This document shows positions 1-64,000 of a stretch of DNA of 64,000 nt, one piece after another. The stretch's first letter is position 1. Every line of letters starts with the position of its first letter. Under the pieces are notes generated by a model. It saw only the letters and a list, made by a program, of their open reading frames with translations, searched no databases and was not told the origin of the DNA. Position numbers and translations under genes: made by a program. The stretch is from Capitulum mitella (taxonomy: Eukaryota > Arthropoda > Thecostraca > Pollicipedomorpha > Pollicipedidae), in assembly GCA_030062745.1 (NCBI GenBank), contig CP099848.1, forward strand, positions 23,190,378 through 23,254,377. Direction: 5' to 3'.

Positions 1-557
1 GGAGCCTCGCTAGAGATGGGTGCGGGGGAGGGGCAAGCCGATTTCTAAACTCGTTTCTTTCCATGCAACGCCATAGGGTTAATGTTAAACTTCAACTGGG
101 GATGGGGAACAGCCGCCCCCCGCCCTTCCCCCTAATCCGCCGCCCCTGGACAGGACATCGCCGAGAGTCGGGAGCAGACGTGACGTCTACGGCTGCGCGT
201 GGCAGTAGCGTCACGGGACGGAGCAGACAGCGGAACGGAACGAAAATAGACGCAGACGCAGACGTTCAGGCAGGCCGCCTGCGAGCGCGCGTCCGCGCAG
301 CCAGTGCGTGCCAACACACCGCTGTCGCTAAACTCGCTGCAATGCTGCTGAAAGACAACCAAGCAACAGGACCTGTGGACAGCCAGATAGCCATACGCGG
401 CTATACATACCTAATGAACTGTGTTAAACGTCCTTAACATGACTGCCGGTGATCCACACGGTTACCCGGAAAAAGACCACTGGAATGTCAAAAGGAGCAT
501 CCCAGCCAGCCACCACCAGCGCCGCGCGGCCCGACGGTCCTCGGCGGGCGAGCTCAC
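1..557. other. AGXT2 terminal intron, no exon seen
   Basis: This stretch follows the exon H donor in the minus direction. I found no sequence resembling the AGXT2 C-terminus, so I read it as intron with the last exon beyond the window edge. Confidence 0.6.
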
Positions 558-6214
<5,657 letters not shown>

Positions 6215-7530
6215 GGTCGAGATAAACAATCTGACGACCCACGTGCGGAAACAATACAACCTTGCGCTGTCCGGCTGCCCCCAGGCTGCTTACAGCAAAC
6301 GGGGCAGAACGAGTGACTACAGGCCCTGTGGTGACGCATGCCGGTCAGGTGATTGGGGTGATGAACATCGGTGCAGTGTTCGCTGCCCGGCTCGCTAACG
6401 TCATGAGGTTATTCACGGCGCATTGACCGCTATTACGGCACATGCTTCCTTGGCATTTAGAACTGTTGCCGAACGGCTCGCTGAACGTGAACATGCCTAT
6501 GTGTGTGCGGGAGAAGAGAAGTGGAAAAATCCGTATTATACACAAGACTGATCACAAGCAGTGTTGCAGCTTCGCTGGTTGTACCCAAGGACGGCGTTAC
6601 AAAGCAATGAGGGTCGTAACCACTGAGATGCGACCAGCCGCCGGGAGGATTTAACTACATGGGGGCCGGACCGGCGAATGTGCAACCCCCAGACTGCCTA
6701 GAGCATCATCCACGACTCCTGCCGTCCGTAGTGGGCGGCATCCTCTGAGACAAACCTAGCGCCAGCCTATCCAACCTATCCCAGCTCCAGACAGATCCTG
6801 TCCCCGTCGGTGGCGGCAAAACGACCCAAAATGATAGGACGGTGCTGACGTCGCTGGACAGTCAACTGACGCTTCCGGACAGTCAGCTGATGCTTCAGGA
6901 CAGTTGGCTGGCGCTGCTAGCCGGATATAACGCCGAACCACGATCGACGGGCAGAGTGCATGCTGCAGATGGATACAGGCAATGCAGCCTGTACCCAGCA
7001 CTGCCCACATTAGAAGAAACCGACGACAGCTGCTTTGAATTTAGAGCAGTCTCCCAGCTTCCAGCATCATATATCGCAGTCCTGTTAGTCTTATCAGGCG
7101 AACTACGATCCTGACCGTTCTAAGCGACCCGCAAGTGAGCCAGCGATCCTGCGCCCCCCAAACCCGTCACAGATCTCCAGCAGAACTACCGCAGAACCAC
7201 TCCAGCGGCTGCCGCCCCAGCAGCAGCACAGACACAGCTCTTCTCGGCCGGCAACCCACTGCCCCCACTCCCAACGCCTGCTGCAGCGCCGGTACTGACG
7301 TTAGTGGGCGTGCTAGAGCTCGTTCCGGGCCAGCAGCTGGTATCCGGGCCGCCTGAGCGGGGTTAGTTCTGTCACCAGTCCTGGTACCTGGTAAGCGGAC
7401 GGCGTGAAATTGCACGCTGGCATCGATGAGGAACTGGTGCTCATCGCCCGTCGCATGGCTGCAGGAAGGCGTTCTCCGTGAAACAAGTAAAGTCATGGGG
7501 CAGATGCGATGTCCACAGGTTGGGGGGGGG
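6215..7530. other. AGXT2 upstream region, normal CpG
   Basis: Region 5' of the tentative AGXT2 start. No recognisable exon. There is a short local repeat at about 6850-6910 (variants of GGACAGTCAGCTGATGCTTC). A G-run at about 7520-7532 marks the edge of the following CpG-poor block. Confidence 0.5.
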
Positions 7531-7532
7531 GG

Positions 7533-9785
7533 CACGTTGGAGGCAGAGCATTATGAAAGCAATCATGTCCCCATGATGAGGTGTTACTGTGTTGGTTTGT
7601 TGAAAAACCACAGCCATAGGGCGCTAGAGACATGTCAGAAGGAAGCACATGCTGAATTACACCAAAACCATAGGAGAAAATGTGCTAGCAAATGCATCAA
7701 ACATATACAGCCAAAGTACAGAGGCATGCATCAAGTAATGTGTGTATCTTATTAATGTGTCAGTTATCTATGAATATGCATATTATGTATCTTATGAAGA
7801 TAATCTTAGGTTACTTGAAGCATTCAATATAGAGTTAATCCAAAACATCAATGAAACATTTTCTGCATATGGATGCTTAGCATTCACATGCTAGAAAAAA
7901 AGGTACAAGGATGTCCAAAGACATACAGTTCAAGCTTCATCACTCCTACCTTGCCCAATTCCTCTGCTGCCTGGGTGGAGAAATAGTATTTGCTGGGCCC
8001 TGAATGAAACAAAAACACATGACATTGGCACTCAGGAGTAGTGCTACCTGGGACTCCACTCAAATTTATACCAAGCTGCCAACATGGCATAATTATGAAT
8101 TTAAAGTTGCTGTACAAAATCTACAAGATCACAGAACAATCTCACAAGATCTACTTGAAGAGCAGCACATGGTAGGTTTTGCACTAAAAAACAGCAGCAA
8201 ACACAGGGTCAGTTTGGATTAAAATAAAAATATTATAGGTGCTTATACTCTGACCCTGCCATATGCAATGCACTGCAGTGGAATACTAGTCAGCTAGCAC
8301 AGACTTGTGCTTGATTCCACCTCAAGGGAACCAAGTCTGAATCTGCCTCATGGCCTGCTGAATCCATTCAGATTCTGACTCAGCACAACTTTCCCAAACA
8401 GAAATAATTCTGATTCCAACTTAAAATGAAATGAGTCAATTCTGGAATCAATTCCACTAAGACCTGTTGGATTGGATTAAGTTATTGCAATTCATTCCTG
8501 TTCTGTTTCCACAGACAACCCTGTGGTTGAACTCCAACCCTGATTCCAGCATTTATCAGCAGATCAGTTCTGATTCTGACACTGTCCAGAATGGAACTGA
8601 TTCCAGAGCTGATTCTGGTCCTGATGGAACTGAGCACAAGTCTGCTGCACACGCATTAAAAGAAACTTACATGGCTGATGTATGCCTGGGAGGGATTCTC
8701 ATGGTGTTGACTGATTTGGCCAGATATATTCTTACTCAGCCACGTTTGATCTTAGCTTGCTTATGAGGCTGCTGGATAAATCACAGTCATGGTTACAGGA
8801 CTGCAAGCATGCACATGCTTGCAATACACAAAGGAAAACCAGAGAGGGAACAAAACATGATCAAAAGAGAAAAACAGTGCCTGAGCTCAAGCATCAGGGA
8901 CTAAAGAACAGTGGTTTACACAATGGTGATATCCAGGAGTTAATGGAGAAAAAGAGATCCTTGAATGCTATGGCTGTACCCATGGAGCATGGAACATTCT
9001 TGCTGACACCAGCATGCCCAAATGCCATGTTTGCTGACCCTACATGTGACCAGTATATAGAACCTTGATGTTACCCACCTTACACAAACAATGGTGGATC
9101 CACATCATGTACTAACAATGGGGGGAGGGCAAACCTTTATCCATACAGCCTAACCTACCCTGGTATGTATGCTTTCCCCAGGTTCTGACAGCTTTGTTTT
9201 GCCAGATTTCAGTAGTACCATGTACAAAAGACATTTGGAAACAGACAAAAATTGCACTTTTCTCCCCAGCAGGGGTGTCAAAGGACATGTTGTCAGGGGC
9301 ATCAATATGTACTCTTCTGAGGGGGCCCTGGCCCATCAAATGTTGATTTGGGCCCCTCCAATGTTGGTTTGGGCTCCTCCAATATTTTCTACTAGTTTTA
9401 AAGGGAACTGGGCAAAAATAATGAAAGAAATGTCTGCAATAGATAAAAGGCAGGCAGAAGGTATAAAGCAAGGTACAAAGTAATGTATCTATCTACCTTT
9501 CTATCTTTTATACATTTAATTATATACCTATATCCATCACACATACCCAATTTTTGTGTGAAAATAGTAACAAATACCAAAAATTTCCATTGATCAAAAT
9601 AAAGTGGGCTAAATCCACTGAGAAACCCACATCTGAGGGAAATTTTGTTGTCAGGTCAGGCTCAGCCCACCAAATCATTTACAACAACTGACACCCCTGC
9701 ATGTTGCTGTCCCTGAGATCTGCTTGAGCACAGGGACATTACAAGCTTATTACTTGTAATGATGAGTGAAGTAATAAATCAATGA
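7533..9785. other. CpG-poor block upstream of LARP7
   Basis: AT-rich DNA with very few CpG dinucleotides and many TG/CA, in contrast to both flanks. It holds degenerate CTGATTCTG/ATTCCA-like repetition (8290-8640) and a segment (9338-9480) related to one inside LARP7 intron 2. Two short minus-strand pieces have splice-site-like borders (7950-7999 and about 8670-8740). No gene is recognised. Confidence 0.6.
9338..9480. repeat. Dispersed repeat copy 1 (related to 12769-12870)
   Basis: Shares an ordered set of words with 12769-12870: CCAATATTTTCT, GCAATAGATAA, and GGCAGGCAG/GGTAGGCAGG, with diverged sequence between. Both copies are followed within 100-300 bp by a GGGCTAAATCC-like word (9604 and 13165). 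This is consistent with two diverged copies of one unidentified element. Confidence 0.6.
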
Positions 9786-10763
9786 ATGAATATATGGGCA
9801 ACTTTGAGTCACGTTCCCAAAAAGATGTGAGAGAACAAAAATACGCATTTACTTGTACACTCCTACAGAGCCGTAGGACCACCGTGCTTGGCACAGCCCA
9901 GTATAACCTTCTCAAACCAACCTGCTACGTCTCCCTACGCAATGACACCGACAAGGCTCCCGCACTGAGCTGTGTCGTGAAAATGAGGCCTCCAAACTTA
10001 AAACGCTGTGTCCGTGAGCCGCGTTCACCCGAAAGCCCGTTCGACCCGTTTGTTTGTTCTAAATGTATACAGATTTGAATCTGGGGTTGTGCGCAGGGAC
10101 GGCGGAAGCGCGGGGGCTGCAGAAACAACTGACTCTGCTTCCCCCGACTCTGAAAATTGAACATAAAGTCCAGGGGTGTATGGAACATGCAAAATAGTGG
10201 ACGAGTCAGAGACATTTCCTCACGGAAATAATATTTAATTTGCGAAAATGTGCCTATGAAGCCCCCTAGTTTTCACGCCTGTGATAACAGTCCTATCGTA
10301 CGACGTTGCGTTAACAGAAACCACACAAACAAGGTTTCGCCTCATCCCCACATATCTCGGCCTACGGTCCTTTTAGGTATGGCTGTGGGGCACCAGAGGG
10401 CCAAACAGGGTCAATACCAGCTAACGATACAAATGGCCATGGATGGAGGACTGGGCTGCGAGAGATGCATCAAGTCATGCAGCATCGCGTGACAGCTAGG
10501 CTTGCCCTCTGAAACTTGCGGTCTATTGTAAAGGGATTCCTTTCGATGGAAGCTATAAATAATTAGACATATCTGACGGTTTTGAGACAGAAGAGCCATA
10601 ACACAATAACAAATAATGCACGAAAACCGCTCATCGTCTTCAGACGAATGGCTTGGACTGTCGATTGACTTGACTCGGCTCGGGAGTGTTGAAATTATAC
10701 CTTGACTTGGTACAGTACAGTTGCTGTCACACATTTGTGATAGTGCCAGTCTGATCACTACTT

Positions 10764-10914
10764 ATGGAAGAACTTAATCTAAATGACAAGAAGATGAAGA
10801 GAGTACGCAAGAGAAAACTATATTCGCTGATACTGAATCAGATGGAATTTTACTTCAGCAACTCTAGTCTCACCCGTGATAAATATTTGCAGGCTCTCCT
10901 TGAAAAAGATAAAT
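10764..10914 (+). CDS. LARP7: LARP7 exon 1 (La motif, first half)
   Basis: The ATG at 10764 opens MEELNLNDKKMKRVRKRK and continues into LYSLILNQMEFYFSNSSLT, the La-motif helix with the conserved Q..FYFS signature. It ends in phase 1 at donor GTATGT. Confidence 0.88.
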
Positions 10915-13900
10915 GTATGTTGCATGTGTGTATGCCATATAAGCTGAATGTCTCTTGTGTGATTGAGCTCTGTTGTGTAAGAAAAGCATGTTAAACTGCC
11001 ACAAAACATACCAGAACTATGCCCCTGTGTGAAAAGTGTCTGCCTTATGCTGCTGGATCAGGTATCCACTTCTCACCTGGCAGTTGCAGGTGGTGAGCAG
11101 TGGTGACTTGACACCTCATATAAATGGCAACAGCATTAGACACACATCAGATATACAGGCAGAGAGCAGCTCAGTCTTAATGCATTGACCAGAATGCAAC
11201 AACCAGGCAAGGTCAGATGAGTTTTAAGACTCCTCAGGAACAGACCTGAGTAATTGTGATCTGATTAGAATCAGTTCTGGATCAGTCCAGCAACTCCACA
11301 CTTTTGCCATGAGTTTAATTATAACAAACCCATTTGAATACTTAGCAAAACAGAATCAAAATTGTGATTTTTGAATTGTGAGCTTTTGTTTGAATGAATT
11401 GTGTGAATTTGAATGAAAATGAATTGTGGACTTTTGTTTTGTCTGTTGGACAAGCCATTCATCTCATGATTTATTCATCATGAAGTCAGAATTAAATTAA
11501 GTTCTGTTTTTGAACCACTGTGAGCCAGAATTGGAATTTATTTCCAGCTCAGTGAATCAGGCATGAAATCAGTCCATTCACAGCACATCAAGCACAAGCC
11601 TATGCAGGGAATCTTCATGGACTATCTTAGGCTGTGCATTGAAGAGTCACTCAGAGTGCACTAAATGGACAGTTATGTGATGTTTTCATGTCCTGCCTTT
11701 CATGTCATTTATGACATATACAGATATTTCCATGTTCTTATACACCTGAATTTCTGACACAGGATAGTCTTTTTTACACCAGTCTTCTGAATTGAATACA
11801 TGGTGATAAAATGCAGATGATGGTGAAGATGCTTAGGGTAGGCAGATCATTGGACCTCAAAAGAAAATATTATAACAACCATATTTTGATCATTTTTCTA
11901 AGCTGACTGTCATTGCCATTCTTTCTTTACATTATTTAACAACCATATTATTGGCATATGGCATTTTCACCATGATATTGTTCACATCAGGCTTTTGGAT
12001 TTTTTCAGATGTTTCAATATCAGAGTTTATGACATTCAAGAAGATCAAGGCCCTGAATGCTGGCAAAGAGGATGTTGCCCAGGCTCTCCTGGCATCCCAG
12101 TTCCTCCAGCTCTCGCCGGACCGTTCTGCCGTGTGCAGACGCTCGCCTTTCACGGTGAAGGAGGATGCAGAGCTCTGCACAATCTATGTGGTGAGTGGAA
12201 AGGTTTGGTAATATTTTGCTGTTGGTATGATCAGGCTTCATTATACATTTTTATCTGAGATAGTCTGGCAGAAAGTCTTGGAAGTTTAAGATGTAAATGA
12301 TATCTCCGTATTGTACTGTTATGAACTTCAGAGTGATTTTCCCACATCCATTTGGTGCAGAGGTTGGGCCCTTTGATTTGCAGATTATTTGCACTTGTTG
12401 CATGTTGGACAAGCAATGCTGGACTAGTATGGATGGTACCTTTAGTGCACTGTTGTCCTAGTTTTGGGCAAGTTCTGATTGCACCTTTAGCATTTTGTCA
12501 TTCAAATGGACCCCTTCTGCTCACACCCTACTGTGTGTGCTGGGTAGTCTGTGTGCTGGTAGTTTTACAGCTGTGTGGCTGGTATTGTTTATTTCTGCCA
12601 TGTCTGAGTTGGGCTCTGCCATGCATGGCCAGTTTTCTCCTGTGTGGCCAGTACCTCTGCTTGATAACCATCTGTTTGCTGCATGTCCAGCTTTCTGCTG
12701 TGCCAGGGGTGTTGATTTACATTGTTTTGCAGGGCCATGCCTCCTCCTCAGCCCCTTCAAAGCTGATTCCCCCCACCCCCTTGTCCCAATATTTTCTGCC
12801 CATTTTGACAAGGGAGATGGCAATGAAAAACATGACTGCAATAGATAAGAGGTAGGCAGGAAGCATAGAATATGACATCAAATGGCCTAAAACAGTTAGA
12901 AAAGAAGGAGTGTCAGATTATGTGGTCAGTGAGGCACATTGATCAGTGGTGCCATGCTCTAAAAGGCCGGATAGTGTCAGTGCCCTGACAATGTTTTTGC
13001 AACAAAAAATCTGGAATTACAAATGTATGTAAAAAGGTATTGACATGGCAGCATGACCAAGAATCAGAAACCATGCAAGAGAGTGATAATGTGGACATAT
13101 ATTTGTTGCAGGCTTATAGTTAGTTAACTGCTAAATGGCAAATGAAGAAAAATGCTGTCCACCAACATGAGGGCTAAATCCGATGAGAAACGCAAATTTG
13201 GCGGAGGTTCGGCTGACGGGCCCTGTCTCGGACACTCCAGTCATTTATAGAAAGCAGTGCCTGTCTACTGTGTGGCTGGCTGTCTGCAGGACGTGAGGCG
13301 AGTTGTCTGCGGTTGCCGACCGTGTGGTCGGCTGTCTGCCGTGTGTCTGGCTGTCCGTCGTGCAGGCGGCTGTCTGCCGTGTGGCCGGTACCGCCGTCCT
13401 GATCCGGGCGCCGCACGCTCGCAGGAGAACATCCCGCGCAGCTCGGTCGGCGAGGCGCTGCGGCGGACGTTCTCGGCGTACGGCACGATCGACTACGTCT
13501 CTCTGCCGGCCCACCGGGCCACCGGGCAGCACCGCGGCTTCGGCTTCGTCGAGTTCCGCACGCCCAACATGGCGCACAACGCCCTGCAGGTCGGTGATGC
13601 GCCGCCGGTGACGGCCGATCCGGCGCGGGGTGGGGGTGGGGGGCTCCGGGTGGTGCAGGTGTCCGTGGAGCCGCCTGGTGTTTCTTTGGTTCTTGGACTT
13701 TTCCCGCGCCGGATTGGGTACCAAAGGATATTCCTGCAGTCGGCTTTGCATTGCGATGCGTGCATTTGGTGTTCTCTTTATGCTGCTGTCGAACAGAATT
13801 TTGACCGTAGTTGTCATGTGTCATGGACTACATGGCAGTGTTGTAGCTATTCTGCGTTTTTGATGCTGACGATGTTTGCGTTGACCTAATACGTATGGTT

Positions 13901-16900
13901 TTTCTGTTCTTTTTTGTGATTGATTTGCTCTTTGCATGTCCGGCGCGCCAAGACAGCTGTGCGTACAAATGACGTGTGTGTGGGTGTGACATGCCAACAG
14001 GCGTGTGTCACATGCCTGTTGCCCAATTGCCGGCTGTGTTCTGCCAGGCGTTCGGCGCGCTGGGCCGGCGCATGCCCTCCGAGCACTACCCCGAGTACCT
14101 GAGCCCGCCGGACGACGAGGCGCACCGCGCGGCGCCGGACGAGCCGTCGGACGAGGACGAGCCGAACGAGGACGAGCCGGACGAGGCGGCGGCCGGCCGG
14201 CGGTCCGGCCCTGCGGCGGCCGGCGACGGCGGCGAGCCGCCCGGACGGCTTCGGCAAGAGGAAGCTCTCGACCGACTCGAGCTCGCGTGGTAAGGCCGGC
14301 GACGCCTCGCTGGATGCTTTCTCCGCCGCAGCTGGCGCGGATGTTTTGTCGAGAAAGAAGGTTTTTTGGGGTTCCGTTTCAGTCAGTCAACCAATTAGTC
14401 ATGTACTTCAGAAACATATCCGTGGTATGGTTTTTCGATTTTCCGCGTGAGAAACAATAGTAAAAGCACAGTGACATGCGCAACATGCAGCTAAAATACA
14501 CACGTCACAATTCCTTAGTCAGCCTGTGTTTTAGAATAGCGAAACTGGGCGAGTTTCTGATACTTAAATTTCCTATTTTTTATTATTTATTTTCATTCGT
14601 TTTTTTTGTTTTATATACCTCCTTGTAAGCTTTTGGTTGTAAGCCCACTTTGAAAGACGTCGTAGTGATAGATGCCACCCCTTTCGAGCGCTGATAGCCT
14701 TCAGGAAATAAGCGACTTTTAACGGCTTCCACTTGTGTTGACTGTAGCCAAATGGTGACACGTCAGGTGTTCAGATCCCTCAGAAGTTTGGCATTTATGT
14801 CCATAGAATGCAATGGCTATGACTGATTTGCGTCTTCATGAATGCACTATAACTCTTACTGTAAGGAGTGGATTTTGTCACGGAAGTACAAGGGAGTGAA
14901 ATGAAGGCAAATTTTACGGGATGTGATAACCGATATCTTGTCCACTGTCTCCATCCCTCAGCTGTCCCATGAACTGCAGCATGAGATCTTAGTGCACTGC
15001 TTACCGTGTTTCTGTTTTCCTTTCAGAAGCCCCAATGAAAGTGACGCGTTTCGCGGATACCCCTGAGTCGGAAGACGTTTCCCAGCAGCCTGCTGACGGC
15101 ACTCCACACACCACGTCACACGTGGACGGCAGCACTACCGCCACGCCGGCCGACACGGAGAACTCGAACTTCTCCGAGTCGCACGCAGATGGCACCACCA
15201 GCTGCTCGGAACCGCACCGCGAGGACGCCAGTCACGGCACTTCGCTGATGACCGAGCAGACGGACGACACCGATCTGTCGTATCAGAAGCCCAGGAAACG
15301 ACGGAAGACGAGGCGCGGACGCAAGCTCCACGTGCTGCAGACGGAGGACACGGAATTGCTGGGAATTCAGATCATGCCTCTGTAAGTGGATTTGATGAGT
15401 TGCCATTTTCTGGAAACAAAGCGAGGTTTGCTGTTTATCTTGGTGCCCCTGGCTCTTTCGACAATGCAGATTAGTACAGATTGAATGTGCCGAAAAATCC
15501 GAACCCATTCATTACATGAGAAGTGTTTTTCGTCCAAATTCACATTCTATGAGATTATGAGAACAACTGCATGTTAGTTTCCTTTTACACGTGTAATACG
15601 GCTTATGAAAAATCGGATATTCCGCAGTGTAGTGTTAGTACGAAAACGATTTTTGATGCAACGGACAACGTTCGCAAATTTCTCATGTTCGTTCCGTCGT
15701 ATAGGATTGCGCTCCGCGTGTGTCATGTTTTTCGTAGTGACCTATTGTTTTCTGTTTGTGAATGCCGCCGTACAGTCACGCATTTGGTTGCATCAGTCCA
15801 CATATATTCTGTATTTTGTGGTCCGCATCGGGAAAGGAAGAGCCCTTCCTGCTCCCTGTCGTCTTTCTCCTGGCCTCTATCGTCTCTGGCCCGTCCCGAT
15901 CTGTCGTCTGCCGACTCCCGCCTCCTACTGCCCTCTGCCCGCCCGGGGTCTGCCGCTGACGCTGGGCGCCGCGCCAGGTCGGAGTGGAGCCGGTACCGGG
16001 AACAGTACCGGGCGCTGCAGAAGGAGAACATGTCGGCCGTGAAGCGGACGCTGCGCGAGGAGGCCGCCCGGCGGCCGCCCGCCGAGCCGGTGAGTCGGCC
16101 GTCTCGGGACGGCTCTGGCGGCCGGCGGGGGTCTGCGCTCCGGTGACGTCACCGGTCACGGCCTGCTGTCGTCGGACGGGCGCTGCCAGGCTCACTCGTA
16201 TTCGGTTTTCTGCCACTTGCAAGTGATGAAATTGGCCGGGAATGTAAACGATGTTTTGAGTTGCCTGCAGAATGTCTAGACGGCTGTTAGCGTATGCTGC
16301 TTGTCCTCTGTCTGGCCCGTGAATGTCTAGACAGACCGTTAGTGTATGCTGCGCTCTGTCTGGCCAATTTTCCGGTGTCTGATGTGAGCCGCCGGCCTGC
16401 CCTGGGTGTTCTCTGCTCGACCCTGTGATCCTGTCTGGCCTGACCTGACCCCGTCTCGGCCCGCCGCAGCGGCCGGCGGCCGGCGCCCCGCAGTTCGTCG
16501 CCTCCACGGTCGTCCGTTTCACTGCGGTCCGCACCGGCGCCACTGACAAACAGATGGTGGTGAGTGCCCGCCGCCGGCGCGGCCAGTGAAGCTCAGGTCG
16601 ACAGAGCAGTGTTCGGATTGGTTTGCCCCGTCACACTCTTGGCTCTTGCGGCGTGACACTGTTAAAGTTGTTTGGATAATGGACTCGTCACGGCTTTCGT
16701 GGGTTTTGTGTCCGGTCAAATACACATGTCAGTTTTATCGCGTGCGTCGCCGTGCACTGTTTTGCAGTGACGTAGGTTTACGCGCTCCGCAGGAGAGCCT
16801 GAAGCAGAGGCCGGGCGTTTTGTACGTCGAGCTTTGCTGGGAGTCAGGAGTGGGCTACCTGCGATTTGACTCGGCAAGCGCAGCTGCCAGCTGCCTGACT

Positions 16901-17470
16901 TCAGACCTCAAAGATGCGGCTCTCCTACAAGGTAGGAGTCGTTGCTCGGACTTTGACCTCTTCGTGCCGTTTTGTAGGGAGCCCGAATCTCTGGTTCACC
17001 TAGTCATTTTCGCGTCTGTATTGGCGTCGTGTGCGTTGATGACGGGCTGCGTGATCTGTTCTGAATTGGTTGTTCACGTTCGGCTCGCGTGGACCCGTGC
17101 AGACATTCATGTTTATTGCTACGAGTCTTTCGGGGCGTTTGTATTGTATTTTATTGTATTTACAAATGTAATGCAATGCAAACGCCGTTTTGTTTGAGGG
17201 ATTCTTTGATGCCGAAGTAAAGCGAAGATACTTCAGCGAAATCTGGATGGCCCGTGCGTGCGTTTGGGTGAGAGCCCGCAGTACCAAATTAAGTTGGGGC
17301 TATATACGAGACCCGTCGTCGCAGGTGAGGAGGAGCTCGAATACTGGAGGCGTCTGCTGGCTGAAAGGGAACGGACCAGGAGGCGGGTGGGACGCCGACG
17401 CTCGGAACGGGGCAGGGACAAACTGCTACGCCGTCTCAAGCTCAAGTCGACCACCACCAGCGAACAGTGA
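10764..17470 (+). CDS. LARP7: La-related protein 7 (7SK snRNP component), 9 exons
   Basis: LARP7 binds the 3' end of 7SK RNA and holds the 7SK snRNP that sequesters P-TEFb; it acts in the nucleus. Nine exons, about 526 aa if one suspect base in exon 4 is ignored (human about 580 aa). The La motif spans the first two exons (KLYSLILNQMEFYFSNSSLT, YVSISEFMTFKKIKAL). The RRM is in exon 3 (RGFGFVEF as RNP1), followed by an acidic linker, a charged Ser/Thr-rich segment, SEWSRYREQYRALQKENM, and a C-terminal xRRM (QFVASTVVRFTAV, GVLYVELCWESGVGYLRF, LEYWRRLLAERER) with a basic tail. All junctions are GT-AG and in phase except at exon 4. The start at 10764 gives only a short leader before the La motif; other LARP7 proteins are longer there. 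The first two introns are CpG-poor. Confidence 0.93.
10915..12008 (+). other. LARP7 intron 1, CpG-poor
   Basis: Canonical GT-AG intron with very few CpGs and an excess of TG/CA. It contains diffuse GAATTG/CAGTTCTG-like repetition (11250-11600) similar in style to 8290-8640. No exon is seen. Confidence 0.75.
12009..12190 (+). CDS. LARP7: LARP7 exon 2 (La motif, second half)
   Basis: Acceptor TTTTTTCAG, donor GTGAGT. Joining to exon 1 gives DKYVSISEFMTFKKIKAL, the conserved La-motif core, then SPFTVKEDAELCTIYV, the start of the first RRM strand. Confidence 0.9.
12769..12870. repeat. Dispersed repeat copy 2 in LARP7 intron 2
   Basis: Partner of the 9338-9480 repeat in the same orientation. It lies in the CpG-poor part of LARP7 intron 2, so the element family seems concentrated in CpG-poor DNA. 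Confidence 0.55.
13425..13589 (+). CDS. LARP7: LARP7 exon 3 (RRM1)
   Basis: 55 codons in phase 0. Encodes ENIPRSSVGEALRRTFSAYG, TIDYVSLPAHRATGQH and RGFGFVEFRTPNMAHNALQ: most of a canonical RRM with RNP1 RGFGFVEF. Donor GTCGGT. Confidence 0.92.
14048..14289 (+). CDS. LARP7: LARP7 exon 4 (acidic linker, frame break)
   Basis: Opens in phase 0 as AFGALGRRMPSEHYPEYLSP, then a Glu/Asp-Pro-rich linker. Read straight through, the 242-nt exon joins exon 5 as TGA. In the next frame its end reads DGFGKRKLSTDSSSR and joins exon 5 as REAPMKVTRF. A one-base surplus (or two-base loss) inside the GC-rich part is the simplest explanation. Confidence 0.75.
15027..15381 (+). CDS. LARP7: LARP7 exon 5 (Ser/Thr/Asp-rich linker)
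   Basis: Acceptor TTTCCTTTCAG, donor GTAAGT. Encodes APMKVTRFADTPESEDVSQQ, a long low-complexity polar stretch, the basic patch RKRRKTRRGRKLH (likely nuclear localisation or RNA contact), and LLGIQIMPL before the conserved SEW helix of exon 6. Confidence 0.88.
15978..16089 (+). CDS. LARP7: LARP7 exon 6
   Basis: Joins exon 5 in phase 2 to give MPLSEWSRYREQYRALQKEN, then MSAVKRTLREEAARRPPAEP. This matches the conserved PEWLELRNEYLKLQKASM region before the xRRM. Donor GTGAGT. Confidence 0.9.
16470..16559 (+). CDS. LARP7: LARP7 exon 7 (xRRM start)
   Basis: 30 codons in phase 0. Encodes APQFVASTVVRFTAV and RTGATDKQMV, matching the first strand and helix of the xRRM. Acceptor CCGCCGCAG, donor GTGAGT. 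Confidence 0.88.
16793..16931 (+). CDS. LARP7: LARP7 exon 8 (xRRM core)
   Basis: Encodes ESLKQRPGVLYVELCWESG, VGYLRFDSASAAASCL and DLKDAALLQ. It contains the YVEL and YLRF strands of the xRRM and ends in phase 1 at donor GTAGGA. Confidence 0.9.
17325..17470 (+). CDS. LARP7: LARP7 exon 9 (xRRM helix 3 and C-terminus)
   Basis: Encodes GEEELEYWRRLLAERERTRR and a basic tail ending in KLKSTTTSEQ and TGA. The EYWRRLLAERE segment corresponds to the extra C-terminal helix that defines the xRRM. The final beta strand (KLEIL in human) is not obvious before this exon; a short exon or an upstream acceptor may be missing from my model. Confidence 0.87.
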
Positions 17471-19465
17471 GGAGCGAGGTAATGTTGTGTCTTCCGTCGG
17501 CTGGTGCTCCGGCGGTGGAAGTGAACCGTCCTGTTTTGTTTGTATGAGCTACGCATTTCTTTGTAATACATGCGGCAAAATGAAGAGTGTGTCATCAATA
17601 GTTGCCGTGGTTATCAGTGATCTGACGACTTGGTTTTGTGGTGGGCGTCACTGTGTCTTGTTGGGCTGCCTCGCACGCATAGTATCAAAAGAAATCCTGA
17701 ATCGGCTCGGCGAAATCCGAACTAAGTTTAGGTAAGATATACAGGTTAGGTAAGCTCAGCTTTCCACGTTTTTGACGCTCTTACCTTTCATGTGGCCCTT
17801 GGATATGCGATGTCGACTTTTTCTTCGGCGCCGAGAAATAACTCCGTATACCTACAAGGCTCAGTGGTGAGGTACAGTTCGGTACTAATGTATTGACACG
17901 GACGTGCTGACAAAGTAACACACCGAGAACGTCGCACCGTCATAAATGGCTCGCAGCAAGGACATTAACTATCAACTAATTACGGCCATTTTTTACATGG
18001 GACCAACGATCTCGTTGCCAACTCTGTGGCCGAGAACAAGACGGTATGACAGGTTACTAGTCTTCTAAAAGCAACAGCAGTACCCCGCACTATGGCGTGT
18101 GGTAGTCGTGTAGGAAGCGTCAAACTCAGACAAGCACCACTGTTTAACTTTCCCAATCCACATGCCCAGGACCACTCAAACAACACTGCGAAACAAGTGC
18201 TCGCGCCTGTTGTGCCTCGAGACGGGAACAGACGCCACTGTTGTGCTTCTGGGCCGGCTCGAGCGCTCGATGCTGTTTCGCCGGCCTGATCGGTGCAGTT
18301 CAGTCGTCGGGTCCAAAATGATCGGGCCTGGGGAGACGACCTTAGACCTCTTATCATTTAGAAAACCGGAGGCTTAAAGGGCACTTTCTCGTATATTGGG
18401 CAAGTTGTCTTCGTACCATCGCGGAAATACTTCAGAGCAGATTTTTAACTTCGGTGCGTTGCCAAGTATTCGTCAACAGGTTGACACTGCATAACAGAAA
18501 AGCATACCGCTACACGGAATCCACGCTGCTACACTGCATTAGCAGCCTCCGAAAACATGGTTAGCCAAGGACAACACGGCCCTCCGTCCTGACGGCGGCA
18601 GGATCCGACCCACCTCCTGGGACGGGCCGACCGGGGCCGCGGCGGCCGCGGCATCGACTCGGCGCTGCTGGCCTCCGTGCTGGTCTGGCCGGAGAGCAGC
18701 TCGGCGGCCGCGGACCGCATGCTGGGCGAGCTGGCGCCGCCCTCCAGCCGGCTGGCCCGCTGACGCCAGGTCGACCTGCGTCAGGACGGCGCTCAGACGG
18801 GCACGTTGTGTGGGCAGGTCAAGTGGGGAGGGGATGGCGACGTCGTGTGGGCGGGTCGGAAAATGTTGGAGGGTTGAGTATCCAGACGGTTTCACGGACG
18901 CCGACCGATCAAGTGTCCTCCGTGAGTGGAGGTTTAGGAGGGGCGAGGCTCTCGAATCAGTGCCGGGGCCGGCCGTTCGGAGCTGGCGGCCCTGAGAAAA
19001 TCACTAGGGCTGTCAGCTCGCAGACCGTATATGTTCCCAGGGCAAAAAGCCGAGACGTTGTTCCGTGGCTGAGTTCTATACCCAGTTTTACGTTGGCCCG
19101 TGCTCTGGGGAGCAAAAGAGGGCCGTTTTCCTGAGCTGATTCCAGAGACCCGGGCCCTGGGATCGGCAGTTCACGAGCCGTGTAACACTACACCTCTATG
19201 GATGATGTCACGGGACGACAGCTAATGTTTAACGCAATTGTCTCCTGAGGTCGTGAAAGCGACTCCCCCCCCCCATCCAGCTGCCGCCCGAGCCCCACAC
19301 ACCCATACATACCCACAGCCCCATACAGCTGCCGCCTAAAGCTGTGAGAACCATAGCCCGTCATAGCTGCCGCCTGAGCTCATGATACGCAGATACTCTT
19401 CCAGCTGCCGCCAGAGGTCATGATACGCACAGACCCCCTCACCACCCGGCCGTTAGCCGACAGTA
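17471..19465. other. Convergent spacer between LARP7 and the first K2P gene
   Basis: The two genes end toward each other here. A GC-rich patch (about 18590-18765) has one open frame reading IDSALLASVLVWPESSSAAA and ending at a stop; an unassigned terminal exon is possible but unsupported. At 19270-19425 the word AGCTGCCGCC recurs five times. Confidence 0.55.
19270..19425. repeat. AGCTGCCGCC short interspersed repetition
   Basis: Five occurrences of AGCTGCCGCC at irregular 30-50 bp spacing with C/A-rich filler, just downstream of the K2P stop codon. This may be 3'UTR or spacer minisatellite. Confidence 0.6.
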
Positions 19466-20253
19466 CTACCTCCGAGGGCCGTATGGTGAGCTGGAGTGAC
19501 GATGGCGTCTGGACAGCGCCACCTGGTCGTCCCGCGGGGCGTCGATGACGCCGAAGGACCGTCCGATTCGGTAGAAGTGACTGTTTATGGTCTCCTTGGT
19601 CAGCTCGAAGGACATCTGCGTGACGGTGAGGCCGACCATGACGTAGAACACGTAGGACGTCTCCACCAGCCAGGCGGGCGTCGGGCCGTAGTTCGGAGTG
19701 TCGTCCTGCAGGATCTTGGGCACCAGGTCGCCGAAGCCGATGGTGGAGATGGTGATGAACGTGAAGTAGAAGCCCTCCAGGAACGACCACTGCTCGTAGT
19801 GCGCGAACAGCGCCGCTCCGATGGCGTTGTACACGGTGGTGATTGCGAACACGAGTGCCAGCGGCACCTTCAGATGCAGCCCGGACGGGTCGTCCATGGA
19901 GCGACGCCGGCCGTGGTGGCCCTCGCGGTCCGCCGCGGCGAGCGCCGGCTCCGGCGCCAGCTGCGCCATCCCGCCGCCAGGTGTCTCGCCGGTCGCCACG
20001 ATGGTCGGCACCGGCAGCCGGCCGTCCTGCGGGGGCGCGCCGGCGTCGTAGTCGGCCGCCATGCCCTGCTGGCCGTCCGCCGAGCGCAGGCTGCGCCACT
20101 TCTCCTGGGCGCGCTTGTACATGCCGTCCAGCAGGTGGCCGATGGAGCGGCCCAGCGTGCGCATGCAGAAGAGCATTAGCGGCACGCCCAGCATGGCGTA
20201 CAGCAGGGTGGCCAGGCGGCCCTGCCAGCTCTTCGGCGTCCTGTTGCCGTAGC
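19466..20253 (-). CDS. K2P (first gene) exon 3
   Basis: Acceptor GCTGGCAG, then GC TAC GGC completing GYG, followed by NRTPKSWQGRLATLLYAMLG, TM3, pore 2 TISTIGFGD and TM4, ending in TAG at 19466. The whole second half of the channel sits in one exon. Confidence 0.93.
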
Positions 20254-22645
20254 CTGCCAGCGGTTACGGCAGAACTGACAACGACCGCAGTGGTGTGATC
20301 GGAATAACAACATTGATAGGTAGGTTTTCTTTTCCTACACGAATAAAACGATCGTTCTGTGTTATACAAAGCCGACCTAGTGCGGTGCAAACTAATATGT
20401 CTTCGTTTGTGAGATCACGTCATGTGGAAACCTCAAGACAGTGAGAATCTAGGCCCTTCTTTATCCCCTTTGTCTCCAGCCGAACGCTGAATGACGATGA
20501 AAGGGGATTCAAAGTTGCAAAATAGATGAAATCTGAAATACGTGCTGTTGTCGCACAGAAAGAATACATATTACAGTTATCCAGCTTAGGCCATTAAATC
20601 GAGATTCAAATAAGTTGCTCTCTTTGTTTGGCATGTGAAGAATCTCCCGCGTCAAAATGATTTACAACGGTGAATCATCTCTTGAAAAATGATTATACGG
20701 TTGAGACGCTGCGTACGTCCTTTGTGCCATACCGATAGTTGTAACAACTGTTGTAGCAAACAGCAGCGAAGTTTTGAAGTCCCAGTCGCTCCCAACTTCT
20801 TGTTCCACTCTACAATTGTCCGTTTCCCTTCGCAAGTCCTCTAATTTATCTTCGTAGTCCTCGATGAGTTTTCTCGTCTTTAAAATCCATTCGTCAATTT
20901 TACTGCTATCGAAATCTTTGTCTTCGTTCAAGCTTTTCTTTACATGATGGATCAGCAGTTTTTCTGAAAAAAATAGGAAGCGTCTAGGACATGGTTATGT
21001 CAATAGTACGACAGCAGTGGTTCGTCTTGTGGTTTATCCATTGTTTTAGTGCTTTCGTTTGTGGAAACTGAAAATTTTTCTGGGAACTGACGATGGTATT
21101 ACCGACAGCCAAGTGGAGGCGGTATCATATCGTTCGGCTTTGGACCAGAAAATAACGTTTACTGCCGAATTTCTCAGCTGGGGAAGTAGGTCTGACCCAG
21201 TTCCACAGCACCCTTGCACGTCTCTTCAATCTTATGTACTTTCAGCTGAATGATTGGAACCGGAACCCCATTTAAGGTTGTGCGATATATATATATATAC
21301 ATCATGCACACATTTCTGGCCACTAGGAGAAAGATGACAGGAATCATTTAAAATTATGGGCTTTTCCATTCCAACTCTTTCAAGTTTCGTTACGGACGCG
21401 TTTTTTTCTATTGCTTGCCCCCCCGTTTGATGTTTTCCGTATATGTTCTATAAAGACACAGAAATGATGCTTTGGAACGGACATTCAAATTTGTCGCTTT
21501 TCATACACACTAGTTCTACGAGTTCATAGCGACACTGCTTAAACACATTTCAGTTTATCCCGACCCGTTTACACTAACACATTTAGGGCAGCATATCGCA
21601 CATCGCATATCGCACTAAAATTTTGAAATGCAAGGCGGAAAAAATACGGGGACCAATGTGCGTCTAAGTGAATGCTGTCTTTCACGTTTAAGACAAATAA
21701 AGCCTCGCATCAAAAACCACTTCATTTGTGTTTAATATGCCTAACTCGCAGTGCCTGTATGTATGACCTCAAACAGGTACTGCAAGGTGCAAACAAAAAT
21801 AGTGAAAATCCTCACTCCTCACTATGGTGTAGCTCTACATTCGTCTGTGTTCTCGTTACCTGTTATGAATAGACCTTTCTTATTTGGTCGATGTCTGCTT
21901 GGACCCGGTCCCTGTCGCTGCCATTAGCGCTTAAGCTGTCGGGAGGTTTATTGGGGAAGTGCCTTCCACTGCACTTCTGACCCTGAAAAGTGGCTAGAAC
22001 TGCCACCAGTTGTAGAAATGATGAAGTCATCTCTTATTTTGCAAAATAATGGCGGACTCAATACGTTGTTTCCAGGCTCGCAGCCAGGATTTTCTTAAGG
22101 GGGGGGGGGCGGAGTTCAGTGTGAATTGAAACCATACGAAACAGCCTGCTGGGAAGACGATGCGCAATGGTTTTCGCAATAAACGCGGGTCTAACGGGGG
22201 GGGGGAGGCGGGCCTCGAACCCCCTTGGCTTCGCCTGTGGTTATTTCCCTAATGGCATTTTTCTGGAAAATTGAATGCTGCAGTGGTCGTTTGAGTTTGA
22301 GTTTTCTACCTAAAATATCGAATGAATAAATCCGCTGGGCAGTTTTCATGCTGATCTTTACATACCTGTAACGTTGTATAAATTTTTCAGCAGAGCTGTC
22401 CTGTTATTTAATGTATAATTATTCATTTCTTCCAAGCACGGTGATGAGTCTTTCGTGAACTGTTTCTGATGTAGTGCTCTGTTTTCGAGGTATTGAAATG
22501 TGAACGCACCAACAATACAGTATCCCATGATAAGGAGTACCATTCCCAAGTAGATAAATACGTGGGATACCAGCCATTTTAATGTGTTTCTACCCTCCAA
22601 CTTCTTGTAGACCCATGAACTCAGACCAGAGGAATTTTCGTCCAT
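19466..22645 (-). CDS. Two-pore-domain potassium channel (K2P), complete, 3 exons
   Basis: Background K+ leak channel of the plasma membrane. Three exons on the minus strand (22645-22366, 20963-20733, 20253-19466) join in phase 1 and phase 1 to give 432 aa. TM1 is about residues 24-50 (WLVSHVFIYLGMVLLIMGYC). A TM1-P1 cap follows with glycosylation sites NYT, NRT and NVT and an acidic/basic helix. Pore 1 is FATTVVTTIGYG, with the GYG codons rebuilt exactly across intron 2. TM2 is about 186-205, then a cytosolic linker, TM3 (VPLALVFAITTVYNAIGAAL), pore 2 FITISTIGFGD (about 343-346), and TM4 (YVFYVMVGLTVTQMSF). Both selectivity filters are intact. The C-tail is short and basic (RRHRHSSSPYGPRR). 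I cannot assign a subfamily. It faces a paralogous gene at 32.4 kb in head-to-head orientation. Confidence 0.93.
20733..20963 (-). CDS. K2P (first gene) exon 2
   Basis: Acceptor TATTTTTTTCAG. Encodes the cap helix region (KIDEWILKTRKLIEDYEDKL) and the start of pore 1 (SLLFATTVVTTI), ending in phase 1 inside the filter glycine codon at donor GTATGG. Confidence 0.92.
22076..22245 (+). repeat. Dispersed poly-G element, copy 1
   Basis: Begins CAGCCAGGATTTTCTTAAGG, has an internal GCCTGCTG and a GACGATG.GCAATGGTTTT segment, and ends with a long G run and CCCCCTTGGCT. A second copy is at 53006-53171 in the same orientation. It lies inside intron 1 of the first K2P gene (upstream of exon 2). It looks like a short non-autonomous element; family unknown. 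Confidence 0.75.
22366..22645 (-). CDS. K2P (first gene) exon 1
   Basis: ATG at 22645 in a good context (AAACATGGAC). Encodes MDENSSGLSSWVYKKLEG, TM1, then FQYLENRALHQKQF and NNYTLNNRTALLKNLYNVT. Ends in phase 1 at donor GTATGT. Confidence 0.92.
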
Positions 22646-25600
22646 GTTTGTGCGGTGGATCGAGACGTCGCGTCAGAATTTTATGTACGTATAATTTTCG
22701 TTCACTCGGAGACCACTGTTGTCCAGAACGTTCACCCAGCCTTATTAAAAGTGTCTCAGAACGTTTCAGAAGAACAAACAAAATGACATAAAATAAGTCA
22801 AAGAGTCTGTTAACTATCTTAAATGCCGCAAAATTTTCACTATTGCCCACGCCTGCTTTTCCGACAGAAAAAAGACTAACCGTACGTGCTACGCTTTCAA
22901 GGATCCTCCATTACTGCACTCTTGAGGGTGAGCGCAAAACGGCGCAACGGCATAAAAATCATGCACTTTGCTATCGAATTATATTTTCCACTGGACATCA
23001 CCTCGTTTGAAAATGATTCACTTACTTTGCATCGAACGGTCAAAAGACTGGCAGGGATATGAGGACTTTAGCCGGTTTTTATCCATGCAGCGCCCATAGC
23101 GTTACATTCGGTAAAAATTACAGTTTGTGTGCTCCCCAGACACGTTTTTGGTGACGGCCATCTTTGTAGTTACATACACTCTTTGAGCTCGGCCTGTTCA
23201 CTTAAGCTGATCAATTTCATTACGAAAACCACGAAGGTGTGCACATTTCACAATCATTTCAGAAATGATCATTATATCCATGCAGAAGAGTGGGTAGTTT
23301 TTTTATCCCTCAAAATCTGTCGTGACATGTGATCCACACGTAGGCACTTTTCTTTTACGACCAATAACAGCTGCTAAATCGAGGCATTCGCGAGCGTTGG
23401 ACTTTGCTTGATGTGTTGTGCACGGAGGCATGGATAGCGCGATGACATGATAGTCTAGGCCATGTTAAGTCAGACATCCCACTGCTAGCTACGAGCCAGC
23501 CAGTTCGCCTTTGAAGATCGCACAGAGACAGTGTGCAAGCCCTTCCATCAGACAAAAGACTCAGCGACACGGTGATAACAGACCAGATGGGTCGGCGCAC
23601 CGGGTGTTGATAGTCTGCTAGACGACGTTATTGACAGGACATCGACTGCGCTGCCTGCCGATGCTATTCGACAGTATGAGAATGGTTTCGTTTTCGTCCT
23701 GCGAATCCTGCCTGTCTCAGCTTCATAAATTCACCCCCAAAAAAAAACAAGTTTCCTTTGACTGAACAATTTTCAAAGCCTGAAACATCGTCTGTCCCGG
23801 CTAACCAGCACGTACAATGCTTTCCGAACTATGAAGTGAACTATGAAACTATGAAAACTATGAAGCATTAGAAAATTATGTTCTTCGGCAATAGCGGACC
23901 TCCACACGGGCTCAGCCGGACTTTCGTTTCGCCCACGTCTGCTTCACCGTAGGCAAACGAAGGGGCACGTTCTGACCCCAATACTCCATCCGCCACGGAA
24001 GCCACGTGCTCTCGAGGTTGACCGACACACACTCGTAGTCGAAACGACGTGCGCCTGCCAGTGCCGCGCAAACCCAAGAAACAATGGGGAGGGGCGTTGA
24101 CACACTTTTGGGATATTCCTACTGCGCAGCCCCGCAGATCGTGTCCTTATCGATGGGAGGGAGAGTAATGGCTGCCCGCCACTCCAGAATCCGCTGCCGC
24201 CGCCCATCCCCCGTCCCGGATGATCCCCGCTGATTCTGGCCAAGGACTCGCCGTTGTTTTACTTCGCAAAACACGCACCGAAGCGCAGCGGAAGCATGCT
24301 ATGAATTTTTAGTTCCGAGCACACCAGTCACCATATGTTCCGCTTACATAGAGCATTCCTTTCAGCCTCCTCCAATTACATCACCCACGTTAAGTGCAAA
24401 AGAATAATGGATGAAAAGTGCCAAAATATTTTGGACGATTGGAAGCTTTTTTGGCGCACTCGCAGCAAATTTCCATTGGAGTCATCCCAGACAGTCCGCT
24501 AAGTCCAGACAGTCCGCTAAGCTAAGCAAGACTGGTCATATGCATTTTGTATGAAATCAGCCATTTGAACTTTTTAACAGCCTGATCGCCGGAGAATTAT
24601 CCCTGGCGTCAGTTGCTAGGGAGAAGCATTCTGTCTTCAACAGATCGTGCAACTGGTGCGTGCTTCCAACGAAACATGATAAAAGGTTTAGAATACAGAG
24701 AAAATCAATTTGGCAAGCGAAAACAAAACAAAAGGGGATAACTAATTATTGCAGAGAGGTACTCGCCACTAATGTTTCATCTTGGTAAACCTGAAATAGC
24801 GACCTTCCTTTTTGACGTCGTGTCGTAGGGGCAAGTAATAATATTACATTTACTAAAAGTGGCACGCTGTTGAATGCTTCTGTAATGAACTTCCTTTCCC
24901 TAAAAATGCATGAGGTACCATTCATGTATTATCCATACCATCCATATATGTTGTCTACGCTGTGGCCGATGCCACAGCTCATGATCCTGAACGCATTCAC
25001 AAATGGCAAATGTATGTTTGCTATACAGGAGCGCTGTAACTTCTTGGCATGAATAGATGAGCTGGCATGCGGTTGAATCGAATGGCCTCTTGAAGTCCTC
25101 ACATAGAAATGCAACAGATGGTAATGTGACATAGCTGCAGATATGTGATCTTTGGGATTCTGAAGACTTGGAATCCAGTTTGGACCAAACCGGCTGAAAT
25201 GCGGTGGTCAAAGATTAATCTGCGTCATTATTGAAATCGGGAGACGTTTCAGGAGGATATCTACGAATGTCGGCGTAAAGAGCCGTGGTATTGGAGACTG
25301 GAGTGCGGGTGAAGCCAGGGTTTCCATAGAACCAGACAGCATCAGACATGCCGTTGCTCATGACTCTTGAGTGGACACAGAAAAATCGGACGTGGATGAG
25401 GATCAGTGGCGTCAACCGTGCGGCCGCTCGGCAACAAGTCGTAGGAATCAGGAATCAGGCTATCAGAATCCGCACGACACGTGCACTGCTCATCGCGAGG
25501 TCTGATTCCAAGACAACCCAGCGAAACATTCGGACCGAATTTGCATAAAATACGTCCTCTTTCAAGGGCTTCAGTCGTTTCGCCGGCGCGACTTATCGGC

Positions 25601-26395
25601 TGCGGCAGTCGAACGGGTGACTCGCTACGCTATTGTTGATATTTGTCAAAACTGATCGTCAGCAGAAAATTGTTTTAGGCAAAGGATTTGATATCTCGCA
25701 ATCAGTAGGCAGTTTCAGGTCATTCTGCACCGTCGCGTGGAAGCAATGGCAAACTACTGAAGTGGATGCGTTGTACATGCTTGTAAAATTCGCAGTGTAT
25801 TCACTCTGCAACGACAAACAGCCTGTTCGTAAGAGTCACAACCAAAATTCACGCAATTTCTTAAAAGAAAAAAAAACATTTCATGGGGGTCTGTAAACCA
25901 GTGTTTAGAACAAACTCCCGTGCCGTATCTGCACGTTATTAAAGTACTGAGTCGTTCTTTCTAGTCACACTTAACTACAAGTCAGCATTCTCATTACCTT
26001 AAAATCAAGTTGTGAGCAAGTCTTTAACGCCCCCGCCCCACCCCACGCACCCTAAAACGCAAGTTTGCAATGTAGAAGCGGAGCCCCCGTCTATTTGCGA
26101 CTGTGTAGACGCCACTGGCATAGTCAGCGCTGAACGCACCCAAAGAAGCTTCTGGAACATCGACGACCGGGGGCTCCGCACGTCATTTTGATTGGGGGTC
26201 CTAGACGCCCATCTAGCAAATTAGAAAAGTACATGATTTCGGCCCGAACTCGTCGGATTTGTATTGTTACAGTTACCAGGTCGTTTTATTCCAGTATTAC
26301 GTGGATAAAATGCGTTATATTTGGATAAAGGTACAATGTAACTACACGTTGGGGCGAGGGTGCGACTTTATACATAAAGATATACAAACGCGTAT
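22646..26395. other. Upstream region of the first K2P gene, no gene seen
   Basis: Mixed-composition DNA with only short open frames. It should contain the first K2P promoter near 22.65 kb, but I see no confident core promoter motif. An inverted repeat at 26080-26093 and 26165-26180 (GCGGAGCCCCCG against CGGGGGCTCCGC) is the only notable structure. Confidence 0.5.
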
Positions 26396-26405
26396 ATATA
26401 TACAT

Positions 26406-26476
<71 letters not shown>
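26396..26476. repeat. (TA)n-(CA)n-(TA)n compound microsatellite
   Basis: A short TATA stretch, about 13 CA units, then over 20 TA units. It abuts the SINE-like sequence that follows and could be its 3' simple-repeat tail when the SINE is read on the minus strand. Confidence 0.93.
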
Positions 26477-26479
<3 letters not shown>

Positions 26480-26745
26480 TCCTCGAAGTCGGTGCGCCCG
26501 TAAGCCTCAGTAATCAGTCAATCAAATATGGAGTGATTTTGCCCCAGGCGCTGAATCAGGCGGCGCTGGAGAATCTTGATCGTCATCGTGTCATGCAACT
26601 CCATGATACGGCCGCCCCGTGCCAGGCTGACCCTTTCCGTCGCCGGCCAGATACAGTTGCCCGTGCTGGAACTCGAACCCAGTGCGTGCCACGCACCGTA
26701 TCTGTCGTCCGGCTCCTCATTCACCAGGTTACCGCGGCCGCTTGA
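26477..26745 (-). mobile_element. Candidate tRNA-derived SINE with (TA)n tail
   Basis: On the minus strand, TGGTGAATGAGG resembles a pol III A box (one mismatch to TRGYNNARNNGG). About 45 nt downstream, GGGTTCGAGTTCC resembles a B box (GGTTCGANTCC with one extra base). A non-tRNA body follows and ends at the TA/CA microsatellite. This layout is typical of tRNA-derived SINEs. No second copy was found in the window and no target-site duplication is clear. Confidence 0.45.
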
Positions 26746-26766
26746 TCCCATGAGGTCTGGCCAGAT

Positions 26767-26812
26767 TAGTAACCCTAACCCTTGAGCCCCTTGAGAGTTA
26801 GGATTACTAATG
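26767..26812. repeat. Imperfect palindrome with telomere-like core
   Basis: Arms ATTAGTAACCCTAAC and GTTAGGATTACTAAT are complementary at 14 of 15 positions around a 16-nt spacer. The left arm continues TAACCCTAACCC, resembling a short interstitial TTAGGG tract. It sits 20 nt beyond the SINE-like element. Confidence 0.8.
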
Positions 26813-29800
26813 TATATTTATGTGTTTTGACAAAGCGCGTTGGTTCATTGCCTGGTGTCTAATTGTTGACTTTCCTCGAATAAATATGACGATCGAGTTC
26901 GCCGCTGGTTTTTAAAATTTTCTGTTTTTTTCACTTTCACTGGTTTTTAAAATTACAGAACTGATGCAGCTTAGGCCATGCCACTCATGATTAAGCCTCT
27001 AACCACATTGTGAGATAACCTGTTTCCGATCTCGTTCTGCTCATGTCTCGAAATCAGCTTTTTTGCCCTAAAGGGAGCCACACGATGGAAAGTACGTTGT
27101 CTGTGGCCCACAACAGGCTTCCATTAGCGTCGCTTTGTCGGATCTAGGGCACCCCACAGCCATGCCGTTCCGATAAAGTAATCCAACAAGATCCCTCGGG
27201 ATACGGCCTATTTGTATGTCTAATGCATCGGCTCAGGTTTGAATTCCGTTCTGGCCCAACCTGAATTGAGTTTCGGTTTGATTTTGCGCGGGGCGGTTCC
27301 GACTTTGCTGAAAGTAGCGGGGATTTTCTCATGTGTTGTGATTTGCTGCGTAGTAGGTTTTTTGTTACTGTCGTTTGCAATACATTTTTTGGTCGATTTA
27401 ACCCCTGCTGTATCCATCAGTCAACTTAAACCATCCATATGAACCATAACACTTCTTACCTTAAATCCCTTCATTGATGTGACCTCTTCCCGACAATGTT
27501 ACATAAGTATCCATCCACGTTATGCAATGTTGTCTTTATCCATGATCCATAGTCCTGCCGAAAAGCACGCAAGTGCGTGATTTTTCTGTTTCTCACACGG
27601 AATCCAGCAAAGGATAAACACAGCAGTATTTTATCGCACAGAATCTTGTGGAAATGGCAGCCGCTGTTATCTGAGTCGTGATGAGTCGCAAACAATACTA
27701 CGGTGGTGAAGAACGGCAGTTAAGTAACGCTAATGACATTATACCGAGACAGAAAGCATATTAAGATAAATGGAAGCAAAAGAGAGAGATCTTGGAGAAT
27801 GACGTGAAGACAGAGTTTTGGCAGCCGAATCGGAAAAGTCGTATGTTTGCCATTGACCTTTGCCTGGTTGCCAAAGACCAACTAGAAGCCGTCTCTGTAT
27901 GACAATTTCCAGCGAGTTTATTGATGGATCTCGTGATCTACTCAAACTAAAAGCGCTTCACGTGCCTTTTCGCTCCTGCGAGAACTATTAAGTTTGCATT
28001 CCATTTACGCCATACGCTGTACAATGCAATGCCATCAAATTTCAAGGTAGATGCGTTGTTTTCCATTCTGAAAGTGTTGCGGCATAAAAAAAATTACGCT
28101 CAACTTTCCAGAGGAACGCTTACATATGGATGCAAGTACGACTCGCGACGAACAAACATGGTTTTATTCTGGCTACAAATTAGCTCCATAACACGTTTTG
28201 AAGGCAGCATTCGTTGCGAGGAACGTGCTCTACCGTCAAAGAGGAACATGTACCAGTGGCTTCCGAGAAACGGTTTGCCAAGGACCCGCAGAGCGTCGCG
28301 AGCCTAAGTTAAGAGGTCCCGGCAACACAATTCCATCAGCAGCACGCGGTGCGGCTGACGGTGACAGCGCAGCTGACCTCAGCGGATTGACGGGCCCGCT
28401 CCAGCCGGCGCAGCTCGTCGGCGGCGTGGCGTCGATTTCGACGGCCCTCCCACCGTCGGCGGCGGCGGCGGCGGCGGCCAGTGTCTGGCCAGAGCCGGTG
28501 CAGTCGGCAGCGGCGCCAGCGGGCGGCGGCGTCCGCTCGCCGGGAGGAGGCTGTCTGGTTGGCTGCCTGGTTGGCCGCCTGGTTGACTCGGCGCCGGCGG
28601 CCGACTGGACGTGAGTACTGTCGCAGTCGTGTGACGCTGCCGGCCCGTCTGAGTCGGGGAGTCGTTGGTCGGCGTCCTTCGGCTGATAGCCCCGCGCCGG
28701 TCACGACCGGTTGCCCTTTGTTGTCCGCTGTCAGTCTTACCTTCTCGTCAGTACAAGAATTTAACACGCCCTTCGAATGTCGCACGGACCGGTGCTTTTC
28801 ACGAGTAAGAATGAATGAAATGCCACCCTGTGAATTTCGTGTGGAACGCATGTAAAATGACTTGGCAGTTGATGTTCCCTATTCATATGTATTACTCATG
28901 TGCATCCTCGTTAATTCAAGTCCATTACGGAAACCTCGTCAAACCAAGGACCACGGAAAATGAATTGGCACGAGGATGAATTGTGTTACTACAAAATGAA
29001 TTGATGAAATGAATTGCTATAAAGACAAACACGACCGAGATGGTATCAGATCCGAACACCTCAACACGCTTGCAATTTGTTCATTCGTCCGTTTTGAAAA
29101 GAAGCCGACAAGATAAAAGAAACAAATAAAAAAGAAATGTTAGTCGGACGATCTCATTTCGTCCGAGCGCCCCGTGCCACCCCACTGGCGTGCCGTCGTG
29201 AGAAATCTCTGCCGCGCGGGGTCGCGGCCTCGCCTTCCGGAGGCAGCTGCATGATAAATGGGGATTTATTAGGGACTGTGGTTGCTATCACGGCAAAAGT
29301 TTGGGCCACCACGCCAGCTAAAGTTCGGTCCTTGCGAGTCACACAAGACATTATGCGGCTCGGAACGAAGGGGCACTGGACGCACGGGTGAAGTTAGCCG
29401 TGTCCATATGGGTTACGGCCGAGTGGTTTTGGCGGTAATTGACCCTGTGTTCGTGAGGAAGTCCCTGTTCATTTGAGACAGCGACAGCAATGTCTCGAAG
29501 CATGCTTACGTTTTTTTTTGTATGCTCTCATAGGATATGTGCTGGCCTCCGGAATTTACAAAGACATCGCTTAGTGACTTATGGAATGTTAGAATATATT
29601 AACGCAAGCATTCTGAAGGCATGAAATTGAAGAAAGCGGAGACCATCAAGCCGTTCATTAGGCCGAGTGACCCGCAGATCGTGGTAATACACATAATGAA
29701 ATCCATACTTAAGTCCTGGCATACGCGACATTCTACGACCAGATTAAAGACAGCGATAGTTTTCGGCATGTCCAAAATGACTTTTGAATGATAGCTGGAA

Positions 29801-30115
29801 ACTGTCGTACTCGGAATTCAGATTATTGGCAACGCGTGTCCCTCGTTCCGCTGAGTGGGCCCTGCCATCTTATCAGCGGACTGCGCCTTGAAGTAGGCTC
29901 TAAATTACGCTCTGAACGCGCAGCCAAATCAAGGTCTGCGGCGCTGGTTCAGTTGAGAATAGTTCCGGGAAACGCTTCAACGGAATGAAGCCGTTGTGTT
30001 CAAAATCAAGGGTTAAACATCAGACGCAACAAAACCTTACCTGTCCTGAATACTTGGGATCCGGCAACACGGCACCTTTCCATCAGAGCTATGAGCTTTG
30101 CTCTGCGTCCAGCAG
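26813..30115. other. Spacer between K2P genes, no gene seen
   Basis: Mostly AT-rich with short open frames. The exception is a GC-rich patch at 28320-28700 with a GGC/GCG repeat (about 28450-28480) and a CTGCCTGGTTGGCCG repetition. The patch has open frames on both strands but no recognisable protein; it could be a CpG island or 5'UTR. Confidence 0.5.
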
Positions 30116-30119
30116 CCTT

Positions 30120-30485
30120 ATATGAGATACATGTTTCCCCGAACCCCGCAGCTGCATAGACCAATTTTTCCCTTCGCCCAGCAACTGCACGGACCAGTGT
30201 TTCTCCGCGCACACCAGCCGTACATGCTGTGCTTTTCGGGCCAGCAGATGCATAAGCTAGTATTTCCCGCGCCCCGCAGATGTGCAGACCAGTGCTGCCC
30301 TTCGCCCAGCAACGGCACGGGTTAATGCTTCTCCGCGCACAGCAGCTGCGTAGATCAGTGTTCTCCTCCCGCGGCCAGCAGCTGCATGGACAAATGTTTC
30401 CCCGCGCCCGCCAGCGGCGCAGACGGCGTTTTTCGGCCCAGCAGCTGCTCGGACCGTTGTTTCCAGCGCCCAGCAGCTGGGCGGG
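30120..30485 (+). repeat. Degenerate ~40-bp array of pyrimidine tract + CAG units
   Basis: About ten units at 36-44 bp spacing. Each has a T/C-rich run (TTTTTCCC, TTTCTCC, TTCTCCTCCC), a CGCGCC-like word, and CAGCAG or CCCAGCA, followed by CTGCN(N)GACC. Every unit therefore resembles a 3' splice acceptor on the plus strand. The last unit runs into a GC-rich open stretch (30485-30830). Confidence 0.7.
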
Positions 30486-32437
30486 CCGGGGCCGCGGCGC
30501 CGCTGGGCGCCTCATCTCTGGTTTCATGTCGGGCGGCCGTCCCGCCGGCTCTCATCGACCACTCGATGCCGGCCGGCCGTAATGCCCTCCGTCCGGTAAC
30601 GGCCGCCGGCGGCGGACAGTCGGCCGGTGTCATCGCCGCCGCGTCGTCGCCGACGGCCCGCGACGGTGCCGACGACGCGGCGATCAGCGGCCGGCCGTCG
30701 CCGCCGACGGGCCGACATTTGTCCGATCACCCGATCTGTCAGCGGAACACAGCGCCGCCGGCGGATTGGCGGAAAGGCCCGAGCCGGCGCGCGGCTCGAG
30801 GATGCGCTGCCAAACTTTGTGCTTAAGGAACTTGAGGCGAGCAGAAGTTGGTCTGATGCCACAAGTTCCACGACGGTTTTAATTTTGTGCCATATCAACA
30901 ATGATTGGATCAATGTTCGCGTTGTTTAATACGCAAGGTTTTTTCGCTATTATGCCACTTTGTGTCCAATAAAGTGACAAACGCCGGCATCATGAAATGC
31001 GTTTCCATTTCGAAACATCCAATTACGTTTCTTGCTTCTTGTTTATTTGATTAGCTTTTCTCTCGGGCCTCGCATTCATTTCCGTGCAATGGATGCCAAC
31101 AAGGAATGCATGAAATATTCACTGAGTCGTAGTTCTTGGACAAAATCCATTTCAGGCAACACGGGTGACAGCACGTTGGTTGCGGAGGTCTTTGCCCACC
31201 CCTTCCCGGCTCGTTGTGTTCCAGGCGCTCTTTCTCCCTTCTCTGTCCCTCCCTCCCCCTCTCTTTCTCTCTCTCCATCTCTCTCCTCCTCTCTCTCTCC
31301 TTCTCTCTCTCTATCTCCCCTTCGACACATTGCGTTGCAGAGTGACTGTCTCCCGCCACAATGTGTTGCAGGCTCCGGCATCCAGCACCGATCGCCGCTG
31401 AGCCCCGGATCAGTCAGCCATCGGCCGGCCAGGCCATCCCGGCACGCGCCGTTCGCGCCCGTATGTGACCATCCGGCGGGAATCTCATCACAGCCACTCG
31501 GCCGACGGCCCGAAACAATGCGGAAAACTGCCGCCGCCCGCCGTCCTGAGCCGGCCCGCCGCTCCCGCCGACACTCAACGTCCCAGGGGGGAGATGCGTT
31601 AGCTGATGTGACAGCGGTTCGGACTGCTCTTGACGCGCCGCTGCCGAGCCGGCGGCCGGCCGTCCCCCGTCGCCGCTGGCGGCGACGGCGCCGGGCCGGG
31701 AGGAGCTCCGCCCGTTCGACAGCGAGCGAGAGAAATGACAAACGCGAGCCGTTTCGGAGTGCTTTGTCACCGCTTCCTCGGCGCCGAGTGGACGTCATAA
31801 GCTGAGCTGTCGCGGCGCCGGCCGATTTCGGTCGGGCAGCGAGGGCGTGAAGCTCGCCCGTCCGGCCGCTCTGAGATGATGGGCGGCCCCGAGGGGACGG
31901 AACCGGACACCGTCACCAGGCGGCGGCGAGGCCCAAACGCGATCAACAGCTCTCAGACGCCGTCGGCGGCCTGCAGCGGCCCACAGTCGCATTGAAAAGG
32001 CGTCAGTAGCCACCAGCAGCTCTCAGCCGGCGCAAGCAGCTGTCAGGTGCCGTTAGCGGCTGCCGGCAGCCACCAGCAACCGTCAGCCGGCGCCGGCACT
32101 GAGCAAGAGCAGTCTGCCGCGTGTCGCCAGTCGGCTCTCGGCCGGAAACAGGGACAGAGAGAGCAGGCGGCGGGCAGGCGGACGAGCTGCTGCGCTGCCT
32201 GGCCACAGCCGGGCACGAGGTCTGGCGTGCGGAGATTAACCGAACGGCCCATAACCCTTCTCGGACGGAAAATACGTCTCTGCCGGTGCGTCATTCCATT
32301 AGACGTCCAATCGAGCCCGACCAGACTCGGCCTCTCGTCCTCAGCGGGCCTCGTTCGGAGCGGAGCGGGGCGCCCTCGCCAGCTGGACCGAGGCGTCCCT
32401 CTTGGTCTTCCACGTCGGGAGGAGCCGAGTCGGGCCG
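30485..32437. other. CpG-island-like region upstream of second K2P gene
   Basis: Very GC- and CpG-rich stretches at 30485-30830 and 31380-32437, separated by ordinary DNA and a TC-rich tract (31230-31320). The long open frames here look like compositional artefacts. It probably includes the promoter and 5'UTR of the second K2P gene; no start site could be fixed. Confidence 0.55.
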
Positions 32438-32678
32438 ATGCCGGGCGGCCGGCGGCGGCGAGACGACGGCCGCCTGGCGGCCTGCTGCGGCCTGCTGTTC
32501 TCCCAGGCTGGCCTCTGCGGCCTGGTGGTCGGGTACGCGGTGGCCGGCGCGCTCCTCTTCAGCTTCCTGGAGGGCCGCGCCGCCCGGCAGCAGGGCCGGC
32601 AGCAGCCGGTCCCGGACAGCGCGGCGGCCATCGCCGGCCTGAGAGCGGCCTGCCTCGACCGCCTCTGGAACATCACCG
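32438..32678 (+). CDS. Second K2P exon 1 (TM1 and cap)
   Basis: ATG at 32438 opens MPGGRRRRDDGRLAACCGLL; TM1 follows, then FLEGRAARQQGRQQPV and LRAACLDRLWNIT. Ends in phase 1 at donor GTCAGT. The frame stays open past this donor to 32938 through the donor array, so longer forms ending at 32711, 32744, 32777, 32843 or 32876 would also be in phase 1. Confidence 0.83.
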
Positions 32679-35600
32679 GTCAGTGCCTCCGCCACATTCC
32701 CGACGTCACTGGTGAGTGCTTCGACCGCCTCTGGAACATCACCGGTCAGTGCCTCCGCCACATGCCCGACGTCACTGGTGAGTGCTTCGACCGCCTCTGG
32801 AACATCACCGGCCAGTGCCTCCGCCAGATTCCTGACGTCACTGGTGAGGGTCTCGACCGCCTCTGTGGTGTCACGGGTGAATTCCTTAGGCTCCTGTGGA
32901 ACATGTTCGGTGAGTTGCGGATCGACCACCATCTCTGAGATGCACTGAGCGTCTGAACCCTCGATCATCTCTCCAGCGCCACTGGTGAGTGCCGCGACCG
33001 CCTCTGGAACAAAGCACTGATGAGTGTCTCTCCTGCCTTAGGAGCATAACTAGCCAGCACTGGCTGGCATGTAGGGAACTGGGTATTGAGACACACTGTG
33101 CCCGGTGATATCAAGGAAGCCTTTGGCCCGTAGTGCATATGAACGTATTCACGGCGGTTATATGAATATAAACTGTCCTTTCGGTGGCTGTGGGACTTTG
33201 ACCTCAGTGTTTTGGGTTCCAATGTGAAGTACGGCCGCAAACGTAAACGCTGAAACTTGTATTAAGCCTGTTCGCGACGTTCTCACCAAATGATACCAAG
33301 GACTTTGCTCTGAATAAGGCCAGGCACATTCCGCGAAGAAAAGCACGAATTATCATAGGCAAGACAGGAACACTGAACATCGATTATGACAATATCTAGG
33401 CTACTGATAGCTGGCTGGGACTCAGGACGAATCCATCTATTTCCCTTTATCATCCTTAGCCCAGCGGATATTCTTCCGAGGCTTTCCAAGCTGCTGGGAG
33501 GGACAAGGTTGGCGTCAAGGTGTCCACTTGCCTCGGTTCCGTGGCGACTGGCCGAGCGACCCGTCTTGTGTAGCGTCATTTCCAAATGGCCTCGGGTCCG
33601 AAAGGTGATGGTGATTCCGTCCGCCATGTCTGATTTAAGCGCGCCGACTCTGCGCGGCAAACCCCAGCTCCGAGCCAAATTCAGAACGGATGAGAATGTC
33701 TGGCGCGGAGCAGTCGGACAAAGTGTGCTAATGCCCGTAATTCTGCTGACCTCCGATCAATACCGCGGGAAGCGCTCTGGGCAGTGCGCCTTACCGCCCC
33801 GAGGACAATGCAGACGCGCTGGCATTCAGAACTTTTGTCGCGACCATTGCAGAGGTCAGCGGTTCTGGTGACCTGCGGTCGGCGCGTCGCCCGGGCACGC
33901 TGCTCTGCTGCTGACGCCGCCTCTGTTCAGTGGCGGACACGTCGCACACAGTCCACTGGCCGACGGTCCTCGGTCTGTGGACCACGCTGACGGCACTGTC
34001 TGACTTTTAGCGACCGGTGCGCGGTGACACCAACGGCTGGCTGACGGTCCACGGCCGGTGGTGTGGACTGAGAGGGGGTGGTGACGGAAAAGCAGGCTGG
34101 CGGTTTACGGCAATCCTTGAAGAATTTCTGCATTGGAGGGTTAGGCCTGAGAAGAAGAAATCTAACTTTACTCCGATACGTCAACTGCCCACTGGATTTC
34201 GAGCAGTTTAGTTTCCTACACCTGACAAAAACAGATTTTGAGAAATGTTTTAATTACGTTAGAACTACAGTACATGAGATGCGTTTACAGCAGTTTCTCA
34301 TGTTTATGACATGGTAAAGCGCAATATCATTGTGAGACATAAGCGTGAGTTATGGGCTGTCGAAACACCGGCGAAATGCCAGGGTATTGATGTGGAATGA
34401 AGGCGGTTCAGAAAAGTCTGCGGTTAGCGGAGTTGTTTTGGAGAAAATTATTCTTGAATAACTGTTTTGGCCGCGTACTCTTTATGATACATGTTGTTCG
34501 GCGAAACGAGCTAAATTTGTCATTCACTGGCAGCGAAACATGGATTTGCTGAAGGGCTGGTTGTCACAACTGCTTCCTCGCCCTGGCCGTCCCGGAGTAA
34601 ATTTAAACTAAGAGAGGGGCTCCAGCTCCCTAAGCCCCCTTGCACTCGCCTCTGCTTAATTCCAAAGTAGAGACATTCGCGCGAACTCCTAAATGCCGAT
34701 CCAGCGGCTTGCAGCAGGCTCAAATGACGATGTGTATAAGAGAAACTATGGGACATCCACCGGCATCTCCGCATACGCGGCTTTTCTGCGGATGGAGAAA
34801 CGACGCGTTTTTAGCCGCTGTTTCTGTTACGTAAGCAGACAGCGGGCGCCATTTTTCGGTCTGACCGAGACTCGGCACAAGCCAGTATTCCATCGAACCG
34901 GTCAACATCCATGTTGCAGTTACGTTTTCTCGTGCTCCAAGATCATCTGCGAACTCTCGGGCGGGTGGAGATCCTCCCAGTTCGGAGATGTCACTGGCAC
35001 CACAGTACTGCGCATGGCATCTGACAACCAATTCCTCATAGGCTGGATCACATTATACGAGATAACGTGTCGTTTCCATTTTTCCCCAGCGCAGTGGATA
35101 ATGCACAGCCACTTCAACAGCCAAGATTTTCTCGTAGGAAGGATTTTTGAGGAACTTCCGTGGCTTCCTCAAGTGGTCTCGGAGACCTTTCTAAAACACC
35201 CTGAAACGGCCTCAAAGGGGCCCCGGGACCTCCTCGAAAACGCTTCCGAGGCCTTTGTGAAGAAACCCGTTGGAAGTCCTCGAAAGGACCTTCGAGACGT
35301 TTCCCAAGAGACGTTCGGGCTTCCCCGAAGAAGCCTTCGATGCCTGCGAGGCCCTCCCGAGAGACCTCAGCAGCGTCCGAAACGGCCCCCGAGGCCTGCT
35401 GGAGGCCTCCGAAACCTGCCTGTGGGAGATCTCTTCGAGAGACCCTTCGGAAGCCAGAATCCAGCTATAAAAAGCCCCATTGACTTCTTTTGCCACCATC
35501 AACTGAAGGGGTGATGGAGTGTCCGATGGCGGTCCTCGGATTCTCCGCGACGGGGGTCTGCCGGGCCCGAGGGCGTGCGGCGCAGGACCCATCCCCACCT

Positions 35601-37477
35601 CCTTACCTGGCTACGTCGCTGACCCTGAGTCATGAGAAAACATCCAAAGGAAACCCGAAATGCCACTACATATCACATTGGTACCTAAGAGGACACGCAG
35701 TGTACACGGGGCCATTTGCGATGGGCGTCCTATAAAGGGGACGCAGGTAAAGAAAGCGAATTTTCGGGAAAGCGTCATAGCAATCGAATCGGCACTGAGT
35801 GGTAGTTGCATTCGTGAAGAAGTCCGAAGAAGGGCGTAGTTTCATTTCTTCGAACTCCATGTTCTCTTCAAGACAATGTCATAATTCTTCAAAGCATTTG
35901 ACTTCCATGCCACTTAGACCACAATTGATAGAGATCCAGGGCTCAGTTTAGTATGACTACTTTTTCTGGCTATCCTCTTACTTCTCATCCGGAAACGCGG
36001 GTATACAATTTATTTTGCAACTATTTTAAATGCGGCTATTTTGTTGTCATTTGTGGTACGTCGGTCATAAATGTTAATTAAACTAAGTTATATTAAATAA
36101 TAAATTGCATTGCAGATTGAACCTAAATGTCATTACTTCACACGTCTAAGATAAACGCATTTGAAACCAAATAATGAATATTCATAAGTGACTCAGGGAA
36201 CCTCAAACGACGAGGAAATGGTCTATTATATGTCATTAAATGTCTATTAAATGGCTATTATATGTCTCGCAACTATTGGCTTCTTCAATATGAGGGTTGA
36301 ACTTGGAAACTGGCTCTGCGGAGGTGGTGGACTAAGCCTGCCTTATCAGGGTATCACGGAATTTCCAGTCGATGCAAGGCCATACAAAGCACTTATCGAA
36401 CAATCTTCATTCGATAGGGAAGCTATTTCGGCAGCGGCTTTTTAACTTTCGGGGTCTCGTTCCCTTCATTTGTCGTACGACCCCTTTAAAGCGCAACAGC
36501 ACAAACAACACGGGGCTTGCATTGTTTGTCTAGGTTATTTATTAGATTTAATAGATTATTTTTCCAGATTATTAATTACGAGAAGATTAAATGAGGTTTA
36601 ATTAAGCTTTAAATGGGGTATATCACACCCTTTCAGTTAATGAGGAGGAGGGCGAGGAGCATTTTTCCTTCGAAAGCCTCAAGATCAAATGATCCGATTT
36701 CAGTGGCTCAAATGGCAGTCGATAGCCTGGTACCCCGCCGTCCAGGATGCTCCCCATTTGTTAACCTCAAGGTCACCGAGACGTTACGGGTCAAATCGAA
36801 ACCCTAAATTTCATGATTGTTTATGTTTATATGGACCACTTTATAAAACAGGTTAGCAGGACCATTATCGATTTGGTGCTTACGCTGTTGTGCGCAGACA
36901 CCGCTCCACTGCAGACCCTACTGTCCACAGGCACCGTTCCACTGCTAACCCTACTGTCCACAAGCACCGTTCCACTGCCGACCCTACTGTCCACAGGCAC
37001 CGTTCCATTGCTGACCCTTCTGTCCACAGGCACCGCTCCACCGCTGACCCTGCTGTCCACAGACACCGTTCCACTGCTGACCAAGCCGTCCACAGGCACC
37101 ACTCCACTGCTGACCCAGCTGTCCACAGACACCGCTCCACTGCTGGCCCAGCTATCCACAGGCACCGCTCCATTGCTGACCCTGCTGCCCAGCCAGCACT
37201 CCACTGCTGAGCCTGCCGTCCGGAGACACCGTTCCACTGCTGAGCCTGCTGTCCAGAGGCACCGTTCCACTGCTGAGCCTGCTGGCGCTATTGTCCGCAG
37301 TCAGCGCCCCAGTGCTGCGGCGGCAGAACTGGACCCAGCTGGCCGGCCGCCACCTGCGACAGCTGGAGGACGGCATCCTGGAGTTGGTGGCGGCCCGGCC
37401 GGCGGCCAACCTCCGGCCGCTGCACTGGACGTTCGGCTCGGCTCTGCTCTACTCCGTCTCCGTCATCACCACTGTCG
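32438..37477 (+). CDS. Second K2P channel gene, first two exons only
   Basis: Paralogue of the K2P gene at 19.5-22.6 kb, on the opposite strand. Exon 1 (32438-32678) encodes a short basic N-terminus, TM1 (LCGLVVGYAVAGALLFSFLE) and a cap segment ending DRLWNIT. Exon 2 (37301-37477) encodes RRQNWTQLAGRHLRQLEDGI and pore 1 up to YSVSVITTVG. Both introns are phase 1 at the same places as in the paralogue (after N-[VI]-T, and inside the filter glycine). The third exon (GYG completion, TM2-TM4, pore 2) is not visible between 37478 and the window end. The gene is therefore partial here: it may continue across a very long intron, be truncated, or be misassembled. Both splice sites of intron 1 are embedded in tandem arrays. 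Confidence 0.85.
32651..32900 (+). repeat. Tandem 5' splice-site array (33-nt period) at K2P exon 1 end
   Basis: Donor-like sites recur exactly every 33 nt with exon ends at 32678 (GTCAGT), 32711 (GTGAGT), 32744 (GTCAGT), 32777 (GTGAGT), 32810 (GCCAGT, a GC site), 32843 (GTGAGG) and 32876 (GTGAAT). They alternate between two 33-nt unit types, so the full period is 66 nt. The frame is open and encodes GQCLRHIPDVT and GECFDRLWNIT alternately, one Cys per unit in the clean copies, with NIT glycosylation sites. Confidence 0.92.
32901..36891 (+). other. Second K2P intron 1 interior
   Basis: No additional exon recognised. The stretch 35140-35465 is a degenerate CCTCGAGA/GAGGCCTTCG-type repetition rich in short palindromes that keeps a frame open without resembling a protein. 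The remainder is AT-richer unique sequence. Confidence 0.55.
35140..35465. repeat. Quasi-periodic GAGGCCTTCGAG-like repetition
   Basis: Short words such as CCTCGAAA, TTCGAGA, GAGGCC and CTTCCG recur at roughly 10-20 bp intervals, giving many small palindromes. The open frame through it (Glu/Pro/Arg-rich) is probably compositional. Confidence 0.55.
36892..37300 (+). repeat. Tandem 3' splice-site array (33-bp period) before K2P exon 2
   Basis: About twelve 33-bp units. Each contains CTGAC or CTAAC (branch-point-like), a C/T-rich stretch and GTCCACAG followed by GC/AC. The functional acceptor TTGTCCGCAG at 37300 is a diverged last unit. Acceptors after 37200 (exon starts 37226, 37259, 37301) share the exon 2 frame; an irregular unit near 37190 shifts the earlier ones by one base. 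Confidence 0.92.
37301..37477 (+). CDS. Second K2P exon 2 (cap and pore 1)
   Basis: Begins in phase 1 after TTGTCCGCAG. Encodes VSAPVLRRQNWTQLAGRHLR, QLEDGILELVAARPA and LHWTFGSALLYSVSVITTV, ending inside the filter Gly codon at GTGGGT. The pore helix and TTVG match the first K2P gene (TTIG). Confidence 0.87.
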
Positions 37478-40400
37478 GTGGGTGAACACTTCGGGCCGGC
37501 GGATTTGGCCACTGATTTTGGTGCCGGAGGACGGTACCTTGGCTTTGCACTCACGCCGGCGCTAGTTTGCTCGAGAGAAGTAGGATGTGAATTTGCAACA
37601 TGCGCAGTTCTACGACATGAATGTGCAACGTGCATAATTCAACGGCGTGAGTGCGGAACATGTGTAATCCACTGCATGCATGTGGAATTTTCAAGTCATG
37701 TGGTATATTGCAATGCAAGCTACCGGTGGAGCTGGAAAATTTACGGCTAAGGTGACAGATGTTTCGGATTAATCAGCAATGGCCACACGTAACTGAGTAC
37801 TTTCATAGCGTGCGCGATTATGTGTGCGCGCACTTTTATTCAGATGACGATCGGAGATGTTCACGCATGTGCGTTGGAGGTAAGTGCAAGACTATGTCCG
37901 ATTTGCGTGTTTGTTTATTTTCGTGTGAACATGCTACCCTGGCACCCGGTACGGAAAAATGTTCCTAAGGCGCCACCCTCACACGAAAGTGCCGGTGGAA
38001 CAAAAACAACGAAGCTTCTTCCATTGTGCCGCGCGGGAAGTCCGACTGTCACCGTCCCCAACGGGCCGGTCACGCCAACGCTCCGGCGTCAACCGAGCGA
38101 AGTCTTTCCTCCGCGCTGCAAAAGTCCATGAGCACCGCCAAAGAAGCGTAATACCTCGCCAAACGGGCCGCCGATAGGACAGGACGCGTTTCGCCTGCTC
38201 GTGCTGCAAGCTTCAGCAGGGGCATGCTTTTCGCCGTGGGACACGCGAGGCTGCACGTTAAATCAAGGCTGCGGCTGGCCGCGCGCCGTCCTTTCGCCGG
38301 GCTCTTGTGTCGCGCTGGAGGGTCTGTATCAAAGACGGACGTGCCGCCGTCATTGTTCGGCACAGTTGGTCACCTGTCCTCAGCGGCGCATGATGGAGAT
38401 TGTAAAAGAGGGAGGCCGGACTCCGTTCGGGAGTTTATTGACATTGCTCCCAGATTTTTTTCTTTGTGCCATTGTAAAATGACAAATGTGCTCTGCTAGG
38501 AGGGGCCCGAAGCCCGACTGGGTGCGCCTGACTGTCACCATGCGATGACTCTGCACAGTGTTTACGATGCCCGATGCCTTGGTGGGTTCCACTTTGACCT
38601 CTTAGAGATTTCCAAAGTCCTGATCTGTCGTGTACTACCAAGTTAATGTGCACTATAATAGATCATAGTGTTGGTGGTAAAGTGTGCTATAGAAAACGAG
38701 GACCATGATCACTGTGCTTGTTTAACCACAAAGTTCGTCACTGCTTGTTTCCTGTACATTTTGGATCATGTTTCGTTTTATTCTACACTTTTTGATTATC
38801 TGTTATTTATCGACTTTATTACGTTCCTTATTCTTGTCAGTCACTTAAATCGATAATCCTGGTTTGTGGTGTTTTCTTGCCTAGTAAGAGCATCTGATCA
38901 GACGTCACAGTGCTGCGGAGGGGTCTTCATAACGTGATGGAATGCTCCGTGCTCGATTCACTCCATGCGGAAATTTCCACTATCACGCGGGTGCCGCGAC
39001 CACAGAATTAGAGTCAGACAGGAATTCGTCATCCTGCTTAAGCATCAAAACGATCGCAGGTTTGCTATCAGGGACTTTTTCTGAAACTCGGCATCCTTGT
39101 AGGAGTTATGCCTTCCATCTTCGGAAGACATTGGGGATACAGATGTCGGCCAGTTCCAAGCCGACAGCGTGGTCAACGACACACTGGCGTTCCACGTTCT
39201 TCCGAGACTTGAATGATGAAAAATACAAAGAAGCTTCAAGAATTTTCAGTTGTTGATCTGCAACATTCAAGATTCTCGGTCGTGGTTTCTCAGTTGGGGA
39301 TTCACGGCAATTTCCAATGTCTCACATAGCGCAACATTTCTGTGACGCCAAATTACCGATGCCTTTCGTAAAACAGCGTTAAAAGTAAGGTTTCTGGCTT
39401 TTGGAGACGGCAGCCCCATATTTATGGCGAGCCATCTGATTGCCTGCACTGGACCGCACGTGAGACGTAGCTTTGTTCAGGGGGCTAGACGTCTGGTTGT
39501 AAAATGACGAAACTTGGGCCACAAGTTCCCGGCAGCTTGAGCGAGAGCATCTCATTTGATCATCATCTGGTTGACGATGCCCTGAGTTGTAGCACTTCTG
39601 TCGGGGTGCCTTTGCGCCGGCTAGAGAAATTCTTAATGCGCTCATGTAAATCCGTCGAAATTTTAGATTTAGTCACTTTGTTTCACCTGCCGAAGCAGCG
39701 CTTCCCATGAAACACTCAATTTTCTACCCAACAAAATATTTTCAGACTCAACAGAGTTCAGTATTCACTGAACGGGTCCGACATATCTGCCCTTCACTCT
39801 TCAAGGTGTGACATTTCTCTGATTGTCTACGCCCGGTGGCTTTGCCATTGCACATCGCCGTCATAGATTACACATCGGCGTCAGCGTTCGGCGTGCTGGC
39901 CGCCGCTTGTCCATCGCCGAGTGGTCGCGTCTGAGACCGCGTCAGGCGCCGGCGGCCGACACGCCGCCGTTCCCACGTGAATCGCCGGCTTCCCACGGTC
40001 GTGATCCGGCGGCCGGCTCCCGCCGCCGCCGGCCGGCTCGGTTTCTCCGCTCCACTTTGCGTTCGCCGCGCGTGCCGCCGTCGTCCGCGACGGGAACGGC
40101 GACGTCAGGCCCGGGCGGCCGCCGCCGGCGCCGGCGTCCAGCGGATGTCACATCGACATCGGAACGTTGACACTGACTCGGTCTTTTAAAACCGCCGAAC
40201 GCAAGGCAAGTCCGACAGTCGGCTCTGTTTTCTTAGGTACGCTTCGATTGTGGCGCGGCGGTTATATTCGTGGCGTTGTCAAGAAGATTTTAAATGACGA
40301 TTTTTAAAAACGTCGTAATATTTTGAAATGTCGCCGGGTTTGAAATACTTCACTTCCTTTCTAGTGGAGTTGTGGGATTATGCCTCTTTGTGGGCAAGGC

Positions 40401-43400
40401 CAGTCGCTGAAGAGACATGTCTTTCGGGCAGCCAGCTACTGACGCATTGTGGGCCTTTAGATGCGACGTCTGTCAAAAGCTGCACACGATTCAACCTTTC
40501 AGATGGCTCTGAAAGTTTAAGACCCGTCGTCCTTCGGCCAGTGTACGTGACCCGTTTACGTTTTAGCTGCAGCTGTGACACCTTGTTGACTGACGCGGAC
40601 GCCAGGCCTGGCCTGTCGGGGTTAGTTCAGCTCCAATTGCACAGAGGCGTAACTGCCGCAGCTGGCGCAAATGCGTCGCTGCGTGCCTGCCGCCGGCGAC
40701 GCGTGCAAAGTGGCGGGACCGGCGGCGCTCGCGGGTCACTTCCTCTGGCCGGCAGGGGCCAGTTGTGACCGGACGACGGCTTGAAATGTGAATCATCGGG
40801 TCAGTCTTCCGTTGTTTAAATCATAGGGGCATTCCACGTGAGATCGACCAAGGGGTGACACACCGTAGTTTCAGATTATAATGAAATTTTGTTGGGGGGT
40901 AATCTGTGGCCGGGATGTCAGATTTCCACTTTTCAGCTCCGTTTGACGGGCGTTTTTTGCACCAGAGTAATCTGAGCTTTTAAAATTTGAGGAATTTTGG
41001 CCAAATTCTTGGTGAGATAGTGTGTATTATTTTAATATCGGATGATCACATGTTCGAAATTTGGATATTTTTGTGTAGACAAAATGCCGCGATGTTCTCT
41101 TATTCGCATTTTCAATTTTTCAGCTTTAATTTCACCCTGAAACCTATTTTCAAGGCCATATTTTGAGGCTGTGGCCATTGATTCCGATTTGAACCATGAA
41201 GAGGTAAAATGTTCTCCATAGTGTTTTGATTCGTTTTAAATTGAGAGAAGTTCCCCATTTTTGTGTTTAACATTATACGTACACAGGTAATTTACGGCGT
41301 ATTGGCTGAGAATATCCTCGTTAGCCATTTTCTCGTCCGTTACCGGCGGAAAATGGCATAAAAATTACAGCTATAAATAGTTTTATGGTGTGAACGTCGT
41401 TTTATAATGTAATGCTGTTATGAACAAACATTGTATAGAAATGCATGCACAAGAAACACTCGGTATAATTCGCGAGGGAATCGACGGCAAACTTTAAAAA
41501 AACTAAGTTTTTAGTCGATGCCGTCGCAGAATGGGCAGTAGGCAGGCGTTGCGGCGGGTCCAAGCCGTTTTTGTGCCAAAACGGGCAAAGGAGTACGGAA
41601 ATATGCGTAGTTTATATGCTGGTCACCAGGTCGTCATTGAAATATTTTCCGTCGACTACTACGATGATTGTCTTTGACACCATTTGTTTCGAAAATATTG
41701 TGGGCAACAGAGATTAAGTTGTGTGAAACTTCTTTCTCAGTATGGTATTAAATACTTTCCACTGCATGCGGAAATACCTGAAGTAACCTACTGGGACGTT
41801 TCTTGGCTCTCTCATTAGGGAGGCCAATTTTTCGTCCTCTTTCCGGCGGTCGAAAACAGCGTCTTTGACGCTGCTGATGTACCTGAACGCATTGCTTAGG
41901 TTTTTTAGTTTTTAAGAATGGCGAGAAAGCGGTGGCGTGTAGTGCCGCCAAATTAATGCGAGGATTTTGGACAAATGTTAATGTTGGGCCGGGTCAGAGT
42001 GATCATTAATGGTTCATATACATATATATATTCATTAATATTTATACTTCCATTTTATTTCCATGTTTATATTATATTACATTATATTATATTATATTAG
42101 TTGCAATAAAAACTATATATTACATTACATTACGTTATCTTATGTAATGTCATATTATTTTGATACATATAATATATCTGATTAAAGGGGCTCGTGTCAA
42201 AAAAAAGTTTAGACTGCCATAACATAAACACATTCAAAGATATCAAATTGTGTTTTGGTACATGACCTCATATTGTCAATGACATTAAAACACTTTTATT
42301 GGAAATTCTCGAAAAGGTTAGATCATTGACCTGAGGCCAAGGAAAGGCCTAACCATTTTTGATAAATTATATTTTCTATTTTTTTCTTCTTCTTTAAAAT
42401 TGCATTTTTGGAGAAGAGAGTTATAACACAGCGTCATGAGCATAAGTGAAAAAAAGATGATTGGCCTCCGTAAATGCACCGGAGGTCAGATCAAAGCCAA
42501 CGTTACTGTCCGTTCTTTTTTCGTCTCGCTTCTGGGTTAATTGCAAGCATTCTGGGATAACATTTTTTGTTAGTTTTATGACATGAATTGCCTTTTTCAC
42601 TCCAAATAGCCCTGATGTGTACCACTTATCGCACTCTTGAGGTGACCAGTTTTGTAATGAAGTGGAAAAACCACGTAAAATGTTTTTTACTTAATATTTT
42701 AGCATATGTTGCCATACCACTATACAAATTAGGGAGTGGTGTGCGTTCCAGGCCCGCCCATATCAGAAGGTCTATGTCAAAAAACAGCGCCGTCTTGTCT
42801 TCTTGCTATGTTTATAACTATGCTTTGTAGAACAAAGAAGGCAGTATCAAGTATGCTACTTGTCTCATCCTCTGCCGGTACGGCTGGGTTGACAGCGTGA
42901 GACAGCAGGCAGGCTTCATCTACTACTGCATGGCGCGGGCCGAAGAGTGCGTTGTAAAACCTCAAACTTTTCGTGGATGACGAGGAGATTTTTTAGTATA
43001 CTGATTGGTTTTGCATGATGTAAGTTTTACTTTTCGGTGTTTTTGTTTTGTTTTCCTATGGTTACGGTTCGCGAGCTGCAAGGGGGAAGGGGTGTTCAGA
43101 CACCCTCCCCCCCGTGGTACGGGAAAGGTGGATCTGACACTGACACGGGGCGGGTGAAAAGAAGCACGAAATCTTCCCAACCGATCCATTCGACAATCTT
43201 CGCAAATCTCGCACCTCAAAGCAGAAGTCAGCAGAGGAACTGCGGGATACGATCAGTTCAACGCAGACAGCTGATCAAATTTTCGGTCGAGTCAGCCAAG
43301 GTGTCACGTCATCGAAATCCAGGTGGCGTCATTCCGTTCGTCCGTCGAGTCCACGTCGGTCGAGTCCGCGACGGATTACCGCACGTGTAAACTGAGCTTT

Positions 43401-45480
43401 AACGCTTTGCCACCCCCGCGACGGACATCCCTGTGGCGCGTGATTTGGGCCAAGGCCATCCGGTGCGGCCATCTATCGCGGAGAAAAACATAGCCACATC
43501 TTTGCAGCGGGCGACAGATGACAATGAATATAATGGTATTACGGAATTTGCACGCGTACGCATGAAATAAAACAATGACCTGTGATGTTCAAAACTACTT
43601 TGGCCGGTCGCTCATACTACTTTTTGCCGGTCCAGACCTCAAATTCCCGACAAGGACGTTTTTGGTGAAAGTATCGGGAATTTGAAGTGCGATTTGTAAC
43701 ATTAAAAACTAAAATGGGGAACTTTTCTCAATTTGCAAGAAATGAGAAGTCTTGAGAGGACATTGTACCTGTCAAAGGTCTTAATCGGAAGCCAGGGGCA
43801 CGAAAAGGTGGAACTTTTATGCTGGCATGCATGTTCATGAGGTCGGCTTTCGACTTTCGACATAAAATGACCTCACATAACCTCAGAGGCACATGGCATT
43901 GCTGTAGGCTCATTCCATTGTGCCAAAAACGCTTCCAAACTTTTGAATGAATTAAAGTTACAAAACTCATGTTTATGACCGTCGTGATGTATGGTACGTG
44001 AACAGACATTTTGGGCCATAGTTCCTTTATCCGACCTGATATCGACCTGAAATTGGAAATGCAAGTAGAAAACATTGTGCTAAGCTACATATATTCCGGA
44101 ATTATGTTGACAGGAATTAGCGCAAAAAATATGCATATAAAACCGAATTTTTGTTTTTGACCTTTACGTCGCCTTGTGAAGTGACTCAGGTGAATAATTT
44201 TTTTTTGCGTGTTTGCCCAGCTATTTCACCACTCACCCATATAAATTTTCAGTTTCAAGTACTATTTTAACAACCGTATTCCTTAGGGCCATTTTTCTTT
44301 TGCCTTCAGCGGTGCCAAAAATTGGCCTGAGGCGCCTCCCAAAAACGTGGCCTGGCTCCGCTCGTGGGGAAAATAGAACTGTAAAATTCGACGTAATACG
44401 AAGAACGAATGAATAGGAAAAGCGACTAATTCTCGTGAATCTGCTCAAAAGAATCCTGGAGATGGCTAGCAAAAAATCGGAGGCGAATAAAAAAAAATCT
44501 TATATGGGAATAGGAAGAAATCATACGGAAGTGTAGAGACTCCTTCATCGCTAGGAAGCTCGGAAACCACCTTAACTGTCTGACTGAAACACTGAATCCG
44601 TGCACGCATGCGCAGCCTGTGCTAGCCGTCCCCGGTGGCGCCTGACCTTTACCTCCCTCAGGCGAGGTCGGTGACCCGTGCCGACCTCGGGCCGCCTGAA
44701 CCGTTACCAGACCTGCGGACTGGACTGCCGCTGCCGCGCCACCCGGCCGCGCCCGGGCCTGTTTTCCTATCGGGCATACCGGGAAACGCGAAGAGCGGCC
44801 GTCATGGAGCGCCATGCGTCCTTGGGACCGTGATCAAGCTGACATGCGACTGGTGCGGGCGGAAAAAAGCAACTCCAAATGCGGTGTCCGGTCGTCCGCG
44901 CTGCTCTTCATTACAGACCCGTTAGTGCATACAGCGTGCGGTCGACAAGGTCAGTGCAAATGGAAGGTTGCCTGTCACTTTCGGTTTCCTTGCACATGTT
45001 GTCGAAGAGCCTCCTGCTTCGTATGAGCGTTCAGGAGCAAAGGAAAAGGGTCTCCGTCGCGGACCAAATGTGAAAAAATGGGTGGGGTCGTCCGGTTGTC
45101 AACAAGTTTCCTGTCATGCAGCGCCAATAAAAGCAATGGTGAGCTCCCTGAAATTTCAACCGACACTTCTCCCCACGTCTCCTTGTGGTGGGATCCATGA
45201 AGACTGACACGCGCTGGCGGGAACGGACAATCCAGCTTTCCCCGGAAGGAAGCGTTTCAGAAAAACACAGGCTTTTTGTGGGAGAGCTTGAGTCATTCGC
45301 ATCGCACGTGGCTAAATGGGCGTTCTACAGTTCTGAACCATAGTTTTCTTGCTTATGATTGTAATTAAAATAATAGAAGCAATGATCTGCATTAACTCTA
45401 TTAGGTATCATTATTAAGCATCACGTCGTGCTGCAGACCACATAATTTCCACATTAGGAAGCTTGCAGTCACGTAACGTA
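37478..45480. other. Gene-poor region after second K2P exon 2
   Basis: I searched for the missing K2P exon (GYG completion, TM2-TM4, GFGD) and did not see it. Contents: GC-rich patches at 38000-38400, 39850-40160 and 40590-40770; AT-rich simple sequence with TTATA repetition at 42050-42130; and a small hairpin at 43088-43113 (GGGTGT-TCAG-ACACCC). No confident gene. Confidence 0.5.
42050..42175. repeat. AT-rich TTATA/TTACA simple repeat
   Basis: Tandem TTATA and TTACA pentamers with interruptions, flanked by TATATA; typical low-complexity AT sequence. Confidence 0.85.
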
Positions 45481-45499
45481 TAACCCTGGTGATACTGGA

Positions 45500-45575
45500 C
45501 AGGTGTGCTCATTCGGAATGCGTCCGACCTATTGGCCATGTGCCTAGTTCGAACGTCTGACACCACCTGATGACC
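45500..45575 (+). mobile_element. Candidate tRNA-like SINE head (degenerate)
   Basis: The sequence GTGTGCTCATTCGGAATGCG, then TCCGACC, then TGCCTAGTTCGAACGTCTG has the order of a tRNA-derived SINE head (D-arm-like A box, anticodon-like region, GTTCGAAC B box). The acceptor stem does not fold convincingly, so a functional tRNA is unlikely. Confidence 0.35.
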
Positions 45576-46070
45576 GTGGGATTTGGGGACCAGGGGTAAT
45601 GCACAATTCAGCGCGATGGTAATGGCTTGACCCCGAGAGGGCTGGATTTACCCGGCACCGCCAGAGAAATTCGCCCCCTTGCACACCAGTTCGCAGTGTC
45701 TCACCATCTTCAATTCCGGTTTTCGGAATTTCAGTCGGCTCATCCTGGTCTGGACCAAATGAGATCCGCTCTGCATTTGGTCTGCTGGAAATGCTGTCTG
45801 ATCTGCGCGTTGTCCAGTGGTCCGGTTGTCACCCGCCTTACGTCCCTGTCTGTTGTAGTCGTTGTCCCCTTCTACGCTCTGAGCCACCTGTTCTTTCCAC
45901 GGACCGTGGTCTGGATGGCTCTCTGTGCCGTATAACCCGGCTGTACTCGCCACCACCCCCCCCCCGCCGACCCATGCCCTCAAAACGAACGACATCATGA
46001 CCCATTGAGGCTTCAACTTTCCCGCCATGCCGGTGGCAATCGAGATCATTTCAAGCCGAAACTTATGTCT

Positions 46071-46160
46071 CAGTCGGCGACGCTTCTCCCGCATGGACCG
46101 CAGGCGATTCGCAGAGGAGGACTGGTTCACCAGGCGGGCTGCTGGTGACTCCCAGCGTTA
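46071..46160 (+). CDS. Unassigned short exon-like open segment
   Basis: After GTCTCAG, a frame reads RRRFSRMDRRRFAEEDWFTR and then RAAGDSQR before a stop. Charged and helix-like composition suggests coding, but I recognise no family. The end of the segment is the first unit of a 41-bp tandem repeat. It could equally be chance. Confidence 0.2.
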
Positions 46161-46285
46161 GAGTGGTTCACCAGGCGGGCTGCTGGTGGCTCCCAGCGGT
46201 AGACTGGCTCACCAGGTGAACTGCTGGTGACTCCCAAAGGTAGGCTGGCTTACCAGGTGGATCACTGATAACGCACGTAAACTGC
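46120..46285. repeat. 41-bp tandem repeat, about 4 copies
   Basis: Copies start near 46121, 46162, 46203 and 46244, each with GGTTCACCAGG (or GGCTCACCAGG) then CTGCTGGTGACTCCCA. The period is 41, so frame is not preserved between copies. CTGGTGACT and AAAGGTAGGC are donor-like. Confidence 0.88.
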
Positions 46286-47769
46286 TGACTCAAAACTCGT
46301 CCAATGTATGCTGACTCAAAACATTGGACGAGTCCAGCAGGCCCAGCGACGGTGACCGTTGTCCGGTCTCCACCGAGGAAAACTATCGAGTCATCGAGGT
46401 CCGGGGAACCAGAACTCGGTCGCCATGGTGACTGCCGTCGTCTGGTGAGAAATCACTCCGTTAATTCATGATTATTGCTCGTAAATTTCGTGGGATTTTA
46501 GAACATAAACGGGGCTTTGAGGGTATATCGTGATATGTGTCCTAGGATGATATATGATAGTTACATGGGCATGTTCCGTGGTAAGGCACAAGCGCGATTT
46601 TGTTCCTTTTTGGCGCTGAAAACTTATGTCCAATGGAATCTTGGGTGAATAATGAGCCACAACTATTCTTTTGACAGCTGTGAACAAATAAAACACATTG
46701 GGTACCATGACTGGGGATTACCGGCCATTGCCAAGCTTCCTAGCATGCAACATGCTGTTGTAATTTGTCCATTGTCTGGAGATCAACCGACTTCAGTACG
46801 GTCCCTTGGTCGTCACTCGTTTAGGACCCTATTCTCCTGAAATCCGAAACGAAGCAGTGCCTCTACGCCCACTCGCACCCTTGCCTGCAAAGTAGATGTG
46901 GTCATGGAGCCAAGCAGGACGGGATAAAAGGCCGCCGTTATAAAAATGGACCGTAAAATTCCTCATAAAGTAGCATGATGTCACCATAGCAGCATAGCGG
47001 AATACCATACCTTCATTCAAGCGATTCTGGAGCAAACTTGTGGTGCTGAAGTTGGTTGGCAACAAAGGCATTCGACACGTCGTCTCTCGTTGACTGAGAA
47101 AGAGACTTATCATTAATAAGAAACGTAGAACAGACTTGGTCCAGCTGCGTGTTATGAATCGTCACGTGACGCAGTTGGTAGGGCTAAGTCTTGGGACGTT
47201 GTCTTCTTCGGAAGAATTCGCACTAGTTGCGACGAACATCACTTCAAACGCAATGACGGACATCAGAAACTTATCGGCGACCTTTGATCACGATTATCAA
47301 ATGGTTCCTGGAACGGCCTAACGACTAAACAACTAAACAACGGAGCTGTAGAAGATCCGGAAATTGATTGCTCGGCTATGCTGCTATTGTACAATGACAA
47401 CCATGTGACCTGTGTGGAAATTTCGTACCGTGTAGCGAGTCGGTTAACACGAGCACTGAAAGGGGGTCTTTTTGTGTCCCCGGCCTGTTTTTCTTGAATA
47501 TCTCAAAAACAGACTGGAGCTGGTTGTTGCAACTTTGTGACATTTATGATGTTTGAATAACTCGTCGATTGACGCAGAAAAGTCGAAAATTGGCCGAAAA
47601 TGTTGCAAGTTTTAAGCATTTGAAGTCAAACAAACATAACGAAAAAAACGGTTGCCGCTGACGAATGGGAACGTTGTGAAAGGACTAGCGTTCTATCTAG
47701 GATTATCGTTTGAACACAATAACGCGACGTCATTCGGGCATAAGTGATGGATGTACCAAGACCAAAGCC

Positions 47770-48200
47770 AGGGTCAATAAGGGTCAAAATCATCAAAGGT
47801 CAAGGTCAACCAGGTTGTGGCCTGATCCAGATTGGCTTTGCAACATGTCGGTTTGTATGGAATATGCATTCAAAGATCCTAATAAAAACACGTGTGCGCA
47901 CACTGATACGTTTGCATATGCCAGGGTCAGTGAAGGCCAAGGTCATCAAAAGTCAAGATCAGATATCTTGTGACCTGGTCCAGATTTGCTTTGCGACATG
48001 TCGATTTGTATGAAATATGCATTCAAAGACCCTAATAAAACACGTGTGCACACATGGATACGATTACATATACCACGGTCATTTCAGGTCAAGGTCATCG
48101 AAGGTCAAGGTCAAATATTTTGTGACCTGGTCCATATTTGCTTTGCAATATGTCGATTTGTATGAAACATGCATTCAAAAACCCTACTTAAAACACGTTT
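47770..48200. repeat. ~153-bp satellite, three monomers, with AGGTCA motifs
   Basis: Three head-to-tail copies start near 47787, 47940 and 48092. Shared blocks are GGTCATCAAAGGTCAAGGTC, TGTGACCTGGTCCA, GCTTTGC, ACATGTCGATTTGTATG, AATATGCATTCAAAGACCC and AAAACACGTGTGCACACA. Each monomer contains AGGTCA half-sites, several as TCAAGGTCA. No coding potential is convincing. Confidence 0.9.
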
Positions 48201-50032
48201 GGCATTGATACATGATACTCATACTCAAATAACATATATACATATGCATACATACATAAATCTAACTGCGCCAAAAGATGCCTGTAGCGCCCTTATTTAC
48301 ACTCAAGCTATTCCGTGTTGTTCGAAATCTGATCTGCAAAAGAAGAAAAGGTGACGCAGCAGGTCAATGACCTGACATGACTTCGACTCGAAATCCTCAG
48401 TCAAGACGCCAGGTGAATGGAAATAGTCGTATTCTATGTTCTAACTCTCAGACAAACACCCTTTTCCCGTTCCGTTCGAAAACCCGTACAGAATGACTTA
48501 TACTGGCCGAGAAAGTATACAAAGTTGACCTTTTTCATCCCATGTGACCTTAAAGATATTGACCTAGGGTCGTGAAAATTGCACACCATGTACATCGTTA
48601 TGGTTCCACCCTGTCAACAAAGTTTCAAGCTCCTAGCTCTTTCCGTTTCTGAGATCGGAGGTGGGACACTTTTGTGCCCCCTTCCGGGCGCGTTAGCGTG
48701 AAACCCGTTTACACTGCGCGGGTTAAATAATCATTTCATCTATCATATAGTCGATGGACAATATAATGTCATGCCATGGACCTTGCAATGAGTGGGTGTG
48801 AGTGTTGGATAACTTCTCACGTCCCTGGAAACATGAACAAAGGACACGTGGACGTACAACCAAGCATGCTTCGACACTGGACTACCCGAACGTATCCGTT
48901 GGAGTGTCGTGTATACATAAAATGTCACGTATAACTCAGACTTGTGGCGATGGGATTTTCTTGCCTAATGCTCCACATTGTGAGTTTTACATTACTTTGC
49001 AAAGCAAACTGTCAGTAGTTAGATGCTTAGAGCTTGTGGTCTGGGTCGAACCTATCGGATAGCTTGTCCAGCAACTCAGCTGTTAATCACGGCCAGTTAT
49101 ATCATAATCAATCATCATCAATCATAAACTGCCGACTGAAAGTTCGCCTGGTCGATGCAGCTTGTTGCTGGAGAGTGAAGTCTGGAACAAGAAAAAATGA
49201 AGCAGGAAACTGCTGTCAAACTTCAATAGTTTCCAAAGTTTGGGCCCTCAAAGTTAATGTTTACCGACTAAAGGGACGCAACATGGTGTCGTTCGGTAAA
49301 ACTGCTATTTAAAACTTCTTCGGCCAAGCAATACAAACCGATGATCTCTGGCATGAAAGGCAAATTTCGGAGGAATTACTAATAGACGCAATAATTTACT
49401 GAATTGCTGTTTATTAATCACGCCGCTATATGGTCCTTAGATGATCATCCGTAAATGTACGACAAAGATGACCTTTTTTTAATGTTAAACACAGATGTTG
49501 GAAGCTGTCAGTGATTTTTTTGCACGGTATTTTCCCAAAGGCTTCATTTTTTGACACAATTCGTGGTTGACGAGGACATCAGTATATTATTGGTTGCTGT
49601 CGTAATATGTTACTGGTTATTGTTATTGGCATTAGTGTTGTCAAAAATCACGCTATTCCTGTGCTCCTAGCATGGGTGTGTGACGTACAGGAGCACGATG
49701 ATAAAACACTAGGAAACGAAAAAAATCACCGGTTGTGAGGTGTTGCTTGCCGCTAGCTTTTGATATTGTCCTGTTTTAGTAGTTTTCTTTTTTGATGACT
49801 CCGAACCACCCGCGTTCCTATTTTGGCGTTATCTGGAAATCACAGGAACTTGAAACAGGGACGTCGAAATTACGTCACAAGGAGCCATTCTGGTGCTGTC
49901 ATAGCGTTCAGCCATTGAGCGACCTCCGTGACATCACCTCACCATCAACAAGACGTTAGCTGGCAAGCGGAGCAGGATCCCTGTCCCTGAACGGTGACGA
50001 TACCCTGCAGTGCTGGTGCAGCGGGAAGCGGC
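48201..50032. other. Spacer upstream of MPC2
   Basis: Unique-looking AT-rich sequence with short open frames only. Additional isolated TGACCT/AGGTCA words occur at 48520-48575. The MPC2 promoter should lie near 49.9-50.0 kb, but no TATA box is evident. Confidence 0.5.
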
Positions 50033-50428
50033 ATGCCCGTGCCGGTGTTCACCCCCCTATATCGGGGTATCATCCGCTGCATCGACCCGCACGTGCCGGC
50101 CCGCCTGCAGCCGCTCTGGAAGCACCCGTGCGGCCCCAAGACGGTGTTCTTCTGGGGGCCGCTGCAGAAGTGGTGCCTGGTGCTGGCGGGCCTGTCGGAC
50201 ACGCTGGGCCGGCCGGCTGACAAGCTCAGCCTGTCACAAGCCACCTCGCTGGCCGTTGCCGGCTTCATCTGGTCGCGGTACTCGCTCGTCATCACGCCGA
50301 GGAACTGGAGTCTGTTCGCCGTGAACTTCGGCGTCGGCGTCTCGGGCCTCTTTCAGATGGGCAAGGTGCTGCGCTACCAGGCGACGAAGAGCGGTGCGCA
50401 GCCGGTTCCGGAGGAGCCAAGAATCTGA
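50033..50428 (+). CDS. MPC2: Mitochondrial pyruvate carrier 2
   Basis: Subunit of the inner-membrane MPC1/MPC2 heterodimer that imports pyruvate into the mitochondrial matrix. The 131-aa frame matches the family length (human 127). It starts MPVPVFTPLYRGIIRCID and runs through ARLQPLWKHPCGPKTVFFWG and PLQKWCLVLAGLSD to the signature GFIWSRYSLVITPRNWSLFA, VNFGVGVSGLFQMGKVLRYQ and a short Pro/Glu tail ending at TGA. The three short helices of MPC2 are recognisable. The ATG at 50033 is preceded by an in-frame stop at 49988-49990. Upstream acceptor-like sites (CCCTGCAG at 50010) mean a non-coding or short 5' exon is possible. No intron interrupts the conserved domain. Confidence 0.93.
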   Translation: MPVPVFTPLYRGIIRCIDPHVPARLQPLWKHPCGPKTVFFWGPLQKWCLVLAGLSDTLGRPADKLSLSQATSLAVAGFIWSRYSLVITPRNWSLFAVNFGVGVSGLFQMGKVLRYQATKSGAQPVPEEPRI

Positions 50429-51330
50429 GCGAGCCTCCGCCGTGTGAACAGGAACGAGGACCTAACGGAGTAGTCAGATGACGAGGGACAGCCCGACGCA
50501 CTCAGTGGCCATGAAGGGAGTAGCTTAACGAGTCCGGTTTGAAGTGTCGTTGATCCGATGCAGCCGGCCGCAGGATGAAAGAGAGACGTGACAGAATACC
50601 GTGACGTATGACGGGCATCGATCGATTACAGCCGGCCGCAATTAATGCTCAGGCTCTAGACGTCCAGACAGATGAATTCATTCGGAGCGTCAGAAGGGTG
50701 CCAGCATACTGCAGTAGCGGGAGGTGCTGATGTCTTCGAATTTTACATGTAGGTTACTGACAAAACAGAGAGCACTTCCTGGATGACGGACTTTTGAAAA
50801 TGAAAGCACTGCGTAGTGCTACGAGACGTGACTGTGAAACAGGAAACATGGCACCCTGCAAATGAAAGAGTCTGTGGGCCACAACAATAAACATGGCTGA
50901 CAACGGCCCAAATACGCAGGTCTCACGGCTGCCACCGGCTCCGGCTACCTTCTGAACTAGAATCATTATTGTTAACAGCGGGGAGACGGAGGAAATTCGA
51001 AGTCCGTGGTGGTTCTTCAAATCCTTCGAAATGCTCACGGGAAAACAAACAAATACTTTTTTAGATCTTAATGTAGAAAAGTGTCTAAATGAGATTAATA
51101 AATGGCGTGCTTTTTCAGACCTGTCAAACCGTTGTAAATCCGCTCTACTGTCATCATTGTCATTCACGATCGAGCTGCATCTCCAAAAACAAAACATAGG
51201 CTTAGAAACGAAAACATCGCGTTTAGCATGTTGCGTTTGCCTTCAGGTATTCACCATCCAATAAGACACAACTCCACGACATATCCCTTCGCATTAGCGG
51301 AGGCTCCGGCAGATCATCCACGCTGCGTTT
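50429..51330. other. MPC2 3' flank
   Basis: Probably includes the MPC2 3'UTR. An AATAAA lies at 50886-50891 and could serve as a polyadenylation signal. No other gene seen. Confidence 0.5.
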
Positions 51331-51940
51331 GCGGCGCGGCGCGGCGCTCCGGTTCAGAGACCGGTCGTGGCGCCGAGTAGCCAGACGGCCGGTTCCGTGT
51401 CGCGCACGCGTCCTTCCAGACTGCACGCTGCACGCACCGGGACCGAGGTCGTCCACCACCGGCCCGCCGCTGCCAGGGTCGCGGCCGTTCACCCTGACTC
51501 CCTGCCGCCCCGCTCCGTCGCTCAGGTCGCTAAGCCTGTGTCGCCCGGCGCCGGCGCGGGACCCGCCGGGCCGGGCGGCGGCCCCCTCGGGCCGGGGAGG
51601 GCTCTGAGTCCTGTCTGTCTGGTGAAGCGGACATCCCGCGCGGAGCCGCCGCCGCCCCGCCCGCTCCTGCGCCGGCTGACCGGACCAGCCGGGCGCCCGG
51701 CCGCCGCTGACGGCGGCCGGCGACAGTCGAGACTCAGCCCGTCGCTGTCGGCATCTCGCGGTCGTCTGGCTGCTTGGCAGGGGCGAAAATTAGACGCGTC
51801 CCGGTCGCGAGTCTCCCGGCTCGCCGCGCCGCGCCGGAACTGTTTCCGGGCGGCAGCAAGCCTTCCGCCTACCTTCGACGTTCGCCCGTCCCCGACAGGA
51901 TATTGCGGTGGGCGCCGGCAATTATTCAAGGTCTGAGCCG
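51331..51940. other. GC-rich, CpG-rich island
   Basis: Very GC-rich stretch open in several frames on both strands (Pro, Arg, Ala-rich), with no recognisable protein on either. Best read as a CpG island or 5'UTR/promoter of the exon that follows at about 52.09 kb. Confidence 0.5.
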
Positions 51941-52090
51941 ACAGGGCGGCCCGTCGTTCAGAGGGATTCCACAGGGATTTTCGCCCCGCACGGTCCGGAC
52001 GGTGTTCCCGGAAGTATTTTGGACGCGGAGAGACAACCGACGACGATCCTAGTTCGTGCAGCCCCTCAGGCTGGTATTTTCGCCTACAGG

Positions 52091-52408
52091 CTGCTGCCTA
52101 CTTCCGAAAGGCATCGATGGCTGGTGTTTACCACAGTAAACTCGGTGATAACAAAACATTTTTCACTGTTTATCGTATCAGTCTTCCTGCAAGTCGTGTT
52201 GCAATTGCTCAATATTTTTGCAATACATTTTTATCATGATTTAGTCACCGAAGCATTAATCTTGTCGGCGCAGTCGATTCCAACATTGATTGTCGCCGGG
52301 ATGCTACCGTGGGCGCCTGCGGGCGGCAGAGAGGCGAGATTATTCGCTCTCAGCATCGCCGGGCTGAATCTCGGTTTCTGGGTCAAGAACGAGGAAGTGT
52401 CCCTGAAG
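52091..52408 (+). CDS. Unassigned multi-spanning membrane protein exon (otopetrin-like?)
   Basis: Acceptor TTTTCGCCTACAG at 52090 and a donor-like GAAG/GTCAGG after 52408 bound an open segment of about 106 codons. It encodes LLPTSERHRWLVFTTVNSVI, hydrophobic helices FIVSVFLQVVLQLLNIFAI and LILSAQSIPTLIVAGMLPW, then GGREARLFALSIAGLNLGFW. The order (helix with QS.PTLIV, then GR.ARLFAL...NLGFW) is reminiscent of the C-terminal helices of otopetrin proton channels, but that is a weak impression. Without splicing the frame ends at 52450. Other exons were not identified. Confidence 0.35.
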
Positions 52409-52450
52409 GTCAGGAAGCGTCTGTCTCGTGCTGTCGCCGTTTTATCTTAA

Positions 52451-55400
52451 GTCTCTCGTTTTAGCGGAAAGGCGTTCGTCTTAGCACCACTAGCTGCACG
52501 CACCGTTGGCCAGATGTTAAATCTGCTGCGCCAAAGCAGCCTTGACAACTCCACTGGCACCCGAGGCCCACTCTGTAAGGAAGTTCAGTCACCACGGCAA
52601 AGAAACTCCAAACTCGTGCATTGACGTAAGCGACACTCGGTGCCGCGATACGGTCTATGGACTACGGCGTATTGCACCTGACATAGGATATCAAAAAGGA
52701 ACAAAACTTTGCCTCGAAAATATGTGGAATTCTAAGTTGGAAGGCTGCCACCGATTTAGTAATTGTCTTGCTGAAACAGATGGGTCTCCTGATGAGCTTC
52801 TCTTTTCCGGCGTCTTCTGTGTCAAAACAGCCTTGATGGACCTGTAATCCGAGGTATTACGCTGCAAGGAAGTTGAGTCACGGACAAAGAATCAACATTG
52901 CTGTGAATTTCTGCAAGAGATCCCTATCTCAGCACAACGGTTTACAAGCTTTGTGATGTATCTGACCCTGGTTTTTAGAATGGAAAATGGACCAAGGGCT
53001 CTGCCAGGAACGCGGCCAGGATTTTCTTAAGGTCGTGGGGACGGAGCTCAGGGTGAACTGAAATTGCACGAAAACCGCCTGCTGCGGAGACGATGTGCAA
53101 TGGTTTTCACAAAAACGCAGGCCTAAGGGGGGGGGCGGGGCCCCCGGGCCCCCCTTGGCTGCGCTCCTGGCCTCTGCCGACCAAAAATGGTAATTTTCAA
53201 TGGAGAAGATTGTAGGTTTCCATGAAACGATTTCATTGAGCTAAAACATTGCAGTCGTGATGCTTCCCCGCAGAATTAATGTGGCATAAGATTTTGTGAA
53301 ACCAATCGATTAACATGAAACCTGTCATACCGATGGACAATGATAAACGAAATAATTCTGTTATCTCGAATTTTTCAGAAATGTTCGGGTTATTGACCTT
53401 AGGTCGGCTGAACTATTAGCCTTTTTTAACTTGAACATTGAACTTGTGGGTCTGGATCGGCAGTTTTAACGCTTAATTGTACAGCCTGATGCTTCATACG
53501 TCCTCTGCACACGTAAATGGACCTCTTTATCGTGGCCCGGGGTCAGGTCACTTTTTATGTGGAGTTTGCGGATCCGCAACCGTATATAATTCATCGCTTT
53601 ACTGTCTCAAAATGTTTACCGGCAGTCATATGTGCTTTGGCAGCACTAAGTTTTCTGTAAGAACGAACTTTCCAAAGGCTACTAATTCCATTTAACCCCT
53701 ATTTAGTTGACCGCACTTGACCTTTTGAAACATTTTGCTTATTTTCAATGTGAACGCACTCTGTAAGGCCACAAGGGATAAGAATTATAATCATGTTTTC
53801 TTTATATGCAGTTTGTACCGTCCCAGCCTCTTATTTTTGCTCGCCAATACAAAAACCCTCGCGACCGCGAAAATAACTTCCCGCCAAGTACCATACTTTT
53901 ACATTGTGGCCGTGCCCACCGCCCGGATCTGTGTGACTTACCTGAGAAATTTTTTGAGGTATGGGATTCATGATTTGGAGGGGATATGACAGCAGACCGA
54001 TGTAAAGTGACTTTATGCTGTATTGTTGCCGTCCAATGGCAACGCGGCAGATGATGCGACAGATACTAGAAATGCCTGACGTAAAGACATCAAGGCCCTG
54101 ACCTGGAGTGACAATTTTGACCTTAATATGATACTTTCAGACTAAGTACACATTTTAGGCATTTTTTGGCGTATTCCAGCCTATTTCAGCTCTAATATTC
54201 TTATGCGTTCAGAAAAACATGACTCTTGCCCGAGCAAAAAGATTATATTTTTCCTTCGTTTTCAGCTTTGTTTGAAATGGCTAGATTCGAACTCAGGTGC
54301 GCTCTGTCTGTCTCACATAGGTAAATGATGTCTTCTTTTTACTGTTAACCCTTTTTGAGCCGCGTGTAACACTTAGTTATCAAAGTTTTCTGGCAGAGAC
54401 GTCATCGGGGTAATATGACTTGAGATGGCCTCTGGTGATCTTAATACTGACCTTGTGATGCCTAGCCTAAGCGTCTTCTTCTCGTTTTGTCAAGGAGCTT
54501 TCAACGATGTTTTTACGTTTTCTGTAAGAGTTATAGTCCTCGAGATCTTTGATGTTCTCATGAAACTCCTCCGGGCCAGCGAGGGTGGATCCGGAGGCCA
54601 GTCTGACAAAGATTAACCACAGAGGGCTATCACAGAGCGGCACGAATTCTCGGCCGGGACCGACCAGAGGGGGTTCGCCGGCACGCGCACCCAGCGTCGG
54701 ACCCGGCCGTGGCTGGTCCTGAGACAGGCCACAAAAAACTGGGCCCCGACCTCGGCTGACCCTGACTCCGGCCGGCCGTCCTGGCGCCCGGCGAAGGACC
54801 GACGGAGCCACGCCCGTCCGACCCGTTGTTCGTCCCGCCGGGTGGGTGTAGGTCGCCGCTAAGCCACCGCAGCACGCGTGCTAGCATGCTCTTCGCCGGC
54901 GCCGCGTAGGTGCGGCTGTCTGCTCCAAGATTGAGACACGCGGCCGTTCTCTCCGCACGGCACGCGATGGGTCTCTTTTTGGCGGGAAAAACACCTATAC
55001 CAGTTGACATCGTGACAGCTGGTTAATTCCTACAAGACATGGCTGATGTGGTCTCAAATCGTAAACATGATGGGAGACACGAGACAAGACAAGTAAACAC
55101 TGATTGACACCGTTCACAGTAAAAAGACAGACCTGGAAAATCTAAGAATGGCGTTATTCAACACACTCTGTTGGCTAATCATTCTACGAGGTATCCTGGT
55201 AAAACTGTTAAGGTGACTTACATTGTCAGGGAGGCGCATAAATCCTATTTTGGGTAGTAGAATGAATGTGATTGAGCAGCATGGGTCGGCCCGGTTGTAA
55301 CCATTTCACGTACTAACTGCTTTTATTACCATATCGCTTGACGATGAATCGTCTAGTTTTCCCCAGAAAAGAACTCTAATTTATTTTAGGGCTTGCCATT

Positions 55401-56230
55401 TCCGTCCGCACTGCGTTATCTTGCGCGCAGTTTTGTCAATGCAGTTATTCTGGGCGATGTTTTCGCTCTTCAACACTTTTTTCGACGCCATGATGCTCTC
55501 AGTAACAAATGCGAACAAGATTTTGGGTACGGTGAAATTTCAACTGGCGGCTCCTCGGGTATAAAACACTGAAATAGATCGATAAATATCCTTTGTATCT
55601 CAAAATGAAATAATGCGAAGTAAATTTGCTAAGCGTCATTCGAGAATATTCGTCCAGTCTTCAGGAAAACACAATGCGTCTCGCTCGTCATCCGCCCCGC
55701 ATGGTGCCCTGTCAGGTTTGACTATAGCGATGCGTTATTTGAACCTGTTTTAGCTGCATTTAAAAAGGCCAGAAATAGGCACTGCCGTGCTACCCAGGCA
55801 TATTTGCCTTACAGTCTTGCTCATTTTTGGAGGGCGGTTGTCACCGGTTTGTTTTTCCTAAACAGACCTGCGTCACCACCAGCTATCGCACGACAGCCGT
55901 TCAAGGTCTCTGGCAAGGCACGGCCATCAGTTTTTCGGCGACAGGAGGGTCCGGTACACGTATAGACTCTCGGCCGACATTTTCTGCAGTTTTAAGGCCG
56001 CAGGACAACACTGCACCCTGACGTTGTCACTGCTCGGCGACGTTGTCCAGTTAACATTCTGCTCCCAGCTGGACAGCTGAGCGCACCTGCCATGTTGGCA
56101 AGTGATGCGTCTGTTAAATGTTGGGGCGACCGGTGTCCGCAGCTACAGCATCGTGCAGAAAATGCATTAAAAAAACTTCGCGACCATTTAGGCATCTTAT
56201 TCTTGCGTGATGATTGTCCATAGCTCGCCT
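52451..56230. other. Gene-poor region
   Basis: No confident gene. Contains the second poly-G element (53006-53171), a B-box-like AGATTCGAACTC at about 54285 (minus-strand GAGTTCGAATC) that may be a SINE remnant, and a GC-rich patch at 54650-54990 whose minus frame (GADSRTYAAPAKSMLARVLR) is not recognised. Confidence 0.45.
53006..53171 (+). repeat. Dispersed poly-G element, copy 2
   Basis: Same order of blocks as 22076-22245 (GCCAGGATTTTCTTAAGG, GCCTGCTG, GACGATGTGCAATGGTTTT, G run, CCCCCCTTGGCTGCG). The copies differ by scattered substitutions and G-run length. Confidence 0.75.
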
Positions 56231-56264
56231 GCGACCATCCCTGTATTCTGGTAGGGAGGTGGGG

Positions 56265-56445
56265 GTGGTCCTGACCCAGCCCTGGTTCGGTAGGGGTAGG
56301 GGTGTCGGCTCTGATCCAGTGAGAGCCAACCTGACCCCCACGGTCCGGCGGCAGGAGATATGATCCTGTACCCAGCCCTGGTTTGCTAGAGGGAGGGGTG
56401 TCGGCTCTGATCCGGTGAGAACCAGCCTGACCCCCGCGTGGTCCA
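56265..56445. repeat. ~100-bp tandem duplication
   Basis: Two copies sharing ACCCAGCCCTGGTT, GGGGTGTCGGCTCTGATCC, GTGAGA.CCA and CCTGACCCCC, the second beginning near 56370. No coding role apparent. Confidence 0.75.
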
Positions 56446-57174
56446 GTAACGGCCAGCCGCCGCCGGACTGACGGAGCGGCCAGGCGACCTCGACAGGGCC
56501 CGGTGCGCAGGGCGGCCGCCTCGGCGCCCGGCCAGGTTCAAGGTGATCTGATGGCGCCGTACGCCATGGGCGCGAAGTGTCCATCATGGCAGAGGCGGTG
56601 GCCAGTAACGTCAGAGACCGGAGCTTTACGGCGGCCGGTACCTTCCAAGTCAATGCCACATGTTGGGTGCAAGGACGGGACCATTGTAAATAACAATGAG
56701 AGTCACATTCTTCTTCCAGCTCGTCTGGATCGGCCGTCGGCTTTTTTCTTTGAGTGATTTTCAGAGCTTTCAGAGTCGGCTGCCTGACCCATCTTTTTGC
56801 GTTTGTTTGTTTAATTCAGTTTAGTTTGTTTCGTGCACATCATCCTCAGCAATATGACGGAGGCTGTAGTTTTGATTCCGAGATATTTGGACAGTGATCG
56901 GTGTAAGACGAGTAATGCGGACACAAATTATCCACCTTGCGACACATGCTGCATCGCGCTATGGACATGGACGCGGACAAGGTCTAATGTTATAAGCGAC
57001 TTCCAGCACATCAAGGGTTTGCGGCTTGTCGCCGGGATTAATACACGGCTCCCTTACTGTTAATCCTCCGTGTATATGCCAAAGTAATTTGTGTGTGACA
57101 CGAATGCGTCGTCACGAAAATAACTCGTCCTAGCCACCCCGTACCCTTCAGAAGCGGCCTCAACCCACTCACTT

Positions 57175-57639
57175 CAAGACTCCGAAAATCACGTTTCCAG
57201 AACTATCCTGCCTGATATTGTGCATCGTGCACTTTACGTGTTGTGCCGCCTGGCGCTGTTGCACGTCCAGCTCATTTCCCGAGACGTGGCGGTCGTTGGC
57301 AACTGCGAGCAGACTCGGAAAAATCTGGGCGGCGGCGTCCTCAGGCCGGGCGGGGGCTGCTTCCGTTGAAAACCGATCTCTTTGGTTCAGCGTCACTGGT
57401 CTCAGGAACGTCTGCAGCGCAGATCTCACCACGCTCTTGAACGCGCCGAAGTCCGGCGACGAAGACCACCGCTGTGCGCAGGTGGCGTTATCCTGGCTCC
57501 CTGGTGCCCGAACTGACGCAAACGGCGCTGTCGAGCGCCTTAAATCCGGCAGAGAAGGCAGCCCCATTTCAGCGACAGAGCCGTGGGAATAACGCGGGGC
57601 CTCTGCTGACCTGCAACGGTCTTCGGCCTGGCCGTGCAT
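57175..57639 (-). CDS. Unassigned minus-strand open segment with donor
   Basis: An open frame runs to FGVLK where TTGAA/GTGAGT forms a good donor at about 57175. The distal part reads LQTFLRPVTLNQRDRFSTEA, QIFPSLLAVANDRHVSGNEL and HVKCTMHNIRQDSSGNVIFG. It looks protein-like, but I do not recognise a family and cannot fix the 5' boundary. The opposite strand is also open, so compositional chance is not excluded. Confidence 0.25.
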
Positions 57640-58470
57640 TTAACCGTGCATTCATGGCCGTACTTTAACTCCCGCTGGTTGGGCGCAGGTTTGGCTTGCC
57701 TGTTTACAAGAGGCCTGCATCAGAGGCTGGATTGAAGTGCTGGTGCGCTACGGTCACGGTCGTCTCATCGCCAAGCCTAATGCTGTTATACCTGATGCGT
57801 TATACTGTTACAATGCTCTTTGGTAATAGTTCAGCCAATGTCCAAGGCGGCGGGCCTTCAGGGCTGAGATGTTTTAGGATCTGAAAACAAGTTATACACG
57901 CCATAGAGGCCCAGCTTTGAGTTGTTCTGTAGTCGCTGCGCAGTATCGTCATCATTCTGTCACATGCACCGCACCGGTTATCTTGACCTCTTCTGTCAGC
58001 GCCTCATGTGGGCGATTTAGTTCTTTCTATCGGAATCTTGAAACGTCGTTTGTCAGAGGAGGGCCCTTTAGGGCATCGTGACACCGATTATACACGAAGT
58101 CCCCGTGCTTTGCTGCGGCACCGAGGAGACCCCGAATCCTCGGAAGTCTTCTCAGATTAATGTCCCGAGTGGCCAACAAGCCCGCCTTCTGCAGACCTCC
58201 CCGTTAGGCGGGCGGACGCGGAACCTCCGCCTGCGGGCTGCGTGATGCAGGCCATTTTGAGCAGGAGCTAATGTCACATCCGGTGCCGATTGCCCGAGGC
58301 GGTGCCAAATGGCGCCGCGGAGCCGTCAACGAGAGGCAGGGCGGGCCCTCCAGCGCATCGCGTGCGCTTTCTGTGTCACTGTATCGGTGTCAGGGCTGTG
58401 GCCGCGGAACCGGAGCCCTGGCGGTGCGGAGTTACGTTATGTTATGTAGTCCCGGTACGTTAGCGTACTG
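57640..58470. other. Spacer, no gene seen
   Basis: Ordinary-composition sequence with short frames. The right end is GC-rich and leads into the 33-bp array. Confidence 0.5.
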
Positions 58471-58479
58471 CCGAGACAC

Positions 58480-59185
58480 TGTTGCGGCACTGCTGTTGCA
58501 CTGTCGGGACACTGTCGAGGCTCAGCCGGTGCCCTGTCGGGACACTGTCGTGACTCAGCCGGTGCCCTGTCGGGACACTGTCGAGGCTCAGCCGGTGCCC
58601 TGTCGGAACGCTGTCGTGGCTCAGCCGGTGCCCTGTCGGAACGCTGTCGTGGCTCAGCCGGTGCCCTGTCGGGACACTGTCGTGGCTCAGCCGGTGCCCT
58701 GTCGGGACACTGTCGAGGCTCAGCCGGTGCCCTGTCGGGACACTGTCGAGGCTCAGCCGGTGCCCTGTCGGGACGCTGTCGTGGCTCAGCCGGTGCCCTG
58801 TTGGGACACTGTCGAGGCTCAGCCGGTGCCCTGTTGGGACGCTGTCGTGGCTCAGCCGGTGCCCTGTCGGGACACTGGCGAGGCTCAGCCGGTGCCCTGT
58901 CGGGACGCTGTCGTGGCTCAGCCGGTGCCCTGTTGGGACACTGTCGAGGCTCAGCCGGTGCCCTGTCGGGACACTGTCGTGGCTCAGCCGGTGCCCTGTC
59001 GGGACACTGTCGAGGCTCAGCCGGTGCCCTGTCGGGACGCTGTCGTGGCTCAGCCGGTGCCCTGTCGGGACACTGTCGTGGCTCAGCCGGTGCCCTGTCG
59101 GGACACTGTCGATGCTCAGCCGGTGCCCTGTCGGGACGCTGTCGTGGCTCAGCCGGTGCCCTGTTGGGACACTATCGTGTTGTTA
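58480..59185. repeat. 33-bp minisatellite, about 21 copies
   Basis: Units of 33 bp built from GGCTCAGCCGGTGCCCTGTC and a GGGACACTGTCGNG tail. Two tail variants (GAG/GTG; GACAC/GACGC) are mixed irregularly. The period keeps frames open on the plus strand; one reads as AQPVPCRDTVV repeats in a 392-codon frame (58271-59449). Each unit carries a CTCAG on the plus strand and a CCGACAG on the minus strand, both acceptor-like. I do not consider the long frame a protein without transcript evidence. Confidence 0.92.
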
Positions 59186-59450
59186 ATGCATTGTCGAGAC
59201 GCCGGTACGGTACTCATTGTCGAGACGCTGTCGTGGTGCTGCTGCATTGCTGTCCGGACGCTTTCGGATGATGCTGGTGCGCCGTCGCAGATCCGTGATA
59301 CTGCTGGTGCAGTGCCGGGATACTGTCATGGTGCTGTTGGTGTGCTGTCGGGAAATTGTCGTATTGTCTGTGACTATATCACTGTCGTAGTGGTGCTGGT
59401 GCACCTACATGAAAATGCCGTAATAATGTTAGTACTTTGCGCATCTTGAC
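59186..59450. repeat. Degenerate right edge of the 33-bp array
   Basis: Diverged units with GTCGAGACGC, GTCGGG and TGCTGGTGC words continue the array with decaying periodicity, a normal sign of an ageing minisatellite flank. Confidence 0.6.
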
Positions 59451-59464
59451 AGCCGATGGATTAT

Positions 59465-59535
59465 CACTCTGATTCGAGCAATAATTATTGCTCGAATACA
59501 TTATCACTCTGATTCGAGCAGTAATTATTGAACGA
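59465..59535. repeat. Tandem duplication with a 26-bp perfect palindrome
   Basis: The block TTATCACTCTGATTCGAGCA occurs twice at about 40-bp spacing. In the first copy, positions 59472-59497 form a perfect 26-bp palindrome with half ATTCGAGCAATAA; in the second copy the right arm has lost the match. Confidence 0.92.
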
Positions 59536-61240
59536 AAATTTGCGCAGTACGGGACTGGAACGGTTTCTGAACGGCGCCAGTCTGCTACCAATGTGTTACT
59601 AGTGCGATACAGGTAAAGCAAACATGTTTTCATCAGCAGGAGCGCTAAAATGCAAAAATGGCCTGATTACCAACCATGTGATACAGAAAATTCGTTCATT
59701 TCAACACAAGGCTGATATGACTTCACAAAAGGGCAAATGGAATAGTCATGTCATACCATGTGTTGCCATGTTTATCTTTATTTTTACTTCGGAATATTCA
59801 GTTTCATTATTCAGAGTAGACGCTAACAAAATATTGATATCAGTCAAAAAAAAAGAAAATGGGGGAATGTTTTGTTCCGAACAACTGGCATTACTTGACG
59901 TATATTGAAATGATGACTGCTACCAGACAGTGGTTCAAGATCGGTACGTTAATGGAAAGCGTAACTCCTCTCAAAATGTTGTGGCAGGATGGACCAGAGC
60001 GCCCGTGCGACGGCCCATGACATGCGCGGGGAACGGCCTACCCTGGGCTCAGTACCCCCACACAACGTTATCAGAAAAATTCCAACCCATTAAACGGTGT
60101 GGTTTCAGTCGGCGAAAACGGCCATCACACCTAAGTTCAGATGTTACCGTGTCGTTTTAACCTGGTATACATTTCAGTAGCAGTTCTCGTAAACAATGAC
60201 GCCGAAAAATGCAATGTCGTAAGAACTGCTGCAGAAAAAGTGGCGACTAGACATAAGTTTTAAAACTGTTCCAACCTCCATTATCTGTGCATCGTGCTCT
60301 CTCGCCTATAGGCTCGATTCAAAAACCGGCACCGAGTGATAATGTACCTGTGTTCGATAGCGGGGTAAACCTGAAGGGTAAAGGTGACTCTTTTAACCAT
60401 CGCTTTACCTAACGATATTTAAACAATACGCCACTGAAGGCTAAAAATGTCGCCAAAAAAAAAAACGGTGCAGACCATGGCATGAACAGCTGTACTACGT
60501 GGGTGAGATGAAGCTGATAAAATTTCATGAAATACTGTCATCTGTTCACTTTTGATAGGCGTTTGGCCCTTTTGTCAAACCTTGAGCAATCAAAGCTGCT
60601 GACGTCAGCAGCAGTGCACCATTCTTCCACGCCAGATGCCAGGCTGGGGCCTGCAGACCTCCTGCAGCCAGGTTTGAGAGATCCGAGAAACGCTGTCGCC
60701 GCCCGGGGACGTCTGCACGCGCACGGACCGTTAGCGCAAGAGCATGCGTGCGCATATTCTGCGTTTACGACCGTGAACCGCGGGTCCTTTCACCCGGTCT
60801 CACGACAAAAGGGCGGGACCAGGTTTGGGAAGTGTGCACAGTTTCAGCGCTGGTGTCGACAGGATTCAGGCACTCTGTAGGCCTGGGCTCTCCTTCAGTC
60901 CTGATGTGCAATAACATAGAGGTTTCTGTGTAAGTCACTGGCCTGGCTCCAGCTGGCTGGAGCCCTGCTGACCGAGCCCCAGATGACATGCCCCTAGCCG
61001 ACTAACCGACGCTGACCTGGACCTAGCTAGCCATCACCCCAGATGATGAAGCACAGTCTAGAGCACGCTAACGTTGTCCGGTATCCATGCGATCAGCATG
61101 CAGCAGCACCATAGGCCGGGTAGCAACCGCATTGAGCAGAGCGGGTAGCAACCGCGTCCCGTTGTCCTGCACAAAGCCCTGCATAGCCAATGGCCCCCTG
61201 CGGCTGGCTTCAGAGAGCCGGAATGGCGACTGAGGCGGAC
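59536..61240. other. Gene-poor spacer
   Basis: AT-rich then GC-richer sequence with short frames only. A hairpin at 60945-60964 has perfect 8-bp arms GGCTCCAG and CTGGAGCC around CTGG. No recognisable gene. Confidence 0.5.
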
Positions 61241-61269
61241 GTGGATATACAGTCCCTCACTGTCTTCCC

Positions 61270-61900
61270 TGTGCTGTATCCGGGGGCCGGACCTGAGGAT
61301 ACGGCCCCCTCAAGGTCTTTCCTGTGCTGTATCTAGGAGTCGAACCGCGGGATACAGTCACCCCACTGTCTTCCGTGTGTTGTATCTGGGGGGTGGACCT
61401 GAGGATACGGTCCCCTCACTGTCTTCCCTGTGCTGTATCCGGGGGCCGGACCTGAGGATACAGTTCCCTCATTGTTGTCCCTGAGCTGTATCTGGGAGCT
61501 GGTCCTGGGGATACAGTCCCCCCCCCCCACTGCCTTTCCTGTGATGTATCTTGAAGCCGGTCGTGGAGATACAGCCCCCTTCACTGACATCCCTGAGCCG
61601 TATCTGAGAGTCGGACCTTGGGATATAGCCCCTTACTGTCTTTCCCGTGCAGTATCCGGGAGTCGGACCTCGGGATACAGCTCCTCACTGCCTTTCCCGT
61701 GCCGTATCTGGGAGTCGGACCTCGGGATACAGTCCCTCACTGTCTTCCCTGTGCTGTACCCGGGAGCCGCACTTGAGGGTACGGTCCCGCTCCCCCACCG
61801 TCTTATCTGTGCTTTATCCGGGAATCGGACCTCGGAACACAGCTTCCCCCACTGCCTTCCCTGTGCTGCATCTATGACCCAGTCCTCTGGATGCAGTCCC
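61270..61900 (+). repeat. ~53-bp minisatellite of hairpin units, about 12 copies
   Basis: Each unit contains a left arm CTGTATCC (or variant), a loop of about 15 nt (CGGGAGTCGGACCTC-like), a right arm GGATACAG (or variant), then a pyrimidine-rich spacer (TCCCTCACTGTCTTCCC). Left arms start at about 61274, 61327, 61380, 61433, 61486, 61544, 61598, 61650, 61702, 61754, 61812 and 61866. Several arm substitutions are matched in the partner arm. No coding role is evident, although some frames stay open. Confidence 0.9.
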
Positions 61901-61905
61901 CCCTA

Positions 61906-64000
61906 TTGCTTTCCCTGCGTGGTAACGGAGTAGTCGGCCCCCGGGACCAGGCCCCCCTCACTGCGGCCCTGCGGTGATGGCGTTCTGCCCCGTGCCTGGT
62001 CCCGCTCGCATCTGGATTCGACCGGTTCGTGCAAGTAACAAGCGGGCAGGTGAAAGCCGCCTGCAGAAGCCAGATGGACGGCCCCAGATACGCCGTACGA
62101 ACGAGCCACGGCATCTTAAGTACCCTTTGTGAAATCTGTCAGTTCGGACGAAACTGAAGTAATGGAAATAACTTACGCAAACGTTTTTTTGTGCTTTAAT
62201 AGACCCGACCTGCAGAACAGCTTTGCAGAGATGTAGACGCTGTATAATTTTTTCGATTTGGCTACGATGGTAAAACTTAACCTGTCACGGCATGGCCACG
62301 TGGTATAACTAGCGCTGAACGATAACGATGACACGGAAGATTAATCGGAAATTAGAATGCATAATGTGGCGTTGTGGAAACCAGCAGCCAATTCGAGATA
62401 ACAGCTTTGCCGGAGAAAATGCCTCCGTAATACCAGCTTGGAACTGCCGAGTCCAGTAATGTTCAAATGCACCGCTGTCGCCGAGCGTCCTGTACCTGGT
62501 ACCGTCTGGCGTGTCTTTGCACCCGCGGCCGCCTGGGGTATCGAAAAGGCACCCCTTTTATCTCAGGACATAACCGTCGAATCTGAAGTGGCATGCCACC
62601 CATAGATATCCCAGAGTCTTGCGATTCAAAAAATACTGTTAGCTCTGGTCACGTGACTGATGACGTCACGGGTCACATAAGACACATAGCACAACGTCGG
62701 AAAAACCGACGTCGGTTTGTACCTCATATCATCGGCAACCCTGGTCTTGAGCCTTCAGCTGGGCATCAAAATAAAGGCCATGATCTCCTCCATCAGAAGC
62801 ATGCCAGAATGTTAAAAAGTGAAGTCAAGGTCAAACTAAGTCAGGTTAGATGTTGGTGTTACTTTATATGTCGAAGATCGATACTTACTCGCAACCGTTT
62901 TGATCCACGTGACAAAGAGAGAAGTAAAACCTTCTGATGAAACCTTCCAGTTCTACATTACCTGCGTTTTATCCATTCAACGCGAGTCTAGGTCAGGTCA
63001 GATAAGGTTGCATTTCTCTTCCTGACAAAGAACAATAATTACTGTCTGGGATTCTTAACTGCATCAAATACAGAACTGAAATGGCATCTCGTGATAATTA
63101 AATGTGTCTTGTCTGTTCTTTATCGGGTCGGGATCAAACCAGATCACGACAGATAATCATTTTTCTTTTGCTGACTAGGAACAATAATTTCTCTTTGCTG
63201 CTACTGAACGATCTTCCACAGAAAATGTTGTATTTTATTTCGTTTTGACATCTGCCTATGGCGTGACTTGGCCTGGTCTCGCATTTCGTTTGGTGAACCT
63301 TGTTGAGAGGCGCCTGTAGATTTGCTTGTCTTGCTGGGATGATGACGAAGGTCAACGGCAGCCACTTCAATGCGTTACAATGCATCATCATGCTTGTGAC
63401 CTAGCATGACCTCTAATGTTGGCGTGTCTCGGTTGTACATCCTTTTGAGGATCGTTTCCTACGTAATTCTAAATAATCAATGCATTATATTCATGAATGT
63501 TATCGAAAAAACGACCCATGTTCGCGCCACCGATCGAAGAGGCAAAAACTTGCATGCGGGATTTAACTTATGGCATCACATCTCCATGACCTGACCTAGC
63601 ATGGAGATGGCTGTGATGTCAAAATATGTAAAATTAATTGGTGGACAGGTCTGAAAATTTGGTTGGGATAGATCTAACAGTTCAGAAATTATTCACGAAA
63701 ACGTAGTCGGAAAGTATTTTTCATGAGTATCCTTCCAACCGGAAACAGCCGCTTGCAGTGCTTGGTTATGCGCTGATTAATCCGCCCCGTCATGGATGGA
63801 GAGTAATTTGACCACCCTCAGTTGGGTTTTCTTGAATACCTTAAGAACAATTTTACTTACGTTTCTGGAGCTCACAGTGCCTTTCCAAAAATGACCGGCA
63901 GCTCTAAACCCATTTTATTTCTTAAAATCAGACAGAGTAAATTTATGGGATCGTAACTAGCTGCCATTGATGAGATGGCTTAACTACAGTGGTGACCTCT
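61906..64000. other. Right-end spacer
   Basis: No gene recognised. AGGTCA/TGACCT words recur around 62825-62850, 62990-63005, 63395-63415 and 63585-63600. A two-part hairpin spans 63574-63618. Confidence 0.5.
63574..63618. repeat. Hairpin (10-bp plus 5-bp stem)
   Basis: Arms CATCTCCATG (63579-63588) and CATGGAGATG (63600-63609) are perfectly complementary around an 11-nt loop; outside an asymmetric bulge, CATCA pairs with TGATG. Confidence 0.85.

Follow-up and report, generated by a model that had tools for sequence, protein, structure and literature searches.

A K2P channel gene and its relatives

The window, by which we mean the whole 64,000-nt stretch analysed (C10:23190378–23254377), belongs to a 477-Mb assembly of the Capitulum mitella genome comprising 16 contigs. 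The DNA beyond its downstream end was also read (locus L003), and coordinates there are given relative to the window. The focal gene lies on the forward strand. Its exon 1 (32438–32678) opens with an ATG at 32438 and spans 241 nt, or 80 codons plus one nucleotide; in translation it encodes the first transmembrane segment (TM1) and the first part of the extracellular cap, and it ends in WNIT|G in phase 1. The TM1 segment aligns with residues 34–62 of TRAAK, a match that is weak by itself. Exon 2 (37301–37477, forward strand) starts with VSAPVLRRQNWT, ends with the ITTVG of pore 1 and is in phase 1 at both ends; it covers positions 22–40 of PF07885 at 15.8–17.1 bits, below the cut-off of 22.5 bits. 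It is followed by the intron 2 donor (TCG|GTGGGT, at 37478–37483 on the forward strand), which is array-free by Tandem Repeats Finder (TRF), and by an intron of 33 kb (37478 to 70848, window-relative). Exon 3 (GYGPVAP...) begins at window-relative 70849 and the second pore is encoded at window-relative 71798–72217 in L003 (~71.8–72.2 kb), the later exons of the gene lying some 7–8 kb beyond the window end.

Judged from its sequence, the gene that bears the donor array described below is a K2P channel, as the first-pass annotation of the window had proposed. The PF07885 profile matches twice past the window (C10:23261225–23261338, 32.1 bits; 23262346–23262573, 32.8 bits), both times above the cut-off and with no stops, which gives the gene the two pores of the family. 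Additionally, it has the order TM1, cap and pore 1 with conserved junctions, and the TTxG|YG intron position is found in other K2P members. Searches for tRNA genes and Rfam families at default thresholds gave zero matches. The second pore filter of the gene reads TIGGGD, which is unusual; in K2P channels this filter is usually GFG or GLG.

A second, complete-looking K2P gene (19469–22645, reverse strand; PF07885 E-value 7.9e-28) stands head to head with the focal gene, the two starts being ~9.8 kb apart. Its exon 1 ends in NVT|G, in phase 1 and at the corresponding place. No arrays occur at its junctions, and TRF reports none with a score of at least 50 in 14239–24487. The closest paralogue among seven exon-2 regions compared (three of which, L081, L083 and L085, gave no readable exon 2) is L080 at C1:34.18 Mb, whose exon 2 is 54% identical and has the same phase-1 start. 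This paralogue carries no arrays at the three of three junctions seen, with L041 taken as its exon 3 on the basis of position; the 40 kb upstream did not reveal its exon 1. If L041 is indeed its exon 3, as position suggests, intron 2 of the paralogue is ~78 kb long and array-free. Upstream of the paralogue's exon 2, TTAGG-like repeats with a 191-bp unit in 1.9 copies lie at C1:34183344–34183701 (L086), a motif in keeping with an arthropod genome.

A minisatellite repeats the exon 1 donor in frame

The end of exon 1 is covered by a minisatellite (32651–32914, forward strand) built of 33-nt units inside 66-nt double units, as seen by TRF and in a table of units. TRF itself reports 32651–32865, with 3.3 copies of the 66-bp double unit, 93% matches and a score of 374. 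The repeat starts at the exon end and has a donor in each unit: eight donor-like positions follow one another at 33-nt intervals (after 32678, 32711, 32744, 32777, 32810, 32843, 32876 and 32909), all in phase 1 and, on translation, with no stop in between. Seven of the eight carry GT, and 32810 carries GC (CCG|GCCAGT). The eighth position, after 32909, reads TTCG|GTGAGT and precedes a stop at 32936–32938. The first-pass annotation had listed seven donor sites, with 0 to 6 added modules. Their positions, single phase and freedom from stops are borne out by sequence and translation; six of them carry GT but 32810 is a GC site (-2.5 kcal/mol), and the position after 32909 had been missed, so that the range is 0 to 7. 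Beyond it the array continues as a decayed tail (32915–33010, end approximate, forward strand), in which the register is lost and stops occur, starting with the TGA at 32936–32938. The tail, which holds a further strong donor (CTG|GTGAGT) after 32984, was the second match of the donor array in a genome search.

Donor choice would add 0 to 7 modules of 11 residues to the extracellular cap. As the first-pass annotation had placed them, the modules fall between TM1 and pore 1 and join the phase-1 exon 2 with the frame unchanged, a neutrality that follows from the 33-nt length of the unit. There is one cysteine in each of modules 1–6 (displaced in module 6) and none in module 7, and NIT occurs in modules 2 and 4. 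A single-sequence AlphaFold2 model of the read-through exon, of low confidence (mean pLDDT 69.3), places helices of 16–25 residues across the array, with starts 31, 22 and 24 residues apart.

The array itself is more than chance would give; its common phase and open frame, however, carry little information. The prior for a period that is a multiple of 3 is one in three, 6028 of 7383 random GC-rich 33-mers from the window remain open once repeated, and a stop would arise from just 24 of the 792 substitutions that the array allows. Selection deduced from the open frame was accordingly dropped as an uninformative argument. Among the three clean double units, three nonsynonymous and two synonymous sites differ, against 153:45 possible changes; no constraint is visible in these substitutions, though they are few.

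U1 pairing and the probable ancestral donor

Splicing from 32678 yields NIT, nine residues and NWT, a spacing that matches two other K2P genes of the genome, L079 and L082, which are intronless (read-through) at that place. Because of this shared spacing, together with the phase-1 start of exon 2 in L080, 32678 is probably the ancestral donor position.

We computed the pairing energy of each 9-nt site with the U1 5' end and used 18 donors of PF07885 genes as the reference. From 32678 to 32909 the energies are, in order, -4.7, -8.7, -4.7, -8.7, -2.5, -8.6, -7.7 and -8.9 kcal/mol. The reference donors range from -5.8 to -11.0 kcal/mol, and 32678 is weaker than all 18. By the same measure 32711 and 32777 pair ordinarily, as do all the donors that add 1, 3, 5 or 7 modules. 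A general position weight matrix agrees with U1 (32678 at 6.3 vs 32711 at 10.1). A matrix derived from the 18 reference donors, in which the conserved TTIG codons bias the exon positions, scores 32678 (6.08) and 32711 (6.21) about alike and gives a high score only to 32909. Given the weak pairing of 32678 and the ordinary donors downstream of it, we predict that downstream donors are in use, above all those adding odd numbers of modules; U1 pairing thus predicts something other than the sole use of one donor, which the first-pass annotation had offered as the reason why a minisatellite might be tolerated.

Arrays at the acceptors of exons 2 and 3

Two further arrays, absent from the first-pass annotation, sit at acceptors of the focal gene. 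The one before exon 2 (36876–37300, forward strand) is made up of 13 units, which measure 33 bp except for one of 31 bp and the last, which has 9 extra bases; TRF gives 36877–37284, with 12.4 copies and 84% matches. CACAG is present in 7 of the 13 units, and a branch-like CTGAC, CTGAG, CTAAC or CCGAC in 10 of 13. The real acceptor would be the last, altered copy, at 37300. From acceptors at 37258, 37225 and 37192 the frame is open into exon 2, adding 14, 25 and 36 residues, respectively. The acceptor at 36964 is in frame but runs into stops, and the remaining upstream AGs listed cause frameshifts.

The array before exon 3 (C10:23260701–23261239, window-relative 70324–70862, in L003) has a 56-bp unit in 9.7 copies with 92% matches. 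It presents eleven consecutive CAG|GGT acceptors, the last of which is the presumed acceptor of exon 3, and each copy carries the opening bases of exon 3, either exactly or in variant form. Its period is not divisible by 3, and all three upstream sites that were translated lead to a frameshift or a stop. In both acceptor arrays, therefore, most extra acceptors break the frame. The units repeat the splice site along with the exon bases that adjoin it. This is obvious for the donor and the exon 3 acceptor; at the exon 2 acceptor it is seen as a resemblance, the first 17 bases of exon 2 matching the array unit at 13. Docking of the donor and acceptor arrays of intron 1 by base pairing was considered and dropped, since it is no better than controls: the pairing is equalled or exceeded by 98 of 102 random segments and by 133 of 500 unit shuffles.

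The focal gene also has a 33-bp array that lies away from mapped splice sites, with 21.6 copies at 58468–59179 in intron 2. Period 33 recurs at window-relative 93487 and 119931, making three such off-junction arrays in all. At 47768–48198 there is a 152-bp unit in 2.8 copies, rich in AAGGTCAAGGTCA.

Junction arrays in other channel genes

We surveyed 38 other PF07885 junctions systematically (20 acceptors and 18 donors, seven of the 38 placed by eye), including Kv-type and other PF07885 genes as well as K2P genes. Arrays touch the junction at two of them. In L071 (approximately 119–273 of the locus) the array includes the exon end and donor, with donors 79 and then 75 nt apart; in L049 (666–899 of the locus) 45-bp units reach the pyrimidine tract only, stopping 2 bases short of the exon. 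Another 30 loci, L011–L040, were screened for arrays by locus position: ten have an array overlapping locus positions 1300–2000, and eight of these were inspected (L012, L024, L026, L028, L031, L035, L040, and L018 via the overlapping L048; L011 and L036 were left out). Among these eight, the junction is touched in two, both outside the 38-junction count: L040 (1274–1440 of the locus, 57 bp) and L035 (1739–1983 of the locus, 71 bp). Both arrays take in an acceptor and exon start, and in L040 there is a stop inside the unit. The six arrays that contain exon bases, those of the focal gene included, have spacings of 33, 33, 56, 79 then 75 (L071), 57 and 71, three of them clearly divisible by 3.

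Minisatellites cover 6.2% of a 144-kb contiguous stretch and 5.0% of the 95.5 kb of L011–L040. In intronic sequence flanking the 38 junctions coverage is 6.6%, with 4.7% in the first 10 intron bases and 10–11% at 50–400. No enrichment of arrays at these 38 junctions was seen, nor any peak at the junction, and junction arrays are about as frequent as random hits would be. Three arrays at three of the four junctions in the focal gene have a probability of 5.7e-4 at a base rate of 5.3%; given one junction array, the probability of two at the other three junctions is 0.008. At such values, a local factor may promote junction arrays in this gene. In a genome of many thousand genes, genes with three junction arrays should be expected somewhere by chance.

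Origin and use of the arrays

We consider it probable that the minisatellites of the focal gene were born at splice junctions and are tolerated there, and that splicing at the donor array is leaky but stays in frame. Tandem duplications would have happened to take in a splice junction, giving rise to minisatellites at three junctions of this K2P gene, and slippage or unequal exchange would have enlarged them. Use of the exon-proximal copy leaves the K2P protein like that of related genes; selection would maintain that copy since the exon is needed, and the intronic copies would drift. At both acceptor arrays most of the upstream copies would disrupt the protein, and the exon-proximal acceptor should therefore dominate. 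In the donor array, the frame-neutral 33-nt unit, the weakness of 32678 and the normal copy 33 nt downstream together point to leaky in-frame splicing, which would yield channels whose cap is longer by 0 to 7 modules of 11 residues, in most cases by 1 or 3. The number of modules would then be tolerated variation and not a regulated device. The predicted ranking of the donors rests on U1 pairing and the general matrix. The likeliest view of the arrays, in sum, is that they are by-products of a genome rich in repeats and are tolerated. The first-pass annotation had offered two readings, a length-variable cap and a minisatellite born from a splice junction. The latter fits better because the acceptor arrays mostly break the frame, other channel genes have junction arrays and the substitutions, few as they are, show no constraint; the former is without direct support.

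It seems unlikely that the donor array is a working device in which splice choice sets the length of the K2P cap in 11-residue steps, altering disulphides and glycosylation. Such a device would account for phase 1 at all eight positions (seven with GT), for ordinary U1 energies at the donors that add 1, 3, 5 or 7 modules, for the cysteines of modules 1–6 and the NIT of modules 2 and 4, and for the helices modelled over the array (mean pLDDT 69.3). Phase and open frame kept over eight units while the tail decayed are likewise what selection would predict. However, the 33-nt unit already leads one to expect frame neutrality, the substitutions (3 nonsynonymous and 2 synonymous sites vs 153:45) bear no sign of constraint, the closest paralogue compared (L080) is array-free at the three junctions seen, and the acceptor arrays of the focal gene mostly lose the frame. 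We are just as doubtful of a more elaborate form, in which the gene has arrays at three junctions and its donor array acts as a cap length dial, with donor strengths arranged so that 1, 3, 5 or 7 modules beat 0, 2 or 4, and in which changes of copy number between individuals alter the channel with the frame kept.

Relaxed selection offers another route to the same pattern. A gene that is decaying or hardly expressed would accumulate merely unselected junction arrays, and the weakness of 32678 (below 18 of 18 references in U1 pairing), the odd TIGGGD filter of the second pore and the presence of arrays at three junctions all agree with this. The reading is nevertheless improbable: exons 1, 2 and 3 and the P2 exon are open, the first two introns are phase-compatible, and both downstream PF07885 matches (32.1 and 32.8 bits) are above the cut-off and stop-free. 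Least of all do we favour a role for the extra sites as a back-up or decoy that aids recognition of a weak donor and of the acceptor of the 33-kb intron. The canonical donor at 32678 is indeed weak and intron 2 is long (37478 to 70848, window-relative), but the paralogue's intron 2 of ~78 kb does without an array, if L041 is its exon 3, most upstream acceptor copies lead to frameshifts or stops, and the intron 1 arrays do not pair beyond controls (98/102 random segments; 133/500 shuffles). We regard this explanation as very improbable.

Relation to known splice-site repeats

Tandem alternative 5' and 3' splice sites of the GYNGYN and NAGNAG types lie 2–4 nt apart and are not minisatellites. 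They resemble the focal array in having close sites in series that make small in-frame changes; the focal array differs in its 33-nt spacing, its up to eight sites and the tandem duplication of the whole junction. A nearer likeness is found in the human gene IFI6 (6-16, G1P3), whose repeat unit is ~12 nt long. The IFI6 minisatellite reportedly supplies multiple splice donors, an account credited to Turri, Cuin and Porter, 1995, NAR 23:1854. Two downstream repeat units serve as donors there, and three mRNAs result (PMC4526556). In both genes a minisatellite at the exon end repeats the 5' splice site, making the downstream units potential donors. The focal unit differs in being 33 nt long and frame-neutral and in belonging to a K2P channel of another animal, with two acceptor arrays added and donor use that is predicted. 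As far as sequence goes, this is the same anatomy as that of IFI6, plus a larger, frame-neutral unit and the acceptor arrays. Intron gain via tandem genomic duplication of AGGT (PMC4974935, PMC3443670) is a process that likewise takes in splice signals; in the focal gene, by contrast, existing junctions have been multiplied and no new intron is seen. Within the available text of the open-licence literature on splice-site repeats, K2P splicing and the barnacle genome, K2P genes with tandem donors did not turn up.

Implications

The focal gene provides a natural test of spliceosome choice between nearly identical sites that follow one another. It alone offers eight donor positions in frame; thirteen acceptor units precede exon 2, seven of which retain CACAG intact, and exon 3 is preceded by eleven CAG|GGT acceptors. 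If the donors are not used, the gene would show how strictly the exon-proximal site is picked. If they are used, repeat expansion would alter the outer domain of an ion channel by whole modules, and minisatellite mutation would lead to protein novelty. The arrays at other channel exons suggest that the genome contains further replicates of this test. Should the length dial be true, junction minisatellites would repeatedly supply this genome with in-frame variation in its proteins.
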